Origin: a virus
Direction: 5' to 3' (one strand)
Virus record (IMG/VR): IMGVR_UViG_3300025647_000066
Coordinates: 1 to 44,250 of that record
Length of the DNA: 44,250 bases
In this document: one piece after another, positions 1-44,250 of the stretch
Layout of the letters: the number at the start of each line of letters is the position of its first letter
Numbering within the stretch: position 1 is the stretch's first letter
The notes under the pieces: model-generated
Told to the model about the DNA's origin: nothing
Databases searched by the model: none
What the model saw: only the letters and a program-made list of their open reading frames with translations
Translations under genes and position numbers: made by a program

Positions 1-1
1 T

Positions 2-613
2 TTAGGCATGGGTTCGGGTGCGCCATATTTCTATGTTTCTGTTAGCACCGTCAACTACGCAGCAAGTGCGCCATCTGCAATAACGGCAGGTGAATGGCAT
101 CATATCTGTGGGGTATATGATGGCGCGAATGTGATACTCTATGTTGATGGAGTGCAAACGGTGGGATCAGCATTAACAAGCGCATTAGGCAGCCCGACAG
201 TGGATTTTGTGATCGGGGCAGAGATAAACAGTGGGGCACTTGCAACGCACTATTTTGACGGCAAAATATCAAATGTGTTTGTAGGAACTACGGCGTGGAC
301 TGCCGACGAGGTGCGCACAGAGTATGCGCGTATGCAAGCGGGGCTGGCTGGCTTTACAACACTACTCACCGCAGACGATATAGACAGCGTTCAGGTCGCA
401 CCAAGCGGAGAGTATGCAATCGTCACCGCTGGCGATGTCGCGCACATCATGGACCCGCGCACAGGTATAATTTTATCGACGGATGCCGTAGGCGCGGGGA
501 CGCTCAACGATGCCGCGATATGGCAACGCGACGGCGCAGACACGCCAGCGTATTTACTCGGCGCAAGCACGACCGTCGAAGCGGTGCAACCCGACGAAAG
601 GATAGGCGGCTAA
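2..613 (+). CDS. LamG-fold tail fibre/adhesin, C-terminal part (5' end outside window)
   Basis: Open from base 2 with no start of its own; the first ATG at 8 is probably internal. The motif EWHHICGVYDG followed by ILYVDGVQ is the classic core of a LamG/concanavalin-like jelly roll, a carbohydrate-binding fold common in phage fibres and adhesins. The upstream strands expected in a LamG domain are missing, so the protein is cut by the window edge. A region of about 90 residues without a recognised fold follows. It probably sits at the tail tip and helps bind the host surface. The frame matches that of the truncated gene at 42992-44250, which ends in a stretch like the start of a LamG region, so the two may be one gene on a circular genome. 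The fold is secure, the exact role is inferred. Confidence 0.75.
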   Translation, partial: LGMGSGAPYFYVSVSTVNYAASAPSAITAGEWHHICGVYDGANVILYVDGVQTVGSALTSALGSPTVDFVIGAEINSGALATHYFDGKISNVFVGTTAWTADEVRTEYARMQAGLAGFTTLLTADDIDSVQVAPSGEYAIVTAGDVAHIMDPRTGIILSTDAVGAGTLNDAAIWQRDGADTPAYLLGASTTVEAVQPDERIGG

Positions 614-614
614 A

Positions 615-1451
615 ATGGACACCATGCTTTTAGAATACGCACGACTACAACGCTCTGTTCAGCCTCATGCGATTGTTGACCCAGCGCCTAAAAATCCATT
701 TGCGGAGGCCAGCACGTACCGCACCGCCAACGCGGCAATCTTGGCAGGGCATAAACGAATACATCTCGCTGCAGGTACTCATACTAATATCGTCATTCCA
801 GACGGTTATGACGGTGTCACCATTCAGGGAACGGGGCGAGAAACTATCGTCGCCAGTGTGACGCAACACGCCATAGAAATTTTAGGCGACTATGCTTGTG
901 TGAGAGACTTGTCGGTTCAAACGACACAGGGCGCAGGGTACACAAAGCATGGCGTGTCGATTGGCTCGGCTTCTGTAGAAAATTTTCATGTCACCGTAGA
1001 AAATGTGCATGTAAGAAGCTCCGACTCATCTGGTATTTACATATATCATGCCTCAGTAGTCATGATACTGAATTGCCAGATCAACAACTGCGATGAGTAC
1101 GGTATATATATGACTGCAACGTCAGGCAGTTCCAATCAGTCCGCCGTTCTTGGAAATAACGTGACTGGGCCTTTCGGTGCATATCCTATCTCTTCATATA
1201 ACGGTGGAGGGCATAGGATTCAGGGCAACGACTTCGCTGGCGCGTCGGGTTATACTGCTGACATCGGATGTAATAATACTCTCTTCACTGGCAATAGACT
1301 ATACGGCCAATCTGGTTATGCGTATGCCTTGAGAACAGACGGTGCAGACAATTTATTTTCCGATAACATTATCCAAATCTATAGCACTGCGGCATACTAC
1401 GATACGGGTAGCTCGAATACATTTGCCGACAACGTGCATAGGGCAACTTAA
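615..1451 (+). CDS. Right-handed parallel beta-helix protein (tailspike-like)
   Basis: 278 aa. Short repeating rungs rich in Asn, Gly, Val and Ile run from about residue 60 to the end (for example HVRSSDSSGIYIYHASVVM, LNCQINNCDEYGIYM and TGNRLYGQSGYAY), the pattern of pectate-lyase-like parallel beta-helices. Such folds form phage tailspikes and polysaccharide-binding or cleaving proteins; no catalytic residues can be assigned. The N-terminus (EYARLQRS) resembles EYARMQAG in the preceding LamG protein, which suggests a shared attachment segment. It starts one base after the previous stop, so the two are co-translated. It is probably a second receptor-binding or depolymerising component of the tail tip. 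Confidence 0.7.
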   Translation: MDTMLLEYARLQRSVQPHAIVDPAPKNPFAEASTYRTANAAILAGHKRIHLAAGTHTNIVIPDGYDGVTIQGTGRETIVASVTQHAIEILGDYACVRDLSVQTTQGAGYTKHGVSIGSASVENFHVTVENVHVRSSDSSGIYIYHASVVMILNCQINNCDEYGIYMTATSGSSNQSAVLGNNVTGPFGAYPISSYNGGGHRIQGNDFAGASGYTADIGCNNTLFTGNRLYGQSGYAYALRTDGADNLFSDNIIQIYSTAAYYDTGSSNTFADNVHRAT

Positions 1452-1462
1452 AGGGGCATAAA

Positions 1463-1825
1463 ATGAAACTATATACAGATGGCACAATACAAGCAACAAC
1501 CGAACAAATCGAAACGGCACTGGCTGAATCTATCGCCGCCGACAAACTCGCAGAACGCGAAGCGGCGGCGGCAACGGTGCAAGCCTACATCGACGCAGAC
1601 GCGAAGCTCTCGGCGGCAGGGTTTGTCGCCAGTGCTGATGCGCTCGACGATGCGTATGTAGTCGTGACCTTTCCCACTGACGCAGGCCTACCCGCTTTCT
1701 ACGCGGCGGCGGCGAGTGAGATTGTGCACACGCATGGCGGTGCGTATGTCACCGCGCCGTATGTGGTGCGCCAGAGCAAGGGCAAGTGGGCGGGGCATCT
1801 GGCGCGGATTGCTTCGGCACTTTAA
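1463..1825 (+). CDS. Hypothetical protein after the tail fibre genes
   Basis: 120 aa, start chosen at ATG 1463 behind an AAAGGGG ribosome site. The N-terminal half is Ala/Glu rich and helical (residues about 12-45), the C-terminal half is mixed (VYVTAPYVVRQSKGK). No family recognised. Its place directly after the beta-helix protein and before the membrane/lysis group suggests a small tail accessory or fibre chaperone, but nothing in the sequence proves it. Confidence 0.65.
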   Translation: MKLYTDGTIQATTEQIETALAESIAADKLAEREAAAATVQAYIDADAKLSAAGFVASADALDDAYVVVTFPTDAGLPAFYAAAASEIVHTHGGAYVTAPYVVRQSKGKWAGHLARIASAL

Positions 1826-1843
1826 CGAAAGGGCACAAAGACA

Positions 1844-2128
1844 ATGCCAACGACCTACGATGCAACAGCCGACAGCATGGCGAGAGCCATATCGCTCAAT
1901 GGGTTCTCGTTTCAGCAAGATGGGCGCAACCTGCTGCGCCTAATCGAATACATCGACAACAAACTCAAAGCCATCGTTGACGATCTTGAGCATGACAGGG
2001 CTTTTACTATCAAGAGCTACCTGCGCCAATACAACGCCGAACATAAGTGGAGTGCGAACGCAAACCCGATGCTTGACGCACTGGTCGACCTCTACTTCAT
2101 CGGCCTCACGCTGGGGATGGAGATATGA
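1844..2128 (+). CDS. Hypothetical 94-aa protein
   Basis: 94 aa, mostly helical by composition, no signal peptide and no clear membrane span, although the C-terminal residues LVDLYFIGLTLGMEI are hydrophobic. The stop overlaps the next start (ATGA at 2125-2128), so it is translationally coupled to the small membrane protein that follows. Family not recognised. Confidence 0.6.
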   Translation: MPTTYDATADSMARAISLNGFSFQQDGRNLLRLIEYIDNKLKAIVDDLEHDRAFTIKSYLRQYNAEHKWSANANPMLDALVDLYFIGLTLGMEI

Positions 2129-2280
2129 ACTGGCTCAAAGACAATCTCAAGAAGAAGGCACTGCGCCGAGTACTGGTGCTGGTAATAGCCGCGCTCCTGT
2201 CGGCTATTGGGTTCAGTGACGAGATTGCGAAAGAGTTTGCAGAGGAAGGTGCAGATATTGTCGTAGAACAAGTCGAGTAG
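2125..2280 (+). CDS. Small single-span membrane protein, holin-like candidate
   Basis: 51 aa. A basic N-terminus (MNWLKDNLKKKALRR) precedes one hydrophobic segment (VLVLVIAALLSAIGF, residues about 16-30) and an acidic C-terminus, giving a likely N-in single-pass topology. It begins inside the stop of the previous gene. Size, charge pattern and position in a row of three membrane proteins fit a small holin, antiholin or holin accessory; it could equally be an unrelated phage membrane peptide. Confidence 0.6.
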   Translation: MNWLKDNLKKKALRRVLVLVIAALLSAIGFSDEIAKEFAEEGADIVVEQVE

Positions 2281-2287
2281 GTGGACT

Positions 2288-2656
2288 ATGGAACCGTCAA
2301 GACTACTACTCATTGAAGACGAGGAACTTTCGGCACTTACCATCAAACGGATATTTCGTTTTGCAAAAGTGACGCACTTCACTACTCTGTCCGAGGGGAT
2401 GAGTTGGCTTGACTATAACGAGTGCGATCTGTGCATACTCGACCTGAACCTTCCTGATTCAAAAGGTCCCGACACCTTTCAGACCATCAGCAAAGCGCAC
2501 CCCTTCCTTCGCATCGTGATTTATACTGGCCTACCGGTCACCTGTAGCGGCTGTCCTATTAGACCAGATCATGTACACTTCGCCCAAAAAGGCGACCCTC
2601 AACTCATTGAAAAGCTACGAGAGATCGGCAAGCTATTTGACAGAGCAGTGGCATGA
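2288..2656 (+). CDS. Stand-alone response-regulator receiver (CheY-like) domain
   Basis: 122 aa, the size of one receiver domain and no output domain. The hallmarks are all present: acidic cluster E10-D11-E12 (LLLIEDEE), phosphoacceptor D52 in CILDLNLPD, T80 in VIYTG and K101 in FAQKGD. A receiver of this type is phosphorylated by a histidine kinase and acts by binding a partner. None is encoded nearby, so it would have to use a host kinase. It lies between two membrane proteins, has a short AGGTGG ribosome site, and its stop overlaps the next start (ATGA). A role in timing lysis or in tapping host signalling is inferred. The residues 83-95 insert (PVTCSGCPIRPDH) with two cysteines is atypical. 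Confidence 0.85.
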   Translation: MEPSRLLLIEDEELSALTIKRIFRFAKVTHFTTLSEGMSWLDYNECDLCILDLNLPDSKGPDTFQTISKAHPFLRIVIYTGLPVTCSGCPIRPDHVHFAQKGDPQLIEKLREIGKLFDRAVA

Positions 2657-2883
2657 GCAACGACAACGAGCAATACTTCGCCTTGCTGATGGATATACAC
2701 AGCAAGGCGAGTATTGCCGCAGAGAAAATGCCCCACATCGAAAAGCGCATGGACGAGCTTGAAAAAAGGCAGGGCGAATTATCCCTTAAACTCGCACGTT
2801 GGGGGGGGATAGTCACTACCGTCTTGTTCCTTGTGGCACTGTTTGGAGACCGCATCTCTAAAGCGGTTTTTGCCGCTCAGTGA
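2653..2883 (+). CDS. XhlA-like holin/haemolysin candidate
   Basis: 76 aa. An amphipathic helix with coiled-coil character (HIEKRMDELEKRQGELSLKL, about residues 27-46) is followed by one membrane span (GGIVTTVLFLVALFG, about 51-66) and a short basic tail. This layout matches XhlA-type haemolysin/holin accessory proteins of phages. The start overlaps the stop of the receiver-domain gene. It probably sits in the host inner membrane and takes part in lysis; the call rests on architecture, not on a conserved catalytic motif. Confidence 0.6.
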   Translation: MSNDNEQYFALLMDIHSKASIAAEKMPHIEKRMDELEKRQGELSLKLARWGGIVTTVLFLVALFGDRISKAVFAAQ

Positions 2884-2884
2884 A

Positions 2885-3238
2885 ATGCAAGACATACCTT
2901 CCGCTCCAATAGTAGAGCAGTTCCTCGGAGAATATCTTTGGATCGCCATTATCATTTTCATTGCACTGGTGTTCAAGTCCACTATTGAAAACCTCGTAGC
3001 TGGACTTTTTGTATTTTTAGGCAATGATTATAACGATGATGACGCGGTCTATATTGGCGATGAACGTGGGCGCATCGTCCGTATGTCACCGTGGTCAACT
3101 ACGTTTTACATCTACGATATTCACAACGGTAAGGTGGTATCTGGCCGGAAGATGGTAGTAGCCAATACCGAACTGAAAACCCTTCGCATCTCAAAGCCGC
3201 TACCGATGTTGGATTTGCCTAAAGACATGAATCAATAG
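2885..3238 (+). CDS. Miniature MscS-like mechanosensitive-channel protein
   Basis: 117 aa. After a hydrophobic helix (WIAIIIFIALVF), residues about 32-100 follow the MscS pore helix and beta domain. STIENLVAGLFVFL corresponds to the SLSNLAAG pore helix, VYIGDERGRIV to the G-x-V-x-x-G segment, STTFYIYD to the strand after it, and VVANTELK to the I-P-N segment. Full MscS proteins have two more membrane helices and a C-terminal cage, both absent here. Start taken at ATG 2885, two bases after the previous stop. It ends 7 bases inside the convergent integrase gene. Position in the lysis group suggests a membrane pore or osmotic function during lysis; this is inference. Confidence 0.65.
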   Translation: MQDIPSAPIVEQFLGEYLWIAIIIFIALVFKSTIENLVAGLFVFLGNDYNDDDAVYIGDERGRIVRMSPWSTTFYIYDIHNGKVVSGRKMVVANTELKTLRISKPLPMLDLPKDMNQ

Positions 3239-4446
3239 GGTAGCGCGTCTGTCGGGTGCTGTTCGGCGTTGAGTGGGTGCAGATATTCCTGCGTGGTCTT
3301 GATGTCGGCGTGTCCGAGTAGGTGTTGCACCGTCCTTAGATCGACGCCGCTTCGCAATAGCGTAGTGGCGTAGGTGTGCCGGAAAGTGTAGACCGTAATG
3401 TCGGAAGGGTCTTTCCCCTCGTCGGAAAGCATTTTCCGCAACGCACGTTGCGGTGCGTCTGAAGTGCATGGCTGATGATGCCGAGCAGACCTATGGCGAT
3501 TGCTGTCGGTAGACAGGACAAACGGACCTCGCTCTACTTCACGCCTCATTTTCAAGTACTCTATGGCGGCTGGCTTGAGGTCAACGTGGCGCAGTTCGCA
3601 GTCCTTCGGAACCCACACCTCGCCGGTAGCTTCGCACGTTACCTTTCCTATCGAAACAATACCCTGATCAAAGTTGATTGAATCCCATTTCAGCCACACC
3701 ATTTCCGAAGGGCGAAGGCCAGCGTATAGGCCGAGCCGCACGATCGTGCCGATGCCGCCATTGAGCCGCGTCTGGTGCATTGGGTTTAAGGAAGTGTCGA
3801 GCAACCACCGCACTTCTTCGGCCGATAAGACGCGCCGGTCATGTATCTTTTTGGGCTGGCGTAGCGATATATTTCGGGATGGGTTTTCGCCCAGCATACC
3901 CAACCGCACAGCCTCGTCCAGCAAGATGCGGAGCGTGGTCATATAGCTGAATACCGTCCACGGTGCAAACTGCTGGCTCAGTTCATACTGCCATACGTCG
4001 ATCATCTGCGGTGACAGGTTTTGCAGTTCGTGGTTCTTGAGCCACCGCACCACGTACTCTGCGCGGTATACACCACTGTACTGTCCCTTGTGCTTTCGAT
4101 GATTGCGCTCTGCGTAAGAACGGTATGCCGAAAGTAGCTCGTCGTAGTCGGCTGGAACTGTAAACATACCGGAGCGCATGGCTGATTCTTTGAAGCCGCG
4201 AAACGCAATAATGGCATCGTCGGTGGTTAGGTATTTGCGGCTTATCCATTCCGCGATTCTACCCAGTTCCGCGATACCTGTTTTTGTGGCGCGTTCAACG
4301 AGCGATAAATCTGCCGCGAGTGCATCCGCTTCGGCTTTTGAGTTGGTGTATTTGGAGCGTATTTTGGCGTGTCCGTTCAGAGACAGCCAGTAGCGCACTC
4401 GGTAGCCGCTTCTGAGGGGATAGGGTTTTACCGTAGCCATGTCCAT
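3232..4446 (-). CDS. int: Tyrosine recombinase integrase
   Basis: 404 aa. An N-terminal arm-binding region (1-75) and a SAM-like core-binding domain (about 95-190) precede the catalytic domain. Catalytic residues visible are R245 in GLYAGLRPSEM, R356-H357 in YTFRHTYAT (Tyr stands at the usual first His), H379 in LLGHA and nucleophile Y388 in TTQEYLHP. It integrates and excises the phage at attP. Start at 4446 has GGAG five bases upstream. The gene points away from attP, which lies about 410 bases upstream with arm-type repeats between. It converges on and overlaps the lysis group by 7 bases. Expression probably comes from the TATAAT at 4503-4508. Confidence 0.95.
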   Translation of the reverse strand: MDMATVKPYPLRSGYRVRYWLSLNGHAKIRSKYTNSKAEADALAADLSLVERATKTGIAELGRIAEWISRKYLTTDDAIIAFRGFKESAMRSGMFTVPADYDELLSAYRSYAERNHRKHKGQYSGVYRAEYVVRWLKNHELQNLSPQMIDVWQYELSQQFAPWTVFSYMTTLRILLDEAVRLGMLGENPSRNISLRQPKKIHDRRVLSAEEVRWLLDTSLNPMHQTRLNGGIGTIVRLGLYAGLRPSEMVWLKWDSINFDQGIVSIGKVTCEATGEVWVPKDCELRHVDLKPAAIEYLKMRREVERGPFVLSTDSNRHRSARHHQPCTSDAPQRALRKMLSDEGKDPSDITVYTFRHTYATTLLRSGVDLRTVQHLLGHADIKTTQEYLHPLNAEQHPTDALPY

Positions 4447-4502
4447 TTATCTCCATTTTGGATGATTGTAGGCGGCTACAAACCGAATATACGGCGATAC
4501 AC

Positions 4503-4548
4503 ATTATATGGGCAAGGGGGAACTGTAGCCACCCCTGTAGCTACAGGG
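4503..4548 (-). promoter_or_regulatory. Putative integrase promoter with adjacent palindrome
   Basis: On the minus strand a perfect TATAAT (4503-4508) lies about 55 bases upstream of the integrase start. No good -35 box stands 16-18 bases further upstream. A 16-bp perfect palindrome (CCCTGTAGCTACAGGG, 4533-4548) covers that area instead. An activator- or repressor-controlled promoter, as for lambda int, is a plausible reading. Confidence 0.45.
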
Positions 4549-4556
4549 TCGCCCTG

Positions 4557-4698
4557 AAACGTCCTCAAATCCGTTTTGAGGACGTTTAAGCCTACAGCCG
4601 GTAAATTCTCTAATCTGGACTCCCTAAACGTCCTCAACTGGCGTTTCAGGACGTTTCAGGGGTATTAGGGACGCTCAGATACCTCTGAAACGTCCTGA
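4557..4698. repeat. Integrase arm-type site repeats
   Basis: Five copies of AAACGTCCTSA: direct at 4557-4567, inverted at 4577-4587, direct at 4626-4636, inverted at 4646-4656, direct at 4688-4698. Copies pair as inverted repeats with short spacers. The block sits between int and the attP core, where integrases of the lambda type have their arm sites. Some copies could bind an excisionase; none of the neighbouring small genes is a certain Xis. Confidence 0.65.
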
Positions 4699-4809
4699 AA
4701 GTGTCCCTGAGCCGGTTTTAGCGGCTAAACTGGGGGAAAATAGGGGTAGGGCGGCTGGACTGCTGAGATCGCCCCTGACGCGCCTTAAAAATCGGCTACC
4801 GTGACAGGC

Positions 4810-4853
4810 AAAAAAAAAGCCGCGCACCTCCGATTTTGGTCGGAGGTGCGCGG
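4810..4853 (-). terminator. Intrinsic terminator behind the tRNA-Glu fragment
   Basis: A perfect 13-bp GC-rich stem (4820-4832 with 4841-4853) with an 8-base loop is followed on the minus strand by C and nine T (4810-4818). It begins three bases past the CCA end of the tRNA fragment, so the phage would supply a tRNA terminator as well as the tRNA 3' half after integration. It also blocks transcription from the early operon into the integrase region. Confidence 0.85.
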
Positions 4854-4856
4854 AAG

Positions 4857-4906
4857 TGGTAGCCCGTACGGGATTCGAACCCGTGCTACCGCCGTGAGAG
4901 GGCGGT
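4857..4906 (-). other. attP: attP core: 3' half of tRNA-Glu(CTC)
   Basis: Read on the minus strand: anticodon stem CCGCC/GGCGG (4901-4905 with 4889-4893) with loop CTCTCAC giving anticodon CTC, a four-base variable region, T arm ACGGG-TTCGAAT-CCCGT (4868-4884), acceptor strand ACGGGCT, discriminator A and encoded CCA (4857-4859). No D arm or 5' acceptor strand (AGCCCGT) is found upstream, so it is not a whole tRNA. This is the usual form of an attP core that rebuilds the host tRNA gene on integration. Phage genes flank it on both sides, which fits non-integrated DNA. Confidence 0.85.
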
Positions 4907-4929
4907 AGGGTGCGTTGTGGGAGTGGGAC

Positions 4930-5115
4930 TTAGCTCTCCGTAGCTACGCTTGTAGCTACGGATATGGTGAGTAGATCGCGGCTACGCAGGTATTGTCCAC
5001 TTCGGAGCGTGGCGCGGCAATCCGCTTCCTGTCGCCACTTCTCTATCGTTTCGGCGGTAATGTCGGTGTCCGCGAAATAATAGGTGGCGTCATTGTAGCT
5101 GTCATACGACATCAT
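4930..5115 (-). CDS. Hypothetical 61-aa protein next to attP
   Basis: 61 aa, start at 5115 behind AGGAGAAGCC. Acidic N-terminal half, then TAETIEKWRQEADCRATLRSG, a short helical segment, and a tail with the direct duplication SVAT-SVAT made by two copies of GTAGCTAC. No domain recognised. As the first gene upstream of attP it could be a recombination directionality factor, but it lacks a visible winged-helix motif. Confidence 0.6.
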   Translation of the reverse strand: MMSYDSYNDATYYFADTDITAETIEKWRQEADCRATLRSGQYLRSRDLLTISVATSVATES

Positions 5116-5210
5116 TGGCTTCTCCTATTGGGTTGGGGTGGGTTGGGGCGGCGAGTTCGATACCGTGAGGGTATTGCTCCCTCGCTTTCTACTATCGCCA
5201 CCCCGAAACG

Positions 5211-5723
5211 CTATAGTCTTGCTTCGTTGAGTATGCCCATCATACTGACAGGTATAAAGGCATTCTCCCCGGACTTCGTTCCTCCATTGACGCAAGCCCT
5301 CGTCGCTGTGACTGCGCGCTTGATTGCGTGTTGAACGACAGGGTCACTTACTTTCCAATAGACGATCAGGTCAGAGCCAATCAGCTTGACGAACACGAAG
5401 AACGAACAGGACAGTAGGTTGGCCAGTTGCAGACCACCGGCTACTTTGTTGTGCGATATTAGGTAGGTGTCAAACGTAGCTCCTGTATTCGTATCGCGTA
5501 GGCGTCGACCAGCAGTTGATTGCTGTAGCTCCATCTCCCTCGCCTTCACCTCGGCGACTATCAGTTTATGCCTGTCGGCTTCAACCTTACCGAATACTGC
5601 ATCGACTACGCACTCGTCTGGTGTTTTCAATGCGCGTGTGCCGGTAGCGAAGGCTACGCGGCTTATGGCTTCGGCTTCGTGAGCGCGATAGGGCGCACCG
5701 GCTGGCGTGAGACTATCTAACAT
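5211..5723 (-). CDS. PD-(D/E)XK-like nuclease fold protein
   Basis: 170 aa with start at 5723, which overlaps the upstream stop; ORF extensions further upstream run through the neighbouring gene. E16, D41 in VVDAVF and E58-V-K60 in LIVAEVKARE give the E...D...ExK pattern of PD-(D/E)XK nucleases. A hydrophobic core strand (FFVFVKLIGSDLIVYWKV) follows. The family includes phage exonucleases, Holliday junction resolvases and restriction-type enzymes. In this operon with a Rad52-type protein a recombination or replication role is likely. The assignment rests on a short motif and is moderate. Confidence 0.6.
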   Translation of the reverse strand: MLDSLTPAGAPYRAHEAEAISRVAFATGTRALKTPDECVVDAVFGKVEADRHKLIVAEVKAREMELQQSTAGRRLRDTNTGATFDTYLISHNKVAGGLQLANLLSCSFFVFVKLIGSDLIVYWKVSDPVVQHAIKRAVTATRACVNGGTKSGENAFIPVSMMGILNEARL

Positions 5724-6006
5724 CGGCCACGCGCTCCTTTCTCTGCACCGTATAGCAGTAGATGCAGAAGCCGGAGCGTAGTGGCGCACCACCACACATC
5801 GGCGTAGCGCACTTGTTATGATAGCTACCGGCTTTGAAGCGGTATTCGGTGTCAGGCACATATCGCTTACCATCGGGCGATAGCCCCAACCGCTTACACT
5901 GATCGCGTAGCGTTGTTTTGGAGATGCCGAGCATGGATGCGGCGGCAGAGATTGAGCCAGCGCGTAATGCGGACTCTATGGCGTCTTTAGGAATCTTAAT
6001 ACTCAT
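5713..6006 (-). CDS. HTH and zinc-ribbon DNA-binding protein
   Basis: 97 aa. Residues about 8-45 (AIESALRAGSISAAASMLG followed by ISKTTLRDQCKRLGL) form a helix-turn-helix of the Fis/Psq type. The C-terminus holds a CxxxC/CxxC zinc knuckle (KCATPMCGG and FCIYCYT). It likely binds DNA as a small regulator. It overlaps the downstream nuclease-like gene by 11 bases. The spacer upstream of it is CCACCACCA followed by GGGAAAGGG. Confidence 0.65.
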   Translation of the reverse strand: MSIKIPKDAIESALRAGSISAAASMLGISKTTLRDQCKRLGLSPDGKRYVPDTEYRFKAGSYHNKCATPMCGGAPLRSGFCIYCYTVQRKERVADVR

Positions 6007-6032
6007 TCCCTTTCCCTCGTTGATGGTGGTGG

Positions 6033-6383
6033 TTATTTCCCTCGGAACATCTGGGGGAACTGAGATCGCATCTGAGTCATTGCTTTGGCGGCTACGGACT
6101 CAGAGGATTTTCCTTCGCGTAGTTCATCTAACGCTACCCAAAAGCAACAGGCTGAAGGTGCTGTTCGCTTATCGGCTTTGTGATAGGCGTAGCAAGCGAC
6201 GAGCATATCAACAGGGAATCCCTGTAGATTGCACCGCCACTCCCATATCAAATTTTTCCACGCCACCGTGTCGTGCGTGGGTGGATGCGTCCAGTTAGGA
6301 TAGTCGTGCTTTAGATCGCGCATGATATTCTGCACCGTGGCTACGCTCGGTGCATCTTCAAGCGTAGGTAGGACGTCACTCAT
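6033..6383 (-). CDS. Hypothetical replication-module protein, paralogue-like C-terminus
   Basis: 116 aa. Not recognised. The middle (TVAWKNLIWEWRCNLQGFPV) is rich in Trp, and the end (MRSQFPQMFRGK) matches the end of the upstream neighbour (LREQFPTMFR). The start overlaps the upstream stop by 8 bases. Its position next to a replisome-organiser-like gene suggests a helicase-loader or primosome accessory function, without direct proof. Confidence 0.6.
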   Translation of the reverse strand: MSDVLPTLEDAPSVATVQNIMRDLKHDYPNWTHPPTHDTVAWKNLIWEWRCNLQGFPVDMLVACYAYHKADKRTAPSACCFWVALDELREGKSSESVAAKAMTQMRSQFPQMFRGK

Positions 6384-6918
6384 CTTGCCCCTCGCCGGAA
6401 GTGCGGAACATTGTCGGGAACTGTTCGCGTAGCGTAGCCATGTGCTTACGAGCTTGCTCCGGCGTTGCGGCTTCCTTTTTCCACTGCCGATACATCTTCC
6501 GCTGTGCTACGCTATTGGTTTGCGTCTGCCGCGCTTCAACGATGCGGTCGATGTGTCCGGCAACCTGACCGATCTTTGGCCGGAAGGTGCAGACCGGCGA
6601 GCCGGTATTGGTCGGCGTGGTGTCGGCCATGTGCGCCACCACGCCCTCGGCAAATAGCCGCGCCGGATATTGCGCGGCAAACTCTGCCCATGTCAGGATG
6701 TCCTCTTTGGTCAACGGCCAATTATACTCAGCCGACAACCGGCGCATCACTTCATTGAATGAGCCACTGGTCTCCCCCAGTATAGCCTTCAATTGATTGG
6801 CTACCGCGGCTTTCCAACTGCTCTCGGCCTGATGTGCCGACGAGTTCGTCAAGTAGGTCGAATCCTTCGGCGATATTAGTTCGCCTATCGCGGTAGGCTG
6901 TCCGTTTTGGTTTCGCAT
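6376..6918 (-). CDS. Hypothetical replication-module protein
   Basis: 180 aa from ATG 6918, which has an AGGACAGGA ribosome site but overlaps the replisome-organiser gene by 167 bases. An internal ATG at 6747, directly after that gene's stop, would give 123 aa and no overlap. Contains a helical segment (TKEDILTWAEFAAQYPARL), a central region with VAGHIDRIVEARQTQ, and a C-terminal LREQFPTMFR motif shared with the downstream protein. No family assigned. Confidence 0.6.
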   Translation of the reverse strand: MRNQNGQPTAIGELISPKDSTYLTNSSAHQAESSWKAAVANQLKAILGETSGSFNEVMRRLSAEYNWPLTKEDILTWAEFAAQYPARLFAEGVVAHMADTTPTNTGSPVCTFRPKIGQVAGHIDRIVEARQTQTNSVAQRKMYRQWKKEAATPEQARKHMATLREQFPTMFRTSGEGQDE

Positions 6919-7639
6919 TAGATGTCCTGTCCTGTAAGGGTTCAAATGCCAATACATACTCGGCGGTAAGCTGTCCTGTGGATTTGATGGGGCGCGTCAA
7001 TCGAATAGGACCTGCTTTCCATATCCACGATAGGCCACCACCAGCATGAGCTTTCACCGTCATCACGATCTGACGTATCTGCTCTTTGCTGTAGTGTGGC
7101 GGCTTGTGGTGGAGATTGTGCAGTGCCATTTCTTGTGACGTCCAGTGAGGTGAGTTCGGTAGGTTGTCCCTGCCCCACAGTTCCATCATCTCTGCGGCGT
7201 AGTACTCGGGGTCGGCTGTCCATCCCTCGTCTCCATTATCATTGAAGGCGAGAGCGACATGCGAGGTGGAAGCATCCCAGTGGTGTTGCCACTTTTGCCA
7301 GTTCGTGATGTGGATTCGCGTTGCCTTCCCTCGTCCGGCTTGATAGTTGACCATGTTTTCAGAGGCCATCCATAGCAGAACGCTATTGAGCTTTCGGCGA
7401 GACACCTTCTTTGTGCCGCCACGCTCGTCCACATACCACGTTCCCTCGCGCACTTCAGGGTAGGTCACATCGCAAGCACCGATAGGCAACGCTCGGTGCT
7501 GAGCGTTGCCTCGGTGTGCCGCTTCCAATAGCAACCAAACCCATATACGGATATGCCACTCATCCTTGCGCCAGATAGGGTGGTCGGCTGTGCGCCTCCA
7601 CAGGAAGATGTAGCCTCCAGCATCGGGTTGATTAATCAT
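6752..7639 (-). CDS. Replisome-organiser-like DNA replication protein
   Basis: 295 aa. The first 115 residues (GGYIFLWRRTADHPIW, IRIWVWLLLEAAHRG, then SRRKLNSVLLWMASENMV and IHITNWQKWQ) follow the winged-helix N-terminal domain of phage replisome organisers and DnaD-like initiators, which bind origin DNA and recruit the helicase loader. The central and C-terminal parts (from about 120) are not recognised. Start at 7639 overlaps the ParB stop (TAATG). It is the best candidate for the protein acting at the iterons of the control region. Confidence 0.65.
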   Translation of the reverse strand: MINQPDAGGYIFLWRRTADHPIWRKDEWHIRIWVWLLLEAAHRGNAQHRALPIGACDVTYPEVREGTWYVDERGGTKKVSRRKLNSVLLWMASENMVNYQAGRGKATRIHITNWQKWQHHWDASTSHVALAFNDNGDEGWTADPEYYAAEMMELWGRDNLPNSPHWTSQEMALHNLHHKPPHYSKEQIRQIVMTVKAHAGGGLSWIWKAGPIRLTRPIKSTGQLTAEYVLAFEPLQDRTSNAKPKRTAYRDRRTNIAEGFDLLDELVGTSGREQLESRGSQSIEGYTGGDQWLIQ

Positions 7640-8421
7640 TACCCTGCCGCCTCCGCTTGCTTTGCGTTGACACTTCCGCGCAAAATAGCCGAGGCGTCGA
7701 CCAATAGCTTGCGTTGCTTGCCTGAAAACTTGAGACTGACCTGTTCCAGTTGGGCCGCCAGCATTCCATACTGCCCACCGGTAGGGACAACGACCTGTGG
7801 CATCTGCGACAGCATATCGTTCTTGTAGTGCCGCAGGGAAGCCTCTACGTCTTTGCCTCGGACTTGAGCGACACCTTCCTCGCCAGTGGCGGCTTTCACC
7901 AGAGCCGCTTGCCCTTCGGTCGGAAGGCGCAGTAGCCGTTTCGCTGTAGCTACCGTCATACCGCCCTTCCGCAAGGTTGCAAAGGCAGTGGGGTGCAGTG
8001 CCGTTTTCAGTTCGATCAGCTCGCGGATGATGCGTAGACCGAAGCCGGTCTCTTCGGCAATCTCCGTTTCCGTCTTACCTTCCGCGAGTAGCACCTCAAC
8101 CGCTTCGGCTTCGGTAGCGGCGTTGCGTTTCTGCACAAGATTCGATGCGAGTGTGGTAAGTGCGCGGTCGAGTGAGTTTTCGTAGCGCACCTCGGCGCGG
8201 ATGGTTTCCCATCCGAGTGCGTTGGCGGTAGCTACTCGCCGCTTGCCGTTGATGATCTTGTAGGCTACGCCTTCGGCGTCATTCGGCGTGACGATAATGC
8301 TGACGCGCTGGCCTATCTTCGTGAACGACCGAACCAGATCGTCATACGACTCTACTTCAGGAGCTTCAATATCAGCCAACGGGATGTTGGCGATGTGGAC
8401 TACAGGATTCTTGTCGGACAT
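7639..8421 (-). CDS. parB: ParB-family DNA-binding protein
   Basis: 260 aa from ATG 8421, five bases after GGAGA; earlier in-frame ATGs lie in or before a hairpin. N-terminal ParB/Srx domain (residues about 8-95) with the signature YKIINGKRRVATANALG, then a KorB/ParB-type helix-turn-helix (EAEAVEVLLAEGKTETEIAE followed by ETGFGLRIIRELIEL) and a helical C-terminus. No ParA is encoded, so plasmid-like partition is doubtful. Roles in replication control or gene regulation are open. The upstream spacer carries a 14-bp hairpin. Confidence 0.8.
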   Translation of the reverse strand: MSDKNPVVHIANIPLADIEAPEVESYDDLVRSFTKIGQRVSIIVTPNDAEGVAYKIINGKRRVATANALGWETIRAEVRYENSLDRALTTLASNLVQKRNAATEAEAVEVLLAEGKTETEIAEETGFGLRIIRELIELKTALHPTAFATLRKGGMTVATAKRLLRLPTEGQAALVKAATGEEGVAQVRGKDVEASLRHYKNDMLSQMPQVVVPTGGQYGMLAAQLEQVSLKFSGKQRKLLVDASAILRGSVNAKQAEAAG

Positions 8422-8439
8422 GATGGTCTCCATCGTAGT

Positions 8440-8475
8440 GAAGGGGTGCATAGCTTTGGCTCTATGCACCCCTTC
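8440..8475 (-). promoter_or_regulatory. Intergenic hairpin upstream of parB
   Basis: Perfect 14-bp stem (8440-8453 with 8462-8475) and loop AGCCAAAG on the minus strand, between a CCACCACCAC tract after the upstream stop and the GGAGACC ribosome site of parB. No T-run follows, so it is not a plain terminator. The same loop and neighbouring stem bases recur at 12444-12477. Confidence 0.7.
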
Positions 8476-8487
8476 GTGTGGTGGTGG

Positions 8488-9273
8488 TTATTCTGGCGTC
8501 ACTGCTGTGACATGAAGGTTGTCACCGAGCTTGTTGGCAACCTCGGTAGGCAAGGTTTCGTTGGTGCTGACGTATTCAAAGTGACTCCACGGCAGGGCGA
8601 GGAAGATGCCAGCCGCGAAATCGTCTTTACCGACACTGCCGCTCACCGGCTGATACACTTCATATTTAACGCTCGGCGTAGTGATGATAGCTGTGCCATT
8701 ATCCTCGTCCACTTCGACCGAGTGACTTGTTCCGCATGAAGTGAGCGCGGATAAATCCCATGTAGCGAAGGTGCATGGAAGCGCATCGGGGTCGCTGTCA
8801 GGGTTGAACAGCGGCTTGTGGTCGCATTGGAATGGCGATAGTGCGTCTGGGCGCGATATATCTGGCCGGACACTGCTGGGAACGCCAGCGGTTTCAGCGA
8901 GTTCATACGCTCTCATGGCAATCGCCTTCGGATGCACCAGCACTATCCGCGAACTGTGCGGCGTCAATGCACTGTAGTTATTGTCGCTACCGTTAATCGG
9001 TACGCGCTTGCTGAAGCCGTGCATTCTGCCTTCCTCCACGAAATCCGATGGGAAAGGGTAGTGTTCCGCGCCGACCCACATCACCATATCAGTGATGCCG
9101 TCCTCGCGCTGTACGAAGCGAACCCCACGGAACGCGCCTTCCGACCACGGAATTGCGTGGTCAACGATAAAGTTTTCAATCGGCTGACCGAAAGGCGAGG
9201 TGGGAACACAGGCATATAGCCCACCTTCCTTCCGCTTACCGCACCCTCTCATAATACTGCTGTTGACTAACAT
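8488..9273 (-). CDS. Hypothetical protein of the early operon
   Basis: 261 aa, start at 9273 behind GAGGAGACGAAG. A short Cys-rich N-terminus (RGCGKRKEGGLYACV) is followed by a domain rich in Trp, Pro and aromatic residues and an acidic C-terminal half. No catalytic motif or membrane span seen. It is the third gene upstream in the ParB/Rad52 block, so a DNA-metabolism role is conceivable. Family not recognised. Confidence 0.65.
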   Translation of the reverse strand: MLVNSSIMRGCGKRKEGGLYACVPTSPFGQPIENFIVDHAIPWSEGAFRGVRFVQREDGITDMVMWVGAEHYPFPSDFVEEGRMHGFSKRVPINGSDNNYSALTPHSSRIVLVHPKAIAMRAYELAETAGVPSSVRPDISRPDALSPFQCDHKPLFNPDSDPDALPCTFATWDLSALTSCGTSHSVEVDEDNGTAIITTPSVKYEVYQPVSGSVGKDDFAAGIFLALPWSHFEYVSTNETLPTEVANKLGDNLHVTAVTPE

Positions 9274-9293
9274 CTTCGTCTCCTCTACTGGTG

Positions 9294-9626
9294 TTAGGCG
9301 ACTTGCGCCTGTTGGTGGTGGACTACATCGGGCGGTAAAGGTGGCTTATAGATGTCATAGCCACCGTCCCGATATTGCTTCTCCCACGCCGAGGGTATGA
9401 CCGCTGGCATGGGATGGTCTTTTGAACGCCAGCCGGATAGCCCATGACAGGTAAGCCAGTTGGCAAACGCAACATGGATGCAAGTGGTTCGGACGGTATA
9501 GCCTTTACAGCCACATTGCCACATCCACGGTTCATATCCATATCGCTCTACGATATGCTTGCGACCAGTGCCGCACTTCTCTACCTCAAAGAACCAACTG
9601 GTCACTTCAAGAAGTAGGCCGGTCAT
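9294..9626 (-). CDS. SWIM zinc-finger protein
   Basis: 110 aa from ATG 9626, which overlaps the Rad52 stop. WQCGCKGYTVRTTCIHV has the CxC...CxH spacing of a SWIM zinc finger. SWIM domains bind DNA or proteins and in recombination complexes partner Rad51/Rad52-type proteins. Direct coupling to the Rad52-like gene supports such a partnership here, by inference. The rest of the protein is short and Pro-rich. Confidence 0.65.
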   Translation of the reverse strand: MTGLLLEVTSWFFEVEKCGTGRKHIVERYGYEPWMWQCGCKGYTVRTTCIHVAFANWLTCHGLSGWRSKDHPMPAVIPSAWEKQYRDGGYDIYKPPLPPDVVHHQQAQVA

Positions 9627-10245
9627 CGCTAATCGCCTTGAGTCGATCCAGTGCCGAGGTAAAGGCTTTCCAATCGCGCTGTGGCACTTCGTCTGGAGTT
9701 GATACGCCAAACTCAGCCATCGCGGCGTGAAGCACCTCCGAGGCGTAGCCTTTGCAGTATGATACGAACTGCTGTTGCCGCGCCTCGTCTACCACATTGC
9801 TCTGGCTCTTGTCGTATAGAGCAAGGCCGAAGCGGTTACCGAAGGTCATAAGCGCACGTTTCATCGCATCGCTCTCCGCTTCCTTCAAAGCCGACTCATG
9901 TGCCAGCCCTATATCAGCCATACCGTTGCCGTGTCCAGTGCCGCACCCTTCGCGGACGATCATTGCATCGCCGGAAAGGACAGTGATACGCACCTTCGCT
10001 AGATAGCTGACGTAGTGCTTGAAATACGCGCCATTGCGACCTTCCGCTTCTTCGCCGTGTTCGTGGATGCACTTGATCTCTATGGTCTCACGAAGCCAGT
10101 TGCCGAAGCCGAAGATTCGGTTGGCTTCGGCGATAGCGAACCACGCCTCTATGTAAGACAGGGTTTGCTTGCCCTGTGACCGTTGGGATACCGCGCTGGC
10201 CGGTAAGTCAGCGCGTAGCATGGCTTCAATATGTTCGGGAAACAT
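9607..10245 (-). CDS. Rad52/Rad22-type single-strand annealing protein
   Basis: 212 aa. The N-terminal 150 residues fit the Rad52/22 family: LSYIEAWFAIAEANRIFGFGNWL, a central beta region with YFKHYVSYLAKVRITV, and GCGTGHGNGMADIGLAHESA, followed by SDAMKRALMTFGNRFGLALY. Such proteins anneal complementary single strands and drive phage recombination. Start at 10245 behind ATAGGAGACGAGT. Next to it lies a SWIM protein gene; an SSB is encoded on the other arm. Confidence 0.85.
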   Translation of the reverse strand: MFPEHIEAMLRADLPASAVSQRSQGKQTLSYIEAWFAIAEANRIFGFGNWLRETIEIKCIHEHGEEAEGRNGAYFKHYVSYLAKVRITVLSGDAMIVREGCGTGHGNGMADIGLAHESALKEAESDAMKRALMTFGNRFGLALYDKSQSNVVDEARQQQFVSYCKGYASEVLHAAMAEFGVSTPDEVPQRDWKAFTSALDRLKAISDDRPTS

Positions 10246-10268
10246 ACTCGTCTCCTATGTGATGGTGG

Positions 10269-10385
10269 TTATGTTAGGATGAGAATGCACAGGGTAACGG
10301 TGGCTACGGCGATGATGATCGCGCCGTAGCGTTCCGTCCAGTGCGGCTTTGTGGCATCGTAAATGCTTTGGCGGCTACGAGCCAT
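10269..10385 (-). CDS. 38-aa single-span membrane protein
   Basis: A short gene with a near-ideal ribosome site (GGAGGTGATA) before ATG 10385. The product has a basic/polar N-terminus (MARSRQSIYDATKPHWTERY) and one C-terminal membrane span (GAIIIAVATVTLCILILT). Its stop is followed by CCACCATCAC and the ribosome site of the Rad52 gene, the usual spacer of this operon. Function unknown. Confidence 0.65.
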   Translation of the reverse strand: MARSRQSIYDATKPHWTERYGAIIIAVATVTLCILILT

Positions 10386-10603
10386 TATCACCTCCGTCTG
10401 TAGGGGAAGTGAAAAATGCTTGTATCGCAGGGGGGGATGTCGTAGGTTGTTGATACTGCGTCTCCTCGTTGAGATGTGGTGGTGGTGGGTGGGAGGGGAT
10501 TGCTTTGGCGGCTACGCCCCCCCCACCCTTTCAATTACAGCACAGCTTTGCGGTAAATCTCCGTAGGGTTGCGAGTAAGCACGATTCATGCCATATTCGT
10601 GGT
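10386..10603. other. Intergenic region between divergent genes
   Basis: 218 bases between the 38-aa gene (-) and the XRE gene (+). It holds GT/GC-skewed tracts, a minus-strand CCACCACCAC run followed by GAGGAGACGCAG without a start codon, and one of three exact copies of TGCTTTGGCGGCTACG (10501-10516). A weak plus-strand promoter is possible: TTGCGA at 10569-10574 and CATATT at 10592-10597, spacer 17. No gene seen. Confidence 0.4.
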
Positions 10604-10798
10604 ATGATAGGCAACGACATACGCGACTACCGCGTGAAACACCAGATCACGCAAAAAGACTTTGCGCTTCAGATCGGCGTTGCACCACTTACTGTGAGTC
10701 ATTGGGAGCGAGGTATCTCAACCCCGAAAGGACCAGCGAGGGTGCTGATCGACTACATCCTCCGAGGCAAAATTAAGATACGACGAACGCTCTCCTGA
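10604..10798 (+). CDS. XRE-family helix-turn-helix protein (repressor-like)
   Basis: 64 aa, little more than one Cro/CI-type helix-turn-helix: IRDYRVKHQITQKDFALQIG, then VAPLTVSHWERGISTP. It is the only plus-strand gene in the leftward early operon and ends 32 bases before a strong terminator, so it is an isolated transcription unit. No ribosome site precedes ATG 10604, and the possible promoter would place the transcript start at or next to the ATG, as for lambda cI from PRM. It is the best candidate for a lysogeny regulator, but its small size also fits a Cro-like or antitoxin-like protein. Confidence 0.75.
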   Translation: MIGNDIRDYRVKHQITQKDFALQIGVAPLTVSHWERGISTPKGPARVLIDYILRGKIKIRRTLS

Positions 10799-10829
10799 TA
10801 CTGTCGCAAGTGATGGGCGTGTTTGTCTA

Positions 10830-10871
10830 GCGATGGGTGAGAGCTACCAACTCTCACCCATCGCGCTTTTT
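10830..10871 (+). terminator. Intrinsic terminator of the XRE gene
   Basis: Perfect 14-bp stem (10830-10843 with 10851-10864), 7-base loop, then GC and five T. It ends the rightward XRE transcript and keeps it from running against the leftward operon. Confidence 0.85.
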
Positions 10872-10951
10872 AAAATATCCACACCGAAAAACTGAAGCAA
10901 GATAGTGTGCATATTTTTTTTCGTTCCGGCAAAAAAATACCGGCGACTTGT

Positions 10952-11320
10952 CTACGGATCGGTGGAGTTATCCGTATTCGGCACTGACGTGAATCCGACA
11001 CGCCTTCCACGCCGCGTATTGTCTCGGAGTTCGACCAGCTTATCCATATCCGAAGCACTGAGCCGGTAGCGTTCTGTGCGCCCATACCACGCCTCACGCT
11101 CGCCGAGGTCGTGCTCGCGGAGCTTCGCTGTCACCCATTGCGTAGACCGGCCTAACTTCTCAGCCGCTTCCGCTACCGTCATAGTCTCTCCGACAATAGC
11201 GTTTGCAATGGATAGGTATTCTGCCACGCCAATACCCAACGAACCCGCTTGCTCTTCGGCGGTGCGCCGTATCAATGCCTGTAGGCTTCGCCGCACCTTA
11301 TTTGTCTGAATCGGTGACAT
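10952..11320 (-). CDS. HTH DNA-binding protein
   Basis: 122 aa. MTVAEAAEKLGRSTQWVTAKL (about residues 47-67) is a helix-turn-helix of the type found in phage and excisionase-like regulators. RTERYRLSASDMDKLVELRD after it looks like the wing or specificity segment. The N-terminal helix may dimerise. It overlaps the upstream gene's stop by 23 bases. A regulatory role in the early operon is likely; the target is unknown. Confidence 0.7.
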   Translation of the reverse strand: MSPIQTNKVRRSLQALIRRTAEEQAGSLGIGVAEYLSIANAIVGETMTVAEAAEKLGRSTQWVTAKLREHDLGEREAWYGRTERYRLSASDMDKLVELRDNTRRGRRVGFTSVPNTDNSTDP

Positions 11321-12056
11321 TTCCGCGCTCCTTCTTTAGGAAGGACACGATAGCTCGTAGTTCGGTAACAGTCAAATCGAATATCTTACAGGACACCTTG
11401 CCATGTGAAACAGTGACCTCATTGTAGTAGCTATCCTCGCTCACCTTATAACTCATTCGGTGATCCATTTGTTTCTCCTCTTGCTTCGATGTGTCACCTA
11501 CAATCTGCGCGACCTCGGCTACCGCTTTCATGTGGCTGTGATAGCGTTTCCACTGATCCTCTGCCGCTCGGCGCACATAAGCACTCACCTTTGAATGCTC
11601 CGGCATGAATCGCCGCAGTATATCCTTCGCTACCTGATGGGGCGACTTGCTGATGGCAATGTTGATCGGGGAGGGTTCGTAGTATTCGTTGATATTGAAC
11701 GCACCCTGCGGAATCCACGGACGCAAGTCCTCGCGGCATGGACCGCGCTCGTAGAGGCCGCATACTCGCCACTTGCCTTCATACCCATTGCAGTTGGCCG
11801 CGATGTGGAGAGGATAGGGGAGGCTGGCGTCAACGAAGCCACCAGCCAGATATGGCTTGATGATGTGCGCTACCGGCGGTGCTTGGTCGGCTTGCTCTAC
11901 GACAGGATCCGTGCGAAACTCGTAGGATACAATGCTGGTCAGGTTCAGGCACTCGACAATCGTGTCGATCATGTCGGACTGTTCGCCGTAGCTCGCCCAA
12001 CGCTCGGCGATATAGGGGTTGCTGTGACGCAAGGCGTCATCGCGTATTAGGGTCAT
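11298..12056 (-). CDS. Hypothetical protein of the early operon
   Basis: 252 aa from ATG 12056, directly behind AAGGAGACCCGAA; upstream in-frame codons overlap the next gene. Mixed composition with a Cys pair (VCGLYERGPC) near residue 100 and a basic helical segment (YVRRAAEDQWKRYHSHMKAV) near 170. No family recognised and no catalytic motif seen. Confidence 0.65.
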   Translation of the reverse strand: MTLIRDDALRHSNPYIAERWASYGEQSDMIDTIVECLNLTSIVSYEFRTDPVVEQADQAPPVAHIIKPYLAGGFVDASLPYPLHIAANCNGYEGKWRVCGLYERGPCREDLRPWIPQGAFNINEYYEPSPINIAISKSPHQVAKDILRRFMPEHSKVSAYVRRAAEDQWKRYHSHMKAVAEVAQIVGDTSKQEEKQMDHRMSYKVSEDSYYNEVTVSHGKVSCKIFDLTVTELRAIVSFLKKERGNVTDSDK

Positions 12057-12076
12057 TTCGGGTCTCCTTGTGGTGG

Positions 12077-12421
12077 TTAAGGTAGAATGGGATCCATCGC
12101 ATCGGTGTAGCACGCATCGCACACGTTCATCTTTCGGCGGCTCTGGTGTTCGCGGAAGCATCCGTCACAGACGCGGAATGTGGTGGTGGCTTTGTAGTCA
12201 GCCACATCCATCTCGCTTGTCAGGTAGTCCTCATAAAATTCCTTTCGTGTGATGGCTGGAATCTGCTCCCAGCCTTCGTCCCAGTACAGCTTGTCAAAGG
12301 ATACCTTGTCAATCTTCGCTGGGGTGATGTGGTTGCAAGTGGCGCAGAGGCTTTGCAGTTTGCCGAGGCGGTAGACGGCGTTGGGGTCTCCGCAGATATT
12401 GCATCCGTATAGATCGCGCAT
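12077..12421 (-). CDS. Zinc-ribbon protein
   Basis: 114 aa with two paired zinc-binding knuckles: CNICG and CATC in the first 30 residues, CDGC and CDAC near the C-terminus. Such small treble-clef or ribbon proteins usually bind nucleic acids or polymerase. The central region (DKLYWDEGWEQIPAITRKEF) is helical. Start at 12421 behind GAAGGAGTATCGCT and preceded by the hairpin at 12444-12477. Confidence 0.65.
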   Translation of the reverse strand: MRDLYGCNICGDPNAVYRLGKLQSLCATCNHITPAKIDKVSFDKLYWDEGWEQIPAITRKEFYEDYLTSEMDVADYKATTTFRVCDGCFREHQSRRKMNVCDACYTDAMDPILP

Positions 12422-12443
12422 AGCGATACTCCTTCGTTGGTTG

Positions 12444-12477
12444 TGCTGGACGGTAGCTTTGGCTCTACCGCCCAGCA
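12444..12477 (-). promoter_or_regulatory. Intergenic hairpin upstream of the zinc-ribbon gene
   Basis: 13-bp stem (12444-12456 with 12465-12477; one G-T pair) and loop AGCCAAAG, identical to the loop at 8454-8461. A CCACCACCAC tract precedes it on the minus strand and the ribosome site follows. No T-run. Confidence 0.7.
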
Positions 12478-12533
12478 GTGTGGTGGTGGTTAGGTATTAA
12501 ACAGGCACTGCTCACATTGGCATCGCGTATGGC

Positions 12534-13004
12534 TTATTCATAACGCGGACGCTCCTTCGGGAAGTGGCTAGCCGGTTCGCGCTCTATGGTCACCCAATAC
12601 TGACCTTCGCACAGCACCGAGCCGAGATCAGAGTTCCGCTTGCCGTTGGCGTCATCAGCCCACGCCCACGCCTTATGGTAGGCGTCGATTAGCCGCACAA
12701 AGAATGCGCTGGCCGTTTCATCGGATAGCCGGTAAAACTCTTCGTCATTCTCGCCCACGCCGAAGTCATACCACCAGCCACCTTCTTCAGGACCTCCGTA
12801 TGCCCTGTCCAGCTTGTAGGTATTGATGTAGTAGGCATCCTCGGTCAAGTTTTCGCGGATTCGCCATAAGTGTTCTTGCATCGGCTCGGCACTGTACGGT
12901 AGCTGTAGCAGTTCGGGCGGTAGGTAGGTGTCGATCAGTTCAACGAGCGATAAGATTTGCCGCATACTCAGTTCGACCGTAGTGCTTCCGTTCACTGGTT
13001 TCAT
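12534..13004 (-). CDS. Hypothetical acidic protein
   Basis: 156 aa, acidic, rich in Trp and Tyr (GGWWYDFGVGENDEEFYRL, AYHKAWAWADD). Start 13004 overlaps the upstream stop. No motif or family recognised. The small acidic character resembles early phage proteins that act on host proteins, but that is only a general analogy. Confidence 0.65.
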   Translation of the reverse strand: MKPVNGSTTVELSMRQILSLVELIDTYLPPELLQLPYSAEPMQEHLWRIRENLTEDAYYINTYKLDRAYGGPEEGGWWYDFGVGENDEEFYRLSDETASAFFVRLIDAYHKAWAWADDANGKRNSDLGSVLCEGQYWVTIEREPASHFPKERPRYE

Positions 13005-13225
13005 TATTTCCTCGCTTCGTGGCGTGCCACCTTCGCATAGTGCAGTGCATAGGTCTGCATCGCGCTTATGATTTCGGACTCGGTGAAGTCATATTCGCGG
13101 CACGTATCAATCACATTTTCAAGGTGGACAAAGTAAGCACCCACCATCCCATCGTATTCGCCTTCGTCGCGTTGGTCAAAAGCGGCGGCGGCATTGGCAG
13201 TCGCTATGGAAGTCGGTGTATTCAT
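13004..13225 (-). CDS. Hypothetical 73-aa protein
   Basis: 73 aa from ATG 13225, eight bases after GGAGA; two upstream in-frame ATGs (13240, 13231) lie in or too close to that ribosome site. N-terminus rich in Ala, C-terminus helical (ESEIISAMQTYALHYAKVAR). Coupled to the next gene by a one-base stop/start overlap. No family recognised. Confidence 0.6.
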   Translation of the reverse strand: MNTPTSIATANAAAAFDQRDEGEYDGMVGAYFVHLENVIDTCREYDFTESEIISAMQTYALHYAKVARHEARK

Positions 13226-13246
13226 TGTCATGGTCTCCATTGGTAA

Positions 13247-13275
13247 ATCCCTGCTGGCAGAACGCCAGCAGGGAT
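13247..13275 (-). promoter_or_regulatory. Intergenic hairpin
   Basis: Perfect 12-bp stem (13247-13258 with 13264-13275) and 5-base loop, between the stop of the 373-aa gene with its ACACCAC tract and the GGAGACC ribosome site of the 73-aa gene. No T-run. Confidence 0.65.
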
Positions 13276-13297
13276 ATCGGTTGAAGGTGCGTGGTGT

Positions 13298-14419
13298 TTA
13301 GGTAGTAAGGCTGGCGGTGACCAGTGCGTAGCGCGGAACGAAAACATCGTGATCGCCAAAACGAACCTCATACATCAATACAGCGTTGCGGTATCTAGGA
13401 CCACTCAGCAACGTGCCGAATTGCCCCCTGAGATTCGATAGGACATCCGAGTCGTGGCGTAGGCGCACCGTTTCGCCTACGGACAAAACACTGAACTGCA
13501 CCGGCACTGTTTCGGTCTGTGGCGTGTCGGCTTGCGGTAATTCAGAGGACGCGGTGGCATCACCTTCCTCTCTCGGCGTAGAGCCGTCTTGCAGGATGCC
13601 AAGCATATCACTCCATCCCGGTTTGTGGGTGCCGTCTAAGTGGGCGTGGATAACATGCGGTTCAGGGAATTGCGTATTGAGCGTGTTCGCCGATTCCTCG
13701 TCCGGCTCTGCCTCGGCGGTATTGTCCGGCTCTGCCTCGGCGGTATTGTCCAGCAGTTTATCAGCCCACAGCGTAGCGGCTTCAAGTTTAGCCGCATACT
13801 CAGGGGAGAACGCATCGCCGAGCGAAGATTCAAGCGCACCGGCCAGCATACGCAGAGTTTTCAGGTGATCCATATCAATCGCACTGTCATTGGAATTGTT
13901 GGTGGCGACACCAGACAGGTCGACAGAGAGCCAGCCAGCATCATCATCTACCCACTCCATCGTGACGCCTTCCACTTTATCGCCGTTGGCGTGAACGATC
14001 GCCACATCCTCTGGCTTGAGGTGCTTGCTGAGTTCAAAAGAATTAATCTCAATGATCGGGTGCTCGTCGCCACAGCCCTGCCGGTCGTGCTGGAAGGTGA
14101 TTTCCTGTCCCAGCATCCGAACCTCAACATCAGTGATCCAATCGGACGGCGTAAAATCGACGGTCACTTCCACGCACTGATTGCCATAGCAGTCGCTTGT
14201 GTCAATTGTTCGGACGTTCAAGTCATCGCCATCGTCAGTGCGGATAGTGAATTCCCAATTCTCTACGTCTGGCTCATACTCGACGGTGACCTGCACTTCG
14301 TCGCCGTCAACCTCAACTTCGGTGACTTCCAGTTCATAACTATTCTGGTCGCGGACGATGATGTCAAAATCCTGTTCAACTTTCACTTCCTGTTCAATCT
14401 GAATCGTGGTATATGCCAT
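13298..14419 (-). CDS. Large acidic protein of the early operon, unknown function
   Basis: 373 aa, strongly acidic. The first 120 residues are beta-strand-like with alternating Val/Glu/Asp (QEVKVEQDFDIIVRDQ, TVEYEPDVENWEF). A linker with the octapeptide DNTAEAEP repeated twice spans residues about 225-240. The last 60 residues (VGETVRLRHDSDVLSNLRGQ) resemble a small barrel domain. No known family. Start at 14419 behind AGGAGACCATAATC. The repeat at DNA level is 24 bp. Confidence 0.65.
   Translation of the reverse strand: MAYTTIQIEQEVKVEQDFDIIVRDQNSYELEVTEVEVDGDEVQVTVEYEPDVENWEFTIRTDDGDDLNVRTIDTSDCYGNQCVEVTVDFTPSDWITDVEVRMLGQEITFQHDRQGCGDEHPIIEINSFELSKHLKPEDVAIVHANGDKVEGVTMEWVDDDAGWLSVDLSGVATNNSNDSAIDMDHLKTLRMLAGALESSLGDAFSPEYAAKLEAATLWADKLLDNTAEAEPDNTAEAEPDEESANTLNTQFPEPHVIHAHLDGTHKPGWSDMLGILQDGSTPREEGDATASSELPQADTPQTETVPVQFSVLSVGETVRLRHDSDVLSNLRGQFGTLLSGPRYRNAVLMYEVRFGDHDVFVPRYALVTASLTT
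13701..13748. repeat. Two exact tandem 24-bp repeats inside the 373-aa gene
   Basis: Copies at 13701-13724 and 13725-13748 are identical and encode the repeated acidic linker DNTAEAEP. The lack of any difference suggests a recent slippage duplication. Confidence 0.85.
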
Positions 14420-14443
14420 GATTATGGTCTCCTATGTAGTGAT

Positions 14444-14470
14444 GGGTAGAGTGCCGATTGCACTCTACCC
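14444..14470 (-). promoter_or_regulatory. Intergenic hairpin
   Basis: Perfect 11-bp stem (14444-14454 with 14460-14470) and 5-base loop, between a run of six CCA/CAC triplets after the upstream stop and the AGGAGACC ribosome site of the 373-aa gene. No T-run. Confidence 0.65.
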
Positions 14471-14501
14471 TCGTTGATACTGCGGTGGTGGTGGTGGTGG
14501 T

Positions 14502-14717
14502 TTAGCGGTGCGTGCGCTCGGCCACGCGCTGTGCGTAGTTGTCGAGTGCGTCTACTTTGCTTATGAAGTAGTTACCCCAATACAGGGAACCGTCGGCGGC
14601 TACAAAGTGAACGGCGTACTGGGTATAGATGCCATGAGGGATGGCACTTAACCGCACGCTGCGTTCCTCGTCAATGGTGCGCCAGTTGGGATTGTGGTGA
14701 GCTTGATGGCCTGTCAT
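14502..14717 (-). CDS. Hypothetical 71-aa protein
   Basis: 71 aa with a compact beta-rich middle (IYTQYAVHFVAADGSLYWGNYF) and a His-rich N-terminus. Start 14717 behind AAAGGAGCG. The stop is followed by the longest triplet tract of the operon. No family recognised. Confidence 0.6.
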   Translation of the reverse strand: MTGHQAHHNPNWRTIDEERSVRLSAIPHGIYTQYAVHFVAADGSLYWGNYFISKVDALDNYAQRVAERTHR

Positions 14718-14750
14718 TACGCGCTCCTTTCGCTTTGGTGTGTGGGTTGC

Positions 14751-15080
14751 TTAGAATTCGCAGTCGGGAACTGTGAACGTGGCAGTGTCGCGCATATACA
14801 GCGCATGACCTTGATAGTGGGCATCGTCGGCGGCGACCACGCGCCACCAGCCACGCGATGCGCCACTCCAGATATCGCGCTTGTCGAGTATGGTGTACTT
14901 ACTGCGGATGATAAAGGCGTAGGCACTACCCTGAATCACGACTCGGTAGTAGATGGCCGCGCTATTCTCGCCGATATCGTAAAAGTGGCAATGGTCGTTT
15001 TTTGCTTCACGCGCCACAGCGTTATGCGCTGTGGTGAACCTACGCAGGTCTTGCTTTTTTCTGTTGAGCTTAGTAGCCAT
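14751..15080 (-). CDS. Hypothetical 109-aa protein
   Basis: 109 aa with a basic N-terminus (MATKLNRKKQDLRRFTTAHN) and a beta-rich body ending in FTVPDCEF. Start 15080 with AAGGATACACCATC upstream. No family recognised; the basic head could bind nucleic acid. Confidence 0.6.
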   Translation of the reverse strand: MATKLNRKKQDLRRFTTAHNAVAREAKNDHCHFYDIGENSAAIYYRVVIQGSAYAFIIRSKYTILDKRDIWSGASRGWWRVVAADDAHYQGHALYMRDTATFTVPDCEF

Positions 15081-15105
15081 GATGGTGTATCCTTGAAAAT
15101 GTATT

Positions 15106-15131
15106 GCGGCGAGGGCGATCGCTCTCGCCGC
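15106..15131 (-). promoter_or_regulatory. Intergenic hairpin
   Basis: 11-bp stem (15106-15116 with 15121-15131; one G-T pair) with GATC loop, between a CACCACCACCACCAC tract and the ribosome site of the 109-aa gene. No T-run. Confidence 0.65.
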
Positions 15132-15149
15132 GTGGTGGTGGTGGTGTGA

Positions 15150-15431
15150 TTAGTAAATCTGCTCGAAACCGTTGTCGGACAGCGAAACATCCCAGTCGAT
15201 GGTGTCCGCGATAGCTCGACCATGTTTCTGGCTACGGACGGAGCGTTGCATGAAATAGTAGTGGCCGTCTTCCGCATCAATAGCCAGTCCTTGTCCGCAC
15301 ACGACCAGTACAGCTTTGCCTTCCAGCACTTCGGCGATAAGCGGCTCGCTATTGTCAGGGAACAGCGGCGTGTCGCACCAGCAATACCAATCGCTTTGCG
15401 TGAATTCGTTGAGTTCGATAGTGGTGGTCAT
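15150..15431 (-). CDS. Hypothetical protein, first gene of the leftward early operon
   Basis: 93 aa from ATG 15431, behind AAGGAGACCTATC; an upstream extension has no ribosome site. Compact, acidic, with two Cys in YCWCDTPLF. No family recognised. As promoter-proximal gene it would be expressed first after infection. Confidence 0.65.
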   Translation of the reverse strand: MTTTIELNEFTQSDWYCWCDTPLFPDNSEPLIAEVLEGKAVLVVCGQGLAIDAEDGHYYFMQRSVRSQKHGRAIADTIDWDVSLSDNGFEQIY

Positions 15432-15457
15432 GATAGGTCTCCTTGAAAGTGAAGTGA

Positions 15458-15490
15458 ACGCCGACTCTTCATCAGTATCAACATCGGCGT
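15458..15490 (-). promoter_or_regulatory. 5' leader hairpin of the leftward operon
   Basis: Seven-bp stem (15458-15464 with 15484-15490) with a 19-base loop, preceded on the minus strand by TAACCACC and followed by AAGGAGACC. It is the weakest of the leftward hairpins but has the same layout although no gene is upstream. Confidence 0.45.
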
Positions 15491-15545
15491 GGTGGTTATT
15501 TCCCTGTGATGACAGAGCACCGGTCTGGCGCACCAGCTTACGCAG

Positions 15546-15574
15546 TTGACAGCTGGCGGTTGGTGCTTTCTAAA
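15546..15574 (+). promoter_or_regulatory. Possible rightward promoter
   Basis: TTGACA (15546-15551), 17-base spacer and TCTAAA (15569-15574). The -10 box matches 4 of 6. It would make a short transcript ending at the possible terminator at 15790-15860. Between them no convincing gene is seen. Confidence 0.35.
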
Positions 15575-15789
15575 CAGTGGGATGTGACCGTGGTGTTATT
15601 ATGGTCGGGCGCGATCTCGTCGCGCTTATCGTGGCTTGTTTAGTGTCGGGATCGAAACCGACAATGACGGATGATGTTCGTGCTTTCGCGTTCGCCAAGG
15701 GACAGGCACGACCAACTTTCAACCTCGCTCCTGCGAGGCATCGGAACTGGCGTTCCGAACCGCCATAATAACCATCGGGTCGGGTGGGG

Positions 15790-15860
15790 GAGGCGAACAG
15801 CGAAGCTTCCCTTTACCTGCCTCCCTCGCCGTCTCCGCTGTTGCCCTCGTCGTTTTTTTT
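15790..15860 (+). terminator. Possible rightward terminator
   Basis: Stem GAGG/CCTC plus AACAGCG/CGCTGTT with a small internal loop and a large loop of about 33 bases, then GTCG and eight T (15853-15860). The T-run is good but the loop is long, so confidence is limited. Confidence 0.4.
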
Positions 15861-16161
15861 AGGGCTATTCAGGATGAACGGTTTCGATTGCCAGTTCACG
15901 GGGTCGATTCTATTACTTTCGCCACCTTATTCATCGCCGGAGTTTTACTGGGAGCGACCCAGCTACTCTTCCGACTCGCAAAACGAATGGATCATTAGGC
16001 GGCACTCGCGCCAGCCCTGTGACTTCCACTCGGTTCGCTTATTCGATTTTCAAAGATCAATCAACTGCACCCCAATTATAGCCGTCTTAGAAAAGTTTAA
16101 CAAGCCCAAACTCTACCTTCGCCCTATAAAGTATCTGCTCGCGTTCATTATATATAAGGGG
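15861..16161. other. Control region, left part
   Basis: About 300 bases without a supported gene. Open frames here have no ribosome site and odd composition. The stretch contains the leftward promoter at 16075-16103 and AT-rich blocks (TATATATAA at 16149-16157). Confidence 0.45.
16075..16103 (-). promoter_or_regulatory. Candidate early leftward promoter
   Basis: On the minus strand TTGTTA (16098-16103), 17-base spacer and a perfect TATAAT (16075-16080). It points toward the early operon whose first gene starts at 15431, giving a leader of about 640 bases. A second TATAAT at 16147-16152 lacks a -35 box. Confidence 0.5.
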
Positions 16162-16293
16162 AGCGGTTAAAGTGTAAGTAGCTACAAAAACAATGGATTA
16201 TGTGGGGTTTTGGACGTCGAGCGGTAAACCCTGTGGTTAAAGTGTAAGTAGCTACAAAATCAGCTACTTAGGTGCGTTTTTGGACTACGAGCG
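16162..16293. repeat. Two tandem units of about 70 bp in the control region
   Basis: Each unit runs GGTTAAAGTGTAAGTAGC with TACAAAA behind it, about 20-25 variable bases, TTTTGGAC (16208-16215 and 16278-16285), two bases and CGAGCGGT. GTAGCTAC inside is palindromic, and related AGCTACTTA half-sites follow at 16262 and 16337. These look like operator or iteron arrays at the switch between the two arms. Confidence 0.7.
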
Positions 16294-16425
16294 GTTAATC
16301 TGTGATCAATGTTGTTTCCCTAAGTTATTCTCTTGCAGCTACTTACGATTTCTAATAATGTTAATAAAAGTAAGTATATAAAGCGGAGCTAAGTAGTTGA
16401 ATTGCTCCGCTTTGCGGAAAAAGCG

Positions 16426-16471
16426 AAAAAAAAACCAAAAAAAACCAAAAAAAAACCAAAAAAACCGAAAA
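16426..16471. repeat. Phased A-tracts, intrinsically curved DNA
   Basis: Runs of 9, 8, 9, 7 and 4 A start at 16426, 16437, 16447, 16458 and 16468, that is 11, 10, 11 and 10 bases apart, exactly in helical phase. Such runs bend DNA strongly and are typical of replication origins and some promoters. It adjoins the iterons. Confidence 0.85.
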
Positions 16472-16479
16472 TCTGTCCA

Positions 16480-16570
16480 TTTTGGACACTTACCTGACGG
16501 GTTTTTGTCCAAAGACGGCTTTTGGCCAATACCGGCTTTTGGACACGTTTTGGCCAACAGGTGGCCAAAA
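16480..16570. repeat. ori: TTTTGG(A/C)C iterons, candidate origin of replication
   Basis: Six copies in 91 bases: TTTTGGAC at 16480-16487 and 16537-16544, TTTTGGCC at 16520-16527 and 16548-16555, inverted copies GTCCAAA at 16507-16513 and TGGCCAAAA at 16562-16570. Two more copies lie in the 70-bp units upstream. The last two form a 9-bp inverted repeat. With the curved A-tracts beside them this resembles an initiator-bound origin. No initiator binding is proven. Confidence 0.6.
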
Positions 16571-16646
16571 AATTTATTGCGCTGAAAATCGCGTTTGCGA
16601 CAATTGGGTTTCAGACACTTGCGACAGTGAAGTCCGGCTGTGGTGG

Positions 16647-16705
16647 GCTGGACGATGTTGGTGCGCGGAGTTAGCGTCTCCTCGCTCCGCGCACCACATC
16701 CCAGC
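16647..16705 (+). promoter_or_regulatory. 5' leader hairpin of the rightward operon
   Basis: A 21-bp stem: GCTGG (16647-16651), GATGT (16654-16658) and an 11-bp GC-rich block (16660-16670) pair with 16685-16705; small bulges, 14-base loop. It ends five bases before the AAGGAGAG ribosome site of the first rightward gene, mirroring the hairpin-then-ribosome-site layout of the leftward operon. Confidence 0.7.
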
Positions 16706-16718
16706 AAAAGGAGAGAAT

Positions 16719-16910
16719 ATGCGCGGCATAAAAGCAAAGCGGCTTCGCAAGTTGGCCTATTCGATGGCTACGGATATTGGTGCATACCCACAACACACCA
16801 GCAGTGGTTGGCGATACCCCATAAACTCGCCACGACGATTCTACAAGCACCTTAAACGCCAGCTACGCAACAAGCCACTTGCCCCACTTTACACGAAGGA
16901 TGCGGAATGA
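16719..16910 (+). CDS. Hypothetical basic 63-aa protein, first rightward gene
   Basis: 63 aa, very basic (MRGIKAKRLRKLAYSMATD, RRFYKHLKRQLRNK), start at 16719 behind AAAAGGAGAGAAT. No domain recognised; charge suggests nucleic-acid binding. Stop overlaps the endolysin start by four bases (ATGA). Confidence 0.7.
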   Translation: MRGIKAKRLRKLAYSMATDIGAYPQHTSSGWRYPINSPRRFYKHLKRQLRNKPLAPLYTKDAE

Positions 16911-17470
16911 AGATTGGTGTAGCTACCGGCCACTCGCACCGCACCAACATCACCGAGCGGCGTTTTGAGTTTACCGTCTGCCGCAAAGTGGACAGGCACT
17001 TGCAGTATCTACTCGCCAGTGCGGACTATGATGTGGTTGACATACCAGACCGCATCTACATGGATTCGACCAACGACGAGGCACTTCGCTTTAAGACGCG
17101 CCACTTCAACGAGAATGCTGTCGAACTTGCAGTGGAGCTACACCTAAATGCTGGTGGTGGCAAGTATTCTACCTGCATCTATTGGGATAATGGGGCGCGA
17201 ATAAGCGAGGTTGGATTGGCTGTTTCTGCTTCAATCTGCGCGCAATGGGCTACAGCCTTTCAATGGCCTACCATCGGGGCCATGCCGCAGAGCTATTTCC
17301 AGCGCGATCTGTGGTTTTTAAACAAGTCCAATGCGCCAGCGATCATCCCCGAGCCTGCCTTCAAAGACAACCCTGAACAACGCGCCTACATGGAGACGGA
17401 AGCATTCGCCGCACAGTATGCCGCAACGGTATTTACCGGCATAGAAATTTGGCGATATGAACTTCGGTGA
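16907..17470 (+). CDS. Endolysin, N-acetylmuramoyl-L-alanine amidase (Amidase_3 type)
   Basis: 187 aa. Zinc ligands and catalytic Glu of the Amidase_3 fold are visible: H9 in ATGHSH, E69 in HFNENAVEL, H79 in ELHLNAGGG and E149 in IIPEPAFKDN. It would cut the amide bond between muramic acid and the peptide stem during lysis. One catalytic domain fills the protein; there is no signal peptide and no separate wall-binding domain. It is at the head of the rightward operon, far from the holin-like genes at 2-3 kb, which is unusual. Confidence 0.85.
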   Translation: MKIGVATGHSHRTNITERRFEFTVCRKVDRHLQYLLASADYDVVDIPDRIYMDSTNDEALRFKTRHFNENAVELAVELHLNAGGGKYSTCIYWDNGARISEVGLAVSASICAQWATAFQWPTIGAMPQSYFQRDLWFLNKSNAPAIIPEPAFKDNPEQRAYMETEAFAAQYAATVFTGIEIWRYELR

Positions 17471-17711
17471 GGCGCGACTATGTATAACTGCATTGTGGGT
17501 ATATTGCCGTCTGCGGATTGGTCGGCCTATAGTGGGAATTGGCTACCGCATTATGGGGAAGTTTCAGGTCGAATTGATGATGTATGTCATCATGAAATAC
17601 ATGGAGACGGAAGGAAAGGTAATCGTCATGGACGATGCCTTCCCAAAGGACATTACCCAACCCTTCCGCGTAGCTGAAACAGAAAACGATGAATGCTGTG
17701 ATCTACCCTGA
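17457..17711 (+). CDS. Hypothetical protein (start uncertain)
   Basis: 84 aa from ATG 17457, overlapping the endolysin stop; ATG 17553 would give 52 aa. The C-terminal part (MGKFQVELMMYVIMKYMETE, then DDAFPKDITQPFRVAE) looks like real protein, the N-terminal part less so. A competing frame at 17480-17677 cannot be excluded. No family recognised. Confidence 0.4.
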   Translation: MNFGEARLCITALWVYCRLRIGRPIVGIGYRIMGKFQVELMMYVIMKYMETEGKVIVMDDAFPKDITQPFRVAETENDECCDLP

Positions 17712-17925
17712 AGCCGCAAGGCTTCATAAGGAACTGACCGGAAAGCCAGTGGGTGCGACAAATATGCACCACATCTACCGAACAGCGGTAGGCATTGTCA
17801 TGGACTACGAGCATGGCGCGGCTGAACTGGAAGAAATCGGCGTCACCCCACAACAATACGTCGATGTCCTCATAGATTTTTTCAATACCATCACCGCAGA
17901 GAGCGAATCTATTGAGCGCAAATGA
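17689..17925 (+). CDS. Hypothetical 78-aa protein
   Basis: 78 aa, mostly helical (ARLHKELTGKPVGATNMHHI, TPQQYVDVLIDFFNTITAE). Overlaps the previous gene by 23 bases and the next by 14. No motif recognised. Confidence 0.55.
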   Translation: MNAVIYPEAARLHKELTGKPVGATNMHHIYRTAVGIVMDYEHGAAELEEIGVTPQQYVDVLIDFFNTITAESESIERK

Positions 17926-18259
17926 ACTGCTCCATCCGAGCGTAGACCGAATCGAAGAAAAGACACCCGAACTGCCGAAGGGCTGGGGGATGCTGGCCGT
18001 TGCCATTCTGGAACAGGCACAAATAGATGCCCTATTCCTTGACTACTGGCAAAGCCAGCCCACAAAATCCAGCAAATACAGCAATCGCTTCACCTATTTA
18101 GCGAAGTGCGTTCCACCCATGAAATTCCTGAGAGATAAGGAAAATGCGCCTCGCGTATTCCTTGAAACGCACGGCGTCCCTTGTCACGATGTGGATAGGT
18201 GGGTAAGCCGGTTTGATGCTGGTGAGCGAACCCGTAAGCGGATATCGGACGATCGGTAG
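17912..18259 (+). CDS. Hypothetical 115-aa protein
   Basis: 115 aa from TTG 17912; no ATG fits the N-terminus. Helical and basic toward the end (RFDAGERTRKRISDDR). No family recognised. The stop shares its last base with the next start. Confidence 0.5.
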   Translation: MSANELLHPSVDRIEEKTPELPKGWGMLAVAILEQAQIDALFLDYWQSQPTKSSKYSNRFTYLAKCVPPMKFLRDKENAPRVFLETHGVPCHDVDRWVSRFDAGERTRKRISDDR

Positions 18260-18477
18260 TGAACGAGCAGTTAGATATGTTCGGAAACGAAGAACCACTG
18301 CCAGAAACCGATGCCCTGTGCGATGCTTATACGGCTCTGGCTGTAGCGGAGCTACTCGGCCTGTTAATCGACCCAACGTGGCGAGAACAATACCGAAAAA
18401 CCATGCTGAAGGCGCGTGAACACTACCGCAAACAGCGAGAAAGTGAAGGAGATAGAAATGGCGCGAGGCGTCAATAA
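18259..18477 (+). CDS. Hypothetical 72-aa protein
   Basis: 72 aa from GTG 18259. N-terminus MNEQLDMFGNEEPLPETDAL resembles a QLDMF-type clamp-interaction peptide, which would tie it to the sliding clamp; helical, basic C-terminus. It lies just upstream of SSB and overlaps it by 20 bases. The clamp link is an inference from the QLDMF sequence. Confidence 0.55.
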   Translation: MNEQLDMFGNEEPLPETDALCDAYTALAVAELLGLLIDPTWREQYRKTMLKAREHYRKQRESEGDRNGARRQ

Positions 18478-18892
18478 AGTAATTCTAATCGGGAATGTCG
18501 GAAGCGACCCCACTATCAATTCAACGCAAAGCGGAACGAAGGTGGCCAACGTATCCATTGCTACTTCCGAACAGTGGAACGACAAGAACGGCGAGCGACA
18601 GGAGCGCACCGAATGGCATCGGCTCGTATTCTGGAATCGGCTGGCCGACATCGTTGAGCAGTACGTCAATAAAGGCGACAAGCTCTTTGTAGAGGGAAAA
18701 CTACAGACGCGGAAATACGAAAAGGATGGGAAGGATTTTTACACCACCGAAATCGTAGTTTCGCAGATGGAAATGCTCGGTGGTAGTGGGACAGGGGAGT
18801 ACGCAGTGTCGCAACGAGGCGATACTGCGTCTGGTGCGAAGTCACCGCCACTACCGCCGAGCTACGACGATCAACAAGACCTACCGTTCTGA
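18458..18892 (+). CDS. ssb: Single-stranded DNA-binding protein
   Basis: 144 aa from ATG 18458 behind GAAGGAGATAGAA. OB-fold residues 1-105 follow bacterial SSB (VNKVILIGNVGSDPTI, WHRLVFWNRLADIVEQYV, GDKLFVEGKLQTRKY). A Gly/Ser/Pro linker leads to the acidic tip DDQQDLPF, which recruits partner proteins. It protects single strands in replication and works with the Rad52-type protein. Stop overlaps the next start. Confidence 0.95.
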   Translation: MARGVNKVILIGNVGSDPTINSTQSGTKVANVSIATSEQWNDKNGERQERTEWHRLVFWNRLADIVEQYVNKGDKLFVEGKLQTRKYEKDGKDFYTTEIVVSQMEMLGGSGTGEYAVSQRGDTASGAKSPPLPPSYDDQQDLPF

Positions 18893-19011
18893 TGGAACTG
18901 GTCATTGAAATAGCGTGGGGAATCGGTGCTTTTGTCGTGCTTTGCTTCCTCTATGCCGCCGCAGAGCAGTGGGTAAATAGCCTTCGGGAAAGAAAGGAAG
19001 ATTCACATTGA
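18892..19011 (+). CDS. 39-aa single-span membrane protein
   Basis: 39 aa between ssb and the sulfotransferase-like gene, with overlaps at both ends (TGATG and TTGA). One membrane span (IAWGIGAFVVLCFLYAAA) and a charged C-terminus (NSLRERKEDSH). No family recognised. Confidence 0.6.
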   Translation: MELVIEIAWGIGAFVVLCFLYAAAEQWVNSLRERKEDSH

Positions 19012-19646
19012 ACCTCATTACAGCTTGTCCGCGCAGTGGGACTCTTTATATCAGCAATGTGATGCGCCGGTGCGGTCTGGATATGCCACATGAAATGACC
19101 GGCAAAGACGGCACGGTCAGCTACTTTTTTGCCGTCGATGCAAGCTGGTATCCTATCTACTCAGCCATGCAGAAAAGTGGACGACGACTCCGACACCACG
19201 AAAACGGCAAAAGGCGCGATTTCGCCTTCAAAAACTTTATCCACCAGATGCGCGACCCTATCAAGTGCATCGCATCCATGTGCGCTGTCGTGGTTGTGCG
19301 CGACTGGGAATGGATAGAACACCATACCGGCATTCACCACAAGATGAAGCCGAAGGAAGTGCGTGCGGCAAAGTTCTGGTGCAAATGGAATCAGCTTATA
19401 CGCGACCAAAAACCCGATATGGCCTACCGCGTTGAAGATATAGATACCGTTTGGCCAGAGTTGGCCAACCTGACCGGCATCGACCTACAAAAACACCCCA
19501 CCGTCCCTGATACCTCGCGGACAATGCACCGCATCGGCGGCTACCGAGCACCGAAGCCGTTGACATTCGATATGCTACGGGCAATGGATGCCAGCGTAGC
19601 CGATGAACTCAAAGACGTAGCCGCATCGTTTGGCTACACAATATAG
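19008..19646 (+). CDS. Sulfotransferase-fold P-loop protein
   Basis: 212 aa from TTG 19008, seven bases after AAGGAAG. CPRSGT (residues 7-12) is the phosphate-binding loop and HQMRDPIKCIASM (79-91) the R-x-P segment of PAPS-dependent sulfotransferases. A YRVEDIDTVWPELANLTGI segment near 145 also fits the family. It would move a sulfate (or another group) from a nucleotide donor to an acceptor. It opens the cluster of ParB-like, TET/JBP-type and glycosyltransferase genes, so a modified DNA base or a surface glycan is a possible acceptor. Substrate is unknown. Confidence 0.7.
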   Translation: MNLITACPRSGTLYISNVMRRCGLDMPHEMTGKDGTVSYFFAVDASWYPIYSAMQKSGRRLRHHENGKRRDFAFKNFIHQMRDPIKCIASMCAVVVVRDWEWIEHHTGIHHKMKPKEVRAAKFWCKWNQLIRDQKPDMAYRVEDIDTVWPELANLTGIDLQKHPTVPDTSRTMHRIGGYRAPKPLTFDMLRAMDASVADELKDVAASFGYTI

Positions 19647-19654
19647 GAGAGAAC

Positions 19655-20344
19655 ATGGCTAAGAAAATACCTGTCACTTGCGACCCTGACGGCGACCTCA
19701 AGCGGTTGCCGATGGATCAGCTTGTAAACTTTCAAGGCGACCTAAAGACCCTCTATAAACCGGCCTACGACAAGCTATCGCAATCGCTACAGAAATATGG
19801 CTTCGCGTTCCCGATCTTTATCTGGCATGGGCACAATAAAATACTGGATGGACACCAGCGGATCCATGTCCTGACCAATGAAAAGTGGGAAGTGGAAGGC
19901 GGCATCCCATACGTATCCATCACCGCCAAAGACGAAAAGGAAGCGGCAGAGAAAGTCCTCATCATATCGTCACACTACGGCGTAGTGTCAGAGCAGGGGC
20001 TATACGAGTTTTCGGAAAATAAAAAACTCGACCTCAAGGCATGGGACTTGATGGAAATGCCCGAAATTGATATGGATCGCTTTCGGGCGGCATTCTACGA
20101 TGACTTTGAACAGGCCGAGGCAGGGGAAGCTCATGGTGTAGACGAAAATGAGGCGTTTGCCGGACCTGCCACCGCGACCACTATATCGCAGATCATTCTC
20201 TATTTCCAGCAAGCAGAATACACCGAGATGATACTGTCGATGGAAGAACTCATATCCGCGGAAATAGCCGAGGAAGTTGAAGACCCATCCTCCCTGTTGT
20301 TATACCTCGTCCGAAGGGCCAAAGATGGAATTGCCGAAGATTGA
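19655..20344 (+). CDS. ParB/Srx-domain protein in the modification cluster
   Basis: 229 aa, start behind AGGAGAGAAC. The ParB/Srx domain spans about residues 15-110: RLPMDQLVNFQGD, FPIFIWHGHNKILDGHQRIH (G-x-x-x-G-H-x-R box). An acidic helical C-terminal half follows. Stand-alone ParB-like domains are common beside DNA methylases and base-modifying enzymes in phages, where they are thought to bind or process DNA. It differs from the partition-like ParB at 7639-8421 by lacking the HTH. The next start lies 20 bases inside it. Confidence 0.75.
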   Translation: MAKKIPVTCDPDGDLKRLPMDQLVNFQGDLKTLYKPAYDKLSQSLQKYGFAFPIFIWHGHNKILDGHQRIHVLTNEKWEVEGGIPYVSITAKDEKEAAEKVLIISSHYGVVSEQGLYEFSENKKLDLKAWDLMEMPEIDMDRFRAAFYDDFEQAEAGEAHGVDENEAFAGPATATTISQIILYFQQAEYTEMILSMEELISAEIAEEVEDPSSLLLYLVRRAKDGIAED

Positions 20345-21239
20345 GGTAGTCTGGCGCAACTTCCCCGTAAGTAAGGCCGACAAGCAGTACGCAAGACCCG
20401 AAGATGTAAGCCGCATCGTGGAAGCACCCTGCGTCCTTGAATGCGATGGGCGAAGGATTGCTGCGGCAATTCCTATGGAGTCGCCGAACTTCACGGCAAT
20501 CCTTCGCGCTGTAAAGGTCATTGACTACATATCAACGCATCGCGGCTCTGGCATTCAGTCTACTTCACGCATCTTCGGCTTCAAGCCGCGTGACCAGATA
20601 CGCAGTCCATTCTGCTCCTACGCCGATCTCCATGCCCGACAGCCGAAGCCAGCCGAAATAGTCGCCAATTTCGCCGCGGAAATTGAACCCATATACCGAA
20701 AGCACTTCGGGGCTGAATACAAACACCACGCCGAAAGTGTGGTCGAAGTGCGTGCCGACTACCGCATGGGTAGTTCCGTCTTTACGTCTGGCATCGTCAA
20801 CTACGACAACCTATTGCCCTACCACTACGATCGGGGGAACTTTGATGGTGTATTGTCGTGCATGGTCTGCCTCGTAGACCAGATGAAAGGCGGCGAACTG
20901 CTCATGCCCGAATACGATATAGGGCTACGGCCAACTAACCACGCCTTGATAATCTTCGATGGGCAAGCGGTACTACATGGCGTTGCTCCCTTCCGCTTCG
21001 CACCTAATGGCTACCGCTATACCCTCGTCTATTATTCACTCAAAGCGATGTGGAAATGCCTCCCCCCTGACGAGGAACTTAAACATGCCCGAACCTACCG
21101 GCGTGAACAGCTAAAGAAACGCGCCACCGACGAAAACTATAAAAACGAGTCCGAGAGCCGGCTCAGGTTTACAGCGAAGCGAAGGCAGGGCATTCAACGG
21201 CTACGCAATGCCGATACCTCGCTGTCCGACGATGAATAA
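20325..21239 (+). CDS. TET/JBP-type 2OG-Fe(II) dioxygenase
   Basis: 304 aa from ATG 20325. Residues 145-240 carry the family signature: Fe ligands H167-x-D169 in YHYDRGNF, GGELLMPE, H218 in AVLHGVAPF, and R231 in GYRYTLVYYSLK for 2-oxoglutarate. The charged tail (EELKHARTYRREQLKKR) also occurs in phage members. TET/JBP enzymes hydroxylate the methyl of 5-methylcytosine or thymine in DNA. Its start lies in the ParB-like gene and its end overlaps the glycosyltransferase start by eight bases. No DNA methyltransferase is encoded here, so the base is not settled. The N-terminal 140 residues are of unknown role. Confidence 0.8.
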   Translation: MELPKIEVVWRNFPVSKADKQYARPEDVSRIVEAPCVLECDGRRIAAAIPMESPNFTAILRAVKVIDYISTHRGSGIQSTSRIFGFKPRDQIRSPFCSYADLHARQPKPAEIVANFAAEIEPIYRKHFGAEYKHHAESVVEVRADYRMGSSVFTSGIVNYDNLLPYHYDRGNFDGVLSCMVCLVDQMKGGELLMPEYDIGLRPTNHALIIFDGQAVLHGVAPFRFAPNGYRYTLVYYSLKAMWKCLPPDEELKHARTYRREQLKKRATDENYKNESESRLRFTAKRRQGIQRLRNADTSLSDDE

Positions 21240-22245
21240 GCGCATCGCACTTTTTTTTCTCTGTGACGTCCGCTTCGGTGGGTTCGTGTCCTACACCAGC
21301 CACCTCGTAAGGACATTTGAAGCCGCTGGCTGGTCTGCCTGCCTCTACAAGATTGGCGCAAATACCGAGGCAAAGATGCGCGAATTCAACGGACCCGTGC
21401 GCTACAGAAACATCGCTCTCGTAGATGCCCTGTCCGTAGCGCAAAATACGCCTACCATCATCACTGCCGCTTACTGGAAACAATACGGCGAAGCGATACG
21501 CCAGTTGCTCCGATTTAAAGCCAGTATCGTCCTTCACGACCCCACCGAATACGACCCAGCCCTGCTTCGCGCCATCAGAAAGTGCGGAACGAAGGTAGTG
21601 TCCATTCGGAAGTGCAATGTGGCCAACCTACTCGCACTGGATGTGCCTTCGGTCTACATACCGCACCCCTATCAACCAGTGGACGTCACTCGCCCCCAAA
21701 CCCTCGTATCTGCCGTGTCGCTCTCGCGCATTGATTTCGACAAACACACCGAGATCATCGCCAAAGCTAATGCCCTACTTGAGCAGAATAGGCGCGTCCG
21801 AATCTACGGCGAACTAAATCGGCTCTACGCCTTCCATAAGCTGAACGCAGAATGCCCAGAATGGGAACAGGACTATTGTGGCCGGTTCGCCCTAACGTGG
21901 GATGCCGCAGTGCGAAGAGCCGCTTCCGCAGAGTATGTAGTCGATATGTCAGCTATTGCTAAAGACGGTGGCGGCACTCAATACACCTTCCTTGAGGCGT
22001 GGAATGCCGGTGCTGACCTAATCCTCAACCGAAAATGGGTCGATGGTGTGGCTGACGCGCCCGTAAAAGATGCGGCTCTATTCGCCGGTGACGAACACGA
22101 ACTTGCCGATCTACTTTCAGGCGAGGGGAAGAAGGGGCGAAATAGCCGCGCTCAGGCCGCACAGGAACTCCTAAAGTCCCACAGCCCACAGGTTATATAT
22201 CCGCACTACGAGAACTTCCTCACAGCGGATTCTGCGCGACTGTAG
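21232..22245 (+). CDS. GT-B-fold glycosyltransferase
   Basis: 337 aa from ATG 21232. N-terminal Rossmann segment with glycine loop (RFGGFVSYTSHLVRTFEAAG) and C-terminal donor-binding segment (KDGGGTQYTFLEAWNAGAD, residues about 243-261; the E in the TFLEAW string fits the acidic residue that grips the sugar nucleotide in GT4-like enzymes). Translational coupling to the dioxygenase suggests it glycosylates hydroxymethylated bases in phage DNA. A surface-glycan role is an alternative. Sugar donor unknown. Confidence 0.8.
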   Translation: MNKRIALFFLCDVRFGGFVSYTSHLVRTFEAAGWSACLYKIGANTEAKMREFNGPVRYRNIALVDALSVAQNTPTIITAAYWKQYGEAIRQLLRFKASIVLHDPTEYDPALLRAIRKCGTKVVSIRKCNVANLLALDVPSVYIPHPYQPVDVTRPQTLVSAVSLSRIDFDKHTEIIAKANALLEQNRRVRIYGELNRLYAFHKLNAECPEWEQDYCGRFALTWDAAVRRAASAEYVVDMSAIAKDGGGTQYTFLEAWNAGADLILNRKWVDGVADAPVKDAALFAGDEHELADLLSGEGKKGRNSRAQAAQELLKSHSPQVIYPHYENFLTADSARL

Positions 22246-22319
22246 CTTGACTTTACGGATGCCGGAATGAAGATTTTTTGGAACACACCCTCAAGTAAGC
22301 CGCACAAAAGCGCATAGCT
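22246..22319 (+). other. Short intergenic stretch
   Basis: 74 bases between the glycosyltransferase and the terminase small subunit. A 16-codon frame (22267-22317) reads MKIFWNTPSSKPHKSA but is too short to support as a gene. No terminator or promoter seen. Confidence 0.4.
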
Positions 22320-22934
22320 ATGGTCGATATACCGAAGCGAAACCCCTACCAAAAGCTCTGTGGAGCGAAAACGAAATCGCGCTCTGGCGGCACGTGCATG
22401 AACGCGGCTATGCCCAATGGGCGATGTCGGCTACATGGCGGCAAGTCATACCAGATCAAGGGGAATAAACACGCAATGAAACACGGTATCTATGCGGACG
22501 GTCTCACGGACGAGGAAAAGGAAATACAGGACACGCTACAGGTAGATGACTTAGACGATGAGATTCGCCTCTGTAAGTTGCGTATTCGTCGTGCTATGAT
22601 CGCCCGAAAGGAAGTAGAGGCTGACCTAACGAACCCTTCCGTTGGGTTTGAAGTAAGCGAGGTGCGCCAATATCAGAGCGAGAGCGAAAAGGCAAACGCG
22701 CCGGAAGGACAGGACAAGCCAGATAGTAGCACTCAAACGCGCAGGGAAATGGTGCGGAAGCGTCCCGACTATGATGCGATAATTGACAGGTATATGGGGC
22801 GGCTCGGTAGCCTACTACGCACTCGCGCCGAACTGCTGGGCGCAACCCAAAAAGACCCATCAAAGATTGCCTCGGAATTCCGTGAGGCAATGGAAGAAAT
22901 TGAGCGCACAACGCTCGGCGATGAGGATAGCTGA
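22320..22934 (+). CDS. terS: Terminase small subunit-like protein
   Basis: 204 aa. The N-terminal segment (LCGAKTKSRSGGTC, RCRLHGGKS, GNKHAMKHG) is the Cys/His and HGG signature typical of small-subunit-like proteins encoded just before a large terminase in many phages. The rest is helical and charged. It would recognise phage DNA and deliver it to the motor. The stop overlaps the large-subunit start (one base). Confidence 0.75.
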   Translation: MVDIPKRNPYQKLCGAKTKSRSGGTCMNAAMPNGRCRLHGGKSYQIKGNKHAMKHGIYADGLTDEEKEIQDTLQVDDLDDEIRLCKLRIRRAMIARKEVEADLTNPSVGFEVSEVRQYQSESEKANAPEGQDKPDSSTQTRREMVRKRPDYDAIIDRYMGRLGSLLRTRAELLGATQKDPSKIASEFREAMEEIERTTLGDEDS

Positions 22935-24268
22935 TGCCACTGACAGCCCGATGGACACCACTTCGCTCTGTCGAAGTGCAGCAAAAGGCTTTCCGTGGTA
23001 GGCATCGCTTCAACACGTTCCCATGTGGGCGGCGAAGCGGTAAGACGGAACTGATCGGGAAGCGGCGGCTCATACTACGCGCACTGCGCGGCAGTCCCTA
23101 CCCAAACCCTCGCTTCTTTGCCGCCGCACCTACGCGAGATCAGGCCAAACGAATCTACTGGTCTGACCTGAAAGCGATGGTGCATCCGGCGTGGCGTAGA
23201 GGCGAACCGTCCGAAGGCGAACTGGTTATTCGCCTACAGAATGGCGTCGATATCCATGTCCTCGGTATGGATAAGCCGGAGCGCGTGGAAGGTGTTGGCT
23301 GGGACGGTGGCATATTGGACGAGTATGCCAACATGAAGCCGCACGTATGGGAAGCGCATATACGGCCAGCCCTGTCAGACCGAAACGGCTGGTGTGATTT
23401 TGTCGGTGTGCCGGAAGGCCGGAATCACTACTACGATCTGCACACTTATGCACAAGCTGAGATGATGGAAAATGGCGCGGAGAGCGAGTGGGGAGCGTAT
23501 CATTGGGTTTCTTCACTGATTCTACCGGCGAAGGAAATAGAGGCGGCTCGGCGCATGATGGACGAGCTTACCTTCCAGCAAGAATACGAAGCCAGCTTCG
23601 TGAACTTTCAAGGCCAGTGCTACTACCCCTACAGTAGTGAACATACATCGACCAGCCTTAAATATGACCCCAAACAACCGGTGATATTCTGCTTTGATTT
23701 TAACGTGAGTCCCGGAGTCGCGGTAGTCTGTCAGGAACTGCCCCTACCTGTGGGGCGCGAAGGCACAGCGGTAGTCGGCGAGGTGCATATACCGCGCAAT
23801 TCAAATACGCCAGCGGTATGTAGGCGGCTCATACAGGACTATGGGCATCACGAAAGCAGTGTCCACTTATACGGCGATGCGACCGGCGGTGCGCGAGGGA
23901 CGGCAAAGGTGTCAGGATCGGATTGGGAGATGATACAGGACGAAATGAAGGCGGCTTATGGTGACCGCGTTTACTCCCATGTCCGGCGTAGCAACCCGAA
24001 GGAACGCTCACGCATAAACGCGATGAATACGCGGCTTCGCAGTGCCAGCGGCGAGATACACATGATGGTAAATCCGGCCAAAGCACCCAATCTGCACAAA
24101 GACCTTGAAGGTGTGCGCGTATTGGAGGGTGGTAGTGGGGAGATCGACAAAAAAAACGACCCTCGCCTATCCCACGCATCGGATGCACTCGGCTACTATA
24201 TCGTAGATGCTTTCCCTGTAGATGCGGCCGATCGCGTAAGCTCATTTACGATGGAGGAACTGATATGA
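22934..24268 (+). CDS. terL: Terminase large subunit
   Basis: 444 aa. ATPase: Walker A CGRRSGKT (residues 31-38), Walker B GGILDEY (about 124-130). Nuclease: D in CFDFNVSPG (near 253), D in YGDATGG (near 313) and D in SHASDALGYY (near 415) fit the RNase H-like metal site. It packages DNA into the procapsid and cuts it. Start ATG 22934 shares a base with the previous stop; the end overlaps the radical SAM gene (ATGA). Confidence 0.92.
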   Translation: MPLTARWTPLRSVEVQQKAFRGRHRFNTFPCGRRSGKTELIGKRRLILRALRGSPYPNPRFFAAAPTRDQAKRIYWSDLKAMVHPAWRRGEPSEGELVIRLQNGVDIHVLGMDKPERVEGVGWDGGILDEYANMKPHVWEAHIRPALSDRNGWCDFVGVPEGRNHYYDLHTYAQAEMMENGAESEWGAYHWVSSLILPAKEIEAARRMMDELTFQQEYEASFVNFQGQCYYPYSSEHTSTSLKYDPKQPVIFCFDFNVSPGVAVVCQELPLPVGREGTAVVGEVHIPRNSNTPAVCRRLIQDYGHHESSVHLYGDATGGARGTAKVSGSDWEMIQDEMKAAYGDRVYSHVRRSNPKERSRINAMNTRLRSASGEIHMMVNPAKAPNLHKDLEGVRVLEGGSGEIDKKNDPRLSHASDALGYYIVDAFPVDAADRVSSFTMEELI

Positions 24269-25215
24269 TCAACGCGCCGTGGTCTTGCCAGATCGAACTG
24301 GTAGAGGGATGCAATCGTATGTGTCCATTCTGCGGCTTGAACGGCATAAGGGACAAGGTTGGAAACTACAAGTATGTCGATTGGTCTACTACCGAACGAA
24401 CTATCGAAGGCATTGGCGACCTACTCCCCTCTGGTCGGCTGGAGTTCGCCATGCATGGCGAACCAACGATGCACCCCGAATACCTTGCCATCCTCAAGGC
24501 ATATCGAAAAGCATTACCCGATGCACAGATACAAATTACCACCAACGGGAAGGTGATACGGTCGAAGATACAGGAGCGCGTGGAAGCCATATTTGATGCT
24601 GGCGTCGACTTCATTATCCTTGACACCTATTACCCTGAACGTGAAGCCATGCGCGAAGCGGCGGCAAGCCTAACAGGGGTAGAGGTGGTGGACTTTTACG
24701 AGGACTGCATTCCGTCCGGCTGGTCTCCGTGGGCGAACCACAAGCGGAAGGTGCGGCGGCGCGTGGTGCTGATGGACGACCTCATAGCAGTTGACGGCAA
24801 ATCAAAGGCGCGAACGATTTACAATCACGCTGGCAACACCGAGTTCAAAGGCCATGTGAAGGGGTTGCCGCTTCAGGCTAAATGCACATTGCCCTTCCGC
24901 GAGGTCACGGTGGCGTGGAACGGCAATGTCAACGTCTGCTGTATGGATTGGGGTCACGAGCTGGTCTGCGGAAACGTCAATGAAATGACACTCCGCGAGA
25001 TATGGGAGGGCAAGATTTTTGAGGCTATCCGTAAGACTCTCTACCAAAAGAGCCGGATGTTCTCGCCATGCTCTCGGTGTGACTATAAGGCGAAGCGAGT
25101 GGGGCTATTGCCGGAATACGAAAAGCCGAGTGCCGACGATTGCCAGATTCTCAAGGAAGCGGTATTTGCACCGACGGCGACCAACGGCAAAAAACCATTC
25201 TTCAACGTGAGGTAG
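24265..25215 (+). CDS. Radical SAM enzyme with SPASM-like C-terminus
   Basis: 316 aa. C16-x3-C20-x2-C23 in GCNRMCPFCG binds the [4Fe-4S] cluster that splits S-adenosylmethionine. C-terminal cysteines (CTLPFREV, NVCCMDWGHELVCG, CSRCDYK) form a SPASM/twitch domain for auxiliary clusters, typical of peptide or small-molecule modifying enzymes. It lies between terminase and portal, overlapping the terminase stop, an unusual place for metabolism. It may alter a DNA base precursor, a capsid protein or a host peptide; the substrate is not shown by the sequence. It is a candidate partner of the modification cluster upstream. Confidence 0.85.
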   Translation: MINAPWSCQIELVEGCNRMCPFCGLNGIRDKVGNYKYVDWSTTERTIEGIGDLLPSGRLEFAMHGEPTMHPEYLAILKAYRKALPDAQIQITTNGKVIRSKIQERVEAIFDAGVDFIILDTYYPEREAMREAAASLTGVEVVDFYEDCIPSGWSPWANHKRKVRRRVVLMDDLIAVDGKSKARTIYNHAGNTEFKGHVKGLPLQAKCTLPFREVTVAWNGNVNVCCMDWGHELVCGNVNEMTLREIWEGKIFEAIRKTLYQKSRMFSPCSRCDYKAKRVGLLPEYEKPSADDCQILKEAVFAPTATNGKKPFFNVR

Positions 25216-25217
25216 TC

Positions 25218-25472
25218 ATGCCATCCGACACCGAACCGGCTGACCTGTATCACGAACTGAACATCTGCCGCACGGCATTGCGGAGCGTCCAGTATCTACT
25301 GCAACACCAGCACAGCTTCGGAGATGTGGCTGAGATGCTGTGCTACATCGAACTGGCACTACGAAACCAGCTACGTCGACTGCCCGACGATTTTCGTGAC
25401 CAGAGTGCCGCCGACGAGGAAGCCAGTGCCGAGCAGTGGAAGGCAATGCGCCGGATTTATGGCGCGGAGTAA
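25218..25472 (+). CDS. Hypothetical 84-aa protein
   Basis: 84 aa from ATG 25218 behind GTGAGGTAG. Helical and acidic (LYHELNICRTALRSVQYLLQ, SAADEEASAEQWKAMRR). No family recognised. Confidence 0.6.
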   Translation: MPSDTEPADLYHELNICRTALRSVQYLLQHQHSFGDVAEMLCYIELALRNQLRRLPDDFRDQSAADEEASAEQWKAMRRIYGAE

Positions 25473-25479
25473 AAGCACG

Positions 25480-25668
25480 ATGACTGCCGCGGAGTTTCGA
25501 TCCCTCGGCAAAGGCAAACAGCGACCGGCAAAAATGGAGCCGATGAAAGATGCGTCACTGGAAAGCCGCGTGAAGCAACTTGAGAAAGAAAATGCCGCTT
25601 TATGGACAGAATATGGCGAACTCCTCTGCCGAATAAACAAAATGGAACAGGACAATGCCGCCAATTGA
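25480..25668 (+). CDS. Hypothetical coiled-coil protein
   Basis: 62 aa from ATG 25480 with GGAG ten bases upstream; ATG 25459 is an alternative. ESRVKQLEKENAALWTEYGE and LLCRINKMEQD form a coiled coil. No family recognised. Confidence 0.5.
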   Translation: MTAAEFRSLGKGKQRPAKMEPMKDASLESRVKQLEKENAALWTEYGELLCRINKMEQDNAAN

Positions 25669-25840
25669 AATGACTCCGAAAGAGAAGGAAGTGGTCACTG
25701 CTGTGGTGGCGTGGATGCGATCGGGTCCTACTCATTCGGCTGTCCACCTGCACAAGGGGCAAAACGCGGAGAGCGTAAAGGCAAAGCTGGAAGTGACCGG
25801 CGGCATTGAAATACTCCGCTTGACATATCTCCACGAGTAA
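25655..25840 (+). CDS. Hypothetical 61-aa protein
   Basis: 61 aa, overlaps the preceding gene by 14 bases. KEVVTAVVAWMRSG and KAKLEVTGGIEIL give a small alpha/beta pattern. Its stop lies between the -35 and -10 boxes of the promoter at 25820-25848. Confidence 0.5.
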   Translation: MPPIEMTPKEKEVVTAVVAWMRSGPTHSAVHLHKGQNAESVKAKLEVTGGIEILRLTYLHE

Positions 25841-25848
25841 AGTATAAT
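25820..25848 (+). promoter_or_regulatory. Consensus sigma-70 promoter
   Basis: TTGACA (25820-25825), exactly 17 bases, TATAAT (25843-25848): both boxes perfect. The predicted start is near 25855, about 95 bases before the portal gene. It is the strongest promoter seen in the window and reads into the structural genes through the hairpin region 25870-25938. Confidence 0.85.
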
Positions 25849-25854
25849 TGCCTC

Positions 25855-25938
25855 ACCTCAAAAGCACTGAGCAGGACAACCGAATCGACCATTCGCCCCT
25901 GCTTCGCCGCAATATGCGTGCGAAGTGGGGGCTTTTTG
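25855..25938 (+). ncRNA. Structured leader or small RNA
   Basis: The transcript from the promoter above would end at the terminator after about 80 bases. Its 5' part can form a nested stem: AGCAGG (25870-25875) with CCTGCT (25898-25903) around CGAAT (25881-25885)/ATTCG (25891-25895). This uses bases of the terminator's left arm, so the two folds exclude one another, as in an attenuator. It may be a leader controlling structural genes or a free small RNA. Confidence 0.6.
25895..25937 (+). terminator. Intrinsic terminator upstream of the portal gene
   Basis: 13-bp stem (25895-25907 with 25920-25932; two G-T pairs) with an inner stem CGCA/TGCG, followed by TTTTT (25933-25937). It is a strong terminator placed before the structural operon, so read-through must be regulated or come from antitermination. 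Confidence 0.8.
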
Positions 25939-25950
25939 TGTTTGAGAGAA

Positions 25951-27435
25951 ATGGAAGCAGATAAGATTACTGTCAACACGCCTAACGAAGCCTACGAGTC
26001 AATGGCTGTGAAGTGGCGGCTTATTGACAACCTAATGGGCGGCACACTGGCGATGCGCGAGGCTGGGCGCGAGTACTTACCGCAGTATGCGAAGGAAAGT
26101 GACGCCAGATACCGTTTGCGGCTTCAAAATTCCGTCTTGCTGGAGAAGTTTAAGGATACGGTGCAAACTCTCAGTGCGCGCCCCTTCGGTTCGCCGGTGG
26201 CTTTGAACGAGGATGCTGACCCTTTCTTTTGGGAAATAGCTGAAAACGTCGACCTGACAGGTCGCAACATGACCGTCTTTGCGCGAGAGTGCATGTCCGA
26301 TCTTCTCAGCTACGGCAAGTGTCACTTCATGGCTGAATACCCGAATACAGTAGAGCTTAGGGAAATGATGGGGCGCGATTTGACACTGGCTGACGAGCGA
26401 CAGCTTAAACTTCGCCCCTACCTTGTCCGCATATCGCCCAGTGCGATCATTAATTGGGAAGGTCGGCGCATAGGCGGCGTAGAGCAACTGACGCGCCTTC
26501 AAGTGCGCCACACGATCCCCATACAGCACCCACAAAACGAGTTTGCCGTTGAAATGAAGCACCTTGTCGTGGTGTGGACGCGCCAGCGTATCGTCGTGTG
26601 GGAGCGCATAAGCGACGAAGGCGAGGACGAGGTATGGATGCCGGTTGATAATGGCGACCTACCGAATACCCTCGGCGAGATTCCACTGGTCACCGTCTAC
26701 GCCAACCGTAAAAAGCTATTGACGGCAGAGCCACCACTGGAAGGACTCGCTCACCTGAATGCGAAGCACTGGCGCAACCAGAGCGATCAAGACAATATCG
26801 AACAGGTTGCGCGTGTGCCGATGCTGTTCTTTCGCGGTTTCAGCAAACAGGACGTAGCCAGCGTAGAGGTCGGTCCGTTTAAAGTGTTCGGCAATCAAGA
26901 CCCACAAAGCGATGTCATGGTGATAGAGACCAACGGCAACGCCGTCAAGGTTGGAAGCGATGCCCTGCGCGAAGTAGAACGGCAGATGAACGTTATGAGT
27001 ATGTCGCCAATGGAACGCCGCGCTGGGAATCCTACCGCCACCGAGCTTGCTATCGAAGCAGGGCGCGAGGTCTCCGATTTGGAAGCCTACGTCATGCTAT
27101 TGGAGTACGGCTTGAAGCAGGGGTTGGGCTTTTGCGCTAAATGGGCGAACAGGGACGCGCAAATCCTCCCTGACGTCCTTATAAGCGAGGATTTGGGGTA
27201 TAGCGTCACCAGCGGCAGAGAGCTTGAGGAACTACGCGAGGACTTCAAGCTCGGTGTGCTGGATAAGCGCACCTACCTTGAGGAACGGAAGCGGCGTGGA
27301 CTCTACCATGAGAGCGTAGAAGTGAACGATGTGCTGGCTTCACTGGAAACGGAAAACCCCTTTACTGAACTCGACATTGACGAGGACATTGACGAGGACA
27401 TAGAGGACGATGAGGACGAGGCTGAAGCCGCATGA
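25951..27435 (+). CDS. Portal protein (DUF4055-like)
   Basis: 494 aa from ATG 25951; upstream in-frame codons lie in the terminator. The N-terminal part (WRLIDNLMGGTLAMREAGRE, SYGKCHFMAEYP) and AHLNAKHWRNQSDQDNIEQV near residue 265 match portals of the DUF4055 type. The protein ends in an acidic tail (DIDEDIDEDIEDDEDEA). The portal ring is the DNA entry vertex. Stop overlaps the next start (ATGA). Confidence 0.85.
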   Translation: MEADKITVNTPNEAYESMAVKWRLIDNLMGGTLAMREAGREYLPQYAKESDARYRLRLQNSVLLEKFKDTVQTLSARPFGSPVALNEDADPFFWEIAENVDLTGRNMTVFARECMSDLLSYGKCHFMAEYPNTVELREMMGRDLTLADERQLKLRPYLVRISPSAIINWEGRRIGGVEQLTRLQVRHTIPIQHPQNEFAVEMKHLVVVWTRQRIVVWERISDEGEDEVWMPVDNGDLPNTLGEIPLVTVYANRKKLLTAEPPLEGLAHLNAKHWRNQSDQDNIEQVARVPMLFFRGFSKQDVASVEVGPFKVFGNQDPQSDVMVIETNGNAVKVGSDALREVERQMNVMSMSPMERRAGNPTATELAIEAGREVSDLEAYVMLLEYGLKQGLGFCAKWANRDAQILPDVLISEDLGYSVTSGRELEELREDFKLGVLDKRTYLEERKRRGLYHESVEVNDVLASLETENPFTELDIDEDIDEDIEDDEDEAEAA

Positions 27436-29624
27436 CCGAGGCTACTAAACAGGTAGCGGCTCGCAAGCTGTCCGATCTGAACCGCACCGCGAAGATCGGC
27501 AAATCCTTGAACGAGCAAGTGATGGATAGGGTCATTCGCCATCAGGTCTACCTACAGCAGTTGGCTACGTCCGAGGTGGTAAAGATAAACGCGCTACTGG
27601 ATGATCTTCAGAATGATCTGGTAGCCCAATTGGAACGCCGCTTTGACCGCATAGCAAGACAGGGGTTTGATGCAGGTCCTGTCACTTCGCGGCGACTACA
27701 AGAGCTATACGCCGCAGTGCGGCGGCTCAACCTGAAAGGTATGAAGCAGGGTAGGAAAGACCTGACCAAAACCTTCAGTAAGCTGTCAGAGGATGAGGCA
27801 ACTTTCGTGCGTGACATGATCGAAAATAGTGCGCCGGTTAAGCTGGACACGCAGATGCCTTCGCCCGAACTGTTGCGGAAGATAGCGACATCTTCGCCGA
27901 TTAACGGCACTCCCCTTACGAAGTGGTTTCAAAAGTTGGGGAGCGACACGCAGACGCGGCTTGAACAGGCTATACGGCTCGGTCTGGCCGAAGGCCAAAC
28001 ACTGGGGCAAGTGGTTCAGCGGATACGCGGCACTCGCGCCAACCGCTTTACCGATGGTGTCCTAAGCACGACACGCCGCGAAGCCGAAGCGATAGCGCGG
28101 ACAGGCTTGAACCATGTTTCCTCTGCGGCTCGTATGGCTTCCTATGAGGCCAACGCCGACATCATTAAGGGGCTGAAGTGGGTATCAACACTTGACACGC
28201 GCACTTGCCTTGAATGTGGCGGTCTGGACGGCAAAACCTTCAAGCTCGGCACTCAGCACCGCCAGCCACCGGCGCACGTCAACTGCCGATGCACGTTGAC
28301 GCCGGTGCTGAAAAGCTACAAGGAAATGGGGTTGCCACTCAAAGGCGCACCGCCAGCCTCTCGCGCATCCATGAATGGGCTTGTGCCTTCCAATGTGACG
28401 TTTGAAGATTGGCTACAGGGGCAACCGAAGGATGTTCAAAAGCGCGTATTAGGCCGAGGACGCATGGAGCTTTACCGCAAGGGTAAGTTCCGCATGACGC
28501 AGTTTACGAATGACAGTGGCCGCACTCTCACGCTAAAGCAACTACGCCAGCTTGAGGGTATTGAGCCGACACCTAAAAAGCCGAAAGCGGTAGACAAAGC
28601 GGACGCCGGATTAAAGGCACTGGAAGCGGCTGAAAAGGCAGAGGAAGAACGCCAACAGTTTATCCGTGACCAGTCTAAGCCTATAGCAGACCGCATTGCA
28701 AAGTATGACGAGGCAGAGAAGATTCGCCAAACAGTCGCGGCACTAAGCGACACGAACCCATCTGCAAGTGGAGTGCGCTACGCGAAGCGCGTTTGGATGG
28801 ATGCCTCTCAGGATTACATGCAAAACAAATCGAAGATGACGCCGAGCCAGCGCATAGCCGCAAAGAAGCGCGTAGAAGAACTGAAAATGAAGGTGATGCA
28901 ACGTGCGACAGCCTCGGTCACGGATCCAGACGATATTCGGCAAAAGGTGGTTCAGGCAATCGGTAGAGAGGACGAGTTTACCAACCTACAGCGCGAGTCT
29001 TTGGTCTATAGTAGCAGTGCCCAGCCGTTCAAGAAAAATGTAGACGCAAACATCGCTAAAGGGCAAAAATTCGTCGGTGATCTGGTGCAAAAAAATGAGG
29101 ACAGCAACCGCCGAATGCCATTCTATATCCGCGTGAACGACGAACGTAGCAACTATGACCCACGCGACAGGTGGATTCATTTGAACTACACAAGAGGCGC
29201 GGAGGTGGTTGTCCATGAGTTAGGGCATACGCTGGAACATTATCGCAGTAGTGGCGATGTGTGGACAGAGGCAACCCACCTCGATCTGAAGTCGGATGCG
29301 CGTAGATACCTTGAATATCGCGTTAAAAAGTCGGGGCAAACCGGCGCAGCCCCGAAGTTAAACGATGTGCTCAAGACGAATGTTTACAAAGATGTAGAGG
29401 TAGGCTGGGACGATGATTTCGATAAGATGTGGCGCGACACCACACACGGTAAATCGTCTGCTTACTATACCGGCAAAGACTATTCAAAATGGTGGGGCGG
29501 TACGGTCACCGAAGTGGTTTCGATGGGGTTGCAATTACTCTACGAAGATGCACCGCACTTCGCCGAAACTGACCCCGAATACTTCAAGCTGATTGTCGGC
29601 TATTTAAAAGGGGTATTCAAATGA
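27432..29624 (+). CDS. MuF-type minor head protein fused to a zincin metalloprotease
   Basis: 730 aa. An N-terminal helical part precedes the MuF domain at about residues 190-300 (AEAIARTGLNHVSSAARMAS, TRTCLECGGLDGKTF, HVNCRCTLTPVL), which attaches to the portal and enters the head. The C-terminal domain (from about 480) has the zinc motif H595-E-L-G-H599 in VVVHELGHTLEH and a downstream acidic residue in TEVVSMGLQLL, as in phage MuF-linked zincins. The protease may mature head proteins or be injected with the DNA. Coupled to the portal; the stop overlaps the next start. Confidence 0.85.
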   Translation: MTEATKQVAARKLSDLNRTAKIGKSLNEQVMDRVIRHQVYLQQLATSEVVKINALLDDLQNDLVAQLERRFDRIARQGFDAGPVTSRRLQELYAAVRRLNLKGMKQGRKDLTKTFSKLSEDEATFVRDMIENSAPVKLDTQMPSPELLRKIATSSPINGTPLTKWFQKLGSDTQTRLEQAIRLGLAEGQTLGQVVQRIRGTRANRFTDGVLSTTRREAEAIARTGLNHVSSAARMASYEANADIIKGLKWVSTLDTRTCLECGGLDGKTFKLGTQHRQPPAHVNCRCTLTPVLKSYKEMGLPLKGAPPASRASMNGLVPSNVTFEDWLQGQPKDVQKRVLGRGRMELYRKGKFRMTQFTNDSGRTLTLKQLRQLEGIEPTPKKPKAVDKADAGLKALEAAEKAEEERQQFIRDQSKPIADRIAKYDEAEKIRQTVAALSDTNPSASGVRYAKRVWMDASQDYMQNKSKMTPSQRIAAKKRVEELKMKVMQRATASVTDPDDIRQKVVQAIGREDEFTNLQRESLVYSSSAQPFKKNVDANIAKGQKFVGDLVQKNEDSNRRMPFYIRVNDERSNYDPRDRWIHLNYTRGAEVVVHELGHTLEHYRSSGDVWTEATHLDLKSDARRYLEYRVKKSGQTGAAPKLNDVLKTNVYKDVEVGWDDDFDKMWRDTTHGKSSAYYTGKDYSKWWGGTVTEVVSMGLQLLYEDAPHFAETDPEYFKLIVGYLKGVFK

Positions 29625-29875
29625 TCGCCAGAATAACTACCCAGTTTGGCGAGGCATACACGCTCAACGGTGACGGGCGATGGGACGGACCAGATAACGT
29701 GATAGTCGACGCACTCAACGAATTTTATGTGCCGAGCGTTTATACTGGGGCAGAATTCGTGAGTCCGCAACGCGCCGCAATAGATTATGCCTACGCATCA
29801 TTGGGCGGTCAAACAATCGTGTATGGCTCTGAACTTGAACCCCTACGTCAAGGCGAGGACAGAGAAATCAACTAA
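29621..29875 (+). CDS. Hypothetical protein after the MuF gene
   Basis: 84 aa, starts inside the MuF stop. Acidic, small (VIVDALNEFYVPSVYTGAEF). No family recognised; a partner of the zincin domain or a head-accessory protein is possible. Confidence 0.6.
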   Translation: MIARITTQFGEAYTLNGDGRWDGPDNVIVDALNEFYVPSVYTGAEFVSPQRAAIDYAYASLGGQTIVYGSELEPLRQGEDREIN

Positions 29876-29953
29876 CTGCAACGGCGAAGCCGCTGTAGCC
29901 CTACAATACCCAAAATCCTGTCGATGACAGGTATCACCCGAAGGGAGATCATG

Positions 29954-30751
29954 ATGGCACTGAAGGCGTTTTACACCACCGAAGCTGAAGTACCTGAGTC
30001 GTTGCGCGAACACTACGTTCAAGCCGAAGGCGAGGATAGGTTTGTGCTGGCGGTTGAAGAACAGGAAGGCTTCGCGTTGGAAAACGTGGCAAACCTCAAG
30101 TCGGCGTTGGGTCGTTTGAAAGATGAAGCGACCAAAGCCAACAATAGCCTCAAGCCATTTGCGGCTCTAAAGGCACAGCCAGAGGAGATCGCAGAGGCAC
30201 TTGCAGAACTCGCCACTCTCCGCGAAGCGAAGGGCGACGAGAGCGAACAAATGGCGGCTTTGCGGCTTGAGATGGACAACCTCAAAAAGTCGGCTAAAAC
30301 GGAATTGGAAAAGGCACTCGCGCCCGTAAAAAGCCTTTCCGATTCGCGGTTGGAGCAGATCAAAGAGTTGCTCATCGACACGAAGCTACAGGCGGCGATC
30401 ATTGAGGAAGGTGGCTCTCCGAAGCTACTTATGCCGGTGCTAAAAAACGAAGTTCGCGCCACGACCAACGACGAGGGAAAAGTGGTCGTTGAAATCGTAG
30501 ATGCGGACGGTTCGCCGCGGGTCACAGGTGCTGACCTCTCGCCCATGTCGTTCAGCGATCTGGTGCGCGAAAAGAAGCAAGATGATGAACTCGCGGTGGC
30601 TTTCAAGGCCAATGGCCATTCGGGTGGCGGCACTGAACCCGACACTACCACGCGCAACGGCAACGGTCGTGCGCTCAGGCCGGAGGACGTCGAGCGGATG
30701 TCACCGGCTGAATACAGGAAAGCGCGAGAGGGTGGGTTGATACCGGCCTAA
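29954..30751 (+). CDS. Scaffolding-like protein
   Basis: 265 aa from ATG 29954, six bases after GGGAG. The middle (residues about 45-140) is a long charged helix with coiled-coil pattern (NVANLKSALGRLKDEATKAN, MAALRLEMDNLKKSAKTELE), the C-terminus basic (RPEDVERMSPAEYRKAREGG). Position between portal/MuF and the coat protein and this composition fit an internal scaffold that guides coat assembly. Confidence 0.75.
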   Translation: MALKAFYTTEAEVPESLREHYVQAEGEDRFVLAVEEQEGFALENVANLKSALGRLKDEATKANNSLKPFAALKAQPEEIAEALAELATLREAKGDESEQMAALRLEMDNLKKSAKTELEKALAPVKSLSDSRLEQIKELLIDTKLQAAIIEEGGSPKLLMPVLKNEVRATTNDEGKVVVEIVDADGSPRVTGADLSPMSFSDLVREKKQDDELAVAFKANGHSGGGTEPDTTTRNGNGRALRPEDVERMSPAEYRKAREGGLIPA

Positions 30752-30776
30752 ACGCGCTACAAACCATCACCACATC

Positions 30777-30814
30777 GGTCTGCCGTAGGAAACGCCAAAG
30801 CACTACGGTAGGCC
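30777..30814 (+). promoter_or_regulatory. Hairpin upstream of the coat protein gene
   Basis: 12-bp stem (30777-30788 with 30803-30814; two G-T pairs) and 14-base loop in the leader of the coat gene; no T-run. Possible mRNA processing or stabilising element. Confidence 0.5.
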
Positions 30815-30839
30815 ACTGACAAAAGCGAGTAGATAAGCA

Positions 30840-31952
30840 ATGGCTAATACCTTTCTGACCCCCAGCGTCATCGGCCGCGAGGCTTTGATGATCCTCGAAA
30901 ATGAACTCGTAGCGGCGCAACTCTTTCATCGCGGTTACGCCGACGAATTTCGCGGTGCGAAGGTCGGTGACACGATCTCGATTCGCGGACCGGCGAGCTT
31001 CACGGCACAGGAATTCACCTCGACCACGACCACGCAAGACGCCACGGAAACGTCTCGCTCTTTGCAGTTGGAGAAGCACTTTGACGTCACCTTCGCGGTA
31101 ACGTCGAAGCAGTGGACGTTGGAACTGGAGCAGTTCAACCAGCAGTTGCTCCGTCCGGCTGTAGTAGCGATCGCTCAGGCGGTTGACAGCTACATTCTCG
31201 GTAAAGGCAACCAGATTCCCAACTACGTAGGCACTGCCGGTGACCCACCCGACAGCCTCGCCGACATGGTCGCTGTGGTCAAGAAGCTGGACGATCTCAA
31301 AGTGCCGCAGCGCGGTCGCATTGCGGTGCTGGACGCACAGGCGAAGCACGATATGCTGGCAAACGTCACGCAGGTGCTACAGGCCGACCAGCGCGGCGAT
31401 GGCGGCACGGCTTTGCGCGAAGCCAGCATGGGTCGCATCCTCGGCATCGACTACTACATGGATCAGAATGTTGGTTCGCACACGGCCAACACGCTATCCG
31501 GCTACCTCATCAACAATGGTGCTGGCTACTCGGCTGGTGACACCACGTTGACCATCGACACTGGCTCTGGCACGATTCAGGCTGGCGATGTGTTTACGGT
31601 CGCCGGTGACACCCAACAGCACGTTGTCCTGTCCACCAACGGCTCTACCTCGGTCACGATTGAGGAAACGGGGCTTGCGGCGGCAGTGGCTGATAACGCC
31701 GCTTTGACCTTCGTGTCGAACAGCACCTCGGTGCTGAACATCGCCGGTCACGGTGACGGTCTGACCTACGCGGTCGTTCCGCTGGAGCTACCGGCTGGTG
31801 CGGCTCGCGCCGAGTACATCGACGATCGTGGTTTAGGTCTGCGTGTGGTGTTCGACTACGATTCCAGCACGAAAACGGACACGATCTCGCTGGACGTGCT
31901 GTGCGGAGCGAAGGTTCAGCAGGGCAACTTGCTGACACGCGTCCTCGGCTAA
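30840..31952 (+). CDS. Major capsid protein, HK97-fold (P22-coat-like)
   Basis: 370 aa. The start (MANTFLTPSVIGREALMILE, VGDTISIRGPASF), the E-loop/spine region and a C-terminal P-domain pattern fit P22-type coat proteins. Residues about 230-295 (GDTTLTIDTGSGTIQAGDVF to NAALTFVS) look like an inserted beta domain, as in P22. It forms the head shell. A hairpin lies on each side of the gene. Confidence 0.85.
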   Translation: MANTFLTPSVIGREALMILENELVAAQLFHRGYADEFRGAKVGDTISIRGPASFTAQEFTSTTTTQDATETSRSLQLEKHFDVTFAVTSKQWTLELEQFNQQLLRPAVVAIAQAVDSYILGKGNQIPNYVGTAGDPPDSLADMVAVVKKLDDLKVPQRGRIAVLDAQAKHDMLANVTQVLQADQRGDGGTALREASMGRILGIDYYMDQNVGSHTANTLSGYLINNGAGYSAGDTTLTIDTGSGTIQAGDVFTVAGDTQQHVVLSTNGSTSVTIEETGLAAAVADNAALTFVSNSTSVLNIAGHGDGLTYAVVPLELPAGAARAEYIDDRGLGLRVVFDYDSSTKTDTISLDVLCGAKVQQGNLLTRVLG

Positions 31953-32007
31953 AGCGAAACGCGCTACCCGTAGAGCGCGAAAATACGCTACGGACTCCTT
32001 CATCGAA

Positions 32008-32037
32008 GTGGTGCGGTGGGGCAACTCACCGCACCAC
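32008..32037 (+). promoter_or_regulatory. Hairpin after the coat protein gene
   Basis: Perfect 11-bp stem (32008-32018 with 32027-32037), 8-base loop, no T-run. Its right arm ACTCACCGCACC recurs in the hairpin after the tail tube gene (35639-35648). Likely a 3' stabiliser of the coat message or weak attenuator. Confidence 0.6.
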
Positions 32038-32077
32038 ACTCCTAACAAAACGAAGCTAAAATTTGGGAGCAGTTCAG

Positions 32078-32236
32078 ATGGTAAAACGACTCGTAAAAGG
32101 TAGCGATGAAGTGATTGTCGATGCCGACAGTGAAGCCGAAGTCTATTGGCGTAGCGAGGGGTATGTTGGTGAGGACGAAAAGCCAGCACCGAAAACCAAA
32201 GTTTCCAGCAAAAAATCCAGCGACGAGGACGAATAA
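32078..32236 (+). CDS. Hypothetical 52-aa head-tail protein
   Basis: 52 aa, start behind TTGGGAGCAGTTCAG. Residues 1-30 compact (VKGSDEVIVDADSEAEVYWR), residues 35-52 a basic/acidic tail (KTKVSSKKSSDEDE). Its place after the coat gene suggests a head-decoration or connector role; no family recognised. Confidence 0.6.
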   Translation: MVKRLVKGSDEVIVDADSEAEVYWRSEGYVGEDEKPAPKTKVSSKKSSDEDE

Positions 32237-32518
32237 TTGAAGCGCATAATCGCCTATGCGGGCGCACTTGTTGACGAGGATGATCTGGTCTTGCCTATGC
32301 CGGAAGGCGCAGATGAATCCTATGCCATCGAAGTGTATTTGATGGTGGCAGACACGATGGTAGACCCAATCGACTACGGCGTAAATGCGTTCTACGAATC
32401 CGGCGCAGTGGTAGTCACCTGTGGAGGTGAACCGCCACAGCAAAACGATTGCAAGGTCGTCTTAGTTGAGCCAGAGGTAATTAGCTCACCGGCTACTGAG
32501 CCAATAGACGAGGAGTAG
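32237..32518 (+). CDS. Hypothetical 93-aa protein
   Basis: 93 aa from TTG 32237, directly after the previous stop. Acidic, beta-rich (SYAIEVYLMVADTMVDPIDY). May be a capsid accessory; not recognised. Confidence 0.5.
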   Translation: MKRIIAYAGALVDEDDLVLPMPEGADESYAIEVYLMVADTMVDPIDYGVNAFYESGAVVVTCGGEPPQQNDCKVVLVEPEVISSPATEPIDEE

Positions 32519-32522
32519 AGCA

Positions 32523-32618
32523 TTGGGAACTATCATAAACTGGAACGGCTACGCGCTACCTGTTCCATCGGGCATTCAACACGCCTCTGTATGGAAGTCA
32601 CTGGCGGCTTTGATTTAG
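32523..32618 (+). CDS. Possible 31-aa protein
   Basis: 31 aa from TTG 32523, seven bases after GAGGAG. Reads MGTIINWNGYALPVPSGIQH and 11 more residues. Only the ribosome site and its place in the operon support it. Confidence 0.35.
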   Translation: MGTIINWNGYALPVPSGIQHASVWKSLAALI

Positions 32619-32646
32619 CCCTACTGAAAAATAAGTGAGCTAAGAC

Positions 32647-33153
32647 ATGGCATTAACCGTAGAGACCGGCGCAGTGGTGACAGGCGCAGATAGCTACATA
32701 TCGCAGTCTGATGCAGATACCTATTTCACGGAGCATGGCGCACCTTCCGCGTGGACAGGGTTGACTAGCGACGAAAAGGATTCGGCGTTGCGATATGCTT
32801 GTATCGCGCTGGAAGGGATGTTCAACTGGTCGGGTGAAATCGTATCGCTCACTCAGCCGCGATCATGGCCGCGCAGTGGCGCGAGTGACAACGATGGACG
32901 GACTATTGCGGCTGATAGTATAGACCAGCGGCTAAAGGACGCACAGTGCGAACTGGCACTCCTTCATACGTCCTCTGCGCTGAATGCTTCCTATGACCGC
33001 GGCGGTGCAGTGAAGTCCGAACAGGTAGGACCGATTCGCACCGAGTATTTTCAGGGAGCTTCCGTAGAACCGTCCCTGCCTATCATCTCCCGTATCGTCG
33101 GTGGGCTGGGAATACTGCGCGGAGCTATGACCGGCGCACTTGAAAGAGCATAG
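32647..33153 (+). CDS. Head-tail adaptor (DnaT-like family)
   Basis: 168 aa. The N-terminus (VETGAVVTGADSYISQSDAD, EKDSALRYACIALEGMFNW) matches the phage family annotated as DnaT-like, which are head-tail connector proteins. It forms the ring below the portal. Coupled to the next gene by one base. Confidence 0.7.
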   Translation: MALTVETGAVVTGADSYISQSDADTYFTEHGAPSAWTGLTSDEKDSALRYACIALEGMFNWSGEIVSLTQPRSWPRSGASDNDGRTIAADSIDQRLKDAQCELALLHTSSALNASYDRGGAVKSEQVGPIRTEYFQGASVEPSLPIISRIVGGLGILRGAMTGALERA

Positions 33154-33515
33154 TGGCAAATAACGCGCAAAAAGCCGCTTCCGCGCTCCTTCTACTTCAG
33201 GCCAACGGGACAACCTATACCATGAAGCGAGTCGCTCCTACGCCGGTATCTGGTACTCCGTGGAAGGTTCAATCCAACACTACCACCACGCAGACCGTGA
33301 ACGGCATATTGGACGATTTTAGGGCGTCACAGAGGGACGGCACAGTGATACAGGAAGCCGATAGGCAATATATCATCGCGGCCAGCGGCTTGACTTTCAC
33401 GCCGGAAGTAGGCGACCAGCTTATTGATAGCAGTAAAGACCTTGAAGTGGTCGGCGTTCGCACGATACGTGCTGGCGATACCGATGTGATTCACTATCTC
33501 CATGTGAGGGCATAA
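33153..33515 (+). CDS. Head closure/stopper-like protein
   Basis: 120 aa from GTG 33153. Beta-barrel pattern with a metal- or hinge-like middle (VNGILDDFRASQRDGTVIQE) and GLTFTPEVGDQLIDSSKDLE; order between adaptor and gp10-like protein fits the head-closure ring. Ends exactly at the next start. Confidence 0.6.
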   Translation: MANNAQKAASALLLLQANGTTYTMKRVAPTPVSGTPWKVQSNTTTTQTVNGILDDFRASQRDGTVIQEADRQYIIAASGLTFTPEVGDQLIDSSKDLEVVGVRTIRAGDTDVIHYLHVRA

Positions 33516-33949
33516 TGGGCGTCACGAACTTGACCACGTTCACGTTGGATGTTGATAAGGCACTGGACGGCATCAAAGCCGATGTGAACCAGTTTAAGCG
33601 GCTTATAGCATTCGATCTGTTGGGGCGAATTGTAGAGCGCACACCTGTAGATACAGGACGAGCCAGAGCAAACTGGCAAGTGTCCATTAATGCACCAGTT
33701 ATCACTGAGGTGCGCTACCCGAATAAGGAATCCATACCAGAGGGCAAAAGCGAGTCCGTCATCGCCGAGTCCGTCAAGCTGGAAGGTGGCATTGTCATAG
33801 CTGACGTCGAACTCGGCGAAGATATATGGATCACGAATAACCTACCCTACATAGAAGTGTTAGAGCAAGGCGACCACAGCAAACAAAACACCGAGGGCAT
33901 CGTAGCAATCTCGGTGGCAGAAGTCGCAGAAGGCATGACACGAATATGA
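33515..33949 (+). CDS. gp10-like neck/tail-completion protein
   Basis: 144 aa. RTPVDTGRARANWQVSI, LPYIEVLEQGDHSKQNTEG are hallmarks of the HK97 gp10-like family. It joins head and tail. Overlaps the next start by four bases. Confidence 0.8.
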   Translation: MGVTNLTTFTLDVDKALDGIKADVNQFKRLIAFDLLGRIVERTPVDTGRARANWQVSINAPVITEVRYPNKESIPEGKSESVIAESVKLEGGIVIADVELGEDIWITNNLPYIEVLEQGDHSKQNTEGIVAISVAEVAEGMTRI

Positions 33950-34374
33950 GCTTCGCCACGACCTACGACACCATACTTACGCGCTTCAAAGCGCAGATGG
34001 ACTCCCTACGACCATTAGTGCCGATAGCGTGGCCAAATATGCCGTTTGACCCAAAGGATGACTATGACGATGCGACGCATCAAGGTTGGGCGCGAATAGC
34101 TATTCAGGGGGGAGAACAGCAACAAGCCAGTATCGGGGGAACTCCGCGCTGGCGTCAGGTGGGTATCGTGCAAGTGCAGGTATTCACACCAACAGAGCAA
34201 GGCGCAAATACGGCACTTGCTATAGCTGATGATGTAGCAACAGCCCTACGCGGTATTACCGTGTCGGGCGTCATTTTACGAGCCGCTTCGGTGTCACCTG
34301 TTGGGCGCATTGGTGACTCCGCGTGGTTTCAAGTAAATGTCAACGTGCCATTTCGGTACGACATGACCGCTTAA
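33946..34374 (+). CDS. Tail terminator-like protein
   Basis: 142 aa. Fits the tail-terminator family (lambda U-like) by size, order and motifs (RWRQVGIVQVQVFTPTEQGA, ADDVATALRGITVSG). It caps the tail tube end that meets the head. Confidence 0.75.
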   Translation: MSFATTYDTILTRFKAQMDSLRPLVPIAWPNMPFDPKDDYDDATHQGWARIAIQGGEQQQASIGGTPRWRQVGIVQVQVFTPTEQGANTALAIADDVATALRGITVSGVILRAASVSPVGRIGDSAWFQVNVNVPFRYDMTA

Positions 34375-34390
34375 ACGGAGAATTAAACTC

Positions 34391-35572
34391 ATGGCTGATG
34401 CAAATCAGGTACAGGTTTCTTATACGCGAGAAACGACATGGGGAACTACGCCAGCCAATGCCTTTAACGCCTTCCCGATTACGGGAGGGAGCATGGCCTT
34501 CGGCATCGAAACGGTGCGGTCACAGACCGTCCGATCTGATGCGCAGTTGGCCGACAGCAAAAAGGTAGGCGAAGCTCCCACAGCAAGCTACGATTTTGAG
34601 CTTGCGGCGCAGATATACGACGATTTTATGCGGAGCGCAGTTCGCTCCGATGCGGATTGGTCTACAGCCGTTGCGATTAGTGGCACCGACATCGCCGCTA
34701 CAAACTCGCAGACGTTCACCAGCACGTCCACCGATTTCACGGCAGAGAATATCGCCGTAGGCCAGTGGGTGTATGTCGCTGGCTTTTCCAATGCGGCGAA
34801 TAACGGCTGGTTCAAGGTCACCACGATTGCAACGAATACGCTCACCGTGAGCAACGGCACTCCGACAACCGAGTCGGCTGGTGCTACCATCACGATGGAA
34901 GGGTCTTACGTCTGGTCGGGTAGCACTGAGCATAGCTACTCTCTGCAAGAGCAGTTTCAAGACCTGACGAACCGCTACCACGTTATGACAGGGTCGCGGC
35001 TCAACAGCTTTGGGCTGACTCAGACTCCGGGCGGTATCATCACTGGCGCAATCAGCTTCGACGGTAAAGGTCGCGCTCAGGCGTCAAGCAAAGCCGGTGA
35101 CGGTACGGTCAATGCGGCGGCAAGCGAAGATGTATCCTCCGAGGTCGATGGGTTCAGTGCGATGTGGATAGGTGGCTCGGCAGTCAGCTACGACATCATG
35201 GAACTGTCATTCAATATCTCCATCCCCAACCGCCCTGCGAAGGGGCTGGGGAACGCACAGCGCACTCGGATGCCGCAGGGTTCGCCAGAAGTGACCGGTA
35301 GCTTTTCGGTCTACCTTGACGATACGACATGGGCATTGGACACGAACTGGGAATCCTTCACGAAGCAAGCACTCGCATTCAGCATTGATTTGCAGAATGA
35401 CGATCGCTTTCTCATTGAAATGCCACAGGTCGTGTTTACCAGTGAGCCCGGAACGAACCCCGGACTCGACGGCGATGTCATGCTGACCTTTGACTTCGCG
35501 GCAGAGCCGGGAGGCAGTCACGGTGGCAGTGCCGCCGAAAAGACCGTGGTTATTACGCGGACGCAGACGTAG
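34391..35572 (+). CDS. Major tail tube protein
   Basis: 393 aa. N-terminus VQVSYTRETTWGTTPANAFN and C-terminal tube-domain strands (PEVTGSFSVYLDDT) fit the siphophage tail tube family. An inserted Ser/Thr-rich domain spans about residues 105-160 (TDFTAENIAVGQWVYVAGF), likely an Ig-like or surface domain. Confidence 0.8.
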   Translation: MADANQVQVSYTRETTWGTTPANAFNAFPITGGSMAFGIETVRSQTVRSDAQLADSKKVGEAPTASYDFELAAQIYDDFMRSAVRSDADWSTAVAISGTDIAATNSQTFTSTSTDFTAENIAVGQWVYVAGFSNAANNGWFKVTTIATNTLTVSNGTPTTESAGATITMEGSYVWSGSTEHSYSLQEQFQDLTNRYHVMTGSRLNSFGLTQTPGGIITGAISFDGKGRAQASSKAGDGTVNAAASEDVSSEVDGFSAMWIGGSAVSYDIMELSFNISIPNRPAKGLGNAQRTRMPQGSPEVTGSFSVYLDDTTWALDTNWESFTKQALAFSIDLQNDDRFLIEMPQVVFTSEPGTNPGLDGDVMLTFDFAAEPGGSHGGSAAEKTVVITRTQT

Positions 35573-35612
35573 TAAAAGCAAAGCCAGCCCTACAGTATTC
35601 TGGTACCAGATC

Positions 35613-35645
35613 GCGGTGGGTAGTTCGTAGGGGGCTACTCACCGC
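35613..35645 (+). promoter_or_regulatory. Hairpin after the tail tube gene
   Basis: 11-bp stem (35613-35623 with 35635-35645; one G-T pair), 11-base loop, no T-run. The right arm matches the hairpin after the coat gene. Confidence 0.6.
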
Positions 35646-35669
35646 ACCCACCCCTACAGGAGCATCGCA

Positions 35670-36116
35670 ATGGATTTTGCACAGCACTACCGAACCGACA
35701 AGAATGCCGAAAAAGATGGACAGTGGGTTGAGTGGGCTGAAGGCACGAAGCTCAAGATAGCTCGGCTCGGCAACTCGGCCTACCAAAACCGATTTCAGGC
35801 ACTCATGAAGCCACATCGCCACCTACGCGACCGTGGCCTACTGCCGGACGAGATACAATCGGAGATACTGAATGCTTGTATTGCGGAAACGATACTGGTC
35901 GATTGGGAAGGTGTCGAATACGAGGGCAGTGTCCTTCCCTACTCTACCGAAAACGCGCACAAGCTAATCAGTGAGTTTAAGGATTTCCGCGAAGATGTTT
36001 TAACGATAGCCGGTGAGTACAGCACCTTTAGAGCCGCTGAATTGGAGGACTCGTCAAAAAACTCATCGAAGTCATCGAGTGGGAAAACAGATGGGGGCAG
36101 CACTTCAAAAGATTAG
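35670..36116 (+). CDS. Tail assembly chaperone, short form (G-like)
   Basis: 148 aa, behind CTACAGGAGCATCGCA. Helical, acidic, with a Ser/Lys-rich end (SSKNSSKSSSGKTDGG) coded after the slippery site. It coats the tape measure during tail assembly. The in-frame product stops at 36114-36116. Confidence 0.8.
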   Translation: MDFAQHYRTDKNAEKDGQWVEWAEGTKLKIARLGNSAYQNRFQALMKPHRHLRDRGLLPDEIQSEILNACIAETILVDWEGVEYEGSVLPYSTENAHKLISEFKDFREDVLTIAGEYSTFRAAELEDSSKNSSKSSSGKTDGGSTSKD

Positions 36117-36436
36117 AGCGAAGGCGAGAGCAGGGGCGCGAGACACGCGCCACGCGAGACGCACTCGACAATAGGCCACTCGTCTATGAGGACAATCGGT
36201 GGGTATATGATGCCTACCGATTGCTGAGTGCTTCGCGTAGCTACATTGCTGGTGGTATGTCCAGTGCTATTCCATCGGCCATATCGTTTGAAGCGATACG
36301 AAGCTACGCGGAAGTGTTTGGTCCTCACGATCTTGATGACTTCCAGCGGTTCGTAATACTGATCTACGCAATGGATGGGGCATATATCGCCCATCAAATT
36401 TCGGTAATTAATAAGCAGTCGAAGAAAGGCAAGTGA
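35670..36436 (+). CDS. Tail assembly chaperone, -1 frameshift form (GT-like)
   Basis: join(35670..36062,36062..36436), 255 aa. The heptamer A-AAA-AAC at 36056-36062 is in the correct phase. A slip of -1 continues into an open frame that starts LIEVIEWENRWGQHFKR and ends VINKQSKKGK at 36433. The downstream frame has no start of its own at the right place. This is the lambda G/GT design, where a small fraction of ribosomes make the long form. The stop overlaps the tape measure start. Confidence 0.85.
36056..36062 (+). other. -1 ribosomal slippery site
   Basis: A-AAA-AAC in X-XXY-YYZ phase within the G frame (codons TCA AAA AAC). AAC to AAA re-pairing puts ribosomes in the frame of the long chaperone. 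Confidence 0.85.
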
Positions 36437-39400
36437 TGGTCGCTAAGACCGGATTGGGCGTTGAAGTAGCGGATAATACTGGTCGCGGAACGCAAGGGGT
36501 CATTCGATCCTTTGAGAAGATTCAACGCTCGGCCAGAAAGACCGCGAAAGAAACGGGTCACTTAGACAAAGAGTTCGGCAACCTGAAGCAAAATATGTTC
36601 GGGGCAGTTGGACGCGCTACGCTTATGGCTGGCGCGTTTACCGCTATTGCCGGAGCAGCTTTCAAGGCCACGCAATCGGCACTCCAGTTTAATACCGCTA
36701 TGCGTGAGGTGTCGACGTTATTGCCGGCGGGTTCGCGTGAGGTGCAAAAGATTGCGGATGCTACGCTGGCTCTCGCTACTCAGTTCGGCACAATGCCTAC
36801 CGATCAGGCCAAAGCCGCATACCAGATTATTTCCGCTGGTGCGTCTAACGCGGCTGAAGCTACCGATATCTTGACCGCTTCCAATAAGCTCGCAATTGGT
36901 GGTGTCACGGACATCACTACAGCGGCTGATGGTCTGACATCCATACTCAACGCATATGGCTTCGCCGCTTCTGAGGCTACGAGCGTTTCGGATGCGATGT
37001 TCGTGGCAATGCGAGCCGGGAAAACCACCATCGGTGAGCTATCGGCGTCTATCGGTGCGGTAGCTCCACTGGCGGCTCAGGCTGGCGTTTCGCTGGAGGA
37101 AGTGCTGTCGGCGGTCGCGGCACTGACGAAAGGCGGCGTGTCAACGAATGTGGCGATGACCGGCTTGCGACAGGTCATCGCCGCGATGGTGAAGCCGACG
37201 AGCGAAGCCGCTAAACTTGCCGATGAGTTAAATCTGGAGTTCAACGCGGCGGCACTAGAGGCTGGTGGATTAACAGGTGTGCTTGATGAGGTGACCAGAG
37301 CGACCGGCGGCAGTGCCGAAAAAATGGCACTGCTGTTTGGCGGCGTAGAAGCACTCGTTCCGGCTATGGCACTCACTGGCAAGGCATCGGAAGACTTCAA
37401 CGACGTCCTCAATTCAATGGAAACATCGGCAGGGCAGACCGAGGAAGCACTCAACAAAATGCTGGATAATCCAGCAAAAAAGATCGACATACTACTCGCA
37501 AAAGTAGAAGTGCTGGCTACGCGATTAGGGAACGGAATTCTCGACTCTATTTCCCCTGCTATCGACAAAGTAATTGCTCTGCTGACGTGGCTGGAAGGTC
37601 CGAGCGCGGGCAACCGATTGACCGCGGAGCAACAGCAAATAAACGAGCGTCAAAAAGACCCCACCACAGGGCGGTATTCGTTCAGTTCCCAAAAGGATGT
37701 TGAGAGAAATATTGATCGGGGGCCATCACAGCAAGATATCATTTTACAGTCGCGCATGGCTCCGGACGGCACAGCAAGTGGCGTGGGCACAACACTCGGC
37801 TACTCCGACATTGACATTGATGCGCTGTTTGATACTCATTTCGCGGATTGGGCGTCAAAGCTAGAGAAGGAGGCCGCAGACGAGTACATCGCCAATCTCG
37901 AAAGTCAGCTGATAAAGCCCCGCCTACCCGAACTGCCGGAAAGGGTGCAACCGAAAGAAATCGAGATGTTTCCCCTATACCCTATGGTCAAATCCACGCA
38001 GGAAGTGACAGCGGCTACAGAATTGGCAATATGGGCGCAGGAGAGGTTTGCAGACGTTAGTGACGGTAGCACCGAGGCGATCTATGCCGCCAACGCCGCA
38101 CTGGACTTTATGGTGTCAATGGCACCCGAAATACGGCCATTTGCAAACGCCTTAAAATCTATGATGCAGGGCGACTATTTCGGTGCGGCAGTGCAGGGCA
38201 TATCGGGGCTTATTTCCAACCTTTTCGGTACAAGCAACAGTGCCGACGATACAGCACGTGCAATGAGTGATCTGAAGGTTTCGATAGAGGAAGTGGGCAG
38301 GGCATCTACCAGTGCGTTTTCAAGTATGCTCGATTTTGGTGGGGAAAATACATCGGCTTTTGAACGAGTCCGTGCCGATCTACTCACCCCTTTCATTGAG
38401 TTATATGATCAGATACGAGCTTCAAGTTTTAAAAAAAACATACTAGATGCCAGAACAATTGATTTCGGTGGAGACCGCGACAAAGCCTTGCTGGAAGCGG
38501 AAGCCAACACTTTATCGTCTTTTTATAAGACGCTCAACACAGGACAGGGGCAGATCAATCTTAGGAAGATCGCAGAAGGACAGGGCAAGAATCCGTATGA
38601 ATGGATAACCCAATTACAAAGCCTACTGTTCGGTGGTGCTGAAATTGATTGGAGTCAGTTGGGCAATGCGGCTCTCAAGTCAATGGAAGAGTTCGGCACA
38701 TTAGAGGACTCACTTATAGGCGCAGGGGAGGCGGCGCGTGGTGCAAGTGAGCAGTATGTCCGGCTGGCGCGACTTCAGGAGAATGCCGAAGAGATTGCAC
38801 TTCGGTCTACCTTGTCACGCGAGGTATCTCAGGCCGGTGGCGATGTATTCCAGCAACGTGCGGCTTTCAAGCGATTTGAAGCCGCTATAGATAGCTTGCG
38901 GCAGTCTACCGTGGCGCGGAGTGCTGGTGGGACAACCACTGGCTCGTATAGCGGCTCGTCCTCTGGTAGTAGCGGTAGCGTTTCCAGTGGCGATAGCGTT
39001 TCCAGTGGCGGTAGCGCATCAGTCAGCACAACGGTCACACCGACCGTCACGGTCAACCCAATCAACCTCTACCCAGACCAGTTGGTAACTGTCCCAACCG
39101 AGGAGCAAATGCAGGGCTATTACAGCACAAGTTTGCTACCCAATATTTCCAATCCGTTGGTTGGCGTGTTGGGACAAGTGCGAGACAACGCCACCGCAAA
39201 CAAAGTTGCCTTTAAGCCGTGGGATTTATTTACCGTCCCAACCTCTGCCATTTGGGAAGCCTATTGGTCGGTGTTTTTACTAAAACGCGCCGACACAGAC
39301 AAGCATGGACCAGATAACGTAGCCCAGCAAGTAAAAACCAACACCATTGCCCACCGGACACGGATAGATCCGTGGGATATGTTTGCTATTGCAGATAGCA

Positions 39401-39957
39401 CCTCGTTCCAAAGTTTCTGGTCGCCGCTACTGGCTAACGCCGCGTCCCGTGGCAGACAAGAGCAAAGTGGCTTTTATGTCGGTGGGTATGGACCAACGGC
39501 TGTCATAAGCCAAGTGCGCGGAAACACTGCCGCGCACAAGTGGAACGTGCGTCCTACAGACCTGTTTAGCGTTATGGGTGCAGACCACTTTCGTTCATTC
39601 TGGACAAACGGCCTACACCGGATTGTAATTGGCGACAACTATGGACCTCACGCGGCTATTGGGTATGCCCGTGAACACACAGCCAACCGGAAATGGACAA
39701 TAGCACCGAGCGATTTGTTTACTACCCCCAGTTATACGGAGTTTTATAACTTCTTTACTGATGGCTACAACAGCCTAAAATGGTCTGTGCAATGGGGATT
39801 GTTCTACGCCATGCGCGACCTAAAATACACCGTCAATCTCCGCGACCATATCGACTTCAATGCAAGCGGGGTACGCGAGGCGATAAACCAAGCAGTGCAA
39901 GACGCAATTAACGACCGTGAATACGACAATCCTTTTGGCTCTGGATATGCGGGATAA
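36436..39957 (+). CDS. Tape measure protein
   Basis: 1173 aa from ATG 36436, overlapping the chaperone stop; GTG 36433 is also possible. Residues about 50-400 are the phage tail tape-measure core (FNTAMREVSTLLPAG, TDQAKAAYQIISAGASNAAE, GVTDITTAADGLTSILNAYG). The middle holds long helices, residues about 830-875 a Ser/Gly linker, and the C-terminus four to five units of about 60 aa. It fixes tail length (about 1170 residues would predict roughly 175 nm at 1.5 Å per residue) and is ejected with DNA. Confidence 0.9.
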   Translation: MVAKTGLGVEVADNTGRGTQGVIRSFEKIQRSARKTAKETGHLDKEFGNLKQNMFGAVGRATLMAGAFTAIAGAAFKATQSALQFNTAMREVSTLLPAGSREVQKIADATLALATQFGTMPTDQAKAAYQIISAGASNAAEATDILTASNKLAIGGVTDITTAADGLTSILNAYGFAASEATSVSDAMFVAMRAGKTTIGELSASIGAVAPLAAQAGVSLEEVLSAVAALTKGGVSTNVAMTGLRQVIAAMVKPTSEAAKLADELNLEFNAAALEAGGLTGVLDEVTRATGGSAEKMALLFGGVEALVPAMALTGKASEDFNDVLNSMETSAGQTEEALNKMLDNPAKKIDILLAKVEVLATRLGNGILDSISPAIDKVIALLTWLEGPSAGNRLTAEQQQINERQKDPTTGRYSFSSQKDVERNIDRGPSQQDIILQSRMAPDGTASGVGTTLGYSDIDIDALFDTHFADWASKLEKEAADEYIANLESQLIKPRLPELPERVQPKEIEMFPLYPMVKSTQEVTAATELAIWAQERFADVSDGSTEAIYAANAALDFMVSMAPEIRPFANALKSMMQGDYFGAAVQGISGLISNLFGTSNSADDTARAMSDLKVSIEEVGRASTSAFSSMLDFGGENTSAFERVRADLLTPFIELYDQIRASSFKKNILDARTIDFGGDRDKALLEAEANTLSSFYKTLNTGQGQINLRKIAEGQGKNPYEWITQLQSLLFGGAEIDWSQLGNAALKSMEEFGTLEDSLIGAGEAARGASEQYVRLARLQENAEEIALRSTLSREVSQAGGDVFQQRAAFKRFEAAIDSLRQSTVARSAGGTTTGSYSGSSSGSSGSVSSGDSVSSGGSASVSTTVTPTVTVNPINLYPDQLVTVPTEEQMQGYYSTSLLPNISNPLVGVLGQVRDNATANKVAFKPWDLFTVPTSAIWEAYWSVFLLKRADTDKHGPDNVAQQVKTNTIAHRTRIDPWDMFAIADSTSFQSFWSPLLANAASRGRQEQSGFYVGGYGPTAVISQVRGNTAAHKWNVRPTDLFSVMGADHFRSFWTNGLHRIVIGDNYGPHAAIGYAREHTANRKWTIAPSDLFTTPSYTEFYNFFTDGYNSLKWSVQWGLFYAMRDLKYTVNLRDHIDFNASGVREAINQAVQDAINDREYDNPFGSGYAG
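39090..39780 (+). repeat. Tandem 55-63-aa repeats at the tape measure C-terminus
   Basis: Four to five diverged units, each with PWDLF or PTDLF/PSDLF followed by about 6 residues and F-x-x-FW, and GP-x-AV-x-x-Q/A-R-x-x-T-A-x-x-K between. Examples are KPWDLFTVP, DPWDMFAIA, RPTDLFSVM and APSDLFTTP. Divergence shows they are old. Confidence 0.8.
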
Positions 39958-39960
39958 ACT

Positions 39961-40335
39961 ATGGCTACGCAAATCACCTTCAATGACGGTTCAAATCCGG
40001 CTGTCAACCTACCTGTCCCAGACTACCCATCACAGGACTATGGTTCGCTCGACCAGAGCATCCAGCAAGCGATGGGTGGGCGCATAACTTCTATCACACG
40101 CGGTAGCGGCGAACTGTTCCGCTTCATCCTACTGTGGGAGAGATTAGGCGCGAGTGACTATACTGCGCTAAAAACCTTCCTATACACCACGGTGGCAGGG
40201 GCGACTACGCAGTTCACTTATACGGATTATTTAGGTACGAACTACACTGTGAAGTATATCGGTGGTCTGGATCGCGCTCCACTGGTCGACTACGATAGTA
40301 GGCGCGTTGAAATAACACTGGCCGAGGTCGCGTAA
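39961..40335 (+). CDS. Distal tail protein candidate
   Basis: 124 aa following the tape measure. NLPVPDYPSQDYGSLDQSIQ, then FLYTTVAGATTQFTYTDYLG fit a small distal tail or DUF2460-type protein at the tail tip. Family not certain. Confidence 0.55.
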   Translation: MATQITFNDGSNPAVNLPVPDYPSQDYGSLDQSIQQAMGGRITSITRGSGELFRFILLWERLGASDYTALKTFLYTTVAGATTQFTYTDYLGTNYTVKYIGGLDRAPLVDYDSRRVEITLAEVA

Positions 40336-40336
40336 A

Positions 40337-42988
40337 ATGGCTCGGACTCTCACATCGGCAATGGAAGCGGAGCGCGTGAAGGATGGTGTTTCTGGTATCT
40401 GGATCATCGTCGCAACGTGGGACGAGTATGGACAATCGACCACGACTAAACGGTGGGCAAGCCGCGACTACACCTTGAGTGGGAATACGTATGAAGGGAT
40501 TATAGCGCAGAGTGGCTTATCGTTTGGCGCACAGCGCATCAAGGCATCGGGTGGTCTGGCACCGGTCTATAGTTGGCAGATTCGCCTACGGGACGAGAGT
40601 GCTGAAAGCACCATCACCGATACCCACGTTGTGGCGAATGACGAGGTAATAGCCTATTTCTTGTTCCCTACCGGAAGCGAAACAGACAGCGATCGCATTG
40701 AGGTTATGCGCGGCGTAGTGGAAAGCAACTCGACGCGCCAAAACGTCTGGTCACTAAAGATTAAGGATGACAGCAAGAAAGACCTAAAGCAGATACCAAC
40801 GGTCACGCTAAACCCTATCACATACCCCTACGCATATTCGCTCGGTGCGGTGATACCTGAGTGCTTCGGGAATCTCAATGTCGCTCCCGATGATACGTCC
40901 TCAAGTATCGTGTCGCTTGCGCCCTGCCGATTCACTGACCGCTTTGCACTACAGGCCACATCGTCGCTCAAAAAGAAATCGGGTAGCACCGTTTACCAGT
41001 GGTATCCTTCGGCAAACCGCTTTGCAAAAATATCTACAAGCTCCGAGAGCAACGGTATTGTCACGGTAGACCAGCCGGAGCGCGTCATGTGGGCGCGTCC
41101 ATCGCGCCCAAAGGTGTCAAACGATGTGACAAACTGGTACAATACCGTGGACAGCAACGCCAGCGTTTCCTGTAGTATCACAGGCGGTAGCAATTTGGAT
41201 GTTTGGCTGTCGGGTAGCCCGAAGCTCGGAGCTATGACTGCTGTGAAGGTCAATATCAAAGCCAGCGGCGACTACACCTATACCATAAAGGACGATACGA
41301 CCACTGTCACTGGTCCTACTGCCGCGACAGGCGATGTGGTATATACCCTCACATTGGGCAGTTATGAGGACTGGAGTTTGTCGCTTCTAAACGTCGAAAT
41401 TGATGGGACAACCAACGCCACCATAGAGGAAATAAATCTACAAATTGAGTTCGATGATTTCCTCGCGCTCTCCGATGAAGAACCGGCTCTATTTCAGGTT
41501 GCTACGGGATGGGAGGACTTGTCAACCAGCTACAATGACGGATCGGTAGTTGACGGCAGTGGGAACGTCCTACGCAACCCTGTTCACATACTGGAAGCAA
41601 TGCTACGCGGCTCAAACCTCAACGACCTACCCGAAGCTGATATTGATAGCACCAGCTTCGGCTCGGCGGCTACGGCGCGAGCAAGTTGGTATTTTGACTT
41701 CGCCCTAAAGGAGCAAGTAAGCGACCAGTTCCTTGACCAGTATTGCTTTGAAGCTGGCCTATACCTATGGAATGCTGACGGTAAGTGGAAGTGTGCCGCG
41801 ATGGAAAAGACGCGTACAGTTGACCACTTTTTTCACGGTGGCTACCACATGCCAGTAATTGGTCCGATAGACCAGCCAATGCAACAGCAATACGACCTTG
41901 AAATCACGCCGGTTAATGCTTCGCAGATATATAACGAGATTGCCTTCAGGTATGCACCGCATCCGGCAACAGGACAGCCCCAAAAGGCGATTATAGCATC
42001 TGGGCAATATCGACTCACAGGAACGTGCAATACGGCCGAGACCGGCTCTACGCTTACGGACGCATCAGCAACCTTCGTCACGGACTCGGTGCTGGCCGGT
42101 GAGCGCATCTACGTCTCTGGTGACACCTTATACGAGGTGACGAGCGTGACCAGTGAAACGGTACTCGTAGTCACGCCAATAGACGGTGGGGCGGTCACTA
42201 CAGACACTGGCGTGACCTACTACCTCGGTCCTAACATAAACGACGATGCCTTCGTGTCTCAGCAAGCGTATAAAGTGATTAATGCGCTCGGTGGAAACCG
42301 GCAAAAGACGTTTCTGGATGATGGTGGATTCAAGAGCCAATTCGTCCGCGATGATAGCACCGCAGAGCTATTCAAGGAACACGCACTGGAATGGTTCAGC
42401 CAGCCGCGTGATCGGATTAAGTTTTCGCTGTCGCACGATGGTATTCTCGTAGAGGTCGGCGACTACCTATATCTCGACCACCCAAAGCTCAAAGCCTCAC
42501 AGCGAGCCGAGGCGATGACTGAGGTGGCCGAGGATGTGGATGGTGTGGAAACGGTAATTGATGTGACCACTGGCGAAGCAGGCTTGCTTAGGGCTGATGA
42601 TTATATTTATCTTCAAGAATCAAATGTAAGCGCACCAGAAGTGATGAAGGTCGTTAGTGTTGACACTTCGCTCGACCAGATCACTGTTTTACGCGCACAG
42701 CTAAATACGAAAGCCACCACATTTAGCAATGGCGCAACGATCTACCACCTAACGGAAAAGTGGGTGGTGATCGGCGTTAAACCCCTATCTCCTACAAGCA
42801 CAAAAATAGAGATTGAAGCCGAGGAAGTGCCACCGTCCTACTTCCCTGTGGGCGTGGTCACCGACAACGCATATCCGAGCTATTCTACCGCGACCGCTTC
42901 CCAGCGAACGCAAGCTGGCTGGGCATCTTTGCGGAACGGTAGGGTGGTCGACACCGATCCTGAAAGCGCGATCTCATTCGCAGGGTAA
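40337..42988 (+). CDS. Large tail tip protein (hub-like)
   Basis: 883 aa from ATG 40337. N-terminal part (IIVATWDEYGQSTTTKRWAS, VYSWQIRLRDESAE) resembles DUF2163-like tail hub proteins; the middle has beta domains (SNLDVWLSGSPK), the C-terminal third a typical hub/baseplate pattern (FKEHALEWFSQPRDRIKFSL). It likely forms the tip complex that carries the fibres. Exact family not assigned. Confidence 0.65.
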   Translation: MARTLTSAMEAERVKDGVSGIWIIVATWDEYGQSTTTKRWASRDYTLSGNTYEGIIAQSGLSFGAQRIKASGGLAPVYSWQIRLRDESAESTITDTHVVANDEVIAYFLFPTGSETDSDRIEVMRGVVESNSTRQNVWSLKIKDDSKKDLKQIPTVTLNPITYPYAYSLGAVIPECFGNLNVAPDDTSSSIVSLAPCRFTDRFALQATSSLKKKSGSTVYQWYPSANRFAKISTSSESNGIVTVDQPERVMWARPSRPKVSNDVTNWYNTVDSNASVSCSITGGSNLDVWLSGSPKLGAMTAVKVNIKASGDYTYTIKDDTTTVTGPTAATGDVVYTLTLGSYEDWSLSLLNVEIDGTTNATIEEINLQIEFDDFLALSDEEPALFQVATGWEDLSTSYNDGSVVDGSGNVLRNPVHILEAMLRGSNLNDLPEADIDSTSFGSAATARASWYFDFALKEQVSDQFLDQYCFEAGLYLWNADGKWKCAAMEKTRTVDHFFHGGYHMPVIGPIDQPMQQQYDLEITPVNASQIYNEIAFRYAPHPATGQPQKAIIASGQYRLTGTCNTAETGSTLTDASATFVTDSVLAGERIYVSGDTLYEVTSVTSETVLVVTPIDGGAVTTDTGVTYYLGPNINDDAFVSQQAYKVINALGGNRQKTFLDDGGFKSQFVRDDSTAELFKEHALEWFSQPRDRIKFSLSHDGILVEVGDYLYLDHPKLKASQRAEAMTEVAEDVDGVETVIDVTTGEAGLLRADDYIYLQESNVSAPEVMKVVSVDTSLDQITVLRAQLNTKATTFSNGATIYHLTEKWVVIGVKPLSPTSTKIEIEAEEVPPSYFPVGVVTDNAYPSYSTATASQRTQAGWASLRNGRVVDTDPESAISFAG

Positions 42989-42991
42989 AAA

Positions 42992-44250
42992 ATGGCAACG
43001 AATCCATACAGCTATAGCAGTAAGGGCGAGCGTTGGACTGTTGGCGAGCCGACAAGCAAAGCACTGCTCGACAAGTCGCGCATCAAAGCAGACGCAAACC
43101 GTTGGGCATTAGAGCAATTACTTGTTGACCCCGACGATACAGCAAACTTCGACCTCAGTGCTTATGTCGATACAACAATCGGTCCCGACAAGGTACTTAC
43201 TCGCGTTGACTATATTAGCTCTGCAATCGACGCGCACAAGATCGTGCCGTTTTTCCTCGACGAACCCGCGCACGTTTCGCCAACATTCAACTGGCGCAAA
43301 GCCATACGTCAAACGTCGTGGTATGCCGAATTGGGAGCACCACCGACACATGGGGCTTTTGTGGTCAATGCGGCACAGACGGACGTTGAATGGATCGACT
43401 TAGACAGTGCAACGCTTGCAGTCTATATGACGTTTACGGGTGCCGCAAATAATATCGTGCGAGTAGGTGGAGCGTCTGAGTTTGTGACCGATATTGAAAT
43501 CTTTGATTTCAAACTACTCATAGGGAACGACGGCGATTATGGGTTGACCCTTGTTGATTTTTTAGAAGATGCGGCATATCTGGTAAACGATACGAGTAAC
43601 GGCGGCTTGCATCGCTATGTTGAGGATATTTCAAATCGCAATTCTGGCACAAATTCGATTGCATCGTATGACGCGACTCTCGGCATAGTCACACGAACCG
43701 TCAACGCCGTTGCAATCTGCCGCGACCCATCGGGCGCCGCCGATCACTTCGGCAGACCGTTGCACTATTGGTTTGTATATACGGCAGGCGGCGGCTCTTT
43801 GTATTCACCCATTGACAACGCTATCTACGATACAACACTAACAACAAATGATGGTTCTATTGCCCTTGATAGCAGTTCAGGATTGCTGGCTTTTCAGCGC
43901 ACAGGTTCGCCGCAAGTCACTAATATTGAAGTTTATAACGGATTTGAGGGTATTTCCTCAGATGGTTGGAGTGGCACATTCGCATACCAAAATAATGGCG
44001 CAGGGGGCGCAGATTTGCCGTGGGCAAACGCAACAGATGTTGCGGCGTTGCAAATAATTAATGGCATATCGCCTATTGCAAATGGGCCAGTCTTAATTGT
44101 CGGCGGCACCGCAGAGGGCATACTGTTATTATTTCCCGAATTTACAAACGAGACGCAAAATGTTGACGGTGGTATAATTTCGCTGACGTCCACATACGTC
44201 ACGCCCTACATGAAAGGCACTCGCCTTGCGGCTTATCCTCTCGATTCGGT
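42992..44250 (+). CDS. Tail fibre protein, N-terminal part (3' end outside window)
   Basis: 419 complete codons before the window end, plus two bases. The N-terminus (SYSSKGERWTVGEPTSKALL, ALEQLLVDPDDTAN) looks like a fibre-attachment segment, then beta-rich domains (VYMTFTGAANNIVRVGGAS). The last residues, TRLAAYPLDS, resemble the AYPLD start of LamG-containing regions. If the contig is circular the gene continues at base 1 in the same frame. Likely receptor-binding fibre. Confidence 0.75.
   Translation, partial: MATNPYSYSSKGERWTVGEPTSKALLDKSRIKADANRWALEQLLVDPDDTANFDLSAYVDTTIGPDKVLTRVDYISSAIDAHKIVPFFLDEPAHVSPTFNWRKAIRQTSWYAELGAPPTHGAFVVNAAQTDVEWIDLDSATLAVYMTFTGAANNIVRVGGASEFVTDIEIFDFKLLIGNDGDYGLTLVDFLEDAAYLVNDTSNGGLHRYVEDISNRNSGTNSIASYDATLGIVTRTVNAVAICRDPSGAADHFGRPLHYWFVYTAGGGSLYSPIDNAIYDTTLTTNDGSIALDSSSGLLAFQRTGSPQVTNIEVYNGFEGISSDGWSGTFAYQNNGAGGADLPWANATDVAALQIINGISPIANGPVLIVGGTAEGILLLFPEFTNETQNVDGGIISLTSTYVTPYMKGTRLAAYPLDS

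Follow-up and report, generated by a model that had tools for sequence, protein, structure and literature searches.

Many genes of the leftward early operon in the window (the whole analysed stretch of 44,250 nucleotides, viral record IMGVR_UViG_3300025647_000066) are preceded by the same cassette, which consists of a C/A-rich tract, often a hairpin, and a Shine-Dalgarno (SD) sequence. The recurrence of this cassette is confirmed. From sequence comparison, we consider it likely that early (non-structural) phage genes use the cassette as a modular leader for translation initiation, with the C/A-rich tract as an enhancer or standby site.

The Cassette in the Leftward Operon

The features of the operon are listed in Table 1. 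All nine C/A tract positions given in the first-pass annotation are present in the sequence (9/9), as are all six hairpins (6/6), none of which has a T-run. Two further elements of that description hold only in part. Most tracts follow the TAA stop codon of a gene, but the TAAs at the tracts at 15495 and 12489 do not end any predicted gene. GGAGACC is present before starts, but it is exact at only about half of the sites: it precedes five tract-bearing starts (15431, 14419, 13225, 12056 and 8421), is replaced by GGAGACG at two (10245 and 9273), and the tract-bearing starts 15080, 12421 and 6006 use other SDs. At 13298, the tract consists of just one CACCAC. About half of the tracts in the window lack a hairpin. 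Gene starts are predicted. The phage is temperate.

The pattern TAA-N(0-8)-CCACCA/CACCAC occurs 10 times on the minus strand between 5001 and 16000, compared to a mean of 0.58 and a maximum of 4 in dinucleotide shuffles. It occurs once on the opposite strand and is absent from the late-gene plus strand (26.5 kb scanned). GGAGACC was observed 7 times (0.76 expected), and there are 18 perfect stems with 10 bp or more (5.0 in shuffles). For the window gene count, an upstream limit of 90 nt was used; a limit of 60 nt misses the hairpin leaders. The cassette is lacking in overlapping or abutting gene pairs (gE-gF, gH-gI, gK-gL, gN-gO, gO-gP, gP-gQ and gR-gS), and several early genes have a normal SD but no tract.

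Table 1. Tracts, hairpins and SD sequences of the leftward operon.
Feature	Coordinates	Strand	Context
CA tract, ACCACCACGCC	15487..15497	-	after TAA (not a gene stop); 5' of the first operon gene, start 15431
Hairpin	15457..15485	-	between tract and SD of gene 15150-15431
CA tract, TCACACCACCACCACCAC	15132..15149	-	after stop of gene 15150-15431
GC hairpin, GCGGCGAG...CTCGCCGC, no T-run	15106..15131	-	then AAGGATACACCATCATG
Degenerate CA tract, GCAACCCACACACCA	14736..14750	-	then AAAGGAGCGCGTAATG
CA tract, ACCACCACCACCACCACC, the longest	14484..14501	-	after stop of 14502-14717
Hairpin, stem 11 bp, loop AATCG	14444..14470	-	then GGAGACC (14426-14432), ATG 14419
Weak CA tract, ACACCAC	13291..13297	-	after stop of 13298-14419
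Hairpin, stem 13 bp	13247..13275	-	then GGAGACC (13232-13238), start 13225
CA tract, CCACCACCACAC	12478..12489	-	preceding TAA is not a gene stop
Hairpin, stem 13 bp, loop AGCCAAAG	12444..12477	-	then AAGGAGTATCGCTATG, start 12421
Cassette without hairpin, CCACCACAAGGAGACC	12061..12076	-	before ATG 12056
Orphan tract, CCACCACCACCAC; a cassette remnant	10476..10488	-	no TAA; hairpin upstream (10487-10528), GAGGAGACG downstream, no start codon
CA tract, CCACCATCAC	10259..10268	-	then AGGAGACG, rad52 start 10245
Degenerate tract, CACCAG	9288..9293	-	then GAGGAGACG, start 9273
CA tract, CCACCACCACAC	8476..8487	-	after stop of 8488-9273
Hairpin, stem 14 bp, loop AGCCAAAG	8440..8475	-	then GGAGACC (8425-8431), ATG 8421 (ParB-like)
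CA tract, CCACCACCATC	6022..6032	-	then GAGGGAAAGGGA, ATG 6006

Conservation and Wider Occurrence

The window was compared with four related phage records from three lineages (P1 to P4). Protein identity to the window is 42-72% (terminase 69-72%, Rad52 42-50%), and these genomes have 41-43% GC versus 53%, a shift of about 12 points. In the four relatives, the tract is found on 8/16, 10/19, 13/28 and 14/27 early-strand genes versus 0/35, 0/12, 0/18 and 1/39 late-strand genes, respectively (Fisher p 4e-3 to 3e-6). No permutation of CACCAC equals it in the lineages of P2 to P4; in P1, only the overlapping CCACAC does. Given the low GC content of these genomes and the limited protein identity, the tract is not unselected residual similarity.

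The tract precedes rad52 in all five phages (the window and the four relatives). That of gN is present in the window and in P1, while that of gM is degenerate in the window and full in P1; gO has no tract in either. Most tracts in the relatives lack a hairpin. The hairpins of the relatives include some true terminators with a T-run. In L095, the closest relative by its late genes (83% identity in the major head protein), CACCAC is absent from the sequenced early part. When the whole operon was searched at near identity against the phages collection, there was no match.

The exact pattern TAACCACCACCAC-N(0-30)-GGAGACC was found five times in the viral contigs searched. By our own estimate, about three matches are expected by chance in so large a collection, so that the five alone prove nothing. 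Three of the five matching records contain 16-29 strand-biased CACCAC-GGAG sites each, and unrelated rhizobial phages have the same CA-rich leader on early genes. The nearest bacterial locus by terminase (60%) is L058, in a MAG labelled Gemmatimonadetes. A Gemmatimonadetes host is not upheld by this locus, which has no cassette; its genome (3.7 Mb) has the pattern 105 times versus 74 for the control, without a phage-like density.

Position and Geometry of the Tract

In the relatives, the tract ends 2-11 nt 5' of a GGAG SD, and in most leaders its first nucleotide is at about -21 to -28. This spacing does not depend on what precedes the tract, be it a stop codon, a hairpin or a full TTGACA-17-TATATT promoter. 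Tracts downstream of such promoters are located within repeats of 86-112 nt. Since the tract also follows promoters, it belongs to 5' leaders and does not depend on a stop codon. It is a leader element of the downstream gene, and the unit of stop codon and tract described in the first-pass annotation is misleading. In the window, 12 promoter-like sites were found versus 8.6 expected.

When the gap between tract and SD is large, a hairpin is nearly always in between. In the window, all gaps of more than 12 nt are filled by a hairpin (6/6), and 10-24 nt are left when the hairpin is taken out. Six window leaders have the order distal single-stranded RNA, hairpin, proximal single-stranded RNA and SD; the standby-module surface areas (As) of the window leaders are 17-43.5. 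The tract is predicted to be less paired than the leader mean, both in the window (0.70 versus 0.48) and in the relatives (0.66-0.84 versus 0.51-0.60).

Proposed Function and Alternatives

The core of the proposed leader would be a short, G-free, unstructured C/A-rich tract (CACCAC). Either its distance to a GGAG-type SD downstream is 1-11 nt, or a hairpin located between the two would fold out and bring them close together. The 30S subunit (its mRNA platform or S1) may use this tract for landing, as an enhancer or standby site, before it slides to the SD. Initiation would thus be increased, and each non-overlapping early cistron could initiate strongly without depending on the cistron upstream. 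The hairpin would be tolerated by the platform and probably protects or insulates the flanking mRNA. A role in translation had already been proposed in the first-pass annotation, which made it depend on conservation in relatives. This proposal is supported, as the tract is kept there on early genes only and at a fixed distance from the SD. The early-only distribution is, however, more than a generic enhancer strictly needs, and this counts against the enhancer reading, as do the early genes with a normal SD but no tract and the absence of CACCAC from the sequenced early part of L095.

The same early-gene restriction, seen in five phages and one unrelated rhizobial phage, would fit a translational operator, where CACCAC in all early leaders is bound by a protein of the phage (like T4 RegA) or by a small RNA of phage or host origin (like GcvB), which switches the regulon on or off. 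CA-rich enhancers are known small RNA targets (PMC3879156), and two window hairpins have a common loop (AGCCAAAG) on unrelated stems, as a protein site might. We nevertheless consider an operator unlikely: the related loop motif CGCCAAAGCAAT is absent from the related phages, complementary GTGGTG between genes was seen in the early-sense RNA of two genomes only, with one copy each, and no candidate RNA-binding protein was found, most operon proteins being without a family match. It is similarly doubtful that unrelated lineages (this group and the rhizobial phages) use the CACCAC leaders in parallel as a translational regulon of early genes, with a dedicated reader (a phage or host RNA-binding protein or a small RNA) separating early from late translation. 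A dedicated trans-acting reader of the tract is possible but unsupported.

The repeats of leader, hairpin and promoter might also provide homology for gene shuffling (like T4 PeSLs), maybe helped by the phage Rad52 annealase. The promoter-leader repeats of the relatives, with hairpins nearby, are consistent with this, as are the orphan cassette without a gene at 10488 and gL, which lies between rad52 and gM in the window but is missing in P1. In the window, however, a conserved core of 7-18 nt with unrelated stems is poor homology, and the tightly limited distance between tract and SD, together with conservation at the orthologous rad52 and gN starts, points to a constraint on expression, which makes recombination quite improbable. 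A further possibility is that the hairpins are the functional part, as RNase barriers or terminator/attenuators between cistrons, with the tract as mere unstructured spacing. Strong hairpins do exceed shuffles, and terminators exist among those of the relatives, but the T-run is lacking from every window hairpin, many tracts have no hairpin at all, and tract sequence, not just lack of structure, is kept in AT-rich genomes; we regard this as very improbable. A DNA-level element (GGTGGTGGTGG on the template strand as a two-tier G-quadruplex or a transcription factor site) is the most remote reading: the longest window tracts would permit such a quadruplex (plus strand), but it is rejected because the relatives keep only CACACCAC, which is unable to form one. 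The location of the tract, moreover, follows that of the SD and not that of promoters. A polyproline read-through downstream of TAA is rejected, since many leaders in the relatives have no upstream gene stop.

For phages, translation signals other than the SD have been catalogued poorly. In the phages compared here, a single short CA-rich early-gene leader is kept despite the divergence in protein sequence and composition described above and recurs in unrelated rhizobial phages. If this translation leader works as proposed, it would provide a compact expression part of natural origin and might be a point at which early translation is separated from late translation.

Comparison with Known Systems

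In Rfam, there was no match above the gathering score and only two subthreshold matches at chance level.

(a) T4-type PeSLs are early promoters linked to a stem-loop between genes (Arbiol 2010 and Comeau 2014, as cited in PMC4503421). P2 to P4 have blocks of promoter and hairpin repeated between early genes, while most window junctions are without a recognisable promoter. To our knowledge, the CA leader is not part of T4 PeSLs.

(b) When located 5' of the SD, ACA/CA tracts can increase translation by as much as 100-fold, with no strict spacing required, and one CA enhancer works 45 nt upstream of the start (PMC3879156). Such C/A-rich (ACA-motif) enhancers belong to yifK, dppA and gltI of Salmonella, genes silenced by GcvB (PMC3879156). 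The window likewise has G-poor, CA/ACA-rich, unstructured tracts just 5' of the SD without strict spacing. In contrast to the Salmonella enhancers, which act on single host genes, the window tracts have CACCAC as their core, recur along an early phage operon and are often combined with a hairpin. These precedents are enterobacterial, which may not be the host group of this phage.

(c) Standby modules consist of distal single-stranded RNA, a hairpin and proximal single-stranded RNA (PMC3936740). This exact order, followed by the SD, is found in the window. The modules are a general biophysical model with synthetic leaders (PMC3936740), whereas the window has a conserved natural sequence.

(d) The start-associated sequence (SAS) of cluster K (GGGATAGGAGCCC, 13 bp) is located at the starts of non-structural genes, and about half have an upstream inverted repeat; these ESAS are paired inverted repeats of 17 bp that share a consensus, and they were judged unlikely to be RNA hairpins (PMC3203893). 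The first-pass annotation had drawn this analogy, which is apt for the position close to the start codon and the limitation to non-structural genes. However, GGGATAGGAGCCC was not found at starts with up to two mismatches, and with three mismatches there are 6 matches versus 9.4 expected. The window stems (8-14 bp) have unrelated sequences and, unlike ESAS, pair perfectly as RNA hairpins, and the cassette has the added CA tract. Judged by its sequence, the cassette is not a cluster K SAS. Overall, the earlier interpretation is supported in part, for translation initiation and for the likeness to SAS in position and gene class, but not for the stop-tract unit. The CA leader is a testable and better-bounded counterpart to the still unexplained start-associated sequences of cluster K.

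Conservation of the tract in related phages

The recurring cassette of the leftward operon consists of a tract (a short CA-rich stretch with the core CACCAC) ahead of the Shine-Dalgarno sequence (SD), often with a hairpin. The cassette is real and conserved, and it most plausibly serves as a translation leader for early genes. The window, a virus record of 44,250 bases, codes for an integrase, terminase, portal, major head protein and tape measure, and Rad52, a DnaD-like loader and a ParB-like protein are among the products of the leftward operon; therefore, the phage is tailed and temperate, and its early genes lie on the minus strand. The operon genes are called gA to gS here, in the order in which they are transcribed.

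Table. Additional features of the window
Position	Strand	Feature	Interpretation
4552-4721		Clustered imperfect repeats AAACGTCCT...AGGACGTTT, beside the integrase	Probably att sites or sites for an excision protein
6071-6104		Hairpin inside coding sequence, 18-nt loop CGTAGCCGCCAAAGCAAT	
8440-8475		Junction hairpin, 8-nt loop AGCCAAAG	
10487-10528		Hairpin, 18-nt loop CGTAGCCGCCAAAGCAAT	
10488		Orphan tract, no start codon	
10588-10776	+	Xre-type repressor-like small ORF in a 566-nt gap of the leftward operon, adjoining the orphan cassette	Probable lysogeny switch
12444-12477		Junction hairpin, 8-nt loop AGCCAAAG	
13298-14419		Gene with a perfect 24-nt in-frame tandem duplication at 13700-13747 (acidic AEAEPDNT repeat)	
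16165-16298		64-nt direct repeats (two copies, 81%) that include GTAGCTAC, ahead of the rightward genes	Possible regulator sites

Upon junction-by-junction reading, the positions proposed in the first-pass annotation were borne out for all tracts and all hairpins. A TAA with CCACCA or CACCAC at most 8 nt downstream is present ten times on the operon strand of 5001-16000 (shuffles: mean 0.58, maximum 4), once on the opposite strand of this region and not at all on the window's late-gene strand. Of the flanks proposed for the tract, the stop codon TAA and GGAGACC, the latter varies more than described: it is exact at five tract-bearing starts, two have GGAGACG and three have other SDs. At two tracts, the TAA ends no predicted gene. 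Overlapping gene pairs have no tract, because no leader exists to hold one.

Relatives with a related early region were found by a Rad52 search. Four phage records (P1 to P4) belong to the window's phage group, as judged by the terminase, which is 69-72% identical in three of them, and by Rad52 and further late proteins. They are three independent lineages, not four, because the early genes of P2 and P3 are nearly identical. Their GC content is 41-43%, versus 53% in the window. CACCAC is kept ahead of early-gene SDs in all four and almost never precedes late genes: in the four records it is found at 8/16 early versus 0/35 late starts, 10/19 versus 0/12, 13/28 versus 0/18 and 14/27 versus 1/39 (Fisher p 0.004 to 3e-6), counts which are approximate because the starts come from a simple, purpose-made caller. 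In the P2-P4 lineages, no permutation of CACCAC is as frequent as CACCAC itself; P1 has a single one that is, CCACAC, which overlaps the same CACCACAC string. The remaining loci, retrieved through their terminase or Rad52 similarity, have no comparable CACCAC signal, and CACCAC is absent from the sequenced early part of P5, a late-gene neighbor (major head protein 83% identical). The few early leaders of P5 (L180/L181, the L095 record) read ACCGAGGAGA, in many cases behind a GC hairpin; their architecture is that of the CACCAC leaders, with a different sequence.

Assignment of the tract to the downstream gene

In the great majority of P1-P4 leaders, the tract lies 2-11 nt ahead of GGAG and begins at about -21 to -28. 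This spacing is kept whether the tract follows a stop codon (TAAACACCACACC...GGAG), a hairpin, a real terminator or a promoter, so the tract is a leader element of the downstream gene, not of the upstream gene's stop codon. Promoter-bearing leaders are repeated: those of P4 (86-94 nt) comprise an A-rich stretch, CTTGACA, 17 nt and TATATT, then AAACACACCAC and ACAGGAGAAACAAAATG; this plan recurs in six 112-nt repeats of P3, and five 86-nt repeats of P1 carry TTTACA-17-TATCTT. Orthologous starts agree with the assignment to the downstream gene. The tract precedes Rad52 in the window and in each of P1-P4, gN in both the window and P1, and gO in neither of these two; gM has CACCAC in P1 and a degenerate CACCAG in the window. 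gL separates rad52 from gM in the window but not in P1, and the tract remains ahead of gM.

Hairpins

As originally described, the hairpins lack T-runs. Stems that pair perfectly over 10 bp or more number 18 (5.0 expected). A hairpin fills the gap in all six window leaders with a tract-SD distance of 38-52 nt, leaving an effective gap of 10-24 nt upon its removal; the five leaders without a hairpin have distances of 1-8 nt. P2 shows the order stop-tract-hairpin-SD at 14572 (effective gap 7 nt), and in P4 the leader at 38247 contains a similar but imperfect hairpin. Thus, the hairpins are inserts tolerated between tract and SD. They may act as an RNase barrier, insulate cistrons from one another or shape the platform. 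Stem sequences are unrelated among the window hairpins, including those that share a loop (see the table). A constant loop on variable stems hints at a protein-recognized RNA or DNA hairpin.

Leaders in unrelated rhizobial phages

The most surprising part is a parallel occurrence outside the window's phage group. Records found by the motif alone contain 16-29 strand-biased CACCAC-GGAG sites each and no related terminase; they give no estimate of motif frequency among phages because the motif was the selection criterion. At the DNA level, two of these records have matches among Rhizobium and Sinorhizobium phages. In the annotated, isolated Rhizobium phage RHph_X2_25, the leader is early-specific: CACCAC is found within 70 nt at 13/18 early starts having an intergenic gap, versus 1/13 late starts. 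In this phage (L182, 5374-31254), the leader precedes GAGGAGAC on most intergenic early starts and one late start. Convergence on a good leader free of G could account for the parallel occurrence, as could a shared reader or horizontal spread.

Proposed mechanism and comparison with known systems

Most likely, the tract would be a ribosome landing site, with each early cistron initiating efficiently by itself; 30S or S1 would contact the tract, and initiation would be raised. Predicted unpairedness of the tract is 0.70 in the window (surroundings 0.48) and 0.66-0.84 in relatives (surroundings 0.51-0.60). CA-rich tracts that precede the SD in Salmonella contain ACA motifs which raise initiation by as much as 100-fold, and their spacing is not strict; the CA element of gltI works from a position 45 nt ahead of the start (PMC3879156). 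In the standby-site module, which has been measured and modelled, a hairpin separates two single-stranded stretches, the second of which leads to the SD; the sliding platform can push hairpins aside (PMC3936740). The window leaders follow this order, and their surface areas, calculated with the published formula, range from 17 to 43.5.

The cluster K start-associated sequences (SAS/ESAS), to which the cassette had been likened, agree in position and gene class, but their defining sequence is absent (PMC3203893). In the promoter-bearing relatives, the cassette recalls T4 promoter-stem-loop (PeSL) cassettes. A full-text search of part of the literature found no paper linking CACCAC to phage translation or ribosome binding sites. 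In its way of working, the cassette would resemble CA-rich enhancers and standby sites.
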